From a virus: a stretch of DNA of 64,000 nucleotides. The position numbers and the translations under genes were made by a program. The stretch spans positions 62,001 to 126,000 of IMG/VR virus record IMGVR_UViG_3300042895_001344; one strand, 5' to 3'. Within the stretch, counting starts at the first letter, position 1. The number at the start of each line of letters is the position of its first letter. Shown piece by piece: positions 1-64,000 of this stretch. The notes beneath the pieces are model-generated. The model had not been told where the DNA came from, did not search any database, and saw only the letters and a program-made list of their open reading frames with translations.

Positions 1-510
1 TAGATCCTGATGTACCTGCTGTTCCTGAAGATCCTGAAGATCCTGAAGTACCACTAGATCCGTTAGAACCTGAAGAACCACTTGTTCCTGCTGTTCCTGA
101 TGAACCACTAGATCCTGATGTTCCTGATGAACCACTAGATCCTGATGTTCCTGTTGATCCTGAAGAACCATCACTACCACTAGATCCTGATGTACCTGCT
201 GTTCCTGAAGATCCTGAAGATCCTGAAGTACCACTAGATCCGTTAGACCCACTAGAACCTGATGAACCATCACTACCACTTGTTCCTGATGTACCTGCAG
301 TTCCTGAAGATCCTGAAGATCCTGAAGTTCCTGATGAACCGTTAGACCCACTAGAACCTGATGAACCTGAAGTTCCCGCAGTTCCTGAAGAACCACTAGA
401 TCCTGATGTACCCGCAGATCCTGATGAACCTGAAGAACCACTAGATCCTGAAGTACCAGCTGTTCCTGATGAACCACTAGATCCTGATGAACCTGAAGTT
501 CCTGAACTAT
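1..510 (-). repeat. Collagen-like Gly-X-Y coding repeat
   Basis: A run of 9-base units reading Gly-Thr/Ser-Ser-Gly-Ser/Asp-Ser on the minus strand, made of near-identical blocks (on the plus strand gatcctgatgtacctgctgt recurs at about 1 and 181). It is the 3' visible part of the fibre gene. Repetition at DNA level, not only protein level, makes slippage and unequal recombination plausible. Confidence 0.85.
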
Positions 511-982
511 TTGATGTATATTCAGAACCGTTTATAAATAAACTTCCTGTAACATTAATTGAACCACTAACGTTAACTTGACTACCAAACGTTGCTGTTG
601 TACCTGTTAAATTAGTAATTGTAACACCACTGATAGTATTACCTTCAATGTTACCAACCAAATTCATGGTTGTATTACCAGCAATACCGGTGTCTAATAT
701 ATATAATTTCTTTTCGGCAGTAGCGTAGAATGGTACACCATCTAAACCTGAACCATATGTACCAGCAGCAATTGATGGTGCGTTTGCTCCTTGATAAATC
801 TTGGATGCTGCCCTAAATGCTCCTGCAACTCCTTCATCCGATAATTCCGGAGAACCAATAAATATAAAAGGTCCTTGTAAATTACCAATCGAACCGGTTG
901 CGATGATTAATTCACCGTTTCTTGCCGTTGTGTTTTTGAGGGTTGATATCGAACCCCTCCTGTGTTTAATGATTTGTGCCAT
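1..982 (-). CDS. Collagen-like tail fibre protein (3' end outside window)
   Basis: Probable virion appendage, most likely a tail fibre. Only the first 327 codons are present because no stop is reached before the left edge. The start is the ATG at 980-982 (MAQIIKHRRGSISTL); a short basic K-H-R-R-G opening is common in phage fibre proteins. About 158 residues of non-repetitive sequence follow, ending with a strand-like module (VSGSINVTGSLFINGS) of the same style as modules in the next gene upstream. From about residue 160 it changes to collagen-like Gly-X-Y triplets rich in Ser and Thr (GTSGSSG type) and stays so to the edge. It is the third fibre-like gene in a row on this strand. A TATTTATA motif lies 21 bases before the start. 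The fibre role is inferred from composition and position; no catalytic motif is visible. Confidence 0.75.
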   Translation of the reverse strand, partial: MAQIIKHRRGSISTLKNTTARNGELIIATGSIGNLQGPFIFIGSPELSDEGVAGAFRAASKIYQGANAPSIAAGTYGSGLDGVPFYATAEKKLYILDTGIAGNTTMNLVGNIEGNTISGVTITNLTGTTATFGSQVNVSGSINVTGSLFINGSEYTSNSSGTSGSSGSSGSSGTAGTSGSSGSSGSSGSAGTSGSSGSSGTAGTSGSSGSSGSNGSSGTSGSSGSSGTAGTSGTSGSDGSSGSSGSNGSSGTSGSSGSSGTAGTSGSSGSDGSSGSTGTSGSSGSSGTSGSSGSSGTAGTSGSSGSNGSSGTSGSSGSSGTAGTSGS

Positions 983-1003
983 CTACTTTGTGTTTGTTTA
1001 GTT

Positions 1004-1011
1004 TATAAATA
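1004..1011 (-). promoter_or_regulatory. TATTTATA motif upstream of fibre gene
   Basis: The minus strand reads AGTATTTATAAAC, with 21 bases between the octamer and the ATG at 982, inside a 98-base gene-free gap. It is one of a recurrent set of exact TATTTATA octamers before structural genes. Promoter function is inferred. Confidence 0.45.
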
Positions 1012-1080
1012 CTTAATTTTTACCAATCTTCGAGTTATTTCTATCTATTTGTAATATATTTTTATTATTAATTTGTTTTT

Positions 1081-4000
1081 TTAAAAACCACCTAAATCCA
1101 ATACAATATTATTTTGTTCTTGTGTTATTACGTTTTGTCCTCCCATTGATATTGAAGCAGAGATAATTTGTGATTGAATTTGAGCTTGCATCATTGCCAT
1201 TGCACCTGATATAATAAGTGATTCTCTTAATGGATCAGTTGATGTTAATGTTGTTGTTCCACGTACTGTTAAATCTCCATCAATAATAACTGAACCTGTT
1301 GTACGTAATGAACCTGTAAAATCATGTTTATCATCTAATGTATCACCGAACTTTGTTGACCCTGATTGATAAAGTATTGAAGATGTTACATAATCAATAC
1401 GTAATTCTTTTGCTGTGATTGTACCATCAATTACTACATCTGTATTAACTTTTAATTTTCCATCAGCTAATGATGCACTTACACTACCACTAACAATTCT
1501 ATCTAAGTTAAGTCCTGTAATTCCTGATGATGGGATATTATATAATCCTGCACCATCACCTGTAAATGAACCGCTAATTGTTCCGTTATTTACAGTTAAA
1601 TCACCTGTGTTAATTTCTAAATCACTATTTGTTAAATCAACAAGACCATTGAAAACATGTAAATTAGATCCACTTGTTAAATACAATGATGAACTGTCGG
1701 TCATTATTGTATTACTATCGGTAATTCCTAATTGAGATGTAATATTTAACGATCCCGTTATTTCTACATCATTTGTTGTCGTCCATGTGCCAGGTGTTGT
1801 TTCGGCAAATAAACTATCTCCGCTAGATCCTGATGTTCCACTTGTTCCCGATGTTCCACTTGTTCCTGATGTACCTGCAGTTCCTGATGAACCTGAAGTT
1901 CCGCTTGTTCCAGCCGAACCCGATGAACCACTAGTACCTGATGAACCATTACCACCGACAGTAGCAATTACTGTACCTGTTTGAGCCTCGTTAAAATATA
2001 CTTTTAAGTTATTACTATCAATAACTTCAATCTCTGTTGGGATTACTACTTTATCACTTGCATCAAATACGTTAATTGCAGGATATTTGTATCCTAAATT
2101 GTGATTGAATGACCATGTTGTTGAAGCTGAGGATACATTTAATGTTTTAGTTTGACCTGAAACAATAACTGCGTTTTCTGCATATATCGCGTATGATGAT
2201 GTTCCTGCAAATTGTGATGTATTTGAACCTGTATATGTGTTAAACGCCGATTCATCTAATTTACCGGTACCAATTGCTTGTCCGTTTAATGTTATTGAAC
2301 CTGTTATATTAACTGAACCCGTAAAATTATGTGTATCGTCTAAAGTATCTCCGAATTTGGTGGAACCTGATGTATATAAAACTGAAGAGGTTACATAATC
2401 AATGTGTAATTCTTTCGCGGTCAAAATACCATCAACATATAATGATCCTGTAATTGATGTATTGGTGTTAATATGTAAACCATCTAAATCAATAGATGCT
2501 GTATTACTACCACTACTAATTAAATTTAATTGTAAACCTGTAACTCCTGATGCTGGTATGTTAATTAAATTACTACCATCACCATAAATGTAAGCTCCAC
2601 TTATTATTCCACCGTCAACATATATGTTTGAACCACTCGTCATGTATAATGACGAACTATCTGTCATTATAATATTAGCATCAACAACTCCTAATTGGGA
2701 AGTTATTGATAATGATCCAGTAATTTCTACGTCATTTGTTGTTGCCCAAACGCTACCCGTTAGAGCAAATAAACTATCCCCTGAAGTACCATCCGAACCT
2801 GAAGAACCCGATGTACCTGAAGTACCACTTGTACCTGAAGTTCCGTCTGAACCACTAGTTCCTGAAGTACCACTTGTACCATCAGAACCACTAGATCCTG
2901 AAGTACCACTTGTACCATCGCTACCTGAAGAACCTGATGTACCCGCACTACCACTTGTACCTGACGTACCATCACTACCTGAAGTACCCGCAGTTCCTGA
3001 AGAACCATCTGAACCCGATGTACCCGCAGTTCCTGAAGAACCACTAGTTCCTGATGAACCGTCTGAACCTGAAGTACCACTAGATCCGTTTGATCCTGAT
3101 GAACCACTAGTTCCTGATGAACCATCTGTACCGTCAACACCTGATATACCCGAAGTACCATCACTACCTGAAGAACCGCTAGTACCACTAGATCCGTTCG
3201 AACCTGAAGAACCACTAGTTCCTGATGTACCATCAGAACCACTAGATCCTGAAGTACCTGAAGATCCTGATGTACCATCACTACCACTAGAACCTGAAGA
3301 TCCATCTGAACCACTTGAACCTGAAGATCCTGAAGAACCTGAAGAACCATCCGATCCACTAGATCCTGAAGAACCTGAAGATCCTGATGTACCATCACTA
3401 CCACTAGATCCTGATGAACCTGATGTACCATCACTACCACTTGTTCCGGATGTCATTGCTGAGAAAGAAACTCCGTCTATTGAAAGACTACCACTTACAA
3501 TATTAACTGATCCTGATATAAAAACCGAACCCGTAAACTCGTGTGTGTCGTCCGATGTATTACCAAATTTATTTGAACCTGATGTGTAAAGAACTGATGA
3601 CGTTACATAATTAATATTTAATTGTTTTGCGGTTAATATACCATCAATATACGTGTCTCCATTAACCCTGAATGTTCCATCGGATTGAATAGACGCACTT
3701 ACCGAACCACTTACTATTTGATTTAGTGCTAAATTTGTTACACCACTTGCCGGTATATTATATAATCCCGCACCATCACCAAAGAAAGCTGCAGTAACAA
3801 AACCACCATTTTCAACAATGATATTACTACCACTTGTTAATATAAGTGATGAACTGTCAGTTAAAAATAAACTTGAATCAAATACACCTGAACCGTTGGA
3901 TACTATTAATGAACCCGTAATAGATGTGTTGGTGTTAATATTAAATCCATCTAAACTAACCGAAGCCGTATTACTACCACTTGTAATTTTATTTAATTCT

Positions 4001-6309
4001 AATCCTGTTACACCTGAAGCTGGAATATTATATAATCCCGCACCATCACCAAAGAAGGCGGCAGTAATGTAACCACCATTTTCTATAATGATATTACTAC
4101 CACTATTTAAAACCATTGAACTACTATCAGTCAAATACAAGAAAGAATTAACCGCATTAGTACCTTGACTAACAGTTAATGAACCTGTAATAGATGTATC
4201 AGTATTAATATTAAATCCATCTAAATTAATTGAAGCAGTATTACTACCACTTGTGATTTGATTTAACTGTAAACCTGTTACTCCTGATGCTGGAATATTA
4301 ATTAAGTTTGAACCGTCTCCGTAGATATAGGCTCCACTTATTATTCCTCCATCTACATATATGTTTGAACCACTAGTAAGATAAAGCGATGAACTATCCG
4401 TCATTATGATATTACTATCTGTAATACCTAATTGAGAAGTTATACTTAAACTACCTGTAATTTCAATATCATTTGTTGTTGCCCATACTGAACCAGTAAG
4501 TGCAAATAAACTATCCCCTGAAGAACCATCTGATCCACTTGAACCTGAAGATCCTGATGTACCATCACTACCACTAGAACCTGAAGAACCATCCGATCCA
4601 CTAGAACCTGAAGATCCTGAAGAACCTGAAGAACCATCTGAACCAGAAGAACCTGATGTACCATCACTACCACTAGAACCTGAAGAACCATCTGATCCAC
4701 TTGAACCTGAAGATCCTGATGTACCATCACTACCACTTGAACCTGAAGAACCATCTGTTCCGTCAATTCCTGATATTCCTGAAGAACCTGAAGAACCATC
4801 TGAACCACTTGTACCGCTAGATCCGTTAGAACCTGATGTACCATCTGAACCACTTGTTCCTGAACTACCATTACTACCACTTGTACCATCGGAACCTGAT
4901 GTTCCTGAAGTCATCGCTGAGAATGAAACTCCGTCTATTATTAAACTACCACTTGAAATATTAACTGAACCACTGATAAACAATGAACCCGTAAACTCGT
5001 GCGTATCATCCGATGTATTACCAAATTTATTTGAACCTGATGTATAAAGAATTGAGGAACTTACATAATCAATATTTAATTGTTTTGCGGTAATAATACC
5101 ATCAACATTTAACGAACCTGTAATCTGTACGTCATTTGTTGTTGCCCAAAAAGATCCTGTTTGTGCAAATAAACTATCTCCTGATGTACCATCAGAACCA
5201 CTTGTACCGCTAGATCCGTTAGAACCTGATGTACCATCAGAACCACTTGTACCTGATGTACCATCTGTTCCGTCAACTCCACTTATACCACTAGAACCTG
5301 AAGAACCGTCTGATCCGTTAGAACCTGATGTACCATCTGAACCACTTGTACCATCAGAACCTGATGTACCATCTGAACCACTAGTTCCACTTGTTCCTGC
5401 GGTTCCCGCTGAACCTGAACCTCCACCACTTGTTTGACCACCAATTAATGAACCTGTGGTATCACTAATCTTAATGTAAATTGGTAGTGGATTTGTTGCC
5501 GGTTTTACATTCGTTACATAAGATGTATTTGATGCAGTTGCATCGTAATATAATATATCACCAATTGAAAATCCTGTTAATGTTAATCCCCCTTTGATTT
5601 CACCAAATGGTTTAACTGCCATGTTTCCATCTTCAGGTTCATTTACTGACGTAACAATACCAAAAGATTTTTCAACTTGAGTTGCGTTTGTTGTGTCAAC
5701 TAATTGAAATGTTCCTGTTGAATCTAAATAAACTATTTGATTAACACTATAACCTGTATTATAAACTAAATTAGTATCGTTATTGTTGTAATATGTTGTT
5801 GTTAAATTTCTATATTGAAATTTTGCATACATGTCATTAACAAAATAGTTAATGTCAGGTAAATAAGGTTGTAACAATTGTAATCCACTTAATATTGGAT
5901 CTCCGTCATCGGATAAATAAAATAATAATCCGTTATTACCTTCGCTAGGGGTATTAAAACCACTAAATGAAGTGTCGGATAATATATTATATAAACCAAC
6001 ATCTTTTAAAACAACATCAATTTCCGTTGCACTTGTTGGTGTTGATGTACTTATAATTTTATAAGATGCGCCGTTACTACTTTGACCAAACCACATTCCT
6101 TCATTTACAAAATATGCATCATACATAAATTGATTTGGTGTAATTCTATCGTCAGAAGTGAGTGTTGCGGTTACTTGTAATGTACAATTAAATGTATATC
6201 CATATCCATGGTAAGTACTTCCAGTATTATTATAAAATGTACTAGTAGTAATACTACCAGGTTTTATATTAGCAACTAATGTAATTGGTAATGATTCTAA
6301 TCTTGCCAT
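1081..6309 (-). CDS. Giant collagen-like repetitive tail fibre protein
   Basis: A 1742-residue structural protein, probably a long tail fibre or adhesin shaft. About 300 N-terminal residues are non-repetitive. The rest alternates collagen-like Gly-Ser/Thr triplet blocks with repeated modules: four copies of a strand-rich unit around KFGNTSDDTHEFTGS (each preceded by an xTAKxLxIDYV stretch), four of a WATTNDVEITGSL unit and five of a GDGxGLYNIPASGVTGL unit. The C-terminus (LRESLIISGAMAMMQAQIQS) is non-repetitive and may form an oligomerisation tip. No enzymatic motif is visible. It ends 98 bases before the next fibre gene, and its start lies 3 bases past the stop of the 566-residue collagen-like gene, so the two are probably co-transcribed. 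The fibre role is inferred from collagen-like repeats, size and position; trimerisation is expected for such repeats. Confidence 0.75.
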   Translation of the reverse strand: MARLESLPITLVANIKPGSITTSTFYNNTGSTYHGYGYTFNCTLQVTATLTSDDRITPNQFMYDAYFVNEGMWFGQSSNGASYKIISTSTPTSATEIDVVLKDVGLYNILSDTSFSGFNTPSEGNNGLLFYLSDDGDPILSGLQLLQPYLPDINYFVNDMYAKFQYRNLTTTYYNNNDTNLVYNTGYSVNQIVYLDSTGTFQLVDTTNATQVEKSFGIVTSVNEPEDGNMAVKPFGEIKGGLTLTGFSIGDILYYDATASNTSYVTNVKPATNPLPIYIKISDTTGSLIGGQTSGGGSGSAGTAGTSGTSGSDGTSGSDGTSGSDGTSGSNGSDGSSGSSGISGVDGTDGTSGTSGSDGTSGSNGSSGTSGSDGTSGDSLFAQTGSFWATTNDVQITGSLNVDGIITAKQLNIDYVSSSILYTSGSNKFGNTSDDTHEFTGSLFISGSVNISSGSLIIDGVSFSAMTSGTSGSDGTSGSNGSSGTSGSDGTSGSNGSSGTSGSDGSSGSSGISGIDGTDGSSGSSGSDGTSGSSGSSGSDGSSGSSGSDGTSGSSGSDGSSGSSGSSGSSGSDGSSGSSGSDGTSGSSGSSGSDGSSGDSLFALTGSVWATTNDIEITGSLSITSQLGITDSNIIMTDSSSLYLTSGSNIYVDGGIISGAYIYGDGSNLINIPASGVTGLQLNQITSGSNTASINLDGFNINTDTSITGSLTVSQGTNAVNSFLYLTDSSSMVLNSGSNIIIENGGYITAAFFGDGAGLYNIPASGVTGLELNKITSGSNTASVSLDGFNINTNTSITGSLIVSNGSGVFDSSLFLTDSSSLILTSGSNIIVENGGFVTAAFFGDGAGLYNIPASGVTNLALNQIVSGSVSASIQSDGTFRVNGDTYIDGILTAKQLNINYVTSSVLYTSGSNKFGNTSDDTHEFTGSVFISGSVNIVSGSLSIDGVSFSAMTSGTSGSDGTSGSSGSSGSDGTSGSSGSSGSSGSDGSSGSSGSSGSSGSDGSSGSSGSDGTSGSSGTSGSSGSDGTSGTSGSSGSNGSSGTSGSSGSDGTSGISGVDGTDGSSGTSGSSGSNGSSGTSGSDGSSGTSGSSGTAGTSGSDGSSGTAGTSGSDGTSGTSGSAGTSGSSGSDGTSGTSGSSGSDGTSGTSGTSGSDGTSGTSGTSGTSGSSGSDGTSGDSLFALTGSVWATTNDVEITGSLSITSQLGVVDANIIMTDSSSLYMTSGSNIYVDGGIISGAYIYGDGSNLINIPASGVTGLQLNLISSGSNTASIDLDGLHINTNTSITGSLYVDGILTAKELHIDYVTSSVLYTSGSTKFGDTLDDTHNFTGSVNITGSITLNGQAIGTGKLDESAFNTYTGSNTSQFAGTSSYAIYAENAVIVSGQTKTLNVSSASTTWSFNHNLGYKYPAINVFDASDKVVIPTEIEVIDSNNLKVYFNEAQTGTVIATVGGNGSSGTSGSSGSAGTSGTSGSSGTAGTSGTSGTSGTSGTSGSSGDSLFAETTPGTWTTTNDVEITGSLNITSQLGITDSNTIMTDSSSLYLTSGSNLHVFNGLVDLTNSDLEINTGDLTVNNGTISGSFTGDGAGLYNIPSSGITGLNLDRIVSGSVSASLADGKLKVNTDVVIDGTITAKELRIDYVTSSILYQSGSTKFGDTLDDKHDFTGSLRTTGSVIIDGDLTVRGTTTLTSTDPLRESLIISGAMAMMQAQIQSQIISASISMGGQNVITQEQNNIVLDLGGF
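2773..3450 (-). repeat. Long collagen-like coding repeat array
   Basis: The largest uninterrupted Gly-X-Y block in the 1742-residue fibre protein, about 225 residues of GSSG, GTSG and GSDG units encoded by near-identical 9-base words. The same words build the arrays at 1-510, 4507-4910 and 5176-5425, giving long stretches of homology within one gene. Confidence 0.85.
4507..4910 (-). repeat. Collagen-like coding repeat array
   Basis: About 135 residues of Gly-Ser-Ser, Gly-Thr-Ser and Gly-Ser-Asp triplets between a WATTNDIEITGS module and a KFGNTSDDTHEFTGS module of the giant fibre protein. It uses the same 9-base words as the array at 2773-3450. Confidence 0.8.
5176..5425 (-). repeat. Collagen-like coding repeat array
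   Basis: The N-terminal-most Gly-X-Y block of the giant fibre protein, about 80 residues. It directly follows the non-repetitive head and a small Gly-rich hinge (GGQTSGGGSGSAG). Confidence 0.8.
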
Positions 6310-6311
6310 TT

Positions 6312-8012
6312 TTATATATAAATATTATTTGTAGGTACTTGCCATGTTATGTATTGTACTACCGCACCCGTACCATATATACCAGTAAATCCTGTTCCTA
6401 ATGCCTTAAATGTCATTAAGGTTTTTGCTGCGTTTTGTACACAGACTGATTGGCCAGTTGATGTTCCTCCCATATTTCTACTTAAGAAATCTCCACCAAT
6501 AAGTTGTGAATGTGTCATAAAATTTATTCCCCATAGTCCTAATGGATGTGTTACACTTATTTCAGTTGCACTAACTCTTGTAAATGTCCAACCACCAGTA
6601 CCTGATGTTATAGTATTACCTAGTGGGTCGGTTGCCGCAGCAAAAGGACTCGCATCTAAACTACCTGCCGAATATGTTAATTTTAAAACATACACACCTC
6701 CACCACCCGCCGCCGATGTACCTGAAGAACCTGATGTACCCGATGTTCCCGTTGCACCACTTGTACCTGATGAACCCGCAGCACCTGAAGTACCACTAGA
6801 ACCATCAACACCTGATGTTCCCGATGATCCAGCAATACCTGAAGATCCACTAGATCCTGAAGTTCCCGAAGAACCTGTCGTTCCTGAACTACCATCTGAA
6901 CCACTTGTTCCTGAGGTACCCGATGAAAAACCTAAAGGTGATGTACCCGATGAACCTGAAGTTCCCGCACTACCTGATGTACCGTGTGAACCAGTTGCAC
7001 CCGTTGTACCCGATGTTCCACTTGAACCTGACGTTCCTGAAGTACCACTAGTTCCTGAAGTTCCGTCTGAACCTGATGTTCCACCACTTCCCGCAATACC
7101 TGATGTTCCACTTGATCCTGAAGAACCTGATGTACCACTTGTACCATTTGTACCTCCACCACCGCCACCAACTATAGTCACTCTAACATTACCCGCACCA
7201 ATATCTGTAACGGTTGCACCACTAAATATGATTTTATCTACTCCATTAATTAATGTTGATCCGTCACCGACTTTAAGTGTTGATGTTCCTCCTCCTTCTC
7301 CTCCACTTATTGAACTATATAAATTAATGGACCAACTATTGTGATCACTACCTCCTACATGTTCTAAAATTCTTATTATTAATTGTGTACCTGAATAACT
7401 TACAACACGTCCTATTAAATAATTTAATATATTACTTGCAGCAATTACAAGTTGACCCGTGGTATAAGATAAATTACTATCAACTGTGAAAGTAAGGTCT
7501 TCCCCATCGTGTTCGTCAATATCTGTAATGTATGTTGTTGATGATGTTTGATAAACATTTCCTGAAGTGCCTGATGTACCTGAAGTACCTCTTGCTCCCG
7601 ATGTACCCGAAGAACCACTTGTACCGTGATTACCCGCAATACCGCTTGTTCCTGAAGAACCACTAGATCCGTTTGATCCTGACGTTCCACTTATACCTGA
7701 AGATCCTGATGTTCCCGAAGTTCCTGAAGAACCTGTTAAACCTGAAGAACCACTTGTACCAGATGTACCACTAGTACCTCTTGCACCTGAAGATCCTGAA
7801 GATCCTGAAGATCCTGAAGTACCTGACAAACCTGAAGAACCTGATGTACCTGAAGATCCTGTGGTTAAATCAGTTAAACTTGTTCCTGAAACATATAAAT
7901 TATCTGCGTAGACCGCATTTAATGGAGTTGTGGATGAACCGAGATCAATTGTGGTACCTGGTGTGACGTTTTCCGTCTCAATCTGTGTCCAATTTATTCT
8001 TTGTAGTGCCAT
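6312..8012 (-). CDS. Collagen-like tail fibre protein with globular C-terminal domain
   Basis: A 566-residue fibre-like structural protein. The first ~55 residues (MALQRINWTQIETENVTPG) are non-repetitive; two collagen-like triplet regions follow (encoded at about 7559-7860 and 6709-7155), separated by a ~120-residue non-repetitive insert. A ~130-residue C-terminal domain starts at YVLKLTYSAGSL and contains an SATEISVTHPLG stretch, suggesting a tip or receptor-binding domain. It is the first of three fibre genes after the terminator at 8062-8090. A TATTTATG variant of the recurrent octamer lies 19 bases upstream of the ATG at 8010-8012. The fibre role is inferred from repeats and position. Confidence 0.72.
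   Translation of the reverse strand: MALQRINWTQIETENVTPGTTIDLGSSTTPLNAVYADNLYVSGTSLTDLTTGSSGTSGSSGLSGTSGSSGSSGSSGARGTSGTSGTSGSSGLTGSSGTSGTSGSSGISGTSGSNGSSGSSGTSGIAGNHGTSGSSGTSGARGTSGTSGTSGNVYQTSSTTYITDIDEHDGEDLTFTVDSNLSYTTGQLVIAASNILNYLIGRVVSYSGTQLIIRILEHVGGSDHNSWSINLYSSISGGEGGGTSTLKVGDGSTLINGVDKIIFSGATVTDIGAGNVRVTIVGGGGGGTNGTSGTSGSSGSSGTSGIAGSGGTSGSDGTSGTSGTSGTSGSSGTSGTTGATGSHGTSGSAGTSGSSGTSPLGFSSGTSGTSGSDGSSGTTGSSGTSGSSGSSGIAGSSGTSGVDGSSGTSGAAGSSGTSGATGTSGTSGSSGTSAAGGGGVYVLKLTYSAGSLDASPFAAATDPLGNTITSGTGGWTFTRVSATEISVTHPLGLWGINFMTHSQLIGGDFLSRNMGGTSTGQSVCVQNAAKTLMTFKALGTGFTGIYGTGAVVQYITWQVPTNNIYI
6317..6324 (-). promoter_or_regulatory. TATTTATA motif before giant fibre gene
   Basis: Exact TATTTATA on the minus strand, 7 bases before the ATG at 6309, overlapping the last codons (NNIYI) of the upstream collagen-like gene. 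The overlap with coding sequence weakens the promoter reading. Confidence 0.3.
6709..7155 (-). repeat. Collagen-like coding repeat array
   Basis: About 150 residues of GTSGSSG-type triplets in the C-terminal half of the 566-residue fibre protein, interrupted once by PLGFS near the middle. Confidence 0.8.
7559..7860 (-). repeat. Collagen-like coding repeat array
   Basis: About 100 residues of Gly-Thr-Ser and Gly-Ser-Ser triplets near the N-terminus of the 566-residue fibre protein, encoded by repeating 9-base words. Confidence 0.8.
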
Positions 8013-8031
8013 GTAAAAGTAAAGTCTTTTA

Positions 8032-8039
8032 CATAAATA
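8032..8039 (-). promoter_or_regulatory. TATTTATG, variant of the recurrent upstream octamer
   Basis: The minus strand reads AAGTATTTATGTAAAAG, 19 bases before the fibre start at 8012 and just downstream of the terminator at 8062-8090. A fresh promoter would be expected here because the upstream operon is terminated. Function is inferred. Confidence 0.4.
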
Positions 8040-8061
8040 CTTTTATTCCACTAATAGGCAT

Positions 8062-8090
8062 AAAAAAAAGGGTTTCAAACCCTTTTTTTT
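8062..8090 (-). terminator. Rho-independent terminator after glutaredoxin
   Basis: A perfect inverted repeat with GGGTTT and AAACCC arms around a single central base, flanked by eight A on one side and eight T on the other. It lies directly after the glutaredoxin stop. The symmetrical A and T tracts mean it could act on both strands, but only minus-strand genes flank it. Confidence 0.85.
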
Positions 8091-8365
8091 TATAATGTGT
8101 ATTTTTTTATGATTTCAATACCTTCATCTCGATTATTAAAATCTTTTCCAGGTATAAAAACTAACCCTTCATCTGTGTTTTCTTTAGTAATATAGATAGT
8201 TGGAATTACATTTTGTTTTGTTTGTTCAACAACTTGGTTCCACACTTTTTTATTTTGACTTATCTCTATTTCATTAAATGATATTTGTAACTCATTTAAT
8301 TCTTTTTTAAGATCATGACAATGTCCACATCCGTTCATAGTAAACAATACTATATTGTTAGACAT
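8090..8365 (-). CDS. Glutaredoxin-like protein
   Basis: A 91-residue cytoplasmic thiol-disulfide oxidoreductase of the glutaredoxin fold. The redox motif is C13-G-H-C16 (FTMNGCGHCHDL), and the cis-proline loop is V53-I-P-T56. Length matches small phage glutaredoxins such as T4 NrdC. It lies 3 bases after the thioredoxin gene, as the last gene before a strong terminator. Likely substrates are ribonucleotide reductase (a class II enzyme is encoded at 53.5-55.8 kb) or other phage thiol enzymes; the specific partner is inferred. A CGHC rather than CPYC active site leaves its reducing system uncertain. Confidence 0.85.
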   Translation of the reverse strand: MSNNIVLFTMNGCGHCHDLKKELNELQISFNEIEISQNKKVWNQVVEQTKQNVIPTIYITKENTDEGLVFIPGKDFNNRDEGIEIIKKYTL

Positions 8366-8368
8366 ATA

Positions 8369-8674
8369 TTATAATGTATCTAAAATTTTACTATATACAC
8401 TGTCAACGTTAGCCCCAACTGATCTGTTTATTAATGTATCCCCCTCGTAAATCATAATGGTAGGTACAGTATTAATACCTAACTCCATTACAGCGTCTTG
8501 GTTTTCATCAACATTTACTTTAACAAATGTAATATCTGAATATTTGTTAGATAAGTTAGATAATCTTGGTGTTAGTGCTCTACATGGTGAACACCAATCG
8601 GCTGTGTACTGAACTAATAATTTTTTTCCTTCTAATTGTAATTGTGCAACTTGTGCGGATGTTACGTATTCCAT
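8369..8674 (-). CDS. Thioredoxin
   Basis: A 101-residue thioredoxin. The active site W27-C-S-P-C31 is close to the canonical WCGPC, with the typical Y-T-A-D-W-C context, and the cis-proline motif T-V-P71-T is present. Length equals that of bacterial TrxA. It would reduce protein disulfides in the cytoplasm, including the C-terminal cysteine pair of the phage class II ribonucleotide reductase, which as a family depends on thioredoxin. It sits between the AAA ATPase gene (9 bases upstream) and glutaredoxin (3 bases downstream), clearly one operon. The family call is firm; the role in phage nucleotide metabolism is inferred. Confidence 0.92.
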   Translation of the reverse strand: MEYVTSAQVAQLQLEGKKLLVQYTADWCSPCRALTPRLSNLSNKYSDITFVKVNVDENQDAVMELGINTVPTIMIYEGDTLINRSVGANVDSVYSKILDTL

Positions 8675-8683
8675 TTTATAATT

Positions 8684-9766
8684 TTAAAATCCTATTTTAT
8701 TTCCTTTTGGGGATGTTTTATAGACTTCTGTGTCTATGTTATAAATATCAGCTAAAACCATACCTTCCTCAACTACTTGATTTTTTTCTAAATGTTTTAA
8801 TAATTTATTGGTTTCCTCCACCGATAACTTCTCAAACTTATGTTCGGCAATTAAACGACCCTTACGAAGTAGTGCTTGATCAATTTTCTCTCTCTTCATG
8901 TTGAAGGTTGCAATAACTTGAATATTTAAACAATCCCCCAAAATACCGTCAGTTAGATTAAGGATATTAGATACACCTGCCGGTGACCCGTTACCTTCAC
9001 GATCACTAATAACTCGTTCAGCATCCTCAATTATTAAAACTGAGTTTTTGTGGTCCATCAAGAATGGTATAATAGTTGGTTCAGATAACATCTCCGCCAT
9101 CGATGGTGGAATGAATAAAATATCTTTATCTTTAACCAAAGTAGTCAAATGTTTAATATAAGATGTCTTACCAGTACCAGGATCTCCGTGAAGTAAAATT
9201 ATCCCCTTATCGTTATTTTTATTCAATCTTTCAACAATAACCTCATGAATCTTATTAAAATCACTTCCATAATTTAATTCTAAATCTGTAGGTGGAACAT
9301 ATAAATCGTATTCTTCAGTATCTAAATGACCCATATCACTTTTAACAAGTTGAATATTCGCTTTCTTTTTTGCAACCTCATACTTTTTGAATACACTAAA
9401 ATCAATTTGTTCTTTAATACCTCCCTTTGTTCCATCGTAAGCAAATTCAATATGGACATGATTTTCTTTTGGTTCTTTATGTCCTCTACTTGACTTATAT
9501 GTTCTTACAAAAATTCCCGCAACATCATTCACAAATAAAGATTGTGTTGATGATTCATAAGTTTTAGATTTGATATTAATTTTTATAACTTCGGTGAACC
9601 CGTTCTTTTTTATTTCTTCAATAATATCAGGTTCATACAACAAACTTATATCCGTAAACTTTGATGGTAATTTGTCATACTTAATAACATAGTATTGTTC
9701 TGTTGGTATTTCATTTCCATAAACGGTATCGTAAATGGAATAATTAATTGGTAAATTCTTATTCAT
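8684..9766 (-). CDS. AAA+ family ATPase
   Basis: A 360-residue protein with an AAA+ module in its C-terminal half. The Walker A motif G194-DPGTGKT is followed by Walker B VLIIED (about 243-248), a sensor-1 Asn in VIATFN (about 289) and an arginine-finger-like ALLRKGRL (about 298-305). The N-terminal ~160 residues resemble no domain I recognise and may be the substrate-binding part. The single AAA module suggests a protein-remodelling ring ATPase, in general outline like BCS1- or FtsH-type ATPases, but no protease or membrane segment is visible. It is encoded between a small unknown gene and thioredoxin. The target is unknown. Confidence 0.8.
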   Translation of the reverse strand: MNKNLPINYSIYDTVYGNEIPTEQYYVIKYDKLPSKFTDISLLYEPDIIEEIKKNGFTEVIKINIKSKTYESSTQSLFVNDVAGIFVRTYKSSRGHKEPKENHVHIEFAYDGTKGGIKEQIDFSVFKKYEVAKKKANIQLVKSDMGHLDTEEYDLYVPPTDLELNYGSDFNKIHEVIVERLNKNNDKGIILLHGDPGTGKTSYIKHLTTLVKDKDILFIPPSMAEMLSEPTIIPFLMDHKNSVLIIEDAERVISDREGNGSPAGVSNILNLTDGILGDCLNIQVIATFNMKREKIDQALLRKGRLIAEHKFEKLSVEETNKLLKHLEKNQVVEEGMVLADIYNIDTEVYKTSPKGNKIGF

Positions 9767-9774
9767 ATAATATT

Positions 9775-10110
9775 TTAATTAAGACAAATTGAACCGAAAT
9801 TGGAGAATTCAATAAACACCCCATTATCGTAATCAAAGTCTTCTTTTTTAAATTGTATTCCGTTTTTAAATTTTGTTTTATTAATGACACTAATCGCCGC
9901 AATTGTTTTTCTTAATAATTCAAATTGTTCTCTGTCCAATGTTGCTGTTCCATTTTTTTCATAGTTCTTCTGTGCAATCTCAGTCATATGTTTGTAAAAC
10001 AATTCTTCATCTGAATTACTTAAAAAAAATTCTTTTGCTTCTAAATTGGTTTCAAAGTAATTTTTAACCGATTGAAGATATATTAAAACTTCAGGCGATA
10101 ATTTATCCAT
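9775..10110 (-). CDS. Hypothetical protein, 111 residues
   Basis: Not recognised. A soluble, mostly helical-looking, acidic protein with no cysteine motif, membrane segment or signal peptide. Its ATG overlaps the NusG-like stop codon by one base (TAATG), so translation is probably coupled to the antitermination factor, and it is followed 9 bases later by the AAA ATPase. Its conserved placement between transcription and chaperone-like genes gives no clear function. Confidence 0.7.
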   Translation of the reverse strand: MDKLSPEVLIYLQSVKNYFETNLEAKEFFLSNSDEELFYKHMTEIAQKNYEKNGTATLDREQFELLRKTIAAISVINKTKFKNGIQFKKEDFDYDNGVFIEFSNFGSICLN

Positions 10111-10634
10111 TAAGGTTTCTGTATTTGGTCCAAAGTTAACGAAACTGCAGTATTTCTTCCAAATATTTTTATTTCTACGTCAACACGATCACCTTTTACT
10201 TCTTTAATAATACCACTAAATTCTTTGAATGGTCCTTCACATACTATAATAGATTCTCCAGTATCAAATTTTAATTTTTTACTTTCAATATGTTCTTCTA
10301 ACGTATCATCTTTCAATATACGTCTAACGTCAGTATCTTTTAATAACATTGGCATCCTATCACCCATCATACCCATAATATTAGGTATTAAAGATATTAC
10401 CTTCAAATCATCATTTTCTAATTGTTTAAGAGATTCAAAATAAAGATATCCACTATATAATACTTTTTCTCTAATAACTTTTTTATTTTTAACTACAACG
10501 AATTCTTTCTCAGTAGGACAAACAAATCTTACAATTTTATTTATTCTACCTAAACCAATATCTTTATTGAATTGTTCAGTTAATGATCTTTCTTTACCGG
10601 GTAAAACTTTTACCACGTACCATGCTGTATTCAT
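10110..10634 (-). CDS. nusG: NusG-like transcription elongation/antitermination factor
   Basis: A 174-residue homologue of bacterial NusG, which binds RNA polymerase at the clamp helices and modulates pausing and termination. The N-terminal NGN domain starts AWYVVKVLPGKERSL and carries a VLYSGYLYFE strand near residue 60. A KOW domain occupies about 124-172, with the typical GPFKEFSGIIKEVKGDRVDV and FGR signature. Length is close to host NusG (~180). The gene lies 5 bases downstream of the Dam-like methylase and overlaps the next gene by one base. It could redirect host polymerase on phage DNA together with the phage sigma factor at 19.3-20.1 kb; that cooperation is inferred. Confidence 0.85.
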   Translation of the reverse strand: MNTAWYVVKVLPGKERSLTEQFNKDIGLGRINKIVRFVCPTEKEFVVVKNKKVIREKVLYSGYLYFESLKQLENDDLKVISLIPNIMGMMGDRMPMLLKDTDVRRILKDDTLEEHIESKKLKFDTGESIIVCEGPFKEFSGIIKEVKGDRVDVEIKIFGRNTAVSLTLDQIQKP

Positions 10635-10639
10635 GTCCT

Positions 10640-11653
10640 TTATTTTATATCCTTTAATTTATTCTTTAGTTCCGTTTCTAATTTTTTTAATCTTTTTTCT
10701 TCTTCTTTTCTTTCTTTTTCTACTTGTCTTGCCTTTTTTAAAATATCTCTTATTTTTCTTTCTTCTATCAATCTGTGTTTTTTCTCTTCTTTACCTTCAA
10801 CTTGTGGAGCCTTATAATTCATAATCAATAATTCCGTTCCTTCATTTTGTGTTCCGTCTTTCTTAGCTGCGGCCGCTTTCTTAAAATTCTCGGTTCTCCA
10901 TTCAAATTGATCTTTTGGAAACCATTCAACTAATTGAGGGAAATTGTAATATGATAAACTAAATTTACCTTCAATACTTTTCATACACTCCGCTAATCTA
11001 ATATGATCGTTAACATCAAAATCGTGATTAGAATAATAGTTCTCAGTTTTCCAATATGGTGGATCCATATAGAAATATGTTGTCGGTGAATCATATTGTT
11101 TTACAACATCACAAAAATCTTTGTTCTCAACAAAACTAATACGATCAATGTGTTCTCTATATTTTGGGTTCTTTAACTTATCCATAAAAATTAAAACCTT
11201 ACAACGATAGGCACCTTTATAATCTGTATATGAAGATGTTTCAGGTTTTGACCCTGAGAATACTTGTGTCAACACATACACATACTTACAAGTTATTTCT
11301 AAACTATTCTCTTCTGTTATAACTAATTCAGGATTAAATACTTCTTTCTGATATTGATTAAACATTTGTTCATATTCAGGTGGTGTGTCTTCAACTCCAA
11401 CCGTTTGACATGGGTACGTCGATAACGCCTGATGTAAAACATCATATTGTTTCGTCCACTTCATTAAGTTTGCATTAAGACGATTAAAGTCATTATAAAC
11501 GACCGTTTTTAGATTTGGGAACTTGTCCAAATCCATATTAAAGAATACCCAAAACATACCACTAAAACCTTCTACGTATGTTTCAATATCTGTGGGTATA
11601 TGTGGAACAATCCATTTACCTATTCGTGCCTTTCCTCCAATGTAACTAATCAT
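10640..11653 (-). CDS. Dam-like DNA adenine N6-methyltransferase (D12 class)
   Basis: A 337-residue MTase of the D12/Dam class. The N-terminus MISYIGGKARIGKWI has the family's opening motif, EGFSGMFWVFF (about 28-38) is the AdoMet-binding motif I region, VVYNDFN (52-58) follows, and D197-PPY is catalytic motif IV. Dam enzymes end near residue 280; here ~50 further residues form a highly charged Lys/Glu coiled-coil tail. It probably methylates adenines in phage DNA, for protection or timing; the recognition site is not predictable. It heads the leftward operon that continues into NusG and is divergent from the plus-strand island. The annotated start is the only plausible Met before motif X. 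Confidence 0.85.
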   Translation of the reverse strand: MISYIGGKARIGKWIVPHIPTDIETYVEGFSGMFWVFFNMDLDKFPNLKTVVYNDFNRLNANLMKWTKQYDVLHQALSTYPCQTVGVEDTPPEYEQMFNQYQKEVFNPELVITEENSLEITCKYVYVLTQVFSGSKPETSSYTDYKGAYRCKVLIFMDKLKNPKYREHIDRISFVENKDFCDVVKQYDSPTTYFYMDPPYWKTENYYSNHDFDVNDHIRLAECMKSIEGKFSLSYYNFPQLVEWFPKDQFEWRTENFKKAAAAKKDGTQNEGTELLIMNYKAPQVEGKEEKKHRLIEERKIRDILKKARQVEKERKEEEKRLKKLETELKNKLKDIK

Positions 11654-11667
11654 TAATCATTTATTTA

Positions 11668-11697
11668 TATCAAAAAATATAACCAAAATATTTGATA
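11668..11697. promoter_or_regulatory. Inverted repeat in divergent intergenic region (possible operator)
   Basis: TATCAAA (11668-11674) and TTTGATA (11691-11697) form 7-base inverted arms 16 bases apart in the 72-base gap between the Dam-like gene and the only rightward genes. It overlaps the putative -33 element of the rightward promoter. Operator function is inferred from symmetry and position only. Confidence 0.35.
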
Positions 11698-11722
11698 AAG
11701 AGAAATTTAAAGTATATATTTT
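11691..11722 (+). promoter_or_regulatory. Possible Bacteroidota-type promoter for the rightward genes
   Basis: TTTG at 11691-11694 and TATATTTT at 11715-11722, 20 bases apart, resemble the Bacteroidota housekeeping pattern TTTG ... TAnnTTTG. The ATG at 11726 follows only 3 bases later, so the message would be leaderless or nearly so. AT-rich background makes chance matches likely. Confidence 0.35.
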
Positions 11723-11725
11723 ATT

Positions 11726-11866
11726 ATGGCTTGTAAAACATGTAAAGAAAAGGGTGACATCAAAGATGCTGGTAGTTTTGTACCTACAGGAGTTATCGTA
11801 TTTGCGATAATTTGGACCTGTTTTGGTATCTATGGTGTTTATTCTTTAATTCATAAATTTCTATGA
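11726..11866 (+). CDS. Small membrane protein, 46 residues
   Basis: Too short for most ORF callers. It starts at ATG 11726 (MACKTCKEKGDIKDAG) and ends at TGA 11864-11866, overlapping the ATG of the next gene in the classic ATGA arrangement. The protein has an N-terminal C-K-T-C pair, a short linker and one strong hydrophobic helix (about residues 18-41, VPTGVIVFAIIWTCFGIYGV), so it is probably a single-pass membrane protein. Function is unknown. Support for reality is the tight translational coupling, the promoter-like sequence just upstream and the sensible topology. Confidence 0.65.
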   Translation: MACKTCKEKGDIKDAGSFVPTGVIVFAIIWTCFGIYGVYSLIHKFL

Positions 11867-12501
11867 AAAAGGGAAAATATTTTATAGTTCTTTTTTGTAA
11901 TAAAAAAAGAGTCAAAGTATTATACCGTTGTATGAAAAGAACCACCGTATATGAATATTGGAGGGAATTTAAAACACAGCGTGTACCTCCATTTCTAAAA
12001 GTACAGGGTAGTAAACGCAAACAGGAGTTAGTATATGAGATTGCTTTAATCTTCCCAAATAACCGTTGGGCAACTGCAACATACGTTAAAGATAGTTTGG
12101 GTAGGAATACAAAAGCTAAGATTGAAGACGATAAATTTCGTATCAAAGAAATCTTACCATATTGGCAAGAAGAGTTAATCTATGATCTTCAAACAAAGAA
12201 AAGAATCAGATATCATGAGATGGTGGATAAAATTCTACCGATAACTGAAATTACTCAAATATTCACTTTAAATAAAAATCTATTTGTTCAGATTGAGGAT
12301 GACGTTAAAATGTATGGAAATAAAAACCTTAATGACTCTGACAGATTATTTGAATTACTAAAACAGGATCTACTTAAAAAGAAAAAGACGAACTTTATGT
12401 TCGTCAAAGACATTACAACCTATCAAAGAAAACAATTATATAAATTGTTAGAGTCTAAAGGATTCAATAGACGTGAATTATTTAGACATTACTCATATTA
12501 A
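11863..12501 (+). CDS. Hypothetical protein, 212 residues, rightward
   Basis: Not recognised. A basic, soluble protein (MKKGKYFIVLFCNKKRVKVL) with many Lys and Arg. The N-terminus contains REFKTQRVPPFLKVQGSKRK, and the C-terminus a helix-rich segment ending ESKGFNRRELFRHYSY. With the 46-residue membrane protein it forms the only rightward transcription unit in the window. Its last 20 bases overlap, tail to tail, the leftward gene ending at 12482. Basic charge is compatible with nucleic-acid binding, but no domain supports this. Confidence 0.75.
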   Translation: MKKGKYFIVLFCNKKRVKVLYRCMKRTTVYEYWREFKTQRVPPFLKVQGSKRKQELVYEIALIFPNNRWATATYVKDSLGRNTKAKIEDDKFRIKEILPYWQEELIYDLQTKKRIRYHEMVDKILPITEITQIFTLNKNLFVQIEDDVKMYGNKNLNDSDRLFELLKQDLLKKKKTNFMFVKDITTYQRKQLYKLLESKGFNRRELFRHYSY

Positions 12502-12715
12502 AGATAATATCTACTTCACCTATACTAATTGTAAATGTTTCTTCTGGTTTTTCAATTCTTCTTCCGTATTTTTTTTGTATAACATTAAACGCAATTAAAA
12601 ATTCTTCCTCTTTTAAGTTTAATACAATAGTTTTTGATTCTGTATTTGTGTTTAACTTTTCTAATAAGTCACTTATAATAGCCAATTGATTTAATAACTC
12701 ACCTTTTTTTTCCAT
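12482..12715 (-). CDS. Hypothetical protein, 77 residues
   Basis: Not recognised. A small protein (MEKKGELLNQLAIISDLLEK) starting with an amphipathic helix and ending in strand-like ETFTISIGEVDIIFNMSNV. It overlaps the upstream gene by 17 bases and the convergent rightward gene by 20 bases. No motif is visible. Confidence 0.6.
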   Translation of the reverse strand: MEKKGELLNQLAIISDLLEKLNTNTESKTIVLNLKEEEFLIAFNVIQKKYGRRIEKPEETFTISIGEVDIIFNMSNV

Positions 12716-12896
12716 AACCTAATATCTTTAATAATTTATCTATTATAGATACTTTCTTTTTTGGTTTAAACAACTCTTCCTTATTAATTTTTTTTATTTC
12801 ATCAATCATCCTCGTCTTCTGTATCTCCACTTCCTTCTGATCCTTCTTCATTTCCTTGTCCAGCCAATTCAATCCCTGTTGTAATTTCTTGTCCAT
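12699..12896 (-). CDS. Small Lys/Glu-rich protein with an ambiguous start
   Basis: Unknown function; a highly charged helical protein ending IDKLLKILGYGKKR. Two starts are possible. The ATG at 12894-12896 gives 65 residues and a 95-base overlap in another frame with the end of the upstream gene. The internal ATG at 12807-12809 (MIDEIKKINK) gives 36 residues and the tight stop-start overlap ATGATTGA. The extra 29 residues (MDKKLQQGLNWLDKEMKKDQ and on) look like normal amphipathic protein, so the longer form is kept here, but the shorter one is also reasonable. Confidence 0.5.
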   Translation of the reverse strand: MDKKLQQGLNWLDKEMKKDQKEVEIQKTRMIDEIKKINKEELFKPKKKVSIIDKLLKILGYGKKR

Positions 12897-13257
12897 AATT
12901 ATCAGTTAGATTTATCTCTTTTAATTTATCTAAAGTTTCTGTTTTAAATAATTCTTGTAATTCTTTTACTTTTTGGTGGAATAACTTTTGTTTTTCTTCT
13001 TCCTCCTTATTATATTTAAATATTTCATCCGCACACGCAAATACAACGTCGTAACCTTCTTGAGTTGCTTGTGAGATAAACGATACTAAATTAAATTTAT
13101 CGTTTTTATCCTGTACTTTTAAAGTAACAGTTCTATATGGTTTTACTATATCTTCATACTTCCAAGATAAAGGTACTTTAATGTCTAAACTAACATTATT
13201 TTGTATCTCTCTTAAAGAATGAAAGTGTGGTCTTAATGATTTTATTTCTTCAAACAC
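12802..13257 (-). CDS. Hypothetical protein, 151 residues, acidic tail
   Basis: Not recognised. The N-terminal ~100 residues (MFEEIKSLRPHFHSLREIQN) look globular with alternating strands and helices; a Lys/Glu-rich helical segment follows, and the last ~20 residues are a low-complexity Gly/Glu/Asp tail (GSEGSGDTEDEDD). The acidic tail is encoded in the region that also reads, in another frame, as the N-terminus of the downstream small gene. It belongs to a cluster of small accessory genes (12.5-14.1 kb). Confidence 0.65.
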   Translation of the reverse strand: MFEEIKSLRPHFHSLREIQNNVSLDIKVPLSWKYEDIVKPYRTVTLKVQDKNDKFNLVSFISQATQEGYDVVFACADEIFKYNKEEEEKQKLFHQKVKELQELFKTETLDKLKEINLTDNYGQEITTGIELAGQGNEEGSEGSGDTEDEDD

Positions 13258-13261
13258 GGTA

Positions 13262-13444
13262 TTAAATTAAAATGTAGGTTATTATATATGAAGATGCCAC
13301 TAATAGGATTATTTGTTCCACATTAGATAATTTCATAGGTTCAGGGTTTTCTTGAAATAATTTTACAATAAATTCAAGTAAAAATTTTGTAAGATATAAT
13401 ATACTTAATACAAAAAAGAAAAGTTTAATTTGTTGCATCATCAT
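13262..13444 (-). CDS. Small two-helix membrane protein, 60 residues
   Basis: Predicted integral membrane protein with two hydrophobic segments: residues ~7-27 (KLFFFVLSILYLTKFLLEF) and ~43-60 (VEQIILLVASSYIITYILI), joined by a short polar loop containing ENPEP. Size and hairpin topology would fit a small holin-type or superinfection-immunity protein, but nothing specific supports either. Its start overlaps the upstream Hc1-like gene by 20 bases. MMMQQ offers three adjacent Met starts. Confidence 0.6.
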   Translation of the reverse strand: MMMQQIKLFFFVLSILYLTKFLLEFIVKLFQENPEPMKLSNVEQIILLVASSYIITYILI

Positions 13445-13616
13445 GTTGTTTCATTTCATCAAGGATCTCTTTTCTGTAGACTCCAATTAATTGTTTTATT
13501 TCTTGGGCGTATTTTCTTGCTCTAATAGAAGCACTTCTGTTACCCTTTCCATAAACCTTCTCCGTGTCAACTTTCATCTTCATGAAAAGTTCGTCAATTT
13601 TTTTTAAGGTTTCCAT
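13425..13616 (-). CDS. Histone H1-like (Hc1-type) nucleoid protein
   Basis: A 63-residue basic helical protein similar to the Hc1-like H1 histones of Bacteroidota and chlamydiae. The key match is the centre, EKVYGKGNRSASIRARKYAQ followed by E-I-K-Q-L-I and YRKEILDEM, corresponding to the family pattern K-x-Y-x-K-G-N-x-S-A-x-x-R-x-R-K. Such proteins bind and compact DNA. In a phage it could condense phage DNA or displace host nucleoid proteins; that role is inferred. It begins the run of small genes leading to 12.5 kb. The family call rests on remembered motif similarity and needs a profile search. Confidence 0.65.
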   Translation of the reverse strand: METLKKIDELFMKMKVDTEKVYGKGNRSASIRARKYAQEIKQLIGVYRKEILDEMKQHDDATN

Positions 13617-13655
13617 ATTTTATTACGATTTTAATATCAATATATGGAAAAAAAT

Positions 13656-14129
13656 TCACTTTTTCAAGTTTTGTTCTAACAATTTGTATAATTCCGTTAA
13701 CATATCCAGTTCAGATCTGGTTTTTCGGTGAACAAAGTCAAAAAGTACATAAAAATATTCTGGTATTCTTATTGTATTTTCTAAATTCTTAGGGTAATAA
13801 TAAGCCTCTAAATAGAAATTCCACATATATTCATATGCGTTACCCCTTTCTTTAAAATAAATTTTTTCTTTACTAAAACTATCCACCGCTTTATCCCAAC
13901 ACCATGTAAAATGGTTCATTTGATCATCGGTTGTTTTAACCGCATCGGGACCTAAATAAGTTTCTTCGATTAAATTATATAGTGAAATAAGAAAATCATA
14001 GAAAAGTTCAGTTTTTTCTCTACTAATATTGTATGCCCTATACCATACATCAATTTGTTGTTTGTAATTTTCCGAGCCAATAAACTCTAAATAATTCTCT
14101 TTATTTTCCATAACTTTATTATAATACAA
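13656..14129 (-). CDS. Hypothetical protein, 157 residues
   Basis: Not recognised. A soluble, aromatic-rich helical protein (Tyr, Trp and Phe common; for example WYRAYNISREKTELFYDF). No cysteine cluster, signal peptide or membrane helix. The true start may be the internal ATG giving MENKENYLEFIG, six codons in, because the first six residues look like untranslated leader. It is flanked by the acidic 415-residue gene and the Hc1-like gene. Confidence 0.65.
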   Translation of the reverse strand: MYYNKVMENKENYLEFIGSENYKQQIDVWYRAYNISREKTELFYDFLISLYNLIEETYLGPDAVKTTDDQMNHFTWCWDKAVDSFSKEKIYFKERGNAYEYMWNFYLEAYYYPKNLENTIRIPEYFYVLFDFVHRKTRSELDMLTELYKLLEQNLKK

Positions 14130-14161
14130 ATATAAAGATTAATGAAAAGATTTAAAAGGTA

Positions 14162-15409
14162 TTATTGAGTTTTTTCGTTGTATTTAAACATTTTCTTCAT
14201 CTTCTCAACTTCTTCGTTGATTGATTTAGATTTAACCGGAACGGCTTGTTTGGTATATAACTCTCTACTATCCTTATCCTTTTGTCTGTCTTTAACTTGT
14301 TTTTCAATTCCTTTAGCCGTTTCAGGTGTTGGTATTACATTACCATCTTTATCTTTAGGTTCTTCTCCAAGTTTAGATCCATTAGATGGTTTAACATCTG
14401 TCTTTTCTGTTGTTGGGGCATTACCAGTTGTTGAATGTCCCTCAATTGATTTCTTTAATCTATCTTTAAATTGTTGAGATGGTTCAATATCGTAATCTAA
14501 GTTTTCTAAACCTGCGAAGTTTTTCTTAATTTCATCTTCTTGTGCTGGTGTGTTCTTTCTTGCAACCTTTTCACCTTTACCAATTGCCTTAGGAAATTCA
14601 GGGTTATCGTTACCATCAAATTTCATTGTTGCCGCTATTTTCTTTTCAACTGCAGCAATATTAGCCTTGTTTTCTTTACCACTTTCAGTGTGTGATTTTT
14701 TAGCCGCATCTAAACCAGGTATTGATTCACTAACCATTTTAGCAATCATATTAGTTAATTCAGTTTCAGTTAAACGTATTGTCTTCTTTTTTGATTCATA
14801 CATACCACCACCACATTCACACATTTCTTTACCACATTTTTCACAACTTTTCTTTTCTTCACCCATTTCATTAGGTGTTTCTTCACCTTTATCTACATAA
14901 CTATGTTTTTTTCTTCTACCTCTTAACATTTCTTCAAAATCATCTCCACCTTCTTCCTCTTCTTCCATATAAGAACCACCACACTCTTCACAGTCTTCTT
15001 CCTCTTTTACGTCATATTCTTTATCACCAACTTTAAATTCTTTATCACCTTTTAATTTAGCGGCAGCTAATGCTCCACCAAACGCATTTCCTTCTTCCGG
15101 TTGCATTTCTGTATTTTCCATATTGTCTGTTTCTTCTAATTGATCATTCATTTCGTCTAATTTATCTAACATGTCGTGATGTGATTCATAAACACCTTTC
15201 TCAATGATAAGTTCTTTACCTGGATGCATTTCTTTAAATTTATCCATATCATTTTCAGCCTCTTCTTGACTATTATAAGTACCTAAAGGAATTCCCTCAC
15301 ATTTGATGTGATACACTTCTTTATTACCTTCAGACTCTTCAATTATAGTTTTTCTAACTTCGTCAGTAACTATACTTTCTATTAGTTGTTTTATTTCACT
15401 TACTTTCAT
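14162..15409 (-). CDS. Acidic low-complexity protein with CxxC clusters
   Basis: A 415-residue, strongly acidic and probably partly disordered protein of unknown function. It opens with an amphipathic segment (MKVSEIKQLIESIVTDEVRK), and a similar motif recurs at about 209-228 (KTIRLTETELTNMIAKMVSE). Between them lie C140-EEC143 and C189-EKC192 plus C197-EC199, which could form a zinc ribbon, embedded in Glu/Asp runs. The C-terminal third is charged and Lys-rich. Proteins of this kind in large phages can be virion core or scaffold components; that is only a guess from composition. Its start is 2 bases after the upstream stop, with TATTTATA 5 bases before the ATG. Confidence 0.6.
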   Translation of the reverse strand: MKVSEIKQLIESIVTDEVRKTIIEESEGNKEVYHIKCEGIPLGTYNSQEEAENDMDKFKEMHPGKELIIEKGVYESHHDMLDKLDEMNDQLEETDNMENTEMQPEEGNAFGGALAAAKLKGDKEFKVGDKEYDVKEEEDCEECGGSYMEEEEEGGDDFEEMLRGRRKKHSYVDKGEETPNEMGEEKKSCEKCGKEMCECGGGMYESKKKTIRLTETELTNMIAKMVSESIPGLDAAKKSHTESGKENKANIAAVEKKIAATMKFDGNDNPEFPKAIGKGEKVARKNTPAQEDEIKKNFAGLENLDYDIEPSQQFKDRLKKSIEGHSTTGNAPTTEKTDVKPSNGSKLGEEPKDKDGNVIPTPETAKGIEKQVKDRQKDKDSRELYTKQAVPVKSKSINEEVEKMKKMFKYNEKTQ

Positions 15410-15411
15410 AT

Positions 15412-16257
15412 CTATATAAATATATCTTTAATCTCATTTAATACGATATTTTCCACTTGTTTACGTGGTAAACCGTATGTTTTTGAGATTTCGTTTATTA
15501 TTTGTTGTATTTCTTTGTCTTCATTAACGTATTCAATTGCTCCCGTATTACCTTGATTACAATAAGGAAACTTCTTACATTTCTCTTTTACCTTAACAAA
15601 AACACTATCTGGTCCTCCCCATTTAGGGAAATTCTTATCCTTGACCGCTCTACCTTTATAGATACTGTCAGGTCCGTCAATCTTCAATGGGTCTTTACGA
15701 CCACCAGAGGTTGATTTACCGAACGCAGGGACATCAAATGCACCTGAAGAACTTGAATCTGTTACTTCCCCTAATTCTTGTTCGTTTGGTTCAAAATTAG
15801 GTATTTTAGATATTTTTCTTTTAATCACATCTCCATCTCCACCAAACGCCGATCCTTCAAAAGAACCTGACGAATCTGCACCTGTTTCTTTTACTTCTTC
15901 TTTCTTTTTTGTCATATCCACGACCCACAATTTGGGGTTAATACCTTTACCAATTAAACCAGCAAGTCTTGTATTACCACCTAAAAGGTCATAATCGTTC
16001 TCACCAAATTTAACTACCATTGGTATTTCAACTTCACCCTCTTTAAAATGCTTTTCAAATCTTTTTTTCTTTTCATCCTCAAGTGTATCATAATCTAAAT
16101 CCACATTATTCAATACTTCTTTAATTGAATTAAAATTAGAAATTTCAAAATCTTTAGATGCTTTCTCTAACCACTTGTCCTTACCCATCTTTTCAAATTC
16201 ACGGTAACGAAGAGCCTCACTCCACTCATGTTCAAAGTTTGGTTTAGAATACTTCAT
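15412..16257 (-). CDS. ParB-like domain protein
   Basis: A 281-residue protein with a ParB/sulfiredoxin-type segment near residues 75-110: EIPMVVKFGENDYDLLGGNT, then RLAGLIGKGINPKLWVVDM. This matches the ParB N-terminal pattern in which a G-x-T/E-R-x-A turn follows two strands; in ParB-type proteins this turn binds CTP or phosphate. The rest is low complexity, with two repeated SSGSFEGSAFGGDG / SSSGAFDVPAFG blocks and a final helix (RKQVENIVLNEIKDIF). Phage ParB-like proteins include nucleases and segregation factors, and the particular role here cannot be read. It overlaps the next upstream gene by one base (TAATG). Confidence 0.55.
   Translation of the reverse strand: MKYSKPNFEHEWSEALRYREFEKMGKDKWLEKASKDFEISNFNSIKEVLNNVDLDYDTLEDEKKKRFEKHFKEGEVEIPMVVKFGENDYDLLGGNTRLAGLIGKGINPKLWVVDMTKKKEEVKETGADSSGSFEGSAFGGDGDVIKRKISKIPNFEPNEQELGEVTDSSSSGAFDVPAFGKSTSGGRKDPLKIDGPDSIYKGRAVKDKNFPKWGGPDSVFVKVKEKCKKFPYCNQGNTGAIEYVNEDKEIQQIINEISKTYGLPRKQVENIVLNEIKDIFI
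15415..15422 (-). promoter_or_regulatory. TATTTATA motif
   Basis: Exact octamer on the minus strand 5 bases before the ATG at 15409, overlapping the last codons (DIFI) of the ParB-like gene. The spacing is too short for a normal leader, so it may be fortuitous. Confidence 0.28.
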
Positions 16258-16496
16258 TATTTAACAGATTTTAAAGCAGTTTCCCAAAATGATTTTCTCT
16301 GCCATAGGGTCTTGAATAATTCAACTACTACTTTGGTTGATAAATCAATTATTTTATCGTCTATCTTTTTTGTTCCTAACTCGTCTTGAATCATCTTCAC
16401 AACAATCTTATGGGCCTGTGTTGTGTCCATAAAAGATTTAATCTCTTTCTTTGTGATATTCTCAATCTCTCTCTTGTCTTGATCTGTTAGTGCCAT
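16257..16496 (-). CDS. Hypothetical protein, 79 residues
   Basis: Not recognised by function. A small helical protein, MALTDQDKREIENITKKEIK followed by HKIVVKMIQDEL and a C-terminal LWQRKSFWETALKSVK. The regular Lys/Glu heptads suggest a coiled coil or a helical bundle. It overlaps the ParB-like start by one base and follows the 180-residue gene by 3 bases, so it sits in a tightly packed operon with putative structural proteins. Confidence 0.65.
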   Translation of the reverse strand: MALTDQDKREIENITKKEIKSFMDTTQAHKIVVKMIQDELGTKKIDDKIIDLSTKVVVELFKTLWQRKSFWETALKSVK

Positions 16497-16499
16497 TTA

Positions 16500-17042
16500 T
16501 TAGTTAGTTTTTCTCTCTTGTATTAATGGATTCATTGCAGTTTCAAATGTTTCTTGAAACTTAGCTAATTTTTCTAATTCATTTGCAACGTCTTGTTCCA
16601 ATTTTAACATATCAGCATTGATATATGCTCCTGACTCTTTACCCGCAATAAAAACAAAACTAATGTCTTGATCAGTTAATGAACCATCTAATCTAACTTG
16701 ATCGGGAGCAATTGTAATACCAGGAGTAAAGTCGGCAATTTGTGAAACTTGTTGTTTAAAATTATCAATTAACTGAGATATAGCTGTTTTTTCACTATCT
16801 TGTAATGTTAAGTCCGCCTCATCTGAAGAATTCATTTTAATTTCAACATCATTTACTACCATGACGTCATTCTTAAGATTTTCTTCGGATTTATCCACCT
16901 CAGGTGATTGGAATCCAACTGCCTCGTTTAATGTTCTATTTGATGCCTTTGATTCTGTTATAGTCCTAATGGTCTTTAACATACCTTTCATTACATCGTA
17001 ATCATTTTTAGTTTTCATTTGCATTGTTAAAAAAAACCCCAA
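16500..17042 (-). CDS. Hypothetical protein, ~180 residues
   Basis: Not recognised. An acidic soluble protein with a long helix in the first ~40 residues, a strand-rich central part (DQVRLDGSLTDQDISFVFIA) and a C-terminal helix (ANELEKLAKFQETFETAMNP). The first six residues (MGFFLT) overlap the end of the amidase-like gene; the ATG at 17022-17024 (MQMKTKNDYDVMKG) or the one at 17016-17018 is the more likely start. A TATTTATA motif lies upstream at 17067-17074. It may be a virion component, inferred only from its neighbours. Confidence 0.6.
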   Translation of the reverse strand: MGFFLTMQMKTKNDYDVMKGMLKTIRTITESKASNRTLNEAVGFQSPEVDKSEENLKNDVMVVNDVEIKMNSSDEADLTLQDSEKTAISQLIDNFKQQVSQIADFTPGITIAPDQVRLDGSLTDQDISFVFIAGKESGAYINADMLKLEQDVANELEKLAKFQETFETAMNPLIQERKTN

Positions 17043-17610
17043 AGTTAAAGGAAGGGTTTATATCTGTATAAATACTTGAAAAATTGGATTTACATACTAT
17101 CCCTGTGAAATTTGAAGCATTTTCCAAGTATCCGTGGGATGGTACCACTTGTTTAGTTATTTTATGTTTATCACACAACTCATTACAAAGTTCAGAAAGG
17201 GATTTTAATTGGGTTTCGGAGTATACGTCCCAAAAATAATAGTTCCTCCAATTACGGATATGTGGTTCACCTCTGTATGGGTCTCCAATCCAATTATAAA
17301 GGACACCAGTGATGGTATCTTTGTTCAACCATCCTAAGTTCTCGACGGCTATTTTGATCTGTTTTTTGTCTATCTGAGGGTCATTAAATGTATTGGAACT
17401 ATGGTCGGTATCAAACAGTTGATAAACTACACCTAATTTAGATATAACATAATGAGGGACATCTTCATATTTCCCATTTAGACGATATTTCATTTTACTT
17501 AAAAAATCATCTAATCTTCTTTGGGTGTCGTATAGGAATATTTGCGTCTTCTTAGACTTTCTACGAGTAATATTTAAATTATCTAAAATTTCTACGTCTT
17601 GAACTAACAT
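17008..17610 (-). CDS. Amidase_2-like protein (probable endolysin)
   Basis: A 200-residue protein resembling N-acetylmuramoyl-L-alanine amidases of the peptidoglycan-recognition fold. VPHYVISKLGVVYQLFDTDH matches the family's H-Y-V-I ... G-x-V opening with a first zinc-type His; AVENLGWL follows; a Q-x-x-x-L-x-x-L-x-x-x-L helix (QLKSLSELCNELCDKHKI) and a late FTGIVCKSNF ... TDINPSFNF correspond to the conserved C-terminal part. It would cleave the lactyl-peptide bond during lysis. No signal peptide or membrane anchor is seen, so a holin would be needed. Zinc ligands beyond the first His are uncertain. It overlaps the upstream gene by 32 bases. Confidence 0.5.
   Translation of the reverse strand: MLVQDVEILDNLNITRRKSKKTQIFLYDTQRRLDDFLSKMKYRLNGKYEDVPHYVISKLGVVYQLFDTDHSSNTFNDPQIDKKQIKIAVENLGWLNKDTITGVLYNWIGDPYRGEPHIRNWRNYYFWDVYSETQLKSLSELCNELCDKHKITKQVVPSHGYLENASNFTGIVCKSNFSSIYTDINPSFNFGVFFNNANEN
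17067..17074 (-). promoter_or_regulatory. TATTTATA motif inside amidase-like gene
   Basis: The minus strand reads AGTATTTATACAG, 42 bases before the preferred start (17024) of the 180-residue gene. It could drive the downstream structural cluster from within the amidase-like coding sequence. Inferred only. Confidence 0.35.
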
Positions 17611-17842
17611 TTCTCGATATAACTTTTTCTCCTTGTGGTAGTGTGTTTATTTCTTCTTCGGACGTTGGTATGATTGTTTTATTATTTTCCAAATCATATA
17701 TTACTTGATTTGGGTTAGTATCATCAGATTCCCAATATAAAGTCTCCTCTTTAGAATCTGTTAATTCTAACGTTTGGATTTGCTCTTGGGGGAGTGTATT
17801 TTCTATTGTTAACGAAACCAAGTCCACCTTCAATTCCTCCAA
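17579..17842 (-). CDS. Hypothetical protein, 87 residues
   Basis: Not recognised. A small acidic protein (MEELKVDLVSLTIENTLPQE) with a polar C-terminus ending SRNVSSRRRNFR. No hydrophobic segment or motif. It overlaps the amidase-like gene by 32 bases and follows the membrane protein gene by 20 bases, so it may belong to the same lysis or envelope unit. Confidence 0.55.
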   Translation of the reverse strand: MEELKVDLVSLTIENTLPQEQIQTLELTDSKEETLYWESDDTNPNQVIYDLENNKTIIPTSEEEINTLPQGEKVISRNVSSRRRNFR

Positions 17843-17862
17843 TGTCGGAGTTAGGGACTCTT

Positions 17863-19011
17863 CTAATTTTTTTTTTCATCATCTTGTTCGGATGATGTGG
17901 TTTCTTTGTTTTCGTAATGTAATCCTTCGTTCCCGTTCTGACCTATAATATCCATTCGTTCATTGTCCTCATCTATTTTTAACTCCACGACTTCCTCAGG
18001 TGTTGCAAATGGTTCAGGAACAAAACCATCAAATTCTTGTTCGGAAACTTCCAAATCCTCTTGAACTAAAATATCAAATTCAAGTGTTTCGTTATCTTGG
18101 AAAATATTCTCCGTTTCGGGTTCTATAGTGGAAAAATTTCTTTGAACTTCTTCTTCAGTGGGTTCTTCTTGTAAAATATTCTCAATTTCTTCTTCCGTAA
18201 AGAAAGGTTCTTCGTCTTCTAAACCATCCATTAATGTTTCATCCCAATCAGATACTTCATCATCCAAATCTTCTTTAATCATTGGGTTATCAAGTGGTTC
18301 ATCATATAAACCCATCTCTTCGTCGTTCTTCATTATCTCTGCCAATAATTCTCCTCTTCTTTTATATTCTTCCTCCGCTTTCTTTAATTCTTCATTTGGT
18401 GGAGGTGGATTTAATAATACCTCTTCCAATTTTTTTAAATCATCTTCACTTAAATTTAATCTTACAGACTCATCAATAAAGTTTTTTAAATCTTCGGGGT
18501 TAGATTCCGATTCTTTAATTGGTGGTGTTTCATTTTCTTTTAATCTATCTTCTTCCGTAAATTTAACTAACATATGAAGAAAGGATAATGAAATGATTGG
18601 TAACATACCTCCAGCAAAAAACGCTAAGAATCTTTTATTACCTACTAAGTCAGTTGAATCTACTCCCATTAATTCTGTTAATGGTAATACTAAATCAACC
18701 CAATCCCTAAACGACTGTCCATTGATATCGATATATGTATACGCAAAAAATACATTACCTATAAACTGTATTAACGTCACAACCGCAAATGGGAAATAAA
18801 CTTTCTTACCCATGTTTGCCGAAATGGCCGCTAATGCCGATAATGCCGCAATCTCAATTCCAATTGATAAATAAACAGCCCAACTTACTGGATTGGATAT
18901 ACCATACCATTTTGTTACGTGTGAAATAGAAACAATTGCAACAGTAATGATTGGAATCAAAAATGCCGCAATAATTAATGTTTTAAAATTTTGGTTTAAC
19001 CAATGTTTCAT
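17863..19011 (-). CDS. Multi-pass membrane protein with long acidic cytoplasmic tail
   Basis: A 382-residue protein of unknown function. The first ~170 residues contain four predicted transmembrane helices (about 10-30, 45-65, 72-95 and 130-150; for example FKTLIIAAFLIPIITVAIVS). The remaining ~210 residues are very acidic and Glu-rich, with repeated DEEMGLYDEP / EEPFFTEEEIENI type stretches, and are likely disordered. A membrane domain with an acidic tail might recruit a basic partner such as the host division or replication machinery, but this is speculation. Its ATG overlaps the upstream stop by 4 bases (ATGA). Confidence 0.65.
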   Translation of the reverse strand: MKHWLNQNFKTLIIAAFLIPIITVAIVSISHVTKWYGISNPVSWAVYLSIGIEIAALSALAAISANMGKKVYFPFAVVTLIQFIGNVFFAYTYIDINGQSFRDWVDLVLPLTELMGVDSTDLVGNKRFLAFFAGGMLPIISLSFLHMLVKFTEEDRLKENETPPIKESESNPEDLKNFIDESVRLNLSEDDLKKLEEVLLNPPPPNEELKKAEEEYKRRGELLAEIMKNDEEMGLYDEPLDNPMIKEDLDDEVSDWDETLMDGLEDEEPFFTEEEIENILQEEPTEEEVQRNFSTIEPETENIFQDNETLEFDILVQEDLEVSEQEFDGFVPEPFATPEEVVELKIDEDNERMDIIGQNGNEGLHYENKETTSSEQDDEKKN

Positions 19012-19301
19012 TTAGATTCTTGTTCTTTTTTTAAGTTTTCTTTAACAATAAAATGTAGTTCCATTAACTGTGGCCCTCTATCTTTTTGTGTGATCCAATT
19101 ATCATAAAAACCGTGAATTGCTATTTTTTCATTTTTATGTGTTGTTTTAAGACTATCAATCGTAGATACGTTTTGTTTTTGAATTTTTTCTAATTTAGTC
19201 ACTCTACTTGAATTGCTACAAGACTTAAAAAAGAAGATGACTGTTAAAAAAATCAGTACCTGTAATTTATATGTTTTTATTAATTCGATTAACTTTTTCA
19301 T
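19008..19301 (-). CDS. Membrane-anchored coiled-coil protein (possible spanin-type)
   Basis: A 97-residue protein with an N-terminal hydrophobic anchor (about 12-27, YKLQVLIFLTVIFFF) directly followed by K-S-C-S, then a polar helical segment (SSRVTKLEKIQKQNVSTIDS). The Cys after a hydrophobic stretch could be a lipobox, but the residues before it (FFKSC) do not fit the consensus well. Topology matches small inner-membrane spanin-like or periplasmic coiled-coil proteins. It overlaps the next gene by 4 bases. A TATTTATA motif lies 13 bases upstream. Confidence 0.55.
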   Translation of the reverse strand: MKKLIELIKTYKLQVLIFLTVIFFFKSCSNSSRVTKLEKIQKQNVSTIDSLKTTHKNEKIAIHGFYDNWITQKDRGPQLMELHFIVKENLKKEQESK

Positions 19302-19313
19302 AATATTATATTT

Positions 19314-20123
19314 TTATAAATAGTTTAATAGACCAAAACTCTCGTTTCTAAGCTTTTTAATGGCCTTATCACGTAATTGTCTAATACGTTCTTTTGTACA
19401 ACCGTATTCCTCCCCCAAGTCCTCTAAGTTTGATTCAACACCTGTTAGACCATAATATCTCTCAATAATAACTCTTTCTCTTTCATCTAAGACACTTAAC
19501 ATTGCTGAAACTTTTTTCTTTATTTCTTCAGGTGAGTTCATAATAGCATCAGGTCTTTCCGCTTCTTTGTTTGGAATAATATCAATTAGTTGATCTCCGT
19601 CTTCGTTTATTTCTCTATATAGACCAACACAGTATGGTAGACCACTTGACACCGGTTCTTCACTATTATTAATAAAGAAATTATCTTCTTGACTTAATTC
19701 TTCTTTTTTAGATTTCTGTGATTCTTGAACCAAATTTGACGGAAGACGTATAGTTCTTGCGTTTTCATTTAATGATGCCATTATTGATTGTCTAACCCAC
19801 CACACAGCGTATGATATAAATTTTAATCCACTTGTTGGATCAAATCTTTCCGCCGCCTTCATTAAACCAATATTACCTTCGGATATGATGTCCATAATAT
19901 CCATCCCTTGATTTTGAAACATTTTTGCAACTGATATAACAAATCTTAAATTACCTACAACCAACTCATCGTATAAAAATTTCTTTTCATGTTTAGTAAT
20001 TGTCTTATCATTAAGTCTTTCAAAAATAACCTCTTGTCTTTCATGTGATATAACAGGTATTCTACGAATGTCCTTTATGTACTGTTGTATTTCCTCGGTG
20101 TTGTTTAAGATGGATTTTTTCAT
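19314..20123 (-). CDS. Sigma-70 family RNA polymerase sigma factor
   Basis: A 269-residue primary-type sigma factor. A region-1.2-like start (EEIQQYIKDIRRIPVIS) is followed by region 2 (about 52-118) with NLRFVISVAKMFQNQGMDIM, SEGNIGLMKAAERFD and the core-binding/-10 segment FISYAVWWVRQSI. Region 3 is shortened and interrupted by an acidic loop. Region 4 (about 200-262) has the -35-type HTH (LEDLGEEYGCTKERIRQLRD). Primary sigmas of Bacteroidota are close in length (~287). It would redirect host RNA polymerase to phage promoters and is the natural candidate for reading the recurrent TATTTATA motif. That link is inferred. Confidence 0.9.
   Translation of the reverse strand: MKKSILNNTEEIQQYIKDIRRIPVISHERQEVIFERLNDKTITKHEKKFLYDELVVGNLRFVISVAKMFQNQGMDIMDIISEGNIGLMKAAERFDPTSGLKFISYAVWWVRQSIMASLNENARTIRLPSNLVQESQKSKKEELSQEDNFFINNSEEPVSSGLPYCVGLYREINEDGDQLIDIIPNKEAERPDAIMNSPEEIKKKVSAMLSVLDERERVIIERYYGLTGVESNLEDLGEEYGCTKERIRQLRDKAIKKLRNESFGLLNYL
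19315..19322 (-). promoter_or_regulatory. TATTTATA motif downstream of sigma gene
   Basis: The minus strand reads ACTATTTATAAAAAT; it spans the end of the sigma gene and is 13 bases before the start of the spanin-like gene at 19301. It could separate the sigma gene from the membrane-protein operon. Confidence 0.4.
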
Positions 20124-20168
20124 GTGGTTGGTGTTTAATTGTGTATATATAAAAATAAGTAAAAAATA

Positions 20169-20624
20169 TTACTTTTCAAAATTGTCTAAGAACTTTTTTT
20201 CCTCTTCAGTTAGACTTTCAATCCCATATAGGTCAATTTTATCTAATACGTCGTCTAATTCTAATCTTTCTCGTTGTACCTCAGTATGTTTTTCGTATTC
20301 AACTTTAATCATTAATGGATCAGAGGTTGCTGGTTTAAAAATAAAATCATTAATTGTTTCAGGTAGATAAACACTAACTATAGAAGTTTTTTCAATTAGA
20401 AAATAAAATTTAACACTATCGTTTTTTGATAACAAATGTATTTCATCGGATAATACCCCGTGGTCTTCATTAGAATCAAACATAACAATTATGTTTTGAT
20501 TATTTTCAATAACATATCTAACAGTCCAAACAAATGGTGATTTACCTAATATTTCTAAACAAAAAAATTCTATATCTTGGTGGTCATCAAAAACACCATA
20601 TATGAATAACAAATATGATCTCAT
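20169..20624 (-). CDS. Hypothetical protein with DUF6576-like C-terminus
   Basis: A 151-residue protein, unknown function. The N-terminal ~100 residues look like an alternating strand-helix fold (MRSYLLFIYGVFDDHQDIEF). The last ~30 residues, LDDVLDKIDLYGIESLTEEE followed by KKFLDNFEK, match the short helical pattern ILDKI-x-x-x-G-x-x-S-L-T-x-E-E-x-x-F-L found at the C-terminus of Bacteroidota rhomboid-type proteins (DUF6576). That helix is probably an interaction module, pointing to a Bacteroidota host. It lies 45 bases upstream of the sigma gene. Confidence 0.6.
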   Translation of the reverse strand: MRSYLLFIYGVFDDHQDIEFFCLEILGKSPFVWTVRYVIENNQNIIVMFDSNEDHGVLSDEIHLLSKNDSVKFYFLIEKTSIVSVYLPETINDFIFKPATSDPLMIKVEYEKHTEVQRERLELDDVLDKIDLYGIESLTEEEKKFLDNFEK

Positions 20625-20630
20625 ATTAGT

Positions 20631-21278
20631 TTATTTCTTACGATTTACGTTCCAATAAACACCTCCACCAATAAACGGAACTAATTGACCACTAGTTCCA
20701 TCAGGCCCTACTTTATTTGATACTCCAATACCAATCTTATATAAATGTTTAGCATCTTTATCTTTTATAATAAAACCTAAACCAATAAGATTGATAACAT
20801 TTGGTTTATCTAACTTAGCATCAATACCAAAATAATATAAATTTTTTCTTGCGTCCCCTAAGAATGTTGTATCTCTAACTACTTTTTGTTTGATATCGCT
20901 TTTAAATGAACGACCTAACACCCTACCATTTGATATGGTATCAAACACAGTTACGGTTCCAACGTTGTTTGGTAATTTAAGAATGTCTTTCTTAAACATT
21001 TTCATTCCGATTGAATTTAAAATTGCATTGGTATCAATTGGGTTAGTTACTGTAAAAGTATCATGAACCGCATATGGAATTTGTACTTCCACAGGTATTT
21101 CTACTTCAATGGGAACTTCAATACCAACTGTATCATGAACGGGAACTTCATATCCCACCGTATCATGTATAGTAATCGTTCTATGTGGCATAATACCTTT
21201 TGGGTTTACGAATTCCACAATAGCCACACCAATCAATAATACAATTATTATATTTCTAATGTCTAAGATGTGTTTCAT
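20631..21278 (-). CDS. Membrane-anchored periplasmic protein, 215 residues
   Basis: Unknown function. One N-terminal hydrophobic helix (about 9-25, RNIIIVLLIGVAIVEFV) is followed by a Val/Pro/His-rich repeat region containing HDTVGYEVPVHDTVGIEVPI, then a globular strand-rich domain ending in SGQLVPFIGGGVYWNVNRKK. The C-terminal pattern of alternating strands with terminal Gly and aromatic residues resembles small outer-membrane or periplasmic proteins. It lies in a cluster of envelope-directed small genes (20.6-22.0 kb) and may help lysis across the outer membrane; this is inferred. Confidence 0.55.
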   Translation of the reverse strand: MKHILDIRNIIIVLLIGVAIVEFVNPKGIMPHRTITIHDTVGYEVPVHDTVGIEVPIEVEIPVEVQIPYAVHDTFTVTNPIDTNAILNSIGMKMFKKDILKLPNNVGTVTVFDTISNGRVLGRSFKSDIKQKVVRDTTFLGDARKNLYYFGIDAKLDKPNVINLIGLGFIIKDKDAKHLYKIGIGVSNKVGPDGTSGQLVPFIGGGVYWNVNRKK

Positions 21279-21280
21279 AT

Positions 21281-21706
21281 TTATTTAAGAAGATATAAAG
21301 ATGTCATAATTATTCCAGCAAAAGATCCAACCTTATAAAGGAATGTTTTTCTTCTTTGTCCTTTTAATTCTTTTAATAGACTTTCAGATTTTTGTCTTTC
21401 TAATCCAAATTGTTCATCTTTCTTATTGATAATCACCTCTAAATTAGAAATTTTTTGGTCTTTTAATGTATCTTTTTGTTTAAATAAATTAATTTGTTGG
21501 TCTTTTAAACCAATGACATTATTTAATTCAACAATCTCTAATTTTGTACCATCATAACGAATTAAGTCTTGGTAAACTAATCTAGCGACTTTTGTTGATA
21601 TGGTAACTTTAGTAGTGTCTAATACAATAACTTTAGTTGTATCTGTTTGTGAATAACTGCTCAAGCTCAAGATTACCAATAGTAGTAATAGCGTTAACTT
21701 TTTCAT
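21281..21706 (-). CDS. Secreted coiled-coil protein with C-terminal membrane helix
   Basis: A 141-residue protein with a clear signal peptide (MKKLTLLLLLVILSLSSYSQ, ending in the SYSQ typical of Bacteroidota exports), then T-D-T-T-K repeats and a coiled coil (about 60-115, with regular Leu/Ile spacing), and a C-terminal hydrophobic helix (GSFAGIIMTSLYLL). Its first 74 bases overlap the end of the upstream 111-residue membrane gene in a different frame. The pair, one inner-membrane coiled-coil protein and one exported one with overlapping genes, recalls Rz/Rz1 spanins. The C-terminal anchor is atypical for an outer-membrane lipoprotein spanin. Confidence 0.6.
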   Translation of the reverse strand: MKKLTLLLLLVILSLSSYSQTDTTKVIVLDTTKVTISTKVARLVYQDLIRYDGTKLEIVELNNVIGLKDQQINLFKQKDTLKDQKISNLEVIINKKDEQFGLERQKSESLLKELKGQRRKTFLYKVGSFAGIIMTSLYLLK

Positions 21707-21968
21707 CTGTGTTGTTTTTAATAATAGTTATGTTTTTTGTAACGTTATCGATTTCTTTATCGACATTAACAATGTGATTATCAACCTTTTCAATTTGATT
21801 GTCAATTTCTTTATTTGCAGTGTAAACTGAATCGATCTCCTTTTGTAAGGATTCAATTTTAGCATTATACCCTGCAACGTCGGTTTTTATACCTTGATTT
21901 TGGAATATGGTATAAGCGGCTAAACAAGCAATCAAAACTAATAGGATATTTGTTTTATCAATCTTCAT
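21633..21968 (-). CDS. Single-pass membrane coiled-coil protein (possible inner-membrane spanin)
   Basis: A 111-residue protein with an N-terminal transmembrane segment (about 7-23, ILLVLIACLAAYTIFQN) and a long periplasmic coiled coil (about 30-95) with heptad spacing such as YNAKIESLQKEIDSVY and DNQIEKVDNHIVNVDKEID. This is the architecture of an inner-membrane spanin or Rz protein. The last 74 bases are shared in a different frame with the downstream secreted protein. TATTTATA lies 14 bases upstream, beyond which is a terminator, so this gene probably starts a transcription unit. The lysis role is inferred. Confidence 0.6.
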   Translation of the reverse strand: MKIDKTNILLVLIACLAAYTIFQNQGIKTDVAGYNAKIESLQKEIDSVYTANKEIDNQIEKVDNHIVNVDKEIDNVTKNITIIKNNTDEKVNAITTIGNLELEQLFTNRYN

Positions 21969-21982
21969 ATTATATGTTTTAT

Positions 21983-21990
21983 TATAAATA
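21983..21990 (-). promoter_or_regulatory. TATTTATA motif before spanin-like genes
   Basis: The minus strand reads CATATTTATAATAAAAC, 14 bases before the ATG at 21968, immediately after the terminator at 21996-22017. A new transcription start is expected just here, which supports a promoter role. Confidence 0.5.
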
Positions 21991-21995
21991 TGAAG

Positions 21996-22017
21996 AAAGG
22001 GGGTTTTATCCCCCTTT
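21996..22017 (-). terminator. Hairpin terminator after clpP-like gene
   Basis: AAAGGGGG (21996-22003) pairs with CCCCCTTT (22010-22017) around a 6-base loop, directly after the ClpP-like stop. The following minus-strand tract is only moderately T-rich (TTTCTTCATATTT), so strength is uncertain. Confidence 0.65.
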
Positions 22018-22021
22018 GACT

Positions 22022-22699
22022 TTATTTCTTCTTTTTACCCACAATTTCATCGATGATACCGTAGGAAAGTGCTTGTTCCGCATCTAACCATAGGTCACGA
22101 CTTGCATCGTTTTTAACTTGTTCTGCTGATTTTCCACAGTACCCACCCAATAATTCAAATAGGATGTTGTTCACTTTTCTCCACTCAATCATACTGATTT
22201 CAGCGTCTTGGATATTTCCAACCGCTCCACCTGAAGATTGGTGTAACATTGTTTGAGAGAACCTCAACGAACCTCTTTTACCTTTGGTACCTGCACCTAA
22301 TAGGACTGAACCCATTGAAGCTGCCATACCTGTATTAATAGTTCTAATGTCTGATTTGATATAATCCATTACATCTACCATAGAAAGACCTGACTTAACA
22401 GATCCACCGGGACTGTCGATGTGCATTGTAATATCGTTACTGTCGATACTGTCTAAGAACATTAACTGAGCCTGAACAATGGTGGACATATGATCGTCCA
22501 CACCACCTGCAACCCAAATGATACGTTCCATCATCAAACGTGAGAACACGTCCATAACGGTTACATTTAAGGTTCGTTCCTCTAAGATGTAAGGAGTTAA
22601 ACTGTTTTCTACTTTTTGGTTATAATAGTCCAATTTCAACGAACTAATACCCTTGTCTTTTGCGTAAAGACCAAACTGTTGGTAATCTTTTGGTGTCAT
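22022..22699 (-). CDS. clpP: ClpP-like serine protease
   Basis: A 225-residue homologue of the ClpP peptidase. The catalytic serine is in GMAAS128MGS, the histidine in MLH153QSSGG, and the aspartate probably D202 in SRDLWLDAEQALSYGIID. The DSPGGSVKSGLSMVD motif (95-109) also fits the family oxyanion region. Length is close to bacterial ClpP (~200 plus extension). No Clp ATPase is encoded here. In T4-like and other phages ClpP-fold proteases serve as prohead proteases, but they are usually near head genes, and this one stands alone. A cytoplasmic proteolytic role with host ClpX is the alternative. The catalytic triad looks intact. Confidence 0.85.
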   Translation of the reverse strand: MTPKDYQQFGLYAKDKGISSLKLDYYNQKVENSLTPYILEERTLNVTVMDVFSRLMMERIIWVAGGVDDHMSTIVQAQLMFLDSIDSNDITMHIDSPGGSVKSGLSMVDVMDYIKSDIRTINTGMAASMGSVLLGAGTKGKRGSLRFSQTMLHQSSGGAVGNIQDAEISMIEWRKVNNILFELLGGYCGKSAEQVKNDASRDLWLDAEQALSYGIIDEIVGKKKK

Positions 22700-22740
22700 A
22701 AATTTAGTTTATAGGACAAATATAATTAAGATATTCGAAA

Positions 22741-25077
22741 CTAAGAAATTTTTGTTGTAATAAAATCCACGGAAGAGACATTCTCCTCTTTTTTAATCAT
22801 AATGATATTATCCGACCAGTTACGTATTAAAGAATTATGTGATATAACAAGAATATGGTCAAAATAATTTTTAATCTTTTTAAAGAACTCACCCACCATT
22901 TCAAGGTTCTCATCTGCAATCTTACCGAATACTTCATCCATTACAACTATATTGGGCTTAGGTAATGATGATATCTTGGTCAATACACTACGAAGTGCTA
23001 ATGAGGATATGGTTCTTTCATAACCAGAACCCGCATTAAGGGGTTTAACGATTCGGGTCTCAGTATCTATCATAATAAATTCAACCTCATTCTTATCGTT
23101 TATATTCATCTCTAAAATGAAATGACAACTATCAACTAACAAACGATATAACTCCTGATTAATTAATGGAATCATATTTTTAAGAATAATTTTGGATATA
23201 CCGTTTTTACCATATACAGTTAAGTATATTTTAAACACAGCGGATAATTCTTCCTCAGCTGTAATCTTTTTAATTAACTCCTCATTAATACCAATCTTCT
23301 CATTCATGTTTGTAATGTTGTTGGTATGTTTTTCTATATTCGTATTTGTTTGTCTAATGTCTCCGTTAGCGGTTTCTATTTTAGTTTTAAGTGCAATTAC
23401 TTCCGCATCAATTTTTTGATTCTCCTCAAGTTTATTTTTATTACTTTCGTAATTGTCTAATCTTTTTTGTTTACTATCAATTTCCAATTGTTTTTGTTCA
23501 ACCTCTAACTCATATCTTTCTTTACGAAGTTTATTTCTTTCGTAATTTTCAAATTCAGTTTTTAATTTATCAAACCCTTCAGATTGTTCCTTTAATAAAT
23601 CAAATTGATTTTGATTTAATTCCATCTCTTTAATGATGTCTTCAATTTCCTTTTTAATCTTTTCAATTTCATCAGTATGATCTACTTCATCTAATGCTCT
23701 ATTACAAGTAGGACAAACTGTTCCTTCTTCAAATTGTTTAATTAGTTTTTCTCTTTGAGTCTTTTCATGTTTGGATACAACATCAATTCCTTGGAGATTT
23801 GCCATTTCACCTTTTAACTCTTTGTGTTGGTCTTCGTTATAAAATTGTGACGGTTCAACAACACTAACTCCGTCGGCGTTTATTTGACTTACATTTTTTT
23901 GAGTTAATAAAAAAATAACTTCTCTTTGTAATAAAACTAGATTGGTATTAATAAGTTCCCTATCTACGTCGTTGTTTCTTTTTAAAAATACTTCGTCTCT
24001 TTTCTTTTCTAACTTTGTTAATTCTTTTTCAAACTTACCTAATTCTTTTGTCAATCTAACAATCTCACTTTCAGAATTAGTAATACTTTCTTTGTGTGTT
24101 TCATTATCAGATTCTAAACTAACTTTGTTATATGTGTTAGATACTAATTTCTTAGACCAATCATTATACATCTCTTTAGCAATTTCTTCTTTTGCTTTAA
24201 GACTTTCTAATCCCATGAACTTTGTTAATATCTGTCCACGAGCTGTGGGTTTAGATTCAATAAGTTCTTCTAAGTTATAACCTGTTGTTAATATAGTTGA
24301 TAAGAAATCTTCTTGTGTTCCAATTGCAGACGATATAAATGCTTCCGTCTCTCTTCTTTGTTCACCGGATAAATTTACAATGGATCCATCTTCAGCTTTC
24401 TTAAAAAATTCTAAGTCATTCTTAACCGTGTATTCACCTGACTTACTCATCTTACGAGATGTCTTTCTCTCAATTACATAATCATCTCCATCAATTGTAA
24501 TCTCACCACGAACACTCACATCATTCTTATCGGTAAATCTATTAAAGATTTCTCCGTTAGTTTTAGTTTTAGTTGTTGTGTTGAAGAATAAGAACATTAA
24601 AAGATCTACTGATGATGTAGACTTACCACCAAAGTTCTTTGGTGTGGATTCAATTACCGTAATACCGTCCAACCCAGTAAAATCAATAACGTTATTATCT
24701 CCGAATGATAGAAAATTAGAAAACTCCACTTTCCTAATATACCATTTATTATATCTAACTTTGTTTTCATTTAATTTATCTATTTGGGAATTTACTTTAT
24801 TATCTAATCTTTCCATTAACTCCTCCTTAATGATTATTTCATTATCGGAAAGAAAATCTTTCATCAATTTCTTTTGATATTGATGATCTAAAATATTGTC
24901 CGACGCTTCTAAAGACTCTAAACGTGTTTGATTAACATTAGTTAAAGTTTTTGTTATTACCTGAACGGTCTTTGCATTATACTTTTTCTCAAAATAAGAT
25001 TTTACCCTTCTGATTTTCTCAGGGGTGAAATTCTCAGGTACATCTTCCCAAGTTACTTTTATAAAAGGATTACTCAT
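22741..25077 (-). CDS. gp46-like recombination endonuclease subunit (Rad50/SbcC family)
   Basis: A 778-residue SMC-type ATPase corresponding to T4 gp46, the ATPase partner of gp47. About 112 extra N-terminal residues precede the ABC N-lobe (VEFSNFLSFGDNN, ~117-129). The P-loop region is STPKNFGGKST (~144-154), where the first conserved Gly of GxxxxGKS is Pro. The coiled coil carries a zinc hook (C455-PTC458). The C-lobe has the signature GSGYERT (~683-689), Walker B VVMDEVFG (~711-718) and H-loop VISH (744-747). With gp47 (28.4-29.2 kb) it resects DNA ends for UvsX-driven recombination. It overlaps the methyltransferase by 8 bases. Confidence 0.9.
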   Translation of the reverse strand: MSNPFIKVTWEDVPENFTPEKIRRVKSYFEKKYNAKTVQVITKTLTNVNQTRLESLEASDNILDHQYQKKLMKDFLSDNEIIIKEELMERLDNKVNSQIDKLNENKVRYNKWYIRKVEFSNFLSFGDNNVIDFTGLDGITVIESTPKNFGGKSTSSVDLLMFLFFNTTTKTKTNGEIFNRFTDKNDVSVRGEITIDGDDYVIERKTSRKMSKSGEYTVKNDLEFFKKAEDGSIVNLSGEQRRETEAFISSAIGTQEDFLSTILTTGYNLEELIESKPTARGQILTKFMGLESLKAKEEIAKEMYNDWSKKLVSNTYNKVSLESDNETHKESITNSESEIVRLTKELGKFEKELTKLEKKRDEVFLKRNNDVDRELINTNLVLLQREVIFLLTQKNVSQINADGVSVVEPSQFYNEDQHKELKGEMANLQGIDVVSKHEKTQREKLIKQFEEGTVCPTCNRALDEVDHTDEIEKIKKEIEDIIKEMELNQNQFDLLKEQSEGFDKLKTEFENYERNKLRKERYELEVEQKQLEIDSKQKRLDNYESNKNKLEENQKIDAEVIALKTKIETANGDIRQTNTNIEKHTNNITNMNEKIGINEELIKKITAEEELSAVFKIYLTVYGKNGISKIILKNMIPLINQELYRLLVDSCHFILEMNINDKNEVEFIMIDTETRIVKPLNAGSGYERTISSLALRSVLTKISSLPKPNIVVMDEVFGKIADENLEMVGEFFKKIKNYFDHILVISHNSLIRNWSDNIIMIKKEENVSSVDFITTKIS

Positions 25078-26182
25078 TAGTTTTTATTTCATCAATGAAA
25101 CCATTATTAATTAATACACCTTGTATTAAATCTGATCTTAAATTAAACGCTCCGTTTGTTGATTTAAAAGATACTTTAGACCAATCGGTATTAGTAAGTA
25201 AATTAAAAATATTTTCTTTATTTTTTAATATGACAATACCATATCCAGTTTTTTTAGGTAATGATAAAAAATTATCATGTATCCTCATATTATCCTGACC
25301 AAAACAAGTCAATGGAAGATATATATCACATTTATCTAACATATTTTTATTTCTGGTTGTTGCAATTGTTCCTCCATTAGACAACGAATATAATTTTATA
25401 TAATCATTACATGTTCTACTATCTTTTTCAATTTTAAAACTCTTAGACCATATTTGAAATATGACATTAACCTTAACTTCTTTTCCATCGGGAAAATAAA
25501 AATGAGGATTAATGTTTGAACTATATATTAAATTCAACCCTTCTACTCTTGATTTAGTTGATCCCTTACCGTCGCTATCAAATAGTTGTGGCAATATAAA
25601 ACCAACAAAATCTGCGTAATTTGAATGATTTAAAAATCTTAAAGCCAAATTTGATCTTAATCCGAATGGTGGGTTACCTAAAACCAAATATTTCTTATCC
25701 GTATCGGGTGACCATTTCAAATAATCTTTAATAACAATATTTTCTAAATTACTTTCAATGTCAATACCAACTCTTCTATCTTCAGGAAATAAATTATAAA
25801 AACTACCGTCCCCAACGGATGGTTCTACATATGTGTATTCTAATTCATCTACATCATGTTCTTTTAAAACCGTTTGGAAAAGATCAAAACATAATTTGGC
25901 AGTTTCTTTTGATGTAAAGAATTGATCTTTTTCTTTTGGAGTTAATGTTGATAGATCAACAGGTATACCCAACATTTCCGATAAATCAAATTTATAATAA
26001 TTGGGTACATTATCAAGATCAATCCATCTTTTTATTGTACCGTTATTAACATTGATATATTTTGATATATGTTTTATACCCTCAATCCCTAAACTAATTT
26101 TTTCTTTTTTTGTTTGTTCTTTAGTAAAAGTAATGTTAGAGTATTTTTCAATACATTTAAATAAAATATCTAAATTATCCAT
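25070..26182 (-). CDS. N6-adenine DNA methyltransferase with HTH
   Basis: A 370-residue MTase-like protein. Residues ~1-80 look like a helical recognition or HTH segment (HISKYINVNNGTIKRWIDLD). Motif I is EPSVGDGSF (120-128), followed by GIDIE (~139-143), and motif IV is NPPF (170-173), which marks N6-adenine or N4-cytosine methylation. The C-terminal ~170 residues would be target recognition. It overlaps the upstream putative endonuclease by 8 bases and the gp46 gene by 8 bases. The endonuclease-methylase order and tight overlap suggest a type II restriction-modification pair embedded in the recombination operon. Target sequence unknown. Confidence 0.75.
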   Translation of the reverse strand: MDNLDILFKCIEKYSNITFTKEQTKKEKISLGIEGIKHISKYINVNNGTIKRWIDLDNVPNYYKFDLSEMLGIPVDLSTLTPKEKDQFFTSKETAKLCFDLFQTVLKEHDVDELEYTYVEPSVGDGSFYNLFPEDRRVGIDIESNLENIVIKDYLKWSPDTDKKYLVLGNPPFGLRSNLALRFLNHSNYADFVGFILPQLFDSDGKGSTKSRVEGLNLIYSSNINPHFYFPDGKEVKVNVIFQIWSKSFKIEKDSRTCNDYIKLYSLSNGGTIATTRNKNMLDKCDIYLPLTCFGQDNMRIHDNFLSLPKKTGYGIVILKNKENIFNLLTNTDWSKVSFKSTNGAFNLRSDLIQGVLINNGFIDEIKTNE

Positions 26183-26870
26183 TAATAATTAAATGTTTTT
26201 CTAAAAATCTTTTTATTTGTTCATCTGTAGAATTATATATTTCTATTGTGTTTCCAAATCGAACTCCTTTATATAATGAACTAAGACTTAATGTTAATTT
26301 ACCAACATCAGTTCTTTTTCTTATACATAATTTAACATTAAAAACTTCGTGTGTTTCAATTGGATATAATTCTGAAGGATTAATAGATGTCATAAATATT
26401 TCATTTGGGGTGATAGACATTAATATATACTTATCACATACGTTTTCTTTAAACGTCTCATATTGAAATGTATTATTGTTTGTTCCAACTGTTGCAGTTT
26501 TAATTTCAGTCCTAACCGTTGTATTAGATTGTAATGGGTATATTTTCATATCGTAAATACCATCACCTTTATTTGTGTTTCTATCTCCATCGTATTCAAC
26601 AGTAAACGTTTTGGGGTAATTTTTAACGATTGATTCAACCATTAATTCCCCTACTTTTCCTACTGCATCTGAATTACCTAAACTTTTTATTTTTTCGTTT
26701 TTAGACCCTACCCATTTATTGCTGGTTTTAATTTTTTCAATTGATTCTAATAAAACATTACTACAACTATTATTTTTCGATGGTGTGTCTTGTTCAATTA
26801 TTTTTATTTGTTTTTCAATTTTTTGATTGTAAATCATTATATCCTCATCAGTTATTGTAATATTTGCCAT
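26175..26870 (-). CDS. Putative PD-(D/E)XK restriction endonuclease
   Basis: A 231-residue protein of no family I recognise by name, with a plausible PD-(D/E)XK core: GKVGELMVESIV (helix), then KGDGIYDMKIY with an Asp at ~107, and T-E122-I-K124-T-A. Acidic residue, strand, E-x-K is the expected order for type II restriction enzymes. The N-terminal ~70 residues are Lys-rich and may bind DNA. Its gene directly precedes and overlaps the methyltransferase, which is the main support for a restriction role. If real, the phage carries both parts of a restriction-modification system, useful against competing phages. The call is inference from motif and context. Confidence 0.5.
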   Translation of the reverse strand: MANITITDEDIMIYNQKIEKQIKIIEQDTPSKNNSCSNVLLESIEKIKTSNKWVGSKNEKIKSLGNSDAVGKVGELMVESIVKNYPKTFTVEYDGDRNTNKGDGIYDMKIYPLQSNTTVRTEIKTATVGTNNNTFQYETFKENVCDKYILMSITPNEIFMTSINPSELYPIETHEVFNVKLCIRKRTDVGKLTLSLSSLYKGVRFGNTIEIYNSTDEQIKRFLEKHLIING

Positions 26871-26877
26871 TTTATTT

Positions 26878-27192
26878 TTATTTTATTCTATTTTCTTCAA
26901 AAAACTCAATTATTGAATTTAGGCACCACACCGCTCCCGATGTAAAAACAGCATCAGCAAAAAGATTCCAAAATAAATTTGTTTGGAAATAGTGATTACA
27001 TAAACCACCTAACGCAAGTGACATTACCCAACCTAAGTGAAAACCCAAACATAGGGGACATGTCATAAGTTTATAAAAGAAAGAAGATTTAGTTTTTACC
27101 CATTCTCTCAAGTCTTCAAAGATTGTCGACCAAGAAATTATACACATACATCCGTAAGCGGCAAGGACCCAAAATAACATTATCATAATCAT
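26878..27192 (-). CDS. Membrane protein of DUF1360 type
   Basis: A 104-residue integral membrane protein. It begins with a hydrophobic helix (MIMIMLFWVLAAYGCMCIIS), then a polar stretch, then TCPLCLGFHLGWVMSLAL, the C-P-x-C-x-G-F-x-x-G pattern that marks DUF1360 phage and sporulation-type proteins, and a third hydrophobic segment near the C-terminus. Function of the family is unknown. MIMIM gives several starts a few codons apart. It lies between a terminator region at 27.2 kb and the restriction-like pair. Confidence 0.6.
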   Translation of the reverse strand: MIMIMLFWVLAAYGCMCIISWSTIFEDLREWVKTKSSFFYKLMTCPLCLGFHLGWVMSLALGGLCNHYFQTNLFWNLFADAVFTSGAVWCLNSIIEFFEENRIK

Positions 27193-27217
27193 TAAATTTT
27201 TTATTATTATAAATTAA

Positions 27218-27253
27218 AATAACCCCCATATTAATTAAAATACAGGGGTTATT
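27218..27253 (-). terminator. Hairpin terminator downstream of 27259-27810 gene
   Basis: AATAACCCC (27218-27226) pairs with GGGGTTATT (27245-27253) over an 18-base loop, followed on the minus strand by TTAATTTATAATAA. Placed between two leftward genes, 6 bases after the preceding stop. The long loop makes it weaker than the other terminators. Confidence 0.6.
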
Positions 27254-27258
27254 CTATA

Positions 27259-27810
27259 TTAAAAGTTTGTATCTAAAATGTACACACCATCAATTAGGTT
27301 GTACACTTCAACATCTTCTCTTTTAAATGATCTCCATTCTTCAGGTTCACCTGTGGTAATCCATTTGGTTTGGAAATTTGCAACATGACATTTAGCGGGA
27401 TTTGCAAATGTTTCAGGTCTAATTAAAATAACCTGAGAAAAATCCACATTAGTTCTAATGTAAATATTTTTATCCCATCCTTGGTTTTTTTCGGGATTCC
27501 AATATTTGGATTTCCTCCACCAAGGGATGTTTACGGTTTTAAAACCTAAACCGCTTTTGTTATTGAGGCCCTTGTTTTCATCTGAGAAGAAATCACCAGT
27601 CCAATTTTTGGAATGTTCGATTTCTATTCCCCAAATAGGGTCTTCTTTGTACAATAAATCAATACCGTACTTATTTGGATTTGCAATCATTTCAAGTTCT
27701 AATGTTTCCATTGAGAATTTAATTATTGCATTTCTTGATGAGGAATCATCGAAACCTCCCGTGTTGTAGACTCTTGGTCTACCTGTAGCCATTGTTGACA
27801 TAAGATTCAT
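27259..27810 (-). CDS. Hypothetical protein, possible PD-(D/E)XK-like nuclease
   Basis: A 183-residue protein, not firmly recognised. Residues ~48-68 (YGIDLLYKEDPIWGIEIEHS, then KNW) place D51, then E62-I-E64 and K67 in a strand-turn-strand pattern like a nuclease core, although the last motif is ExE...K rather than ExK. The downstream half is aromatic-rich (NIPWWRKSKYWNPEKNQGWD). Starts at M4 or M7 (MSTMATG or MATG) are also possible. It is followed by a terminator, so it is the last gene of its unit. Confidence 0.5.
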   Translation of the reverse strand: MNLMSTMATGRPRVYNTGGFDDSSSRNAIIKFSMETLELEMIANPNKYGIDLLYKEDPIWGIEIEHSKNWTGDFFSDENKGLNNKSGLGFKTVNIPWWRKSKYWNPEKNQGWDKNIYIRTNVDFSQVILIRPETFANPAKCHVANFQTKWITTGEPEEWRSFKREDVEVYNLIDGVYILDTNF

Positions 27811-27897
27811 TTTTTTATATCATTTATTTATCATTTCTGATTATAATAAAGTATAAAGAAATTATCTCGTAAAAAAAAGTAAGTTGCCGGAAATATT

Positions 27898-28431
27898 TTA
27901 TTCATCATACAGTGATCCTAAGTCACTATTTTTAAGGTATCTACCTTTACCTAATCCACTTAAAGATTTAGTTATTTTTTCCAAATCAGATTTTAATTTA
28001 TCGTTTTCTTTCATCAACTTTTCTATCTCTTCGTTGTTGGTTATCTCTTTAATAACTTCCACAATTTTTTCAACAGGAACCTCTTTAATAACTTCTTTAG
28101 TTACGGTCTTGGTCTTACCCTTCTTTTCGACTACAACCTCTCTAATGACCTCTATTGGTACTTCTATTCTTACTTCCTTGATTACCTCTTTAATAACTTC
28201 AATAGGTACCTCTACAATTTTTTCAACTTCAACAATCACTTCCTTTATTACCTCTTTTGTGACTTCGACTATTTCTTTAGTTCTATTACCATTTGGTGTC
28301 TCACCATACTTTAACAAAGAAAACCCTCTATTGAAGGTTTCTTGTGCTAACTTATCTACATTATCTATTTTATTTAATTCACAATATTGAATAAACTCAT
28401 TATCCAAGATTAACGTGCTCTTCGGTTTCAT
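27898..28431 (-). CDS. Coiled-coil protein with Val/Ile-Glu repeat tract
   Basis: A 177-residue protein of unknown function. Residues 1-45 are a small helical domain (LDNEFIQYCELNKIDNVDKL). The centre (~48-130) is an unusual repeat of V/I-x-x-V-I-K-E-V units (EVIKEVIVEVEKIVEVPIEV), strand-forming or coiled, and the C-terminus is a Lys/Glu helix (LMKENDKLKSDLEKITKSLS). The repeat could be a filament or scaffold. It overlaps the gp47-like gene by 32 bases, and a role in the same operon is possible but unproven. Confidence 0.6.
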   Translation of the reverse strand: MKPKSTLILDNEFIQYCELNKIDNVDKLAQETFNRGFSLLKYGETPNGNRTKEIVEVTKEVIKEVIVEVEKIVEVPIEVIKEVIKEVRIEVPIEVIREVVVEKKGKTKTVTKEVIKEVPVEKIVEVIKEITNNEEIEKLMKENDKLKSDLEKITKSLSGLGKGRYLKNSDLGSLYDE

Positions 28432-29224
28432 TTTCTATGTCTTTGATATCGTTTATTCTAAAGTGTAGGAACGGTTGTGTATTTTCTAAATCGTGAAATT
28501 CATATTCATTAGATTCTACATCATATACTCCATACCCATGATGTTTAACTGTCTCTCCAAAATTTTGTTGTATAAGACTACCAACCATTATTGCATGACC
28601 TCCATTTGGTAATGTGAACTGTTGTCTCTTGTGAATATCACCACATAACAATAAATCTAAATCAACAAAGTTTAATTGATCATACGCATCTTCAAACTCA
28701 TAACCTAAGTCTGTCGATAACCCCATAATCGGTCCATGGAACAGTCCAACCGTTAATAAACCTTCTTGTTTTGTAAATTCAGGTCTTACGTTGTGTTGAT
28801 ATAATGAATAAACAACCCATTGAACGCTACCATCGGTATCAACATAATCACCACTATCTTTTAGGTATGTGATGTGTTGATTGTCTAATAATTGAACGAC
28901 TGGTGTTATACTATCCATACGTTGTGTATTATTCTCCAAGAAGTCGTGATTACCTGGTATTATTACAACCTTACCAAAACGAGTTAACTCTTTTAAAAAC
29001 CAACTCGTTAATAATAATTGTTCATTTGAAATATTAATTTTTTGATGTGCGATATCACCCGCAACAACAATTCTAATTTCGTTATGTGATATATTTTCAT
29101 CTGCCCATTCTAAAAATTTTACACTTAATTCATTTAATAATATTTCGAATTGTTCTCTATACAAATCATGCATTTGAATTGTACGAATATGTAAATCAGC
29201 AATATGAATTATCTTTTTGACCAT
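28400..29224 (-). CDS. gp47-like exonuclease (Mre11/SbcD family)
   Basis: A 274-residue metallophosphoesterase nuclease, partner of the gp46 homologue. Motifs: D10-L-H12 in HIADLHIR, GDIAH (56-60), GNHD (91-94), H163 in LFHG, and GDIH (195-198). These are the manganese ligands of the Mre11 fold. T4 gp47 is ~340 residues; the C-terminal capping domain is shorter here, ending HVNLG. With gp46 it resects double-strand ends to start recombination-dependent replication. The gp46 gene is ~3.3 kb downstream, separated by the restriction-like pair and accessory genes. It overlaps the PD-(D/E)XK nuclease gene by 16 bases. Confidence 0.88.
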   Translation of the reverse strand: MVKKIIHIADLHIRTIQMHDLYREQFEILLNELSVKFLEWADENISHNEIRIVVAGDIAHQKINISNEQLLLTSWFLKELTRFGKVVIIPGNHDFLENNTQRMDSITPVVQLLDNQHITYLKDSGDYVDTDGSVQWVVYSLYQHNVRPEFTKQEGLLTVGLFHGPIMGLSTDLGYEFEDAYDQLNFVDLDLLLCGDIHKRQQFTLPNGGHAIMVGSLIQQNFGETVKHHGYGVYDVESNEYEFHDLENTQPFLHFRINDIKDIENETEEHVNLG

Positions 29225-30078
29225 CTTGAAATATATTTTGATAAATCCATTTGTAGGATTGCGTTGTTAATTTGATGTGGAACTTTATATTCAACAAATG
29301 TTGCGTCGTCTTTTAATAATACAACTACATTACCTAATAATTTAGTATCGTTATATTTTGTTCCTTCCAACATCTTACGCAACAATCGACCATATAATGG
29401 TAATTGTAAATAATAATGACCTAAAGCATTATCATGATAATTGTTAAATGGTGGATATAATCTACCCGTGTAATGATGAACTTCAAAGTTCTTTGGTTGG
29501 TTTGTTTTCCAATCTGTAATAACAAATCCAAATCCATCCTTCTCTTTGTTTTGCATTAACCATACTTTATCTGGTTGTCCTGTGTATTGTTCAATTGGGT
29601 CTCCTAATACAATTTCTGTATCCAACAAGACTCCACCACGTTCTAACATTAAATCAAGAAATTGTTTTCCTGCAATAATCATGTTATCACTCTTACGTTG
29701 TTGTTCTTCATTAATTTCAAATATTGGTTGTCTAACTTCTTTGTAGTTATCGAAACGACCAATTAATTCAGATTCTAATTCAAAGTGAACACGGCTACCC
29801 ATATTAGTTGATAAATCACCAGCTTGTTTCCATTCGGCAAGTAATTGTGCTTGACCTTCAGGATCTCCTTTAGACATCTTAAGTGCCATACCGTCAGCAT
29901 CAAATGGTTTATGAAATTTCTTTACAATTTTTGATACTGACGGGAAGTTCTTTTTAATTTCACCATCAACATCTTTCATATAGTAGATGTGTTCTTCTTC
30001 TATAAATGTTAATTCTAATTCTTGTCTTCTTTTTTCTAATAAGTCATTTATCTCTAATGAGATGTCTTTTAAATTCAT
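29209..30078 (-). CDS. RecB-like PD-(D/E)XK nuclease
   Basis: A 289-residue nuclease of the RecB/Cas4-like superfamily. Conserved pieces in order: GSRVHFELE with H98, LLDTEIVLG with E155, TGQPDKV with D170, FVITDWKTN with D189-W-K191, and the trailing Q225-LPLY229 helix (QxxxY motif). This is the typical order H ... (E) ... D ... D-x-K ... Q-x-x-x-Y. A 5'-3' exonuclease role in end resection or a Cas4-type function are both possible. It lies between primase and gp47, so involvement in replication or recombination is likely. Confidence 0.75.
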   Translation of the reverse strand: MNLKDISLEINDLLEKRRQELELTFIEEEHIYYMKDVDGEIKKNFPSVSKIVKKFHKPFDADGMALKMSKGDPEGQAQLLAEWKQAGDLSTNMGSRVHFELESELIGRFDNYKEVRQPIFEINEEQQRKSDNMIIAGKQFLDLMLERGGVLLDTEIVLGDPIEQYTGQPDKVWLMQNKEKDGFGFVITDWKTNQPKNFEVHHYTGRLYPPFNNYHDNALGHYYLQLPLYGRLLRKMLEGTKYNDTKLLGNVVVLLKDDATFVEYKVPHQINNAILQMDLSKYISRWSKR

Positions 30079-30079
30079 T

Positions 30080-31021
30080 CTAATCTATTTGTTTCATTTT
30101 ATATTCACTTAAGTTTCCCTGTAAATCGGCAATATCTTTATCCCCTTCTAATCTTATACTCCACACTTTCCCCATTAGTTTTCCACAATTCAATCTATGG
30201 TATAATCTTTCTTGATCATTCCACGCATCAGGATCTAGTACTATAACTATTTTTTTTGCATTATTGTAGAGTTTCATAAATAAATGTTCACTCATAAACT
30301 TTCCCAACATTGGAATTGCATTGGGAATAAAGATGCTATCAAACGCACCTTCCACAATGTATATTGGTTCATCCCAATTAATTAAATGCTCATTGAAAAT
30401 AATAATCTCCTTTTGTGCTTCGGGGTTCATGTATTTTCTCTTTGTCTTTTGTAAATAAGAACGAGCAATGAAATACGTTAATCTTTTATTCTCATCATAG
30501 GATGGAATTATAATTCTACTCTCATATGGTCCACTATAACAAAATCCAATATTATAAATTTGTAACATCAAATCAGTGATGTTTCTTTTTTTAATGTAAT
30601 TGTATGCCTGCTTGTATTGTGGGGTCATCTTTAAACCCATACTAGCATCTTTAAATGGAATAAACTCTTTAGGTAATTTTACAGGTTTGTATGTTCTTGC
30701 AGCAATCTCCTCATCATCTTCAGGTTTTAATAAAAGATATTTCTTTAATTGTTTTGGATTACCAAACTTCTTAATTAACTTATAGATTGATCCGTGGGTA
30801 TTATGTGTCTCAGCACATACCCAACATTTATAAACACCATATTTGTAATTGATTTCAAGGTTTCCCTTACCGTCTCCTTTATCTAATCCTTTAATTTCAT
30901 GTGAACACACAGGACAATCAAAGGACACTTGGTACCTATAATCATTATGATTTTTATAGTCACCAAATATATCTTCTAAAATATCAAATACGGCAGAATA
31001 GTCTACTTCTTGGGTGTTCAT
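30080..31021 (-). CDS. DNA primase, gp61/DnaG-like (zinc finger and TOPRIM)
   Basis: A 313-residue primase. The zinc-binding N-terminus has C36-PVC39 and C66-WVC69 (FDCPVCSHEIKGLDKGDG ... YKCWVCAE). A DnaG-type core follows, with a TOPRIM domain: E224 in YIVEGAFDSIFIPNA and the D263-P-D265 pair in VIVLDPDAW. It synthesises RNA primers for lagging-strand replication with the gp41-like helicase (55.8-57.2 kb). The start is set at ATG 31021-31019 (MNTQEVDYSAVFDI); a longer ORF from 31093 reads through the candidate RNA and its terminator and is unlikely. Confidence 0.85.
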   Translation of the reverse strand: MNTQEVDYSAVFDILEDIFGDYKNHNDYRYQVSFDCPVCSHEIKGLDKGDGKGNLEINYKYGVYKCWVCAETHNTHGSIYKLIKKFGNPKQLKKYLLLKPEDDEEIAARTYKPVKLPKEFIPFKDASMGLKMTPQYKQAYNYIKKRNITDLMLQIYNIGFCYSGPYESRIIIPSYDENKRLTYFIARSYLQKTKRKYMNPEAQKEIIIFNEHLINWDEPIYIVEGAFDSIFIPNAIPMLGKFMSEHLFMKLYNNAKKIVIVLDPDAWNDQERLYHRLNCGKLMGKVWSIRLEGDKDIADLQGNLSEYKMKQID

Positions 31022-31048
31022 GATTATAATATAATAAAAAAGTATGAT

Positions 31049-31084
31049 AAAAAAAAATGGGAGCCGGACACCACGCCGACTCCC
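31049..31084 (-). terminator. Strong GC-rich Rho-independent terminator
   Basis: GGGAGTCGG and CCGGCTCCC (31059-31084) form a 9-base-pair stem with one G-U type mismatch position over an 8-base loop, followed on the minus strand by a nine-T run (31049-31057). GC content is far above the surroundings. It ends the candidate small RNA and stops transcripts from the RuvC gene before the primase. Confidence 0.88.
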
Positions 31085-31117
31085 TCCAACCAAACTTGTA
31101 TTTCTACAAGTCCCGTC
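31049..31117 (-). ncRNA. Candidate structured small RNA (~70 nt)
   Basis: In the 152-base gap between RuvC and primase, the minus strand reads as a small RNA: a TATTTATA octamer at 31122-31129, a GGACGGG start region a few bases later, a 7-bp hairpin ACTTGTA-GAAA-TACAAGT (31094-31111) closed by a GNRA-type GAAA tetraloop, a TTTGGTTGG linker, and the strong terminator hairpin. The segment is more than half G+C while the genome around it is about one-third. There is no open reading frame in it. It is too short and lacks the arms for a tRNA. The 5' end and function are inferred. Confidence 0.55.
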
Positions 31118-31121
31118 CTAA

Positions 31122-31129
31122 TATAAATA
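31122..31129 (-). promoter_or_regulatory. TATTTATA motif in front of candidate small RNA
   Basis: The minus strand reads GATATATTTATATTAGGACGGG. The octamer is followed within ~10 bases by a GC-rich structured RNA ending in a terminator, with no start codon nearby. This is the cleanest case for the octamer being a transcription signal rather than a translation signal. Confidence 0.5.
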
Positions 31130-31173
31130 TATCTTTTACAGCTCGTAAAGTAAAACTTTAGTTGCCGAATATT

Positions 31174-31782
31174 TTAAGATGTTTGTTTGTTCATGTTAAC
31201 ATAACCAATAACGCAACATGCCGCATCGGCCATGTCATAATTTTCTTTTTTAAGATTACCCGTTTTACCGTATAACCAATTGATATCAGGACATACATTA
31301 TTAACGTGTTCCCAAATGACGTGTTTCTTATCAATATCTCTTGGGTATCCACCAAATAAAACGTTACGTCCTTTATCATTTGGACCAACCAAATCAGGGA
31401 AAGCAAATTTTCTTGAGTTATACGTGGAAATAAATGTTGGTAATACTCCTAGCACATCATAACAGTTCTTAAGTATCAATGTATTATAACGTAATAATGT
31501 TCCTATAGTATAAATGTTATTTGACTGCAACAATGGTTCTTCAATAATAACACGAAGAATTCCCATGTCTTTATAACTTTCCAAATGTTTTTTAAATGCG
31601 TCGGCCTTTTTAATTAATTCCTCAATCTTATCTTCTGGTTGTGGTTTAATTTTTGGTGAAAAATGTGTTAGTTCTAATAATTTAGAACCCGTCATATCAA
31701 ATAAAGCAAAGCCGATCGTCTTCGTGGAAATATCAAGACCGAGAATCTTTGGTTTGTTTTTGAAATTAATATCTATACTCAT
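31174..31782 (-). CDS. RuvC-like Holliday junction resolvase
   Basis: A 202-residue RNase H-fold nuclease. ILGLDISTKTIGFALFD (~13-29) gives the first acidic residue D17; VIIEEPLL gives E81; NYDMADAACCVIGYV gives D183 and D186 of the final cluster. This is the D-E-D-D arrangement of RuvC. It would resolve branched recombination intermediates before packaging, the job of T4 endonuclease VII by another fold. It follows the tail genes by ~40 bases and is separated from the primase by the candidate small RNA and terminator. Confidence 0.8.
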   Translation of the reverse strand: MSIDINFKNKPKILGLDISTKTIGFALFDMTGSKLLELTHFSPKIKPQPEDKIEELIKKADAFKKHLESYKDMGILRVIIEEPLLQSNNIYTIGTLLRYNTLILKNCYDVLGVLPTFISTYNSRKFAFPDLVGPNDKGRNVLFGGYPRDIDKKHVIWEHVNNVCPDINWLYGKTGNLKKENYDMADAACCVIGYVNMNKQTS

Positions 31783-31821
31783 AGAGTAAAAATTAAATCA
31801 AATTAACTGAATAGTAAAGCT

Positions 31822-33936
31822 TTAGAAATCTAATTTAATTGCGAAAACTTGAGTTCCTGTTCTTTTAATTGGTGTAGATGTTTTAGCAATCACTAACGGT
31901 TCTTTTAATGAATCTAATAATGCGACTTCGGTAATATATGTGGGAGTTGTTCCGGTTGTTGGATATGTTGGGTTTTGTGATGTTAAGAATTGAGTAGATG
32001 GTAAGTTTATTAACATATTCATTTCTTCAATATCGGTTGCTCTTACTAATCTAATACTGCCAGGGAACGGTTGTTCGTCACCAAATTGTGGTTGTGTTGT
32101 TGATCCCGTTGTATTCCACAAATAATCAGTTGTTACATCTGACATATGGTCTTCTAAATCAAAAGACGTTCCACCAGTGTAATCACTTTTTGTAATTGTA
32201 AACGTATAGTTAACCAAATTTGTTGGATCAATATATCCACTAGTATATCCTGATATCTTTGATGTTATATCAATTTTTATCCATTTGGAAGTAGTTGGTG
32301 TTGTTCCTGTTTGTACTAAGGCGTAAAATTTATTAGCAATAAATCCGTCTTTAATACCGCTTGGGGTAGTGTACATATTTGGAAATGCTCCTGTATTAAA
32401 TTTAAATGTTAATTGTGAAGGGGTTCCGTTCCCTGTTATTTTATTAAAATAATTGCATGGTAATGCATTTAATGTAGATCCACTAGTACTTGTATCTCCA
32501 AACATATATGTAAACCAAACAGTATCTCCTGTGGTTGGTAGTAAGGAATTAATTGCCGTTCCGTCACTTGGTACCGATCCCAATTTAGGTGATGGTAATG
32601 TATATCGTCTATTAGATCTATAATCTAACATCGCCACCAACTCTTGATCGTCGAATACAACTATTTTGTTATTAATAAAAACTTTACCTACTTTATTAGT
32701 TTGTTCGTCTAACAAATATCTAAATTTTAATTCAAATCTAGACCCTGTTGTTCCTGAAAATGGTTTAATGTAATAATCAACAGTGTCCATTGTAAATAAC
32801 GCACCTAATGTTATTCCTGTATTTCTATGATAATTAATAAATGGTATGTAAATTTCAAAATAGTCACTATCAGTTTTATTATAGTCTCTATCATCTGTAT
32901 CTAAATCACCAAATAATGTAATACTTTCACCTGTAGTTCCCGTTAATGAACTTATATAATCATCATATTTAAAAAATCTTTCAGGATCATTTGTAACATC
33001 TCCAAGTTCAGAATAATGTATAATTGCAATACACCTTTGTTCTGACGGTAAAACTTCAACTAATTCATCGAATGAATTTTTAAATGTAGTTCCTGTTATA
33101 GTTGTTCCTACAAAATTTGTAAATGTTTGTCCTGATTTTGTATATCCTAATAATTGTTTTGTTGAAACATATTGATTACTATTATAACCACTTAAACTTT
33201 CATCTAAATCATTTGTTGGGTAATCTGCCCCGATTGGTTTGTCCGACCATACTGTATTTAATCTCCATGAATTAAGTTGTTGTGTATAATCAATTGGGTT
33301 AAATATGTCAGTTGTTGGTGATTCGTCGAAATATTCATTTAATACTACTTGTACATTACCTGTTAGTCCTGTTAAATTAGGGAGTTTACGATCTAGTGTT
33401 AATGTATTATCTGTTTTTGATACTACCTTATAGATCATACTATTTGTTTGTCCCGTAATTGTTGTACTTGAAAAACCATCTAAAACTACTGTTATAAAAT
33501 CATTTGGTTTAAAATTCGTACCATCCACCACAACCAGACTTGTTGTTCCACTTAGTTTACTATATGTTAATGGTTGTGGTGTTGTTTTTACTGTTGGTGC
33601 GGTTGAATACATAGATACAAATCCAGCACTACCCATTTCATTTCTTAAAGTTGTAGTTGAACTATTACTAATTGGTGTTCCGTATGTTGTTGAAGTTAGG
33701 GTATCACTACCTAAAGAATACGGATATTTAACACCTGATTCATTATCAAATGGAGCAAAAACTTTTTGTTGTCCTGTTGTTCCTGTTAAACCACTAAAAA
33801 TTGTATCGTAATCAAATTCAGAATCTCCTATTTGAAAGAATTCAATATTGAAAGTACCTTTGGCAATAGCCTTTCTACCCTCGTTTGTTATTCGGGCCGT
33901 TAAATATTCCGCGTGATTACTGTTTAAAAAACTCAT
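31822..33936 (-). CDS. Baseplate/tail structural protein, 704 residues
   Basis: A virion protein, probably at the baseplate or fibre attachment. The conserved N-terminus HAEYLTARITNEGRKAIAKG then TFNIEFFQIGDSEFDY resembles the opening of tail-collar or fibre-attachment proteins (I-T-x-x-G-x-x-A-I-A ... G-D ... pattern). The centre is strand- and Thr-rich with many GTTG turns. The C-terminus (TYITEVALLDSLKEPLVIAK) is typical of tail-fibre-type ends. No enzymatic motif. It is the last gene of the tail block, with TATTTATA 4 bases upstream. Confidence 0.65.
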   Translation of the reverse strand: MSFLNSNHAEYLTARITNEGRKAIAKGTFNIEFFQIGDSEFDYDTIFSGLTGTTGQQKVFAPFDNESGVKYPYSLGSDTLTSTTYGTPISNSSTTTLRNEMGSAGFVSMYSTAPTVKTTPQPLTYSKLSGTTSLVVVDGTNFKPNDFITVVLDGFSSTTITGQTNSMIYKVVSKTDNTLTLDRKLPNLTGLTGNVQVVLNEYFDESPTTDIFNPIDYTQQLNSWRLNTVWSDKPIGADYPTNDLDESLSGYNSNQYVSTKQLLGYTKSGQTFTNFVGTTITGTTFKNSFDELVEVLPSEQRCIAIIHYSELGDVTNDPERFFKYDDYISSLTGTTGESITLFGDLDTDDRDYNKTDSDYFEIYIPFINYHRNTGITLGALFTMDTVDYYIKPFSGTTGSRFELKFRYLLDEQTNKVGKVFINNKIVVFDDQELVAMLDYRSNRRYTLPSPKLGSVPSDGTAINSLLPTTGDTVWFTYMFGDTSTSGSTLNALPCNYFNKITGNGTPSQLTFKFNTGAFPNMYTTPSGIKDGFIANKFYALVQTGTTPTTSKWIKIDITSKISGYTSGYIDPTNLVNYTFTITKSDYTGGTSFDLEDHMSDVTTDYLWNTTGSTTQPQFGDEQPFPGSIRLVRATDIEEMNMLINLPSTQFLTSQNPTYPTTGTTPTYITEVALLDSLKEPLVIAKTSTPIKRTGTQVFAIKLDF

Positions 33937-33940
33937 ATGT

Positions 33941-33948
33941 TATAAATA
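33941..33948 (-). promoter_or_regulatory. TATTTATA motif
   Basis: The minus strand reads AAGATATTTATAACATATGAG; the octamer is only 4 bases before the ATG at 33936. If a promoter, the mRNA would be leaderless. Confidence 0.4.
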
Positions 33949-33961
33949 TCTTTATTTTATT

Positions 33962-35281
33962 TTAATCACAAGGACAAGTTACGTTTGTAAATGATGAGAA
34001 GTATATTGCTGATGGATAGTTTGTTGCCATATAAGCACTATCTTTATTCGTGTCTATTCTTGAACAACATTCACTATTTATCGTCACAAAACTTAAATTA
34101 CCCGCACTATAATCTACATAATATATTGCTGTTAAATCACATCTCTCATACACATCATATGTTTGCGGTGTAGGAGTTGGTGGTAAAGGGGTTGAAGTTG
34201 GTGGTGCTCCTGAACAAGCTGTACAAGCTGTTTGTGCTGTTCCTGTTTGTGCCGAACCATCTCTCATAAATTCTCTTTCATCCGTACCATCAGAAACCCA
34301 AAACGTGTCATTAACTATCATATCACCATATACGTTACCATACATTGTGGAAGATAAACCTTTTACTTTTGTTAAATTACATAAAGACGTACCTACAACC
34401 GTAATATTAACATTACTATATTCACCACCAGTACATGCTGTTGGTCCGTTAACTAAACTAACATAACCACTAAACGTAGTTTCAAATGGAGTTGGTTGTG
34501 GTGTTGCAGTTGCCGGTAAAGGAGTTGGTGTTGTAGGACAACTACAAGATGTTGCACTATAATTTATAAATGAAATAGTTGCACCAACTTGGGATAATGA
34601 ACCATATTGCAAACAATCGTTTATTACTTGTGGTCCAATACCAAATGTTAAATAAATTGTCTCACCGCAACAATCAATATATCTAATATCACCAGCACTA
34701 TCAACTTCAAATCCTACAGATATTACACACTCAGGTGTTGGGGTTGGGGTTACAGTTGCCGGTAATGGGGTTACAGTTGCCGGTAATGGGGTTACAGTTG
34801 CTGGTAATGGGGTTACAGTTGCTGGTAATGGGGTTACAGTTGCTGGTAATGGGGTTACTGTTGCCGGTAATGGTGTTACTGTTGGTGTATTTGTGGGAGT
34901 TGCCGTTGGTACAACTGTTGGTGTGGGAGTTGGTGTGGGAGTTGGTGTAGTCGGCATTCTTATTGTTAAATTATTATAATCAACACATTCAACACATATA
35001 ACAGGGTCACCATCTTTTCCATTAAATTCTGATGGTACCACTCTAATTGTTTTTATTCCCTCCGGAACAACTACATATGTACCATTTAAACTTGATCTTG
35101 GAATATTGGAATATCCAACTAAAGGAAAATATTTTGACGAGTCAGATCCTGAAAGGGATCCTGTACATAAAGATCCTGAATTATTAGTACAATCATCTAA
35201 ACTACCTGTACAAGCATATAAATCAACATTTAATATTGATACACCTAAAGTAAATCCTGTTAATCGTATTGTATATGACAT
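33962..35281 (-). CDS. Thr-Pro-linked multidomain tail protein, 439 residues
   Basis: A structural protein built as a chain. An N-terminal domain (MSYTIRLTGFTLGVSILNVD to ~105, Cys-rich) is joined by a Thr-Pro/Leu-Pro linker (~111-183, seven-residue PLPATVT repeats) to module A (~185-248, with GEIRY-type strand and FGIGPQVINDC), linker, module B (~272-356, GYVSLVNGPTAC ... CTAC), linker, and module D (~375-439, Cys-rich). Modules A and B have close copies in other tail genes of this window. Many cysteines suggest disulfides or metal sites. Likely an adhesin or decoration protein of the tail tip. TATTTATA lies 5 bases upstream; a terminator lies beyond. Confidence 0.7.
   Translation of the reverse strand: MSYTIRLTGFTLGVSILNVDLYACTGSLDDCTNNSGSLCTGSLSGSDSSKYFPLVGYSNIPRSSLNGTYVVVPEGIKTIRVVPSEFNGKDGDPVICVECVDYNNLTIRMPTTPTPTPTPTPTVVPTATPTNTPTVTPLPATVTPLPATVTPLPATVTPLPATVTPLPATVTPLPATVTPTPTPECVISVGFEVDSAGDIRYIDCCGETIYLTFGIGPQVINDCLQYGSLSQVGATISFINYSATSCSCPTTPTPLPATATPQPTPFETTFSGYVSLVNGPTACTGGEYSNVNITVVGTSLCNLTKVKGLSSTMYGNVYGDMIVNDTFWVSDGTDEREFMRDGSAQTGTAQTACTACSGAPPTSTPLPPTPTPQTYDVYERCDLTAIYYVDYSAGNLSFVTINSECCSRIDTNKDSAYMATNYPSAIYFSSFTNVTCPCD
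34214..34468 (-). repeat. Module B, copy 1
   Basis: Encodes ~85 residues (GYVSLVNGPTACTGGEY ... FWVSDG ... RDGS ... CTAC) of the 439-residue protein. It is paralogous to the segment at 36405-36670 of the 1787-residue gene ([17 protein letters not shown] ... FWLSEG ... KSGS ... CVSC). Conserved: the Y-I/V-S-L opening, A-C-x-G-G, F-W-V/L-S-x-G and a final C-x-x-C. Confidence 0.7.
34538..34729 (-). repeat. Module A, copy 1
   Basis: Encodes ~64 residues (CVISVGFEVDSAGDIRYIDC ... FGIGPQVINDCLQYGSLS). It is paralogous to 44139-44324 in the 601-residue gene. The block TFGIGPQVINDC is identical in both copies, and the first Cys-rich strand is closely similar. Confidence 0.8.
34747..34880 (-). repeat. 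21-bp tandem repeat, Leu-Pro-Ala-Thr linker
   Basis: About six copies of a 21-base unit (plus strand ggtaatggggttacagttgc plus one base), coding PLPATVT heptapeptides. Units differ at only a few positions, so this is an active or recent tandem expansion. A second array with the same peptide lies at 36690-36770. Confidence 0.88.
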
Positions 35282-35286
35282 ATTTC

Positions 35287-35294
35287 TATAAATA
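35287..35294 (-). promoter_or_regulatory. TATTTATA motif
   Basis: Octamer on the minus strand, 5 bases before the ATG at 35281 and about 20 bases after the terminator at 35317-35342. Confidence 0.4.
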
Positions 35295-35316
35295 GTATTA
35301 TATACAATTTAAACAA

Positions 35317-35342
35317 AAAACCCCTTAAAATAAAGGGGTTTT
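35317..35342 (-). terminator. Rho-independent terminator
   Basis: AAAACCCCTT and AAGGGGTTTT arms around a 6-base loop, followed by a T-rich tract on the minus strand. It ends the unit containing the 185-residue gene and precedes a TATTTATA motif that would start the next one. Confidence 0.8.
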
Positions 35343-35364
35343 AATATTGTTTTGTTTTTAAATT

Positions 35365-35922
35365 TTATGTTGAGCAAACATTAATGTTCGTTACAAATCC
35401 ACTTGCTGAAATTTGTCCTGTATATGTTGCAAATCCACCGGTTCTATAATAAGCGTGATATTCATCCTCTCCACCATAACCACTTGTTAAACCAGCATCA
35501 GTAAAGAATTGTTCTACATTGGCTGCATTATTTGTTGCTGCAAATACTTCAGTTAAGGGACTTTGAGGTTCTCCACCACTACCAGTAATAGCAGCACAAG
35601 CCTGTCCAATATTCGATTGTGTAACTGATGTTCCTAATTGATATGAATATGATGTTACTACAGGTGTTGGACTCGGAGTAGGTGTTGGGGTTGCGGTTTC
35701 CGGCGGCCACGGGATTGTATTAGTACAAGTACCTGTACTTGCAATTGTTCCCCCTGTTATAGCATCATTAATACCGGTAATTGTATGACCTGTTGTTAAT
35801 TGGGCTTTTGTAATACCAGAGGCTAATTCTGATACAACGTTAGCATTTGTTGTTCCTGAAATATTAAACGGACCCGCCGAAGTTCCTGACGATCCCGATG
35901 TTAATGTAAATGTTACTGTCAT
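35365..35922 (-). CDS. Thr-Pro-linked tail protein with module C, 185 residues
   Basis: A two-domain structural protein. The N-terminal ~75 residues (MTVTFTLTSGSSGTSAGPFN) are strand-like and Gly/Thr-rich. A short [15 protein letters not shown] linker follows. The C-terminal ~95 residues, module C (TSYSYQLGTSVTQSNIGQAC ... NVEQFF ... YGGEDEYHAYY ... NINVC), are clearly homologous to the C-terminus of the 1787-residue neighbour. The gene looks like a detached copy of that domain. TATTTATA lies 16 bases upstream and a terminator follows it. Likely a tail-tip or decoration protein. Confidence 0.68.
   Translation of the reverse strand: MTVTFTLTSGSSGTSAGPFNISGTTNANVVSELASGITKAQLTTGHTITGINDAITGGTIASTGTCTNTIPWPPETATPTPTPSPTPVVTSYSYQLGTSVTQSNIGQACAAITGSGGEPQSPLTEVFAATNNAANVEQFFTDAGLTSGYGGEDEYHAYYRTGGFATYTGQISASGFVTNINVCST
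35368..35655 (-). repeat. Module C, copy 1
   Basis: C-terminal domain of the 185-residue protein. Shares the pattern TSYxYQLGxSxTxS ... AC ... NVEQFFxD ... Y-x-GExExHA ... Y-x-G-x-IS-x-x-G-x-V-x-N ... C with the C-terminus of the adjacent 1787-residue protein (35973-36245). Confidence 0.78.
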
Positions 35923-35938
35923 ATTATTTGTTTCTTTT

Positions 35939-35946
35939 TATAAATA
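35939..35946 (-). promoter_or_regulatory. TATTTATA motif
   Basis: The minus strand reads CAGATATTTATAAAAAG, 16 bases before the ATG at 35922, in the 47-base gap after the giant tail gene. Confidence 0.45.
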
Positions 35947-35969
35947 TCTGTTTATTTTGTTTTATTTTA

Positions 35970-38900
35970 TTAAGGTGCTTCTGCACAGAATGATTTATTG
36001 GATACTATTCCGGTATACGAAATGTTTCCTGAATATGGTGTGGCTCCTACACTATTTAAAGAAAACGCATGTGTTTCGTTCTCACCAGTATAAGTAGTTA
36101 CTAAATTAGGATCTAAAAAGAATTGTTCTACATTAAATGGTTGATCTGCTGTTGCATATACTGTAGTGTAGAAATCCATACCGAAATTATCACAAGCCAT
36201 ACTCGATGATGTATAAGATGGTCCTAATTGATAAGCATATGATGTTGCAGGTGGTGGTGTATTAGTTGGTGTTGGTGTTGCCTCCTCCGGTACAGGTGTT
36301 GCTGTTGCTGGTAATGGTGTTGCGGGTATTGGTGTTGCTGTTGCTGGTAATGGTGTCGCCGTTGCCGGTACAGGTGTTGCCGTTGCAGGTAATGGCGTTG
36401 GTGTTGGACAACTTACACAACCCTCTTGTGGATAAGCTCTATTTGTTGATCCCGATTTTTGATAATATCTTGATTGTCCGAATCCTTCACTTAACCAAAA
36501 ATACCCGTTTGGATCGATTTCTGCTTGAATAATACCACCTTCTATATAACTATTTGCGTCACACATTGTTCCATAAAATCCATTAAATTGGTATGCAAAA
36601 TATGGTGTAAAACTTCCACCATTACATGCATCATAACCACTATCTAAACTAATATAAGCGGTAAACGATGTTGCAGGTATTGGTGTTGCTGTTGCTGGTA
36701 ATGGTGTCACAGTTGCTGGTAATGGTGTCACAGTTGCTGGTAATGGTGTCACAGTTGCTGGTAATGGTGTTGGTGTATTAGTTGCAGGTTGAGCACATAA
36801 TGAACTACAACTTGTAACACCTAATGCAAACATAGTTGTTAATAAAGCAATCTGTGGAGTTGTTGAATTAACGACCTGAAATATATAACCTGTTTCAGGG
36901 TCTAATCTAAACCTTGCGTTTAACACTAATTCTATATCATTAGCAATAACAATAGTTTCAACATATTCACAACTACCATTTTGTAAACATTGATATCTAT
37001 CCGCCTCATAATAGAAATTAGGGTCAGGTGTTGGTGTTACTGTTGGTACATTAGTTGGTATATTGGTTGGTATATTGGTTGGTATATTGGTTGGTACGTT
37101 AGTTGGTATATTGGTTGGTTCTGGTGTATTAGTTGGAACCGCCGTTGGTATTGCCGTTGGTACGTTAGTTGGTACATTAGTTGGTATATTGGTTGGTATA
37201 TTGGTTGGTACTGCTGTTGGTACGTTAGTTGGTAATGGTGTTGGTGTGCTGTAGATAACATCAACATCAACATTAAAGTTACAATCTGGCGTTGGAGTTG
37301 GAGTTGGTGTTGTAGTGTTAGTAGGTGTTGGGGTTGGTGTATTTGTTGCTGGTAATGGTGTAGGGGTTGGTGTATTTGTTGCGGATTCCGGTAATGGTGT
37401 TGGAGTATTTGTATTTGTTGGTGTAGGAGTTGGTGTACTATAGATAACATCAACATCAACATTAAAATTACAATCTGGTGTTGGAGTTGCGGTATTTGTT
37501 GGTGTTGGAGTTGCGGTATTTGTTGGTGTTGGAGTTGGGGTACTATAGATAACATCAACATCAACATTAAAATTACAATCTGGTGTTGGTGTAGGTGTTG
37601 CAGTGTTAGTAGGTGTAGGAGTTGGTGTACTATATACGACTAAGACATCAACATTAAAGTTACAATCTGGTGTTGGGGTTGGTGTTGCAGTGGATGTTGG
37701 GGTTGGTGTTGGGGTACTATAAAATATTTCTACGTCAACAGCAAACTCACAATTTGGTGTGGCTGTTGGGGTTGGTGTTGGAGTTGGAGTGCTAGTAACA
37801 ACTAAAACATCGACTAAGAAATTACAATTTGGTGTTGGGGTTGGAGTAGGTGTTGGGGTGCTAGTAACAACTAAAACATCGACTAAGAAATTACAATTTG
37901 GTGTTGGGGTTGGAGTAGGTGTATTTGTTGCAGGTGATGCAGTTACTGTTGGTGTTGGGGTGGAAGGTAATGGTGTTGCAGTTGCAGGTAATGGTGTTGG
38001 TGTTGGTGAAGGAGTTGTGGTAGGTGTTGCGGTTGGTGTTGGTGTGTTTGTTGGAGTTGGTGTTGGTCCTGGCTCATATATCGCTAATCCTCCACTAAAT
38101 CTACAATCTTTTACATCATTTTGACCAATTGACACATATCCATAATCTAAATAATTTTTTACTGTACAATCATTTGGGCCATATTTGTAAGACGTAAATT
38201 TAATTTTTTCACGTCCTTCATTATCTATGAAAATTTCATATGATAGTATTTTTTGTTTTGTTGTTCCCGTAATTGATGAATTACCAATTTCAGTTCCATA
38301 TTGTGTATTTTTACCTTCTCCATCTATAGTTGATCCAGAATAGGTGTTAATATATGTAATTGTATTTTGTATCGCCCTTTTCCACAATATTTTTAATTGT
38401 GTGTCGTATGATAAATCATTATAATCTACAAGATCATTAGTGGTACCTCCACTATATAAATTAATACTAACACCATCCGTTGTTATAGTATTGTCATTAT
38501 TAATTATTGTTGTTCCAGTTAATGAGGTGGCACCACTTATTAAAACATATGTACATCCCGTTACATTTGTATTCCAAGTATCTGTCTTCCAAGTACCTGT
38601 AGTTTCATAAAGACGAGTATATATTGTACCTGATGTTGGATTACTTGTATTATTGTTTGAACTTTTTAATACTCTAAAATTAATACTTTCTGAATCGTAA
38701 ATAGTATGGGTTGAACCAGATGATATAATTTCATCAAACGAATCTTTATTTAATGCAGATATATTACCTGGATCTGTCATACCAGAATAAACTTTACCGT
38801 CAATTTCAAATACCGGATAAAGTTTAACATAACCGTCAAATTTCGTTTCTCCAGATTCATCATTTTCAATACTAAATCCAAGCTCATTGTCCGCCTGTTT

Positions 38901-41333
38901 TATTAAATAACCAAAATAACTTGTATATCCTGTTGGTATTTCTAAATCAAAATTAATATGGTCTTCCGTTTCTGTAGGTTGGCATCCATATCTATATTGA
39001 TATTTTGATCTACCAAAAATATTATTTGAAATTAAATTACCTCCAGTCCATAAAGTTGTTGCAGGAATAATTTGATCAATAACACTTGTCCAATAAGGAC
39101 TCATTTTTTCAATAAACAAATTAACATCGGGAAAACTATATGGTGTGAAATCTGTATGTGATATGTAATCTTGATAGATGTCCTCTAATGTAATATAATT
39201 CTTCTTATATTTTATTAAATTAGAATTTTTAATTTGTTGATGTATCATTAAATCAACATACTCAGCAAATGTTACTCCTGTTTGTGGTGTTAAACTATTT
39301 GTACCGAATGTTGTACCTGTTGTACCAAAGTCTCTTGATTTACGATATATGTCATAATCAACCGCTTGTGCTGACGATAAATAAACTTCAATATTTTTTC
39401 TATTTAATAATAAACCAGAATTATCATTAAGATTTTCTGTTTGATTGTTATCGATAATATTTTTTAATTTATATCCTGAGTCTAATCCTGGCAATTTTCT
39501 ATAAACGTCAAAATAATCTTCACCATATGTGTATGCACTATTTTTAGTAACAATATTTTTAGTTCTTCCTGTTACCGTTGAATTATCGATATCAATCACT
39601 AATGGTGATTTATGATCTGTAGTATTATCATACCAACCAGATCCTTTTTGGAAAAAATATTCTGTTGATCCCGTAATTCCTTTAGGTAATAACGTATCTC
39701 CATTAACGGGATAATTTTCAGAATTAAATGTTGTTGTACCTGTAGTTATACCAGTATAATATCTATATGGAAGATATGTTACACCATTAATAGTTCCACC
39801 TGTTGGTAAGAATATTCCTGTTTTGTAAATTTTAGTTCCCGATATAACATCATAAATGTCACCTTTTAAATCAAATGATTTAGGTAAAGATATTACCTTG
39901 TAAACGTATTGATTAATTTTAATCATTGGTTCGGGTGCACCTAAAAATCTTAAAAAGAATTCTAAAGATTGTCTTGTACCTTTTGATTTATAAATGTAAG
40001 CCAAGTTAACTAACAACCTTCTATAAAATTCATATTCGGCATCTATTAAAGACGTTCCCGATACTAATCCAGAATATTGTTGTGATGTCTTAGTGTATAA
40101 TAATTCATCTAAACCTTTCTCATCAATTAAGTTAATTGTATCTAATCCTAAAGTATTCGCTAAATTCTTTAACAATACATCGGGTACGTTATTAATACCG
40201 TCATAACTTACATTTCTCATGTAAGCAATATTATCAATATATTTTTTTACACTATCAAAACTTTGTCCATATAATTGAAATAATGATTCGGCCTTTTTAT
40301 CGGGACTATCAAATTCAAACAATTGAGGTGATGTTAAAAACCTAACAAATAAGTTAGATTTATAATCATCAATTTCATCTGCTATGTTACTTAAATTTGT
40401 TAAATAACTATCATATTCTAAACCTGTAATTTTAATGTTCCAATCTTCCTTATCGGATAACGGCCAACTATAATTTACTGAAATTAATTCGGTTTTTGTT
40501 TCATCAAAACTATCTCTTGGAACTTTGAAACTTGAGGTGTACTTTGGAAAACTATCTCTATTTAATAAACTTTCCTCTAAATCATCTAAACCTTTAAAGA
40601 ACTCTTCAATAACACCATCATTTGGTTTAATTAATATATTTTCAGAAAACCCCGTTAAGTTACCAAATGGTTTACCACTTACCTTTAATGAAATTATATT
40701 ATCACTATTAGGTTCAATATATGAAATTACATCATAGGTTTTTCCACTTATTGAAATTAAATAATTTTTAAAAGAAGTGTAAAAATCTCTGTTTTTATTA
40801 ATTGAAGGTAATATGGTATTACTTTTCGGTGTGACCATAACAATCGAAAATGGATTGTATAGTTTACTATATTCAACTTGAAACTGAGTGGTATTACTTA
40901 TATTATCGTATGTAATATTATTAGCGGTAAAATTCGTTACTTTAATTAAACTATTAGAATCAATCAAAATAGCCGCCGGAAAATTATTAATTATATTAGT
41001 TGTCGCAACACCTAGTCTACTTTTTAATGATCCAAATAAAGATTTAGCGGCATCATTTTTAGAACCTTTAAATTTTATTTCTTTATTTTTACTTGCGGTA
41101 CCACTCGTAGTTGTACTTGAAGTTTGTCCTTTTAAATCATCTAATGTTAAAAAATTAGAAAACGGATTTGTTTTAAAATTCTTTGTATCTCTTTGTATTA
41201 CCTCACTATCTAACGCAAAGTTCGTATTAGTCAACTGACCGGTACCCGTGGTAATTTGATTACCAACTAGGTTGTCACTGAATGTATCGGCACCACTTGC
41301 AGCTTGACTTGGAATTTTACGTAATTTTGCCAT
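35970..41333 (-). CDS. Giant baseplate protein with gpI-like region and modular Thr-Pro tail
   Basis: A 1787-residue structural protein. After ~330 residues the text [20 protein letters not shown] and later [20 protein letters not shown] then [13 protein letters not shown] match the core of phage tail protein I / T4 gp7-type baseplate wedge proteins (K-G-T-x-x-S-L-E-x-x-L-R). From ~1090 it becomes a chain of short cysteine modules (seven x-C-x-F-x-V-D-V copies) and Thr-Pro linkers, then module B, linkers and a C-terminal module C. The N-terminal part is likely built into the baseplate, with the C-terminal chain projecting. It overlaps the upstream gene by one base (TAATG). Confidence 0.72.
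35973..36245 (-). repeat. Module C, copy 2
   Basis: C-terminal ~90 residues of the 1787-residue protein ([18 protein letters not shown] ... [11 protein letters not shown] ... [10 protein letters not shown] ... SNKSFC). Homologous to the C-terminus of the adjacent 185-residue protein. Confidence 0.78.
36405..36670 (-). repeat. Module B, copy 2
   Basis: ~88 residues of the 1787-residue protein ([17 protein letters not shown] ... CVSC), flanked on both sides by LPATATP-type linkers. Homologous to module B of the 439-residue protein. Confidence 0.7.
36690..36770 (-). repeat. 21-bp tandem repeat, second Leu-Pro-Ala-Thr linker
   Basis: Four copies of the unit ggtaatggtgtcacagttgc plus one base on the plus strand, coding the same PLPATVT peptide as the array at 34747-34880 but with a few different synonymous bases. 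Confidence 0.8.
37030..37235 (-). repeat. 12-bp tandem repeat, Pro-Thr-Asn/Ala linker
   Basis: Runs of ggtatattggtt and related 12-base words on the plus strand code [14 protein letters not shown] linkers of the giant baseplate protein. Several units are identical in sequence. Confidence 0.8.
37240..37850 (-). repeat. Seven cysteine modules with Thr-Pro spacers
   Basis: Seven tandem units of the form C-x-F-x-V-D-V followed by two or three strand residues and a TPTP-rich spacer: two [12 protein letters not shown], one [12 protein letters not shown], one [12 protein letters not shown] and three [12 protein letters not shown]. The DNA of several units is almost identical, showing recent duplication. 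Confidence 0.8.
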
Positions 41334-42244
41334 TAGATATTAGTGATTGTATCAAAGTTTAAAGTTTCATCAATATCATTACGGTTTTCTCTAACCTCAT
41401 ATAGAGTTTCGTTAAAGTCGTCTTTAATTTCAAATAAGTTATATTGTTTATAGATGTTATTATCTTTATCGTAAATTGTGTAAATACCTGGAGTAACCGC
41501 CTTAGTTTGATTACCGTAAAGGGCATTTGCAAGTGTTGACGCATCATGTTCAACCATATCAATTTCGATAGTTGTTGGGTTCATATATGTATTTGATAAA
41601 ATAACCATTTGACCTGGACTACCGATAAATGGAACCGTGTTTGGTTTATTCGATGGTGCTGACGATGGTGTAATTGTTAAAAACATAAAGTTTGTTGCAC
41701 CTTCACTATATTGATATCTTACCGACTTTTGTGTTGAACTATTTAGATTCGCAGTAACAGGTGTACAATAAAAAGAAGATGTAACAATTTTATAGAAATT
41801 TGGTGTTTTTTGTTTGTTATTAGAATTTATATATTCAATCCTATATCCCACTAAACCTTGTGGTGTAAATTTATTTCTATCTTCAGACTTAACATTTGAT
41901 AAATCCAAGATTAGTCCTCTTACTGATGGTAATGATGCTAAAACACCACAATCCATAATTGTTGTTCTAATTTGTTTTGGTCTGATATGAAGTGTGTATA
42001 TTCCTAAATCGGGAAAATCTACCGCATTTAATTTAAGGTTATATAAACCTCCTAAAATTTCCACACCGCTTTCTCCACCGGTATTTCCGTTGTGTAAAAT
42101 TGGTGTTAAAACCTGATTTGGTGTTAACTTTTTTAAGGTTGTTATTGACGTCGAGATTCTATTTGGTGCATAATGATATAGAATTTCTACATCATCAGGT
42201 GATATATCCGCCGGTCTAACTATTCCATATGATCCTACTGCCAT
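41333..42244 (-). CDS. Putative baseplate structural protein, 303 residues
   Basis: Not recognised by name. Position between baseplate-type genes and a strand-rich composition ([20 protein letters not shown] and [20 protein letters not shown]) suggest a virion component. The C-terminal part is helical and charged ([20 protein letters not shown]). No enzymatic motif, signal peptide or membrane helix. Start [20 protein letters not shown] has TATTTATA 10 bases upstream. Its stop overlaps the start of the giant gene by one base, so the two are translationally coupled. Confidence 0.6.
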
Positions 42245-42254
42245 ATTCTTTTAT

Positions 42255-42262
42255 TATAAATA
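42255..42262 (-). promoter_or_regulatory. TATTTATA motif
   Basis: The minus strand reads TTATATTTATAATAAAAG, 10 bases before the ATG at 42244. Confidence 0.42.
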
Positions 42263-42268
42263 TAAATC

Positions 42269-43696
42269 TTATTGTTTTTTAACTTTAAAAAATCCATTTC
42301 CATAAACATCTAACTCACTCATGTTGTCAATTTCACCCAATCTTAGGTTAACCTCCATGACACCTTGACGTCCTCTTTCCACAAAAATGTCAGAATATAC
42401 TGTTGGGTCATCTATAAAACCTAAAAAATGTTCGTTTCTTGTTAACATATGATTTATTACGTATTCTGTGTCATATTGAGTTGTGTTTCCGATTGTTGTA
42501 AGGTATGGAACGGTGTTTATTGTATTTCCCGTTATTTCATATGTGTAACCACTAGTTGGTCCAAATCTATAGTTTGGAACACTACCCGTGATCATTGTAT
42601 ATCCATCTGCTAAGTCCATATAATATAAACTTCCGCTGTCATTAGGTAAAGTGTAACCAGAGTATAGTGAACCTGAAAATAAACCTGTTGTGTAAGATGA
42701 TGTACTCACGGTACTTTCACCATATTTTCGTAATTCACCTATTCTACTAATACCTATTGCCATAAATTTAAATGGCTTGGTGGGTGTTGCAGTATATCCT
42801 GTGTTAGAATAATCATAATCATTTAAATAATTTTGATAGTTACTTCCTGTGTAATAAATGTTACCAGGTAGGGTAAAACCGGTGGAGGTTCCTAATACAT
42901 TATCTATTGTAACACCTGTTGATATTGTTATATTTTTTATTATTTTTTCTTTATTCCAAGGAGAATCTAATGATAATGTTAATGTATAACTACCCGTTGT
43001 ATTTCCCGTTACCGTTGGATATGTGTGTCCCGAATTTGGGAAATTAGAATATAATACTCCACTATTAACAGTTAACCCTGATGTATATCCATCTCCCCAA
43101 TCAATTGTAAATTCTTGATCAACAATTTTTCTTAATTTATTTGGGTTTACCGTATTATAAACCGTAACAACTGAACCTGATTGTTTATAAGTAAAATTTA
43201 TTAATTGTTCGACCTGTTCAATATTACCATCAAAGGATGACATTACACCCATTTCATCCGCACTTGCTTCAAGTGCAATTGGTACTACATATTCATAACC
43301 CGTAAATCCCGTATATAAATTCCAATTATCTCCATCCCATTTATAATATTTCCCCTTTGTATTATTAATTGCAGTTTGTTCAACTTCTTTCCAATATACA
43401 CTACCAGATGGTATGTTATTTAAATTACTACCTGTTAATGATTGATACGTTTTACCACTATAAAATAAAACAACGCTTCCTGTGTATGTAATATCGGGAT
43501 ACCATTTTATGTCACGTACCAAATGTAAACTACCTGTCTCATTTGAAGATGGTACCATACCATCTATTGGGACTGATGCGCTATACCAAGATTTCCAATC
43601 ATTTATTTCTGTATCAAACCAAAAAGTACCAGTTTCTGAATGTAAATTAACATCAGGTATTTGTCTTTTTAATATGGTATATTCGTTCTTTTTCAT
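42269..43696 (-). CDS. Putative tail structural protein, 475 residues
   Basis: Not recognised by name. A Gly/Ser/Tyr/Thr-rich, strand-forming protein with an Ig/PKD-like central segment (GHTYPTVTGNTTGSYTLTLS, ~230-255). The C-terminus (RGRQGVMEVNLRLGEIDNMS) looks like a conserved baseplate interaction end. It lies in the uninterrupted tail block, 4 bases from the upstream gene. Tail role inferred from context. Confidence 0.6.
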   Translation of the reverse strand: MKKNEYTILKRQIPDVNLHSETGTFWFDTEINDWKSWYSASVPIDGMVPSSNETGSLHLVRDIKWYPDITYTGSVVLFYSGKTYQSLTGSNLNNIPSGSVYWKEVEQTAINNTKGKYYKWDGDNWNLYTGFTGYEYVVPIALEASADEMGVMSSFDGNIEQVEQLINFTYKQSGSVVTVYNTVNPNKLRKIVDQEFTIDWGDGYTSGLTVNSGVLYSNFPNSGHTYPTVTGNTTGSYTLTLSLDSPWNKEKIIKNITISTGVTIDNVLGTSTGFTLPGNIYYTGSNYQNYLNDYDYSNTGYTATPTKPFKFMAIGISRIGELRKYGESTVSTSSYTTGLFSGSLYSGYTLPNDSGSLYYMDLADGYTMITGSVPNYRFGPTSGYTYEITGNTINTVPYLTTIGNTTQYDTEYVINHMLTRNEHFLGFIDDPTVYSDIFVERGRQGVMEVNLRLGEIDNMSELDVYGNGFFKVKKQ

Positions 43697-43700
43697 TTTA

Positions 43701-45506
43701 TTATATTACATCAAATGTTATACTTGCATATTTTCCATTATCATATGAACTTGTTATTGTGAAATTATAAACTCCTTCACCCAATGTTACATATTGTGTA
43801 CTGTCAGGTGCTGTTAAAGCTGGCGATGTGGCATTTAAAAATATATCACCAGCAACAAAACCACTATTCGAACCACCACTTGTTGTTCCACCAAAAACAT
43901 TTAAAGTAACTTTTACACTATAACTAGCATATACTGTTAACGTTCCTACCGCATAACCATTATTAGAATATCCTGCATTTGTTGATCCTGTCACACTATA
44001 TGGTAAAGGAGTTGGTGTATTTGTTGGTGGTAAAGGAGTTGGTGTTGCGGTTATTGGTCCTGCTGTTGGGGTTTCTGTTGGTGGTAAAGGAGTTGGTGTA
44101 TTTGTTGGTGGTAAAGGAGTTGGGGTTGGGGTTGGTGCACATGATATTTCACCATAAAACACGGATGAAATTGATGCAATTACTCCTGATAATGAATTAT
44201 TTTGAATACAATCATTAATTACTTGTGGTCCAATACCAAATGTCTCGATAACTTCGGTACCCTCACAATTAAAATATCTAACAGTTCCACCAAAATCAAC
44301 ATCAAAACTTACTGACGTTACACAAGGACTTTCTGTAGGTGTTGGGGTTATTGTAGGAATTACTGTGGCCACAGGTGTAGGTGTTGAAGTTGGGAAAGGT
44401 GTTGACGTTGGTCTAGGTGTCGCCGTAACTCCACCGATAGGTGTTGGAGTTGGGGTTGATACTGGTAATAATACTCCACCTCCTTTTTCGTAGAATGTTA
44501 TACTATCAGTCGTTGTATAACCTGTGCCTATTCTACCTAACTTTGTTGTTCCCGTATATCTATATATTTGATACGTTCTTTCATAATGATCAAAATCAAT
44601 TTGATAATACATATCTTTTTCTTCTGTTATATTATAACTTGTTGTTTGACCTGAATTTATAAAATCTAATATCTCACCTCTATCCGCATTGAAAAATTTT
44701 GCCGTCATGAAAAATGTATTCATTCCATGATAAAAATTTCTATTATAGGTTATTTGATTTGGTATTGTAAATGTTTGACCTGTCCAACCAATTAACGTTG
44801 TTCCTGTTGTTGGTATATTAACTTGTGTTATTTCATTATTTTCATTTGTAAATAATATAGTTTGTATTGTAGTTCCAGTTCCAAAAACATATTGATCTAA
44901 TGTTGTTGTTCCGCTTAAATTTGTGTCGGTTAAAACACTCTCATTATCAAACCAAAACAAATACATGTTTTCTTTGTTTCGATAATTTGAACCCGTAAAA
45001 ACAGGTACATATATGTTATACCCATAGTTACTACCTGTATGAAAATATTTTTCACCTAAGGGTAATGCTAAATTTTTAGAATTTATTAATCTTCTATTTT
45101 GTCTTGTCGGTGGCTCACATGTTAAAACATAATTTGTTATACTACCAGGTGTTTTATAAAACTCTAACCTAAAAAAACTTTCAATTGACTGTTTTGTCAT
45201 CAACTGATTTTCTTGTGTTGATATACCTACAGGATTATAATCTAAAACATAATTTGGTGTATCTCCACTTGAAAAATAAAATTGAAACCATATATCTGTT
45301 TGTGACATTGTAATACCACTGGTTGTTTTATCATATGGTTTATGAATGTATCTAACTGTTTCATAATTTTTAGATGGATTAATAATATCTTTTAAAATCT
45401 CATCTTCAAAATCGGCAAGATTATCCTGCCAACCTAAATCTGTTCTAAAATTTTGTTCACTATTAACTACAATATTTAAATTGTTACTATTTTTTAAAAT
45501 TTCCAT
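43701..45506 (-). CDS. Thr-Pro-linked tail protein with module A, 601 residues
   Basis: A structural protein. Residues 1-340 are a non-repetitive virion domain (QSIESFFRLEFYKTPGS). A Thr-Pro linker (~348-392) leads to module A (~395-456, CVTSVSFDVDFGGTVRYFNC ... FGIGPQVINDC), a second Thr/Pro linker (~457-505) and a C-terminal ~100-residue strand domain (YAVGTLTVYASYSVKVTLNV and YVTLGEGVYNFTITSSYDNG) like a bacterial Ig-type or receptor-binding domain. Module A is also in the 439-residue protein. It overlaps the upstream gene by one base (TAATG). Confidence 0.68.
   Translation of the reverse strand: MEILKNSNNLNIVVNSEQNFRTDLGWQDNLADFEDEILKDIINPSKNYETVRYIHKPYDKTTSGITMSQTDIWFQFYFSSGDTPNYVLDYNPVGISTQENQLMTKQSIESFFRLEFYKTPGSITNYVLTCEPPTRQNRRLINSKNLALPLGEKYFHTGSNYGYNIYVPVFTGSNYRNKENMYLFWFDNESVLTDTNLSGTTTLDQYVFGTGTTIQTILFTNENNEITQVNIPTTGTTLIGWTGQTFTIPNQITYNRNFYHGMNTFFMTAKFFNADRGEILDFINSGQTTSYNITEEKDMYYQIDFDHYERTYQIYRYTGTTKLGRIGTGYTTTDSITFYEKGGGVLLPVSTPTPTPIGGVTATPRPTSTPFPTSTPTPVATVIPTITPTPTESPCVTSVSFDVDFGGTVRYFNCEGTEVIETFGIGPQVINDCIQNNSLSGVIASISSVFYGEISCAPTPTPTPLPPTNTPTPLPPTETPTAGPITATPTPLPPTNTPTPLPYSVTGSTNAGYSNNGYAVGTLTVYASYSVKVTLNVFGGTTSGGSNSGFVAGDIFLNATSPALTAPDSTQYVTLGEGVYNFTITSSYDNGKYASITFDVI
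44139..44324 (-). repeat. Module A, copy 2
   Basis: ~62 residues of the 601-residue protein (CVTSVSFDVDFGG ... TFGIGPQVINDCIQNNSLS). Matches copy 1 at 34538-34729 with the same TFGIGPQVINDC block, although the two genes are almost 10 kb apart. Confidence 0.8.
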
Positions 45507-47380
45507 TAACAGTTAGTTTTATTTTTATAATTATTAAAACTATTAAATTCATCAGATTTATTTGTGTATGATTTTTCATTTCTTAAATAGAAATTAATAT
45601 CACTTACAACATAGTGTGTATTATTCATATATGGAAATCTTGTTCCATTACCATCTTGATCCACAAATCCATGATCATATAAATCTCTCCATTTCCATAA
45701 TTTATCATCATTATCATAAATTGCATTTTCAGGTAAATTGATTAAATCATTTGTTTTTGAATTTTCAATATATGGTGATAACTCTCTTAGTTTAACTCTG
45801 TAGTGAGGTTGGTAATAATACCCAACAGTATTTCCTGTTGTTGCTCCCAAATAAAAACTATCTTGATCTTGTCTGTGATAAAATAATCTATTACTTTCAC
45901 CTACTGTTGTTCCAGAAAAAATTGTTTTGTGTGAAAATTTATGAAACGCCTCACTAATAATTCTTTCTTTTAATTCTTTTCTATTGTATTCAACGAAAGC
46001 ACCTGTAAGACCTGTGGTTCCTACCGGTATAGTTGTTCCACCAGTAAATGTTACACCCGTATAATTGTAGGTACTACCTAATATTGTATTTGTTTTACCA
46101 CTGAACGTTTGTGTTAATCCTGTCATTGCCTTTTCAACCGATGTTGTTCCACTAAATTGATTATCCAACCAATTATCATGAAAATTAAATTTAAATCCTA
46201 CTTTTGGTGGATAATCAAATAATCCGTTACCGTTTTTTAAAATTATACTTATATAAACTTCTGTTGGTGTGTAACCCAAATTATTAGTTATTCCCGTTAA
46301 TGAGAATGTTTCTTTAAAATCAAATAATACAGATTCTTGTCGATTTCTTTCTACTAATATATCATTTTCTTGTAGTGGATTTTCAAATAATATTTTTCTT
46401 TCATCTTCAAAAATTGATGATTCAAAACCAACTTTATCCATAATATATTGTTGGTCTCCTGTTAATGTTTTATGTTTATGAACATAATATTGTGACGTTG
46501 TTCCTGAAATATTTTTAATGTCTAAACATCTTTTACCTAAAACAAATGTTACTCCACTCAAAGTGTGTTCCGTTGTAAATTCACTTTTAAATAAATTAAC
46601 AACATAATTTTCGGAATTGTAAATTTCATTACCAACACTATCAATATAAAAAATTTTACTATTAACTGATAATCCACTTAACATCGTTGATCCGGATAAT
46701 ATGATATACTCCCCTTGTGACATTCCGTGTTCAATAGGTGATGTTAATGTATAATAATTTCCATTATCTTCAACTCTAAATGGTATTCCATCTTTCGCCT
46801 CAAAAGAATATGTCATATTTCCATTGGTGTCTCCAGATAGTGTATACTTTATTGGGAATGTTGAATCTTGTCCGTTCACATAACTTAAATATAAATTCCA
46901 ATTTTTATAAGGAGCGTCGATTGATGTTGTGATGGTATGACCGGTGTATCTTCCAAATGGTGTTCCGTCAAATAAATCAATTTTTGGTATTACATTTGTT
47001 GTTCCTAATGTGGATCCAGATGAAGGGGTTGTCCTTTCTCGTAAAACATCATTTCTTAAAAACGCAAATTCGTTATATGGTACAAATCCTAAATCATTTC
47101 CTGTTCCGTCACCACATAAATAAAAGTTTCTTAATAATGGAATATAATCAGTAAAACCATTATACATGTTTCTAAAAACCATTTTTAATTTACCATATAT
47201 TTTATAGTTAAAACTTTGGTTTCTTTCGTCATCAAATAATTCGGTTAGATTTAACATTATATTTCTATCACCTTCTCTCATCAATGTCTCATCATTATCT
47301 AATTTAACATTAAGATTAAGATCCTGTTCATCGGCCTTAAAATATCTTTTACTCGGTAATAAAATTTCTTTCTTTTTCAT
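45506..47380 (-). CDS. Putative baseplate/tail structural protein, 624 residues
   Basis: Not recognised by name. A strand-rich, Gly/Thr-rich protein with charged N-terminus (MKKKEILLPSKRYFKADEQD) and central stretches such as SPIEHGMSQGEYIILSG, which are typical of phage tail components. It overlaps the next gene by one base and follows the 1205-residue protein by 13 bases. No enzymatic signature. Virion role is inferred from the block. Confidence 0.6.
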   Translation of the reverse strand: MKKKEILLPSKRYFKADEQDLNLNVKLDNDETLMREGDRNIMLNLTELFDDERNQSFNYKIYGKLKMVFRNMYNGFTDYIPLLRNFYLCGDGTGNDLGFVPYNEFAFLRNDVLRERTTPSSGSTLGTTNVIPKIDLFDGTPFGRYTGHTITTSIDAPYKNWNLYLSYVNGQDSTFPIKYTLSGDTNGNMTYSFEAKDGIPFRVEDNGNYYTLTSPIEHGMSQGEYIILSGSTMLSGLSVNSKIFYIDSVGNEIYNSENYVVNLFKSEFTTEHTLSGVTFVLGKRCLDIKNISGTTSQYYVHKHKTLTGDQQYIMDKVGFESSIFEDERKILFENPLQENDILVERNRQESVLFDFKETFSLTGITNNLGYTPTEVYISIILKNGNGLFDYPPKVGFKFNFHDNWLDNQFSGTTSVEKAMTGLTQTFSGKTNTILGSTYNYTGVTFTGGTTIPVGTTGLTGAFVEYNRKELKERIISEAFHKFSHKTIFSGTTVGESNRLFYHRQDQDSFYLGATTGNTVGYYYQPHYRVKLRELSPYIENSKTNDLINLPENAIYDNDDKLWKWRDLYDHGFVDQDGNGTRFPYMNNTHYVVSDINFYLRNEKSYTNKSDEFNSFNNYKNKTNC

Positions 47381-47393
47381 TTTTTAGTTTTTA

Positions 47394-50300
47394 TTAAGGA
47401 ACTTGGTTTTCACATTCAAGTAAATTAAATGCCCCTTTAGGACCAAATAAATCTACAAACTTATCCATTCCCGTTTTACCCGCCATCAGTCCAAAATAAA
47501 AATGAAATGGTGTCGAAAGGATTTGTCTATTTCCACTGTAATAATCAATTGTTGGTCTTATGATATAATCAATTGAACTACTCCAAAATTGTGAGTGCCA
47601 ACCATTTGTTATTGTAATACCTTGATATGTTGAGTTACCAGATACTGGACCAACTCTAGTATATAATGTTCCACCTGTTGGTGCCTTAGTATATTGTCCC
47701 GACCCTCCAGATAATAATTGATTTGTAAACCCTGTTACGTGTAAATAAGTAAAACCAGGATATTCTAAACCATAGTCCTCGCTACTATCAAAAGGATTTT
47801 CATCAAGATCAACAATATCAAAATCAATTTGATCTGTACCATCTCCATTTATTGTTAAACCACTAAAAGTATAAGTCATTGGTAATAACAAATATTTGTC
47901 TGACGAATCATTTGGTGCTCCATTAATATTATAAGCGTATGTCATTCCTTGTAAAGGTTGTAATTCAACAGAACTATAATCCCAAGATTGACTATCTTTA
48001 TATTCATTGTATGGACCAAATCCCGTACCTCCCTTATCCCACAAATAAAACGGTACTTTTTGTGAAGATCCATAAGTATCTGAATCCCAACCCAATCTTC
48101 CCGGCTCATTTAAACATGCTCTAATTCTTTCACCATCTTCTTTGAGATCGAAAGTAACCGGTAATGGTCCATATTGTGAGTTTCCGTTTTTAAAAACTTC
48201 AGGATAAATCTCAGGATCTAACTTATTGAATTGATATGCAAGATATTTTGAATTTTCTAAATCAAATCCTTCTATACCGGCTTCATTATTAATAGATAAT
48301 AATTGTAGAATATCTCCATCTAAAATTTGTCTTAGACCTATTTTATTTTGAAATCCTTTGTTGGTAAAAAACATATCTAAATTTCCGAGAGCTCCTCCGA
48401 CATCCATTCTATAATTAATTGCTAATCCAAGTAAATCTCCAATGTCTTGATATGAGGTAGGTCCAATACTTCTTGATACAGAACAATTTGGATCTAATCT
48501 TTTATCAATACATATTTCTTTAATAAATTCATCTCTTGGTCCTAAATCTACAAATGTCGTAGGGTGATTTAATTCATTAGGTATAAAATTACCATTTTTA
48601 AATTTAGCTGATCTATAATAAAATTTATTAATTCCGTTACCTACGAATCTTACTAATGTCCTACAATATCTTATTAATTTTTCATTATTACTACTTATAG
48701 CTCTAGTAACTCCTTTAGCTTTAAATTGTAAAAAATATAGTGATCCAGATAACCAGTTATCAATAAAACCATAATTAACGACTCCACCACAAAACATTTT
48801 ACCCACTCGTTTTCTTCTATAATATTCCCTCAATATACCTGATAATCTTGCTGGAGTTTGAGTACCTGGAATGATATAAAAAACTCCGTTTGCAAACTCA
48901 CTTCTTGCACTTGGGGTTGCATATCCTCCATTATAATTCCAATCTTCACAACTGAAATCTCTAATACCTGATACGAATGGATTACCTGATTGATATGGAT
49001 AATATGATTCAGGTACATTTTTTTCTCCACCATAAATTGCTGTAGAGATTAATATATTACCTGCACTTAATTCTGTTTTTAATTGTGCATTAGTTTGAAC
49101 ATATTTTCTTCCTATATTTTCTGGTAAAAGTGTAGCATTATAACCGCAACCCTTAAATTCACTCGTATTACTATTATTCGTAACAAAATACCCTGTCACC
49201 AAATTATCATCATATAATGTATCGTAATAACCACAACTACTATTTCCACTATAAGATATACCAGAACCATTTCCACCGCCAATAGTGGAACTTTCATCTG
49301 AACATTCGACGCATTCAGGATAATTAATTAAACTTAATTTTGTTTGATTATTAATAACAAATTCTGTAAGTCTTGACCTTAAACCTCTATTCCTTTTTGC
49401 CGAAATAGTAATTAATGCTTCAACTATGGTATTTAAAATAAAAATTGTAAAATTTAAAAATTGTAATGTTAAAAATTTAATAACAAAATCCAACACTAAT
49501 AAAAAATCGGCAATTAATAATGGAAATGTATAATTCTTTATACCAAAATTTGATGGTGGTGTTAGTTTATCTCCACAATCTTCTTCTTCACTTGGAATTG
49601 TGTCATTTATATTAGCGAAACCGACTTGTCCAATTAAATTTGTACCGTTATATCTCTGTTGAAATGACGATACTGTATAGACTTTATTATATGTGAATCT
49701 GTAAAAATAATCTTGTGGATAATATTCGCCTCCATCATTATTTAAAATTAATGGTAAAGCCTCAGATGGATAATCACTTAGACTTGTTGAGAACGCGTAT
49801 GATTTATCATTTGGAACATCATAAGAAAATCCACCTAACGTTTCGGTTAATTGATACTCTCTTATGTTTGGTAACAAATAATCAGCATTAAATCTAACTC
49901 TCGTTAAATCATTATCATTCATGTTAATTCTAAATCTATAACATCCTGATGTTGGAATACCTCTATTAATATCATTAGTTATTTCATTCTCACCAAATTC
50001 ATTTGTAATTACATAGTCCATGTTCATGATAACCGGTAATACAAATCCACCGTCATCGGGTATGTCCTCATTTATATTAACAACTTCTAAACGTGGGTAA
50101 TTGTTATCATCTTTTTGAGGTGTAAATCTAATAGCCTCAATCTTACCTGACTTAGCAACTAAATCACATTTTCTTCCCATTTTTCTTCTTGGGGTACAAG
50201 CTTTATTAATTGCATTTTTACTACTGTCAGTAAAAATACCACCAATTACATATGCTTTAGGTTGAATATTAACTCCGTTTTCTGTTAAGTCAAAATCTGT

Positions 50301-51011
50301 TCTTGTAATACCAATCTCACATAAAGATTCATTTCCCCAAAAAGGATAAACTTGGATGATTTTATTTATACTAACAATTTGTGGTAAAGAGTCTAAATCT
50401 TCAGATTCTTTAAATGAGAATTTGTTTTTAAATCCATCGACATTTATTCCTTGTCTAATAAAATCATATGGTCTTAAAGAGAAACAACCGACATCAGATA
50501 AGTCAGCATCCATATGTATTGTTTGTGCACCAATAGGTACACCCCAAATCATAAAATCACCCGCACTATTTGTTTTAACTGTGTATTTGTAATATTTCTC
50601 ATATACCTCTAAAACTTCTTCTCTCTCTAAAATATTAGTTTGATCGGGAAACGTCCCCGTTTTTGCATGTCCACTATGTTGTTGTCTTGATGGTAATAAG
50701 TTATAACGATAATTATTTTCGTCTCTGTCAGTAACTTCCTTATATGGGTAAAGAGTAGAAATTACAGGATCCTTTTCATCTTCTATTGTTAATGGTACAA
50801 ATATTGATACTCTTACATTACCAAGTCCAAAACCATTGTTTGCAGTAACTCTACCACAGACAACTCCGTAATCAGAGCACATCGAAGTGTAAATCTCTTT
50901 TTGACTGAATTTTAAAGATAAAATCTCTAAAACGTCAAAATCTTGTTTTAACTCAACTGTAATTTTTTGGTCAACCCCAATATTGGTCGAAATTCTATGC
51001 TTTTGTATCAT
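47394..51011 (-). CDS. Large baseplate structural protein with carboxypeptidase-regulatory-like domain and hydrophobic segment
   Basis: A 1205-residue virion protein, probably baseplate. Residues ~45-170 contain a strand domain that resembles a carboxypeptidase-regulatory/Ig-type fold (VCGRVTANNGFGLGNVRVSI ... KTNSAGDFMIWGVPIGAQTI). Around 490-545 is a long hydrophobic region (TFPLLIADFLLVLDFVIKFL), unusual in a soluble tail protein and possibly a membrane-inserting element. The rest is strand- and Asn-rich. It lies between gp6-like and 624-residue genes, so a wedge-associated position is likely. No enzyme motif. Confidence 0.6.
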   Translation of the reverse strand: MIQKHRISTNIGVDQKITVELKQDFDVLEILSLKFSQKEIYTSMCSDYGVVCGRVTANNGFGLGNVRVSIFVPLTIEDEKDPVISTLYPYKEVTDRDENNYRYNLLPSRQQHSGHAKTGTFPDQTNILEREEVLEVYEKYYKYTVKTNSAGDFMIWGVPIGAQTIHMDADLSDVGCFSLRPYDFIRQGINVDGFKNKFSFKESEDLDSLPQIVSINKIIQVYPFWGNESLCEIGITRTDFDLTENGVNIQPKAYVIGGIFTDSSKNAINKACTPRRKMGRKCDLVAKSGKIEAIRFTPQKDDNNYPRLEVVNINEDIPDDGGFVLPVIMNMDYVITNEFGENEITNDINRGIPTSGCYRFRINMNDNDLTRVRFNADYLLPNIREYQLTETLGGFSYDVPNDKSYAFSTSLSDYPSEALPLILNNDGGEYYPQDYFYRFTYNKVYTVSSFQQRYNGTNLIGQVGFANINDTIPSEEEDCGDKLTPPSNFGIKNYTFPLLIADFLLVLDFVIKFLTLQFLNFTIFILNTIVEALITISAKRNRGLRSRLTEFVINNQTKLSLINYPECVECSDESSTIGGGNGSGISYSGNSSCGYYDTLYDDNLVTGYFVTNNSNTSEFKGCGYNATLLPENIGRKYVQTNAQLKTELSAGNILISTAIYGGEKNVPESYYPYQSGNPFVSGIRDFSCEDWNYNGGYATPSARSEFANGVFYIIPGTQTPARLSGILREYYRRKRVGKMFCGGVVNYGFIDNWLSGSLYFLQFKAKGVTRAISSNNEKLIRYCRTLVRFVGNGINKFYYRSAKFKNGNFIPNELNHPTTFVDLGPRDEFIKEICIDKRLDPNCSVSRSIGPTSYQDIGDLLGLAINYRMDVGGALGNLDMFFTNKGFQNKIGLRQILDGDILQLLSINNEAGIEGFDLENSKYLAYQFNKLDPEIYPEVFKNGNSQYGPLPVTFDLKEDGERIRACLNEPGRLGWDSDTYGSSQKVPFYLWDKGGTGFGPYNEYKDSQSWDYSSVELQPLQGMTYAYNINGAPNDSSDKYLLLPMTYTFSGLTINGDGTDQIDFDIVDLDENPFDSSEDYGLEYPGFTYLHVTGFTNQLLSGGSGQYTKAPTGGTLYTRVGPVSGNSTYQGITITNGWHSQFWSSSIDYIIRPTIDYYSGNRQILSTPFHFYFGLMAGKTGMDKFVDLFGPKGAFNLLECENQVP

Positions 51012-51066
51012 TCTTATAATAAATAGAAACTATGTGATTTTCTATATATTATAACGAAAAAACATT

Positions 51067-52896
51067 TTAAAATGTAGCCGTTCCTAATGTTTTAACCCTA
51101 ACTTTAATATCTTTATTTGGGAATCTAATTTGGAAGATTTGATTTGACTTCATAAAGATCATATTATCGGACTGATTTATCAATCTAGTGTTTTGATCTG
51201 TTGTTTGTGATGGTTCTGCGGATGAATATTCACCACCTATTTTACTGTAAACTCTGGTCTCAATTACATTTATCACACCTGATACACTACCTACGATTTT
51301 GTTTAAAGCACCGATAAACAAAGGATCACCCATTTTACGTTTTTCTATTGCAAAATGTTCAATTGTATCCTGAATTACCGTTTGTATAATATCTGTTTGA
51401 TTTGCGTTTTTATCTATGTTTAAATCAATTTCTAACCCCATATCGATGACTTCACCACTTACAATATCCAAATAGTCATTAATCATTTTATATTCCGTAA
51501 GATAGGTTAAAATGTTTGATTTTAATGTATATGAAACAGTATCGGTTAAATTACCTTGGTCATCGTATGATAATAATTTAATTCTAATCTTATTATCTTC
51601 CTCCATAACATTAACCTTCGCAGGTGCTCCATATGTTGATGGCATCGTTTCAATTAATGATTTATAATCATTTAATGTTACCGCTCTATTTTGTGCTGCA
51701 AAGTTATATGAAACCATATTACGAATTTCTTCGATTGTTGGTTGATCTGCACCACCTACTGCAGGTGTTATATTATTAACTCTAAGTGATTGTACCACAC
51801 CAGTATTCTTTGCTGGTACAGGTCCTGAAACTATAAATTCAACATCATCTACGTTTGTAATTACATTCACCCCTAAGTTACTATCTTTACCACCACCCAC
51901 ACGATATTGTACAAATAATGTTGTATTAATTTTTGGTGTAGTTCCTAATGATAGATTATTTAAATAACTCGCCAAATTAACTTTCAATTGTCCTGTCATA
52001 TAGTTATCCAAATTGTCTAATGGATTAACTGTACCCGAACCAAATGTTAATGAAAAATAACCTTCAGGTGTATATTCTGTTATGAATTTATTATTTACAG
52101 GTAAAAATGTTCCTGCAGTAAAATTATTTGTATCTGATACAGATGTTGGGTCTGGTACAAATACTTTGTCTTGAATTAATGATTTAACCTCATACCACTT
52201 ATTTGTGATATTAGAAAATTCATTTGATGTTGGATTACTTGTAAAAGTTGTACCGTCCTTATGAATAACAGATGTTACTCCTAATACGTTTTGTTCAGGT
52301 AAGTATAATTTTAAGAAAGGTTTTTGATCCGCTTGGTTTATAACTCTTCTATAAATTTTTGTTATACCATTTACAACTGGTTCTCTTTTTGTAATTGTAT
52401 AAGATATTAATCTATTATTTACATCAAAATTTGGTATTTTTAATCTATTAGGTTCTCCTTTTTTATTAAATGGAACCGAAAAATCAATATCATCAATTGT
52501 TTCAAAAACTTGACCTCCACCTGAAACTTGTGCTCCACTTTTTAATATACCCAAATATCTAACATCTTCTTTATCTCCTCTTACATCTACAGTAATTGAG
52601 AAATCACATAACGCTACTGATGGTCTAACACCTGGTAATCTAATACCATATGTTTTTGCGATATGATATAATGATTGTCTTTGTTGTGCAAAATCCAACA
52701 TAGTTTCCTGCCAAACTCTATCAATATGAAAATGTAAATTATCCGCAACCGCGGCATTAATATCTAATAATACCGAATAAATCGATGCGTCGTTAAAATT
52801 TTTAACTAAATCAGGATAGTAATTTTTAGTTAATGTTACTAATTCATTTCTTAATCCCTGAAAATCTCTTGTTGCGTATGATATCTGTTTACTCAT
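51067..52896 (-). CDS. gp6-like baseplate wedge protein (J family)
   Basis: A 609-residue protein of the T4 gp6 / P2 gpJ baseplate wedge family. Typical N-terminal part: YATRDFQGLRNELVTLTKNY, then FNDASIYSVLLDINAAVADN and HFHIDRVWQETML; these are the conserved helices of gpJ-like proteins. Later TIEEIRNMVSYNFAAQNRAV and TLNDYKSLIETMP match the second signature (R-A-V-T-x-x-D-Y). The gene follows the gp25-like gene by 1 base. It joins six wedges around the hub. The family call is firm; T4 gp6 is 660 residues. Confidence 0.88.
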   Translation of the reverse strand: MSKQISYATRDFQGLRNELVTLTKNYYPDLVKNFNDASIYSVLLDINAAVADNLHFHIDRVWQETMLDFAQQRQSLYHIAKTYGIRLPGVRPSVALCDFSITVDVRGDKEDVRYLGILKSGAQVSGGGQVFETIDDIDFSVPFNKKGEPNRLKIPNFDVNNRLISYTITKREPVVNGITKIYRRVINQADQKPFLKLYLPEQNVLGVTSVIHKDGTTFTSNPTSNEFSNITNKWYEVKSLIQDKVFVPDPTSVSDTNNFTAGTFLPVNNKFITEYTPEGYFSLTFGSGTVNPLDNLDNYMTGQLKVNLASYLNNLSLGTTPKINTTLFVQYRVGGGKDSNLGVNVITNVDDVEFIVSGPVPAKNTGVVQSLRVNNITPAVGGADQPTIEEIRNMVSYNFAAQNRAVTLNDYKSLIETMPSTYGAPAKVNVMEEDNKIRIKLLSYDDQGNLTDTVSYTLKSNILTYLTEYKMINDYLDIVSGEVIDMGLEIDLNIDKNANQTDIIQTVIQDTIEHFAIEKRKMGDPLFIGALNKIVGSVSGVINVIETRVYSKIGGEYSSAEPSQTTDQNTRLINQSDNMIFMKSNQIFQIRFPNKDIKVRVKTLGTATF

Positions 52897-52897
52897 C

Positions 52898-53350
52898 TTA
52901 TATGTTTAAAATTATAAAGTCGGAAGTTGAAAATGACCCGTTATTAACTGTATATTCTATTTTAACTACCGCCGTATATGGTTTTGTCGATTCATCAGAA
53001 ACCCTAAATAATCTTTCATCTTCATCTTGTGCGATACTTCTTTGTCGATTTGGATCGTCTTCCGCTGATGTTATAGATATATTTGTAATATCTAAGTTTG
53101 GTATGAATTTTTTAACTCCTTCTCTGATTTCTTCTTCAATTAAATTATATGTAATTGCGTCATTTTGATCGAAAATGTATTGATATATTCTTGTTCCAAA
53201 ATCAGGTAAGTAATATCTACTACCTTTTCTTGTTAAAATAAGGTGTATAAGATTGGCTCTAATCTCCTTTTCAGGGATTTCAGTCATATTAAGATAATCT
53301 CCTTTGGGGCTATCTCTAAATGGATAATCAATACCGTACGTTACTGCCAT
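52898..53350 (-). CDS. gp25-like baseplate wedge protein
   Basis: A 150-residue protein of the gp25/GPW-like family (lysozyme-like fold without catalytic need). NMTEIPEKEIRANLIHLILT leads into RKGSRYYLPDFGTRIYQYIF, which contains the conserved L-x-x-x-x-G-x-R-x-x-x-P-x-x-G motif, and EEEIREGVKKFIPNLDI. Start is the ATG at 53348-53350 (MAVTYGIDYPF); the ORF as computed began at a TTG two codons earlier. It joins gp6 in the wedge, and the two genes lie one base apart. Confidence 0.88.
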   Translation of the reverse strand: MAVTYGIDYPFRDSPKGDYLNMTEIPEKEIRANLIHLILTRKGSRYYLPDFGTRIYQYIFDQNDAITYNLIEEEIREGVKKFIPNLDITNISITSAEDDPNRQRSIAQDEDERLFRVSDESTKPYTAVVKIEYTVNNGSFSTSDFIILNI

Positions 53351-53380
53351 ATTCAATAAATATAGATAAACCTAAAATGG

Positions 53381-53548
53381 TTATGTATCCTCTTTTATTT
53401 TTGAGTTCCCTTTTATAATATGTGGGGGGTCATAAGGACAATTTGCACATCCATTGGAACAACAATACCCTCGTTTCTGTAAAAACAAAGAAGTCAGGAC
53501 CATAAGCCCCGACTTCTCATCTATGTAATAATCTACTCCTTCTACCAT
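53381..53548 (-). CDS. DUF5522-type cysteine-rich small protein
   Basis: A 55-residue protein missed by length cut-offs. It starts at ATG 53548-53546, overlapping the reductase stop (TAATG), and ends at TAA 53381-53383. The middle GLMVLTSLFLQKRGYCCSNG followed by CANCPYDPP matches the DUF5522 pattern G-x-M-V-x-T-x-x-x-L-x-x-R-G-Y-C-C-x-x-G-C-x-x-C-P-Y, a small cysteine family common in Bacteroidota chromosomes. It may bind a metal or act as a thiol protein. Coupling to ribonucleotide reductase is unusual. Family by motif memory; function unknown. Confidence 0.75.
   Translation of the reverse strand: MVEGVDYYIDEKSGLMVLTSLFLQKRGYCCSNGCANCPYDPPHIIKGNSKIKEDT
53489..53517 (-). terminator. Terminator-like hairpin inside DUF5522 gene
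   Basis: AGAAGTC (53511-53517, minus strand first) pairs with GACTTCT (53489-53495) with further imperfect GGG/TCC pairing, then TTGTTTTTAC. It lies in the first third of the DUF5522 coding sequence, just after the reductase stop. It may attenuate transcription into the small gene and the baseplate genes. Confidence 0.45.
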
Positions 53549-55809
53549 TAGATACTTGTTACGTCACATTGTGCTCCACTACAAGCCTGAGCAGCATAGT
53601 CAGAAATACTCTTGTATTCTGGTTTATTCAAAATTTCACCGAAGTTTACTTCTTTGAATTGACGAGTAATAGTTTCCCACTTATAGAATAAATGAACGTC
53701 TTTTAAACAATAAACCATTTTCTTCATATCTCCTTTAAAGTAATTCTTAGCAAACTTTTTGGCTCTTGATAACCAATATTCTTTTAATAAAACTTGTTCT
53801 CTTGTTCCTGTTAATAAAATACTTCTATCGAGTAATGTGTCACAAGCCAACCATAAGTTTTGATTAAAGTAATGTAAACCATCAATAATTAAACCTGACG
53901 CTAATAATGATCCTTTACCATATGTTTCAATAACTTCATTTAAATTCAATACTGATGTAAATGGTGCTTGATTGAAATCTTTGTCTCCGTAATCTGACAT
54001 GAAACTAACAGCGGTAAATAAATCTCTTTGTTCCCAAATATAATCAACAATTGCATCTTTATCATCAATAATAACTGTACAAGATGTATTATGATTTACC
54101 GGCATGTAAGCACATAACTCAGGATTAGTTCCCGCATTTACCCAATGTTTTTGAACCAACTTAATTAACTCAAGGTGTTTAATACCTTTCATATCCTTTT
54201 TGAATAAACCAACTTTTGGATTTTCAACTGGAACAAATACAACGTAATCTGATTTAGTTGAAGACCATACACTTTCTTCTAATAAGAATCCCATGTTTTC
54301 TTCCAACCATTTTGCAGTATTACTTTCTTTATTCAACTGCATGATACGGAAATACTTCTCAGAGTGTTCAGGATGAATACCTGACGCAGTTCCTAACACA
54401 ACTGATGCATTACCTGAAGGTTTTACACACGTAGTTCTTGCCGCTTGGTTAATTCCAATTACCGCCGCTAATTCTTTATTAGCATCTTTTACAGCTTGTG
54501 CTCCTTCTTCTAATAATTCAGCATTAAATAATTTAGGATTATTCATCCAACCTGTAATACTAACACCTAACAAAGCTTCTCTTTCAAAGATCGCTTTACT
54601 TGTTTCACCTAAATAAGGGAAATTAGTATATCCCGCTTGTAATGTTCCTAAGAAAGAAGCATCTTTACAAGCCTTTAAAAACTTTTCTTTTGTTGTTGCC
54701 TTCTCAGCATTGATCTCGGTTAAATTACAACCTTGAATACCGAACTTAGATTTGTTGTCTTTAACATATTGTTCAACTTCATCATATTTGATTTTACCAA
54801 AATCAATTGTATCTAATACAGGGATTTTCATAATCTCAAAACATGGATTAAACATATCAAACCAACTGTTCGCAAAAACAAAACCAATATCATTTGCTCC
54901 GTCATTTAATTGTACCAAGTAATTGAATTGTTCTTTAACAACTTCACTTCTCAATAAAATAACTGAGTTATTACTACGACCTCTTTGTGGGTTTTCAATT
55001 CTCCAATTACCTGTCTTAGCGTGGATCATCTCATCATCATTAGGATCAACAATCATATTCAAAGCTGAACGTCTAACTCCTCCCGATAATACAGCATCCG
55101 CTGAATGACAAATAATATCAAACGCTAAAATAGGACGAATTTTTTCTCCTTCATTAGTTAACCACTTTTCAATTAAAGATTCTATTTTTTCTAAAGATTG
55201 TTTTAAACCTTCAGGACCAGGTGCTTTAAAACCACCGCTGATGAATGAACCTTTCTCACGAATTAAAGAATAATCTAATTTAACTTCATAACCTGCATAT
55301 TCAGGGAATGGTTGTTCGTCAACAAAGTAAGATGATAACAATACACCCAATGCGTTTGCCCAACCTTCAATTGAATCTTCAATATAAAAAGTTTTAGTTC
55401 CTAAAGTTCTTTTTTGTATTCTACTTAAATTATTTACAAAAGGAGTTAATAATCCTCCACCAAATCCACAACCAGATAATGCCAAGTAAAAAATCTCTTG
55501 AAATACTCTATTACGAGCAATGTGTCCTGATGTACAGTTAAACATTCTCGTGTTATGTTTCATAATTTGTTCGTGTCTGTATTGTAAGTTTCTTTGTGAA
55601 GCTAATACAGCTTGATCTTTCATACTCTCAACGGCAGATTGTAAATATGGTTCAATTGCCTCAGCATAATCTACATATTTTTTTCTGTGTCCGTCAATTA
55701 TGTTCTCACATGCGTCTTCCCACGTTTCATATCTTTTTTCATCTTCCTTCCATTTGAAATAATCTGAGTGTAACTTTAAGTCACTCAGAAATTTTTTACC
55801 TTTCTGCAT
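53548..55809 (-). CDS. Class II (adenosylcobalamin-dependent) ribonucleotide reductase
   Basis: A 753-residue reductase making deoxyribonucleotides for phage DNA. Motifs: FNCTSGHIAR with C92, the thiyl-radical loop NPC323FEI with E325, GCNLTEI with C361 (second redox cysteine), and the C-terminal reductant pair C743-SGAQ-C748. The single-chain layout and absence of a beta subunit gene nearby fit the monomeric RTPR-type class II. About 30 extra residues separate the NPCFEI and CNLTEI motifs compared with RTPR. Thioredoxin and glutaredoxin (8.1-8.7 kb) could be its reductants. B12 must come from the host. It overlaps the DUF5522 gene. Confidence 0.85.
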   Translation of the reverse strand: MQKGKKFLSDLKLHSDYFKWKEDEKRYETWEDACENIIDGHRKKYVDYAEAIEPYLQSAVESMKDQAVLASQRNLQYRHEQIMKHNTRMFNCTSGHIARNRVFQEIFYLALSGCGFGGGLLTPFVNNLSRIQKRTLGTKTFYIEDSIEGWANALGVLLSSYFVDEQPFPEYAGYEVKLDYSLIREKGSFISGGFKAPGPEGLKQSLEKIESLIEKWLTNEGEKIRPILAFDIICHSADAVLSGGVRRSALNMIVDPNDDEMIHAKTGNWRIENPQRGRSNNSVILLRSEVVKEQFNYLVQLNDGANDIGFVFANSWFDMFNPCFEIMKIPVLDTIDFGKIKYDEVEQYVKDNKSKFGIQGCNLTEINAEKATTKEKFLKACKDASFLGTLQAGYTNFPYLGETSKAIFEREALLGVSITGWMNNPKLFNAELLEEGAQAVKDANKELAAVIGINQAARTTCVKPSGNASVVLGTASGIHPEHSEKYFRIMQLNKESNTAKWLEENMGFLLEESVWSSTKSDYVVFVPVENPKVGLFKKDMKGIKHLELIKLVQKHWVNAGTNPELCAYMPVNHNTSCTVIIDDKDAIVDYIWEQRDLFTAVSFMSDYGDKDFNQAPFTSVLNLNEVIETYGKGSLLASGLIIDGLHYFNQNLWLACDTLLDRSILLTGTREQVLLKEYWLSRAKKFAKNYFKGDMKKMVYCLKDVHLFYKWETITRQFKEVNFGEILNKPEYKSISDYAAQACSGAQCDVTSI

Positions 55810-55842
55810 TTGTTCTTTTTTCTTTTATGTTTGTTTTATTAA

Positions 55843-57219
55843 TTACTTTCCGGCCACTTGTTGTCTCCTTTTAAATGCTTCCGCCGCTCTATTAGCATTT
55901 ATCTGAACTTTTTGTTCTTCGTGTCCCAATAATGTATTTTGAGACTCTGTATCAATAAGAAGAAACTCGTTATTGAATTTACAGTTTTGGAATACAACAC
56001 CATCTCGACCAATACGAGATTTTAATAATGTAAGAGTTGCCAAGTTATGATCTTTTTGTTCTAATGTTTTACCAATAGATAATATAACGTGTGCAATTTG
56101 TGCTTTCTTAATTGACCCACCCATTTGATCTCCAGTTACTACTTCACTTGAAATTGACTCACGGTTACCTTGTGTTGCCGTCCATATTGCCATTTCAAAT
56201 TCTCCTGTCATTGATTCTAAACTTCTCATAATAGAACCTTCACCTTTCCATTCTTCACCATTTGTAGATTTATCAGTTGATATACAATCAACATAATCTA
56301 TAACTAATAAGTCTACTTTTTTAGTTCCGTCAGAATTCATCTTTCTGATTTTATTTTTAATCTCAGAAACTGTAACATTATCACTTGCTAATTTCAATAA
56401 CTTCAAACTACCTTTAGATTTAGCTTGAGCCTCTTCTACTTTAGCCTTTACTTCTTCTTTAAATTCAGGTTGACTATCAGGTGCAATCTCAGTCCAAATC
56501 GTATAGTGTTTTCTTTTAATATTACCTGGATTGTCCTCAAAGAAAATCTGAACAACGTTATAACCTAAGTTATATGCGGTATTAGCGAACTTAGTAAGTA
56601 AGGTAGTCTTACCAGTACCTGTAGGAGCTAATACAACCCCCAATTCTCCGATCCCTAACCCACCCTTAAGTAAGTTGTCAATCCCCACAATACCTGTCGG
56701 TAATGGGTGTCTAAAGTCCTTTTCTAACGCACCGTCAATATCATGAAATACATCCGTTGCTTCATCATTTGAAATACCAACTTGTAATGCCTTTTGAATA
56801 ATTTCCTCAATTTTATTATAAGCCTCAAACTCTCCACTCTCAATAATACTCTGTACACTTTTTAACTCTCTTTTTAAGTTTTGTTGTTTACAGAAGTTAA
56901 GTGCCGTGTCTTTAACATATTCAATTTGGGAATCATTATTTTTAATTGCTTCTAATGTGTCTACGTGAATTTTAGAGGAATCTTTGTTACCGCCTTCAGC
57001 CATGATTTTCTGTGCCAATGTATTATAATCAGGGATTTTGTTGTAATTCTTATACAACTCCTTTGTATTTTCCATAATAAATCTAAAAGAGTTATTATCA
57101 AAAAACTTACTATCTAATACATCAATAATTGTTTCTCCGTACTTCTTATCTTCAATGATCGCTTTAATAAGGGATTGTTGAAACGAAAACCCCAAATACC
57201 CAAAATTCCTTTCTTCCAT
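55843..57219 (-). CDS. Replicative DNA helicase, gp41/DnaB-like
   Basis: A 458-residue RecA-fold hexameric helicase corresponding to T4 gp41. The N-terminal ~150 residues are helical (the DnaB N-domain type). Walker A is APTGTGKTT (198-206), with E228 in FFEDNPG, and Walker B is LLVIDYVDC (304-312). A late CTATQGNR-type sensor (TATQGNRES) follows. It unwinds DNA at the fork, working with the gp61-like primase (30-31 kb). It lies in the replication block between an unknown gene and the reductase. Confidence 0.88.
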   Translation of the reverse strand: MEERNFGYLGFSFQQSLIKAIIEDKKYGETIIDVLDSKFFDNNSFRFIMENTKELYKNYNKIPDYNTLAQKIMAEGGNKDSSKIHVDTLEAIKNNDSQIEYVKDTALNFCKQQNLKRELKSVQSIIESGEFEAYNKIEEIIQKALQVGISNDEATDVFHDIDGALEKDFRHPLPTGIVGIDNLLKGGLGIGELGVVLAPTGTGKTTLLTKFANTAYNLGYNVVQIFFEDNPGNIKRKHYTIWTEIAPDSQPEFKEEVKAKVEEAQAKSKGSLKLLKLASDNVTVSEIKNKIRKMNSDGTKKVDLLVIDYVDCISTDKSTNGEEWKGEGSIMRSLESMTGEFEMAIWTATQGNRESISSEVVTGDQMGGSIKKAQIAHVILSIGKTLEQKDHNLATLTLLKSRIGRDGVVFQNCKFNNEFLLIDTESQNTLLGHEEQKVQINANRAAEAFKRRQQVAGK

Positions 57220-57244
57220 AGTGTTTATTATATATTGTTTTTTC

Positions 57245-57703
57245 TTATAATTCGTATCCTAAATAACTTGTCTCCAATTCTTCTGAAGACAAAATGTCTG
57301 TCAAATCTGACAAAATTCTCTTCAATCTTGGACGAATATCCACCGTGTATCTTGCCTTTGGATGATAAAGATATGCGGGATATAGTCTTTGAATAAATAC
57401 ATCCTCACCCAACTTAATTTCCATTAAAAAATGTTCTTTTTCTGGAATTGCCGACTCATCCACAACCTCCGAATGAAGGATATAGTTTTGATTCTCACAT
57501 AGGTAGTTGGAACTTTTTATTTTCAAATCTTCCATAAAATCCTCACAAATATTTTTTATATAATAGTGAAGATCCATTGAACGTCTGGATTGATCAACAT
57601 GATCTCTAACGTTAAAAAATCTTTGACATACGATATGTCCTTCTAATGACAACAAGAACTCAAATTTGGTTATGTTGTCTTGGTTTTGGTAATCTCTACT
57701 CAT
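57245..57703 (-). CDS. Hypothetical protein, 152 residues, in replication block
   Basis: Not recognised. Soluble protein with strand-rich stretches (FEFLLSLEGHIVCQRFFNVR) and a helical DFMEDLKIKSSNYL. Only three cysteines, no zinc pattern. It overlaps the exonuclease gene by 8 bases and lies 25 bases before the helicase, a place where T4-like phages often carry small replication accessory proteins. Function unknown. Confidence 0.6.
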   Translation of the reverse strand: MSRDYQNQDNITKFEFLLSLEGHIVCQRFFNVRDHVDQSRRSMDLHYYIKNICEDFMEDLKIKSSNYLCENQNYILHSEVVDESAIPEKEHFLMEIKLGEDVFIQRLYPAYLYHPKARYTVDIRPRLKRILSDLTDILSSEELETSYLGYEL

Positions 57704-58730
57704 AGGGTCTTACTTTAATTGTTTTTGTTTTATTATTATTTATGTTTTTTTCTTTTCTTGTTAATCTAAGAAAAGGATTTATAAAATTTATCCAAGCGTC
57801 TTCCGCTTTTGGTAAGATGTTGAAGATTCCGTCTTCTTGCATCATCTTCATTGCATTTTTATATGATCTACCTTCTTGGTCTAACGGTTCATTTATTAAT
57901 AGATCTATGGTTTCTTTTGCGTCGTCCGTTAAAAACGGTTCGTCCAAACTTACTATCCTATTGTTTACGTCGAAGAATTCCTCACCGAGTACACCGTGTT
58001 TTGTTACACCTGTCAATAAATTAGCAATTAACTTATTATGTTTGTCTTGTTCAAATAATTGGTTACATCTATCTCTAACCTGATCGACCGTAATTGGTTG
58101 ATTTCTTAGTTCAGGAACCAAAGACAATAATCTTTTAAGTCCCATTCCTCTTATTCCTGCAATGTTGTCTGATGAGTCCCCACAAATCATTTTAACTAAA
58201 CGAACATTTTCGATGAGAATTTCTTCGTGTTCGTAAACGATTATATCATTAGGTGAATATAATTTCCTATGTGATGGATTGTAAACTTGTGTGTTTTCTG
58301 AAACGAGTTGAGTTAAGTCCCCGTCTGATGAATAAATAATTTTCCTTTCGTTGGGTGAGTTTTGAGTATAGTAAGCGATGTTGTCATCAGTCTCACAATA
58401 CTCAAATTCCCCTTGTCTTACATAAACCTCTTCAAGATATTGTTTGATTCTATCTCTCTGATATAAGTAAGATTGTAAATCTTCTTCTGTTCTTACTCTT
58501 TGTCTTCTGTTTTCTTTGTAGTGTGAGTAAATCTTTCTTCTACATTGTGAACCTTCTAATCCGTCCCAAAAGACAACAATCTTATCTAATTGGTATTGTT
58601 CAAAAGATCTTCTTAAAGTGTTTAGAAAGTGGTAGATACCACCGATATGTGTTCCTTTATAAAACACGTTCTTTGCACCGTAATAACCAATAGTTAATAG
58701 ATTGTCTCCATCAACAAGTAAAACCGACAT
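57696..58730 (-). CDS. 5'-3' exonuclease, FEN1/T4 RNase H-like
   Basis: A 344-residue PIN/FEN-type structure-specific nuclease. Acidic metal ligands: D7 in LLVDGDN, D56 in VVFWDGLEG, E113-T-D115-D116, D136-G-D138 in SSDGDLTQL, and D185/D188 in GDSSDNIAG. The H3TH stretch GIRGMGLKRLL follows, as in FEN1. It removes RNA primers and flaps during lagging-strand synthesis, as T4 RNase H does. The DPxLP-like interaction motif of T4 is not seen. Encoded next to UvsX. Confidence 0.85.
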   Translation of the reverse strand: MSVLLVDGDNLLTIGYYGAKNVFYKGTHIGGIYHFLNTLRRSFEQYQLDKIVVFWDGLEGSQCRRKIYSHYKENRRQRVRTEEDLQSYLYQRDRIKQYLEEVYVRQGEFEYCETDDNIAYYTQNSPNERKIIYSSDGDLTQLVSENTQVYNPSHRKLYSPNDIIVYEHEEILIENVRLVKMICGDSSDNIAGIRGMGLKRLLSLVPELRNQPITVDQVRDRCNQLFEQDKHNKLIANLLTGVTKHGVLGEEFFDVNNRIVSLDEPFLTDDAKETIDLLINEPLDQEGRSYKNAMKMMQEDGIFNILPKAEDAWINFINPFLRLTRKEKNINNNKTKTIKVRPYE

Positions 58731-58739
58731 TTGTTAAAT

Positions 58740-59720
58740 TTAAAGATCACTTTCTTCTGTTACAACTTCTACGTCTGCGATGTCTGTAACATTAACACCT
58801 AACATCTTACTGATGTAATCACCACTTTCTTTTTTATACTCCTCGATAGATTTCTTCTCTTCAGTGTCTTCTCTACCTGGCATAAATCCGTGTGATGTAA
58901 CCAAGATACGTCCATCCTCATATCCTAAACCATTGATGTGGTTTTTCATAATTGAGATTTTTGTTCTTGTTGCTATTTTAACTTTTCTCTTATCTTTTGT
59001 GATTGAGATTTTCGTTGTTCCTGCTCCTTTTTGATTACCAAATAAGAATACGATACTTGAGTTTAACCAAATTGCTTCTCCACCTTTTGCTTTAATCTTC
59101 GGTTGTCCGAAAGGATTATCAGGTAATTCTACCCAAGGTTGGTTAACAATGATTAATGTGTTCGTATAAGGTTTATCTGTCCTTCTTGAACCTGATATAC
59201 GTTGGTTGATACCCATTCCAATTTTGTCAGCCAAAACCGACGCGTTGTGTTGTTTACCACCTTTACCATCGTAAGTCATTTTACAAGGAACCGAACCTAC
59301 CGAATCCCAAAGGATTAATAAATCGTGAGGTAAATCTCCTTTCTCTTGTGCATCTAATAGTTCATTGATATATTCTGTGATTTGTTCGATATATTCAAAA
59401 TCACTATTGAAAAGATAATCTCCGTCTTTATTAAATCCCATTAATTCCGCATGATCCCAACTCCATTTTTGTTCGGTAATAACAAACACAGGAACGACTC
59501 CTTTCTTCTGTGCATCAACCGCAGCTTTTACGAGTGCCGTAGTTTTACCCGTATCACTATGTCCTAATAACATATTGATATGTCCCATTGCAGGACCTGG
59601 AATACCACAAGCGTCTAAGAAAGCGTCACCCAAATCAAAGAAACGATCTGGTTTATATTCTGCCTCTTTCGAGAACTTCTTTTTAATTGCTGAGAAATCA
59701 GTCTTTTTTATACCTGCCAT
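58740..59720 (-). CDS. uvsX: UvsX-like recombinase (RecA family)
   Basis: A 326-residue strand-exchange protein corresponding to T4 UvsX. Walker A is LGHSDTGKTTALV (53-60 core), Walker B is LLILWDS (134-140), and the DNA-binding loop region FGQPKIKAKGGEAI (~204-217) follows. UvsX is ~390 residues; here the C-terminus is acidic (EVVTEESDL). It promotes recombination-dependent replication with gp32 and the gp46/47 pair. No UvsY-like mediator is recognised in the window. The gene lies between SSB and the exonuclease. Confidence 0.88.
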   Translation of the reverse strand: MAGIKKTDFSAIKKKFSKEAEYKPDRFFDLGDAFLDACGIPGPAMGHINMLLGHSDTGKTTALVKAAVDAQKKGVVPVFVITEQKWSWDHAELMGFNKDGDYLFNSDFEYIEQITEYINELLDAQEKGDLPHDLLILWDSVGSVPCKMTYDGKGGKQHNASVLADKIGMGINQRISGSRRTDKPYTNTLIIVNQPWVELPDNPFGQPKIKAKGGEAIWLNSSIVFLFGNQKGAGTTKISITKDKRKVKIATRTKISIMKNHINGLGYEDGRILVTSHGFMPGREDTEEKKSIEEYKKESGDYISKMLGVNVTDIADVEVVTEESDL

Positions 59721-59774
59721 AATATTGTTTTAAAAATGGGGCTTCTGACGTTATCTCCACCCCTCCGTTAATAA

Positions 59775-60617
59775 TTAGAACGGTAAGTCACCGTCTACTT
59801 CTGCGTCATCTTGTGGATCAACAACAGGAGTTGAAGACTTCGGTGCTCCGATAGTTTCTTCTGTTGTTAAATTAGAAACCCATTTGCTACTTGCAGTGTC
59901 CCAACGTGGAACCTCACCTCTTGCAACCATTTCCAAATAATCTTCACTCTTTCTAGAATAAACATCTGACCAAGTTAATTCATCGTCCAACCATGTTTTC
60001 GCAACATCAGCATCAGTATGTAATGCACTTGGATCGTCGTTTAATACTGAATTGATAACAGTATATTCTTTACCTGTTCCTGCTTTAGTTAATGTTAATG
60101 ACAAGATTAAGTCACGACCATTATCAGGATTGGTAACATCTCCTTTGTTACGGAAGATTGGGAAGATTTTATCAATTACACCGTCACCTTTGTGATTGTG
60201 TTTAAATCTCCAAAATTTAACTCCATCCGCTTCATGATCACGATCGATCACTTTAACGATATAAAACTTACGAGAACGATAGTTACGTGCTAATTCTTTA
60301 TCAGAATCTACACCACTCATCATTAATCCTTCACAAACCTCGTTTAATGGAGAACGTTTTCCTTCTTGTGCTGGGTCATATAATTTTACCCATTTACCGT
60401 CCACTTGAACTTCGTGGAATTTAACCTCTACAAATGGTGAAGAACCATCTTTTGTAGGTAAAATACGGATACGTCTTTCTTCACCTTTAGAACCTTTAGG
60501 TAATACGGTTGTGAAATAACGTTTTAATCTGTCTTCTGAAGACATCTTGTTTGAATTGCCACTTGTGGCGTTTTTGTTTTGTTCGTACTGTTTTAGTACT
60601 GCGTCAAATGTAGACAT
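59775..60617 (-). CDS. gp32-like single-stranded DNA-binding protein
   Basis: A 280-residue homologue of T4 gp32. KRYFTTVLPKGSKGEERRIR and ILPTKDGSSPFVEVKFHEVQ form the OB-fold start; FYIVKVIDRDHEADGVKFWR is the central conserved strand pair; the C-terminus is acidic (VDPQDDAEVDGDLPF), typical of gp32 interaction tails. Only one cysteine occurs (NEVCEGL), so the His-Cys3 zinc ribbon of T4 gp32 is absent. It coats ssDNA at the fork and recruits the replication proteins encoded next to it. Confidence 0.85.
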   Translation of the reverse strand: MSTFDAVLKQYEQNKNATSGNSNKMSSEDRLKRYFTTVLPKGSKGEERRIRILPTKDGSSPFVEVKFHEVQVDGKWVKLYDPAQEGKRSPLNEVCEGLMMSGVDSDKELARNYRSRKFYIVKVIDRDHEADGVKFWRFKHNHKGDGVIDKIFPIFRNKGDVTNPDNGRDLILSLTLTKAGTGKEYTVINSVLNDDPSALHTDADVAKTWLDDELTWSDVYSRKSEDYLEMVARGEVPRWDTASSKWVSNLTTEETIGAPKSSTPVVDPQDDAEVDGDLPF

Positions 60618-60671
60618 GTGATTTTGATTTAAATTTTAATAATCATTTATGTTATAATATACATAAAAAAA

Positions 60672-60691
60672 CCCAGACTATAAAATCTGGG
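60672..60691 (-). terminator. Rho-independent terminator upstream of ssb
   Basis: CCCAGA (60672-60677) and TCTGGG (60686-60691) form a short stem with an 8-base loop. On the minus strand it is followed by a seven-T run (60665-60671). It ends the unit containing the 75-residue gene and isolates the gp32-like gene, which therefore must have its own promoter in the 54 bases after it. Confidence 0.8.
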
Positions 60692-60718
60692 TTGAATTAT
60701 TTTTAAAGTATTTTTTTG

Positions 60719-60946
60719 TTACCAACTAATCACATAATCGTTATTGGTACCCATGAAATTGTTCTTAGTCTGAATTTTATAACCATAATTTCTTAATGTG
60801 GTTACTATTGCGTCATTCACATATCTTGGGTCTAAAGTAATTTGATATTGTCCTTGAGCTGTTGCTCCTGATATTAAACCATCGATATATGTTAATGAAC
60901 CTGTTGCTGTATTTGAAGCTGTTCTTGCTGCTGATCCTGATTGCAT
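60719..60946 (-). CDS. Hypothetical protein, 75 residues
   Basis: Not recognised. Small, Ala/Ser/Gly-rich N-terminus (MQSGSAARTASNTATGSLTY) then a mixed fold (VNDAIVTTLRNYGYKIQTKN) that looks like a compact helix-strand domain. It lies just upstream of a strong terminator and 21 bases after the Dps-like gene. It could be a minor virion component by context. No motif. Confidence 0.6.
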   Translation of the reverse strand: MQSGSAARTASNTATGSLTYIDGLISGATAQGQYQITLDPRYVNDAIVTTLRNYGYKIQTKNNFMGTNNDYVISW

Positions 60947-60967
60947 CTTAAATATTTTTTTTTATTT

Positions 60968-61339
60968 TTATTCTAATGTTAATAGATATGTTATTTTATT
61001 TAATAGTCCTAAAATCTCATCACGGATATTCAATAAATCCGTATCTGTTGAATCAAACTCACTACTCCATTGGATTAACGCCTCTTTAGATGTTTGTAAC
61101 ATGTTCTTTAAATCCAATTCAGATAAATTTACAACGTTTAATGTTTTATCTTCATTTTCTAATTTAAATCTACCGTACTTACCCATCGCGGCCTCAGCAA
61201 ACGTGTCTGTCAAATCAACTAATCCTTCATATAACTTGTCAAAGGCTTTATGTCTTGCGTAACCTTTGGTTTGCCAATGGTTAATTTTAACTTGAGCCTG
61301 AAGTTCCATTAAGAACTTTATTTTAGAAGCTATATTCAT
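60968..61339 (-). CDS. Dps/ferritin-like protein of DUF5856 type
   Basis: A 123-residue helical protein resembling DUF5856, a phage family related to the Dps fold. The stretch QAQVKINHWQTKGYARHKAF, then DKLYEGLVDLTDTFAEAAMG and KYGRFKL gives H21-W, H30 and D42, a spacing like the Dps ferroxidase motif. A complete ferroxidase site is not certain. It could protect phage DNA from oxidation or be a structural helper. It overlaps the proline-rich gene by 17 bases. Confidence 0.68.
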   Translation of the reverse strand: MNIASKIKFLMELQAQVKINHWQTKGYARHKAFDKLYEGLVDLTDTFAEAAMGKYGRFKLENEDKTLNVVNLSELDLKNMLQTSKEALIQWSSEFDSTDTDLLNIRDEILGLLNKITYLLTLE

Positions 61340-62000
61340 CTTTTTGTTCTTCGTTTGGGTTAAATGAACTTCTTAACGCATCGGGCGCATAGTTCTCAAC
61401 ATCATCCTTAGTTAATACATATTCGTTTTTACCACTAGCTCTCATTTCACCTTGTTTGTGTGCGAAGAACTCTTGTGGTTTTTCATTGAATGGGTATGAA
61501 TCTAAAGACCTCATTTCAAGTTTTTCAACTTCACTTTTAGGTTTGTTAGCTTCGACTGTTGCACCTAATTGGTCAATCTTAGCCATAACTTGATCCATTT
61601 GAGCCAATTTACTTTCTAAGTCATTCAGTTTGGTGAATACGTCATCCATTTTATTTATAACTGCAGAATTGTCTTGTTTATTATTTTCAAGATCGTTTTT
61701 GATATTCTTAGTCATATTAACTAAATCTGTAATATCCATTTCTTCAGTATCACCACCCATACCTGCTTCATCCATTGGAGGGGTTCCCATATCATCTGCC
61801 GGTGGAGGTGGAACATCACCACCCATGTCACCTGCTGGAGGTGGAGGAGGTACATCACCTGTTGGTGGAGGAGGTACGTCACCTAATGGATCTTCTGCTG
61901 GTGCTGGTGGGGGAGCGTCTTGCTCCATGATCATTTTCTTACCATACTTATTGATGGAATTGAAACGTTTTACTTCTTCTAATAATTTTTTCTCTAACAT
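61323..62000 (-). CDS. Proline-rich protein with coiled coil, 225 residues
   Basis: Not recognised. The N-terminus (MLEKKLLEEVKRFNSINKYG) is followed by a repeat region of VPPPPTGDVPPPPPAGDMGG units (~30-75), then an acidic stretch and a coiled coil (~90-150, with VINKMDDVFTKLNDLESKLA). The C-terminal ~60 residues are charged and end QKDEYSF. Extended Pro-rich plus coiled-coil architecture suits a scaffold or internal head/tail protein, but this is inference. Confidence 0.58.
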   Translation of the reverse strand: MLEKKLLEEVKRFNSINKYGKKMIMEQDAPPPAPAEDPLGDVPPPPTGDVPPPPPAGDMGGDVPPPPADDMGTPPMDEAGMGGDTEEMDITDLVNMTKNIKNDLENNKQDNSAVINKMDDVFTKLNDLESKLAQMDQVMAKIDQLGATVEANKPKSEVEKLEMRSLDSYPFNEKPQEFFAHKQGEMRASGKNEYVLTKDDVENYAPDALRSSFNPNEEQKDEYSF

Positions 62001-62003
62001 GGC

Positions 62004-62207
62004 TTAATCTTGTAATAATTGTCTACCGTCATTGGTAATATATCTTTTGTTTATTCTTTCAACGATACCGTCTTTTTCTCTGATTGTATAACATTCTCCT
62101 GTTACTAAATCACATTCTTCTCTTTCCATACCATCATTAGATACGTTTTTAACCTTTTTAGGGTTTAAAAACTGATCCATGGTATTATTTAATCTATTAT
62201 TTTCCAT
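62004..62207 (-). CDS. Hypothetical protein, 67 residues
   Basis: Not recognised. The ATG at 62205-62207 (MENNRLNNTMDQFLNPKKVK) is preferred over an upstream ATG at 62286-62288, because the longer version overlaps the structural gene ending at 62251 and starts with an unlikely hydrophobic leader. Mostly polar, with ECDLVTGECYTIREKDG in the middle (two cysteines, seven apart). TATTTATA lies 17 bases upstream. Confidence 0.6.
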   Translation of the reverse strand: MENNRLNNTMDQFLNPKKVKNVSNDGMEREECDLVTGECYTIREKDGIVERINKRYITNDGRQLLQD

Positions 62208-62224
62208 AATATTTGTTTTATTAC

Positions 62225-62232
62225 TATAAATA
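62225..62232 (-). promoter_or_regulatory. TATTTATA motif
   Basis: The minus strand reads GGGATATTTATAGTAATAA, 17 bases before the ATG at 62207 and 18 bases after the stop of the structural gene at 62251. Confidence 0.42.
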
Positions 62233-62250
62233 TCCCAAGTTTTATTAATA

Positions 62251-64000
62251 TTACACTTTCTCCAATTTAAAATAAACAATATCACCATCTTGTAAATCTA
62301 AATCTTTCATCAATTTAGGTGATAGAGCAATTCCATATTCTTTTTCATCCCTAATATTGTCAATTGGACCTATAGCTATTGGTTTAGTTTTATCTGAACT
62401 ATCTTGATGATTTACTGTTATATTTTTATTTTTATTTGGATTTAGGAAAAGTGTTTTATAATCTGTTAATGTTTCATTAACATCCATTTTATCTAAAATA
62501 AATCTGGTTGAATAGAAATAATTTTTATCACTAAATTGTCTAATATTACCCCAAGTAAACGCTGGATCTTGTTTAAAATTAGATTTAGTTATTAAAGACA
62601 TACTGTCCGTATCGTTCATCGAATAATTTGATTCTCCCATTCTAACCACCTGTGCTCTTAACCATTTATCACCTTTATATTCAACTTGAACAATATATCT
62701 AAATTCATTAAATCCATTATATGGTATTCCATTTACGGTTACTCCCACATCGTCTAAAGTAACCTTTTCTCCCGGTACTTTCTTTTTATCAGGACCCATA
62801 TCATATGTGTATTGACTACCGTCGGCAGTTACAATTGATGCACTTGTTTCCGTAACTTTATCTGAACCATTAACCCTATTGATCGCCTTTTGTTGTAGTT
62901 TATCAAATAATGTTCTATAACTTGACATAAATGAATCTGTCAAATCAGGTAATGCTGTATATGGCATTCTCGATCCTTTAAATTTGGTTACAATATTATT
63001 ATTCCTAATTTCATGACCAACTTCAGTTATCCAATATGTTCCTTTAAACATAGGGATATTTTTCAAATAGAAAAACATCGTAGGTTGTATCATAACATTA
63101 CCCATACAAGTTATTTCACATGTGTATGCCGCTTGTCTATAATACTCATATAAACCAATATCAACATTATGTGATGATGAACCCGATTCACTTCTAGCTA
63201 AGTTTTCTAATACGTAAAATGACTCTGTTGTATTTTTAATTGATGCCTGATCTAAACTAATACCTTTAAAAATACTTTGATTTTGATCTCCAAAACTTAC
63301 TTCAAATGCAACTACTTTATTTGTTTTAGATAAATCTCCCGTTTGAAATACTTTAGGTAAAGTAATCATAACTGGGTTATTATTAGTATTACCAATATTA
63401 AAACTATCGTCAGTAAATCTATATTTTTTATTATCTGACATGTCAGGTCTTGTCGAATTTTTACCTACATATTGTACTATAATTTTAGGTGATGATTCTT
63501 GATAATCAACTTCTAAGAATGTTCCAAATATATTTTGTGCTATTTTTTTGGATGGTGTTAATTTAGGTGTGTTTGAAAAATTTGTTCCATAGAAATTAAT
63601 ATAAGCTGGTAATGCTCTTAGATCAAAACCTGTATCTTGTAATAATATTGATATTGAACTGAATAAATTTTGTTTAATGTTTTCGGGTTCTCCTAAATTG
63701 AGTAATCGTGATATGTCTATAAAATATTCATTGCCTATGTCTTTATTAGCCTTATCTAAAAATAAAAACTCTTCTAAAAGTGACCTTTGACCTATAGAAT
63801 TTCCTGCAATCCATTTATCGTTCATAGATTTAAAGAAATTATATAACTCAACCTTTAATGGTTTATTATTATAACCATCAAAAAAATCTATTTTACTTTT
63901 AGATTCTTCAATATTAAAAGATGAAAATTGAGGTATCAAAGTACTAAAGAATAATGACATTCTATTATTTAGACCTGTATTATTTTCACTATTAAAAATA
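62251..64000 (-). CDS. Baseplate-hub-like structural protein (5' end outside window)
   Basis: A virion protein cut by the right edge. The reading frame is open through 64000 upstream of Met 63960 (MSLFFSTLIPQFSSFNIEES), without an in-frame stop, so the true start is likely outside. The stretch FYLKNIPMFKGTYWITEVGH then EIRNNNIVTKFKGSRMPYTA resembles hub or tail-tip proteins of T4-like marine phages. The C-terminus is strand-rich (KELGVTVNGIPYNGFNEFRY style and DLDLQDGDIVYFKLEKV). Hub role is inferred. Confidence 0.62.
   Translation of the reverse strand, partial: IFNSENNTGLNNRMSLFFSTLIPQFSSFNIEESKSKIDFFDGYNNKPLKVELYNFFKSMNDKWIAGNSIGQRSLLEEFLFLDKANKDIGNEYFIDISRLLNLGEPENIKQNLFSSISILLQDTGFDLRALPAYINFYGTNFSNTPKLTPSKKIAQNIFGTFLEVDYQESSPKIIVQYVGKNSTRPDMSDNKKYRFTDDSFNIGNTNNNPVMITLPKVFQTGDLSKTNKVVAFEVSFGDQNQSIFKGISLDQASIKNTTESFYVLENLARSESGSSSHNVDIGLYEYYRQAAYTCEITCMGNVMIQPTMFFYLKNIPMFKGTYWITEVGHEIRNNNIVTKFKGSRMPYTALPDLTDSFMSSYRTLFDKLQQKAINRVNGSDKVTETSASIVTADGSQYTYDMGPDKKKVPGEKVTLDDVGVTVNGIPYNGFNEFRYIVQVEYKGDKWLRAQVVRMGESNYSMNDTDSMSLITKSNFKQDPAFTWGNIRQFSDKNYFYSTRFILDKMDVNETLTDYKTLFLNPNKNKNITVNHQDSSDKTKPIAIGPIDNIRDEKEYGIALSPKLMKDLDLQDGDIVYFKLEKV

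Follow-up and report, generated by a model that had tools for sequence, protein, structure and literature searches.

Several tail genes of the phage analyzed here encode trains of small, cysteine-containing modules that are joined by Thr/Pro (TP) linkers and have moved between genes and between phages; judging from the sequences, and by analogy where adhesion is concerned, these trains probably form an accessory set of tail adhesins whose diversity arises through homologous recombination. The window, a stretch of 64,000 nucleotides, corresponds to bases 62001-126000 of a 217,142-base IMG/VR viral record, which belongs to a large freshwater virus of bacteria with a probable host among the Bacteroidota. 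The closest named relatives of its baseplate wedge protein were Flavobacterium phage immuto, Microcystis phage Mel-JY01, and a 484-kb uncultured phage, at 25-28% identity. A bS21 gene was located at record positions 182937-183083, on the opposite strand and adjoining portal-like and terminase-like genes that were identified by position and by eye. Freshwater Bacteroidota myophages encoding bS21 carry it in a similar context, on the opposite strand near the genes for TerL, portal, MCP, and protease (PMC9723584). This likeness of gene context makes a Bacteroidota host likely; linked tail modules, in contrast, are not described in that paper, and the words "proline" and "threonine" are absent from its text.

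Four of the TP-linked proteins (S1-S4) are encoded in a tail/baseplate gene cluster, alongside wedge genes, and all genes of this cluster are on the minus strand. A fifth, S5, lies outside the window, toward the collagen-like fibre genes. The features are given below in window positions, except for S5; G001 denotes the related contig 3300042892_005961, and handles beginning with L denote other relatives.

51067-53356, minus strand: baseplate wedge genes adjoining S1-S4, a gp6-like gene (51067-52896) and a second wedge subunit (52898-53356); phrog_219 and phrog_261
43701-45506, minus strand: S1, 601 aa, a conserved tail/baseplate-region backbone (aa 1-347), then the TP-linked accessory tail A~G
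44136-44324, minus strand: module A copy in S1
43704-44000, minus strand: module G, the S1 end domain; G001 has B~H in its place and L041 a different domain
35970-41333, minus strand: S2, 1787 aa, a big conserved N-terminal backbone, then a train of linkers and modules
37239-37904, minus strand: seven CxFxVDV mini-repeats in S2 with TP linkers between them (eight in G001)
37020-37244, minus strand: S2 linker encoded by a 12-bp repeat (unit x16.6 at 37042-37234)
36789-37019, minus strand: module D in S2
36672-36788, minus strand: S2 linker TPLPATV, encoded by a 21-bp repeat (unit x4.8 at 36670-36770)
36408-36668, minus strand: module B copy in S2
35982-36248, minus strand: terminal module C copy of S2
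35950-36251, minus strand: S2 tract in common with S5, 94% identical in nucleotides over module C
35365-35922, minus strand: S3, 185 aa, a short N-terminal domain, a linker, and module C (35371-35655)
33962-35281, minus strand: S4, 439 aa, an N-terminal domain, a linker, and A~B~F
34730-34954, minus strand: S4 linker encoded by a 21-bp repeat, PLPATVT x6 (x5 in G001; unit x6.7 at 34745-34884, 96% matches)
34541-34729, minus strand: module A copy in S4
34214-34477, minus strand: module B copy in S4
33965-34165, minus strand: module F in S4
record positions 54007-56880: S5, the linked protein outside the window, with one B and three C copies

More TP-linked proteins are encoded at record positions 56959-59283 and 153692-160253. 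The whole 217-kb genome holds two copies of A, three of B, and five of C. Its sequence and those of its relatives allowed about nine further recurring families to be defined (D, E, F, G, H, I, J, K, and M), some of which occur in relatives only. An earlier note on this sequence, which described A, B, and C, did not include S5 with its B and three C copies, families D-K and M, or the CxFxVDV mini-repeat.

Modules A, B, and C were found at the places claimed in that note, with coordinates right to within a few bases. The two A copies both contain TFGIGPQVINDC and were 56% identical in amino acids and 70% in nucleotides (E 9.5e-19, whole-record search), and the C copies of S3 and S2 were 45% identical (E 1e-11). 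The B copies of S4 and S2 had 27% identity, yet their similarity was significant both genome-wide (E 8.5e-6) and pairwise (E 3e-9), and their cysteine positions matched. A lack of alignment beyond the linkers had been named in advance as evidence against shared modules; all three pairs aligned above chance. The repeat-encoded Thr/Pro linkers were also present, with 21-bp units repeated 6.7 and 4.8 times and a 12-bp unit repeated 16.6 times. The B copy of S5 was 84% identical in amino acids to the S4 copy at 34.2 kb.

The modules are best explained as small Cys-framed beta domains carried on extended Thr/Pro linkers. Conserved cysteines number four in A, four in B, and two in C. AlphaFold2 models, based on alignments that combined copies from the window and from relatives, had a mean pLDDT of 91 for C and of 84 for A~B, in which the linker was of low confidence; neither model matched a PDB fold at E ≤0.001. 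Searched against BFVD, the C model matched uncharacterised phage proteins (E 6e-5 to 0.02). Among these was a protein of Cellulophaga phage phi17:1, which infects a genus of the Bacteroidota. In addition, phrog_21885, a family of unknown function, was matched by 9 of 24 C superfamily members. No Pfam family matched A, B, or C of the window; the only Ig-like match was a marginal one to Big_5 (E 0.0089) in one of the 24 C relatives, and no BACON domain was found by profile in the modules. Relatives of B and C were absent from the 50,697 records of named or deposited phages, and relatives of B from 84,980 GTDB species. C also resembled coronavirus spikes in sequence and structure, but so weakly (E >0.01, TM at most 0.26) that chance was taken to be the reason.

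The order of the modules is not invariant. About 90 related viral contigs were compared, which had been retrieved with the S2 core, the S1 backbone, S4, and modules A, B, and C as queries. Between close relatives, modules had been exchanged, gained, lost, and multiplied, which bears out the modular architecture and the swapping and multiplying of domains proposed earlier. The S2 cores of the window phage and G001 were 98.4% identical, with D~B~C in the former and E~C in the latter; along S2, identity was 96% in the backbone, 83% in the next linker, and 27% in the D~B stretch. Between the same two genomes, the S1 backbones were 93% and the end domains 21% identical, S4 was 79-100% identical along its length, and the unit numbers of PLPATVT and CxFxVDV differed as listed above. 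The module string differed in 102 of 102 S2 gene pairs with a core identity <99% (15 distinct S2 genes). Likewise, S1 genes whose backbones were 97-98% identical in DNA carried different terminal modules; the L041 backbone, for example, was 97.4% identical to that of the window in DNA and ended in a different domain. In L042, S1 was 98-99% and the S2 core 89% identical.

Among 57 complete, distinct S1 orthologues, 34 carried a TP-linked train, 22 were tail-less (<380 aa and at most two xP), and one had an SGS-repeat tail in the same position; the totals 57 and 34 were obtained by script and the counts 22 and 1 by hand. Because tail-less orthologues exist, the trains are accessory, optional add-ons to conserved backbones. 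Three same-strain assemblies from other metagenomes were 100%, 100%, and 99.99% identical over 15 kb, so rapid within-population switching should not be claimed. A co-variation of the S2 end module with S3 (C/C or E/E) fitted several genomes, was broken in L049, L051, and L038, and was dropped.

Module B provided a record of movement between phages. Copies 82-86% identical in amino acids to that of the window were found on the L141 and L125 backbones, where other proteins were unrelated or 35-47% identical, and in L146 the B of S2 was 89% identical on an S2 backbone of 58% identity; overall, B identity was 80-89% between phages that otherwise had unrelated proteins or proteins of 35-58% identity. 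Synonymous divergence between the S4 copy of the window and the L141 and L125 copies was unsaturated (dS 0.47-0.53), and dN/dS was about 0.2 in most B comparisons, a combination that fits transfer plus purifying selection and is not explained by protein conservation alone. A whole B~linker~H cassette, about 84% identical in DNA, was common to the S1 of G001 and a protein of L125, two different tail backbones; it begins in the TP linker and ends at the stop codon. Both of the patterns used as criteria for mosaicism were present: fragments of at least 70% identity in otherwise unrelated proteins (B at 82-86% with L141 and L125, and at 84% between S4 and S5; C at 94% between S2 and S5), and close relatives that keep the N-terminal part of a protein but differ in its C-terminal domains through exchange.

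Exchange within one genome was traced to a precise tract. The C modules of S2 and S5 in the window phage, about 41-44 kb apart, were 94.2% identical in nucleotides, whereas the C modules of the orthologous S2 genes in the window phage and G001 were 80.2% identical, which places the paralogues closer than the orthologues. In the tree, the S2 copy of the window grouped with its S5 copy (support 99/98), within the S5 copies and away from the S2 of G001. The tract starts at the last linker codon, with identity of 53-67% before and 97% after this point, and includes the stop codon plus the following 20 bases, beyond which identity drops to about 40%. The best reading of these sequences is an intragenomic gene conversion in which either gene may have been the donor.

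The proposal that the linkers act as recombination points was upheld in part. Both the S2/S5 tract and the B~H cassette could be mapped base by base to linker borders, although linker divergence may sharpen such borders beyond the true ones, and linkers contained an excess of identity of recombination length. Within the window phage genome, different TP genes had 67 exact matches of at least 20 nt in common, and linkers accounted for 56 of these. Ten non-TP genes used as a control gave none in 45 pairs; shuffling of synonymous codons left 20.8 (13-33) matches, indicating DNA identity above what the shared peptides need. However, 6 of 109 close module pairs had halves of clearly unequal identity, so exchange happens inside modules too. 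A genome-specific linker "dialect" was unsupported, as the 4-mer cosine was 0.71 for linkers within a contig and 0.70 for linkers that occupy the same slot on different contigs.

Candidate genes for the exchange machinery flank the tail cluster, one on each side:

58740-59720, minus strand: UvsX/RecA-like recombinase
31174-31782, minus strand: RuvC-like Holliday junction resolvase (phrog_159, E 3e-6)

According to the mechanism that we propose, dispersed tail/baseplate proteins (S1-S5 and more) would bear accessory C-terminal trains of modules on TP linkers, and homologous recombination would swap cassettes, usually reaching from one linker to the next or to a point shortly after the stop codon. 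Such exchange would occur between genes of one genome, as gene conversion, and between co-infecting phages, driven most likely by the phage UvsX/RuvC-type machinery, to which we assign a putative role, or by that of the host. Slippage would alter linker length. The modules would be displayed on the virion and may bind glycans or proteins of the host surface or extracellular matter, so that swapping them would retune host contact.

The cassette-like borders of the C tract and of B~H could also be taken as the work of a programmed system, be it a diversity-generating retroelement, an invertible segment, or a site-specific cassette system acting on the modules. We consider this very improbable, given that no reverse transcriptase (PF00078), serine recombinase (PF00239), or tyrosine recombinase/integrase (PF00589) gene was found in the 217-kb record, which is possibly incomplete, that all cluster genes share one strand, that the only inverted-repeat pairs were four imperfect ones (73-90%), and that the exchanges resemble homologous tracts. 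Vertical duplication and divergence, with near-identity maintained by strong protein conservation, accounts well for the B pair of S4 and S2 (27%) and the A pair of S1 and S4 (56%), which look like old duplicates, and agrees with a dN/dS of about 0.2. As a general explanation it is nevertheless unlikely to hold: it is already contradicted for C, whose paralogues are closer than its orthologues, and for B, whose copies differ by a low dS on otherwise unrelated backbones, and the same backbone bears different end domains. That short-read assemblies misjoined modules at the long, repetitive TP repeats is hardly credible, as the same arrangement recurs in the three further same-strain assemblies, both G001-type assemblies agree, and the reading frames are open throughout and under purifying selection.

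Homologous exchange of modules leaves their role to be considered. The adhesion reading rests on analogy, because the modules have neither a PDB fold match nor a Pfam family, and the chief alternative makes them ornaments for protection or spacing, for instance spacers, glycosylated mucin-like stalks, or stability ornaments, whose shuffling would be near-neutral. The dispensability of the trains (22 of 57 S1 orthologues lack them, and one has SGS repeats instead), the long, Thr-rich linkers, and the lack of a recognised binding fold would suit such decoration. It is a possible reading that we do not favor, since the purifying selection seen in most comparisons, the wide diversity of tips, and the place among baseplate genes better fit an exposed, selected contact function. 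By analogy, then, module exchange probably serves to alter what the tail adheres to. A bolder version of the adhesin reading would see an evolved cassette-exchange design in the TP linkers and short common 3' flanks. The DNA of the repeat-encoded linkers would be kept ready for recombination, a single genome would serve as a library of tip modules for itself, host contact would shift through ongoing gene conversion among at least five tail genes, and the module folds would have no solved counterpart; this version we regard as rather doubtful.

Parts of the arrangement have counterparts elsewhere. In bacterial cellulases, Pro/Thr-box linkers join catalytic and carbohydrate-binding modules, and there too extended Pro/Thr linkers would connect independently folding binding modules, although cellulases are enzymes of cells and not virion proteins. 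The gp38 adhesins of the T4 superfamily gp37/gp38 system contain, within one adhesin domain, conserved, glycine-rich motifs between hypervariable segments, and these motifs are possible recombination points. In the T4 superfamily system as in the window phage, short conserved or repeated stretches part variable binding segments and can be recombination points, but the gp38 motifs lie inside one domain, whereas the window phage moves whole TP-linked domains among many genes. A related structure paper is available (PMC12892980).

Domain mosaicism is already established for phage receptor-binding and tail proteins (Smug et al., 2023, PMC10684548), and the window phage shares with those cases high-identity fragments in otherwise unrelated tail proteins, as well as a conserved N-terminus with C-terminal domains exchanged between close relatives. 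It differs in having about a dozen families without a Pfam match that recur across genes of one genome, joined by TP linkers that repeats encode, and in showing conversion within the genome; linkers and paralogues are not mentioned in the text of Smug et al. Tail proteins of crAss-like phages carry tandem repeats of BACON domains, single ones of which were partly horizontally transferred (de Jonge et al., 2019, PMC6949934), and display of other Ig-like phage adhesins gives adhesion (PMC13370021). These, too, are tail-associated strings of small beta domains in Bacteroidota phages, partly moved horizontally, whereas the modules of the window have no BACON match, are Cys-framed and TP-linked, and are spread over several genes.

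The earlier note knew of no described phage system with this exact design, which is right for the module families and the details of the design, but the principle of tail-domain mosaicism had been published (PMC10684548, PMC6949934). New are the unnamed module families, with B and C absent from the 50,697 deposited phages, the way in which several genes of one genome draw on a common stock of modules, and the cassettes running from linker to stop codon, with intragenomic conversion. About a dozen small module families are thereby delimited, and those that were searched turned up only in uncultivated phages. Two questions become directly testable, namely what the modules bind and whether the repeat-encoded linkers are maintained as recombination points. 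The base-level borders show how a phage can keep an exchangeable repertoire of tail modules, spread over multiple genes, without a retroelement or an invertase.

The same module family is frequently carried by S2 (35970-41333, minus strand) and by the adjacent small tail gene S3, with the Cys-module families paired as C/C or E/E in the window and in the related contigs L034, L042, L086, L089 and L108; in other genomes this pairing is broken. In L077, L097 and L099, the slot that follows the S2-like gene was found to hold proteins of up to >2,300 aa composed almost entirely of PSVTP/STSVTPT repeats. When examined by eye, the distant relatives L067 (12963-16985), L085 and L110 showed cadherin-like or BspA-like (NATSFNQNIGNW) repeats where Cys modules would otherwise stand, in proteins or trains encoded by the S2-type gene or by the gene next to it.

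Further repeats and the genes flanking the tail cluster were located in the window as follows:

1081-8012: two long collagen-like tail fibre genes of the SGSSGTSG type, composed of 9-bp-based repeats
37239-37904: CxFxVDVxVxY mini-repeats of ~14 residues, one Cys per unit, separated by Thr/Pro linkers
31174-31782: RuvC-like resolvase gene, on one side of the tail cluster
58740-59720: UvsX-like recombinase gene, on the other side

The mini-repeats, which are too short to be domains, also occur in the distant relatives L055, L061 and L078, with linkers of other types. The S1 C-terminus of L200 bears an SGSSGTSG-type repeat in place of the train of Thr/Pro-linked Cys modules.

Elsewhere in the record of the window phage, one further gene was located:

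L029 (a stretch of this record) 922-1113, record 182922-183113: phage-borne gene for bS21; the portal- and terminase-like genes lie on the other strand

The same arrangement is known from freshwater Bacteroidota phages.
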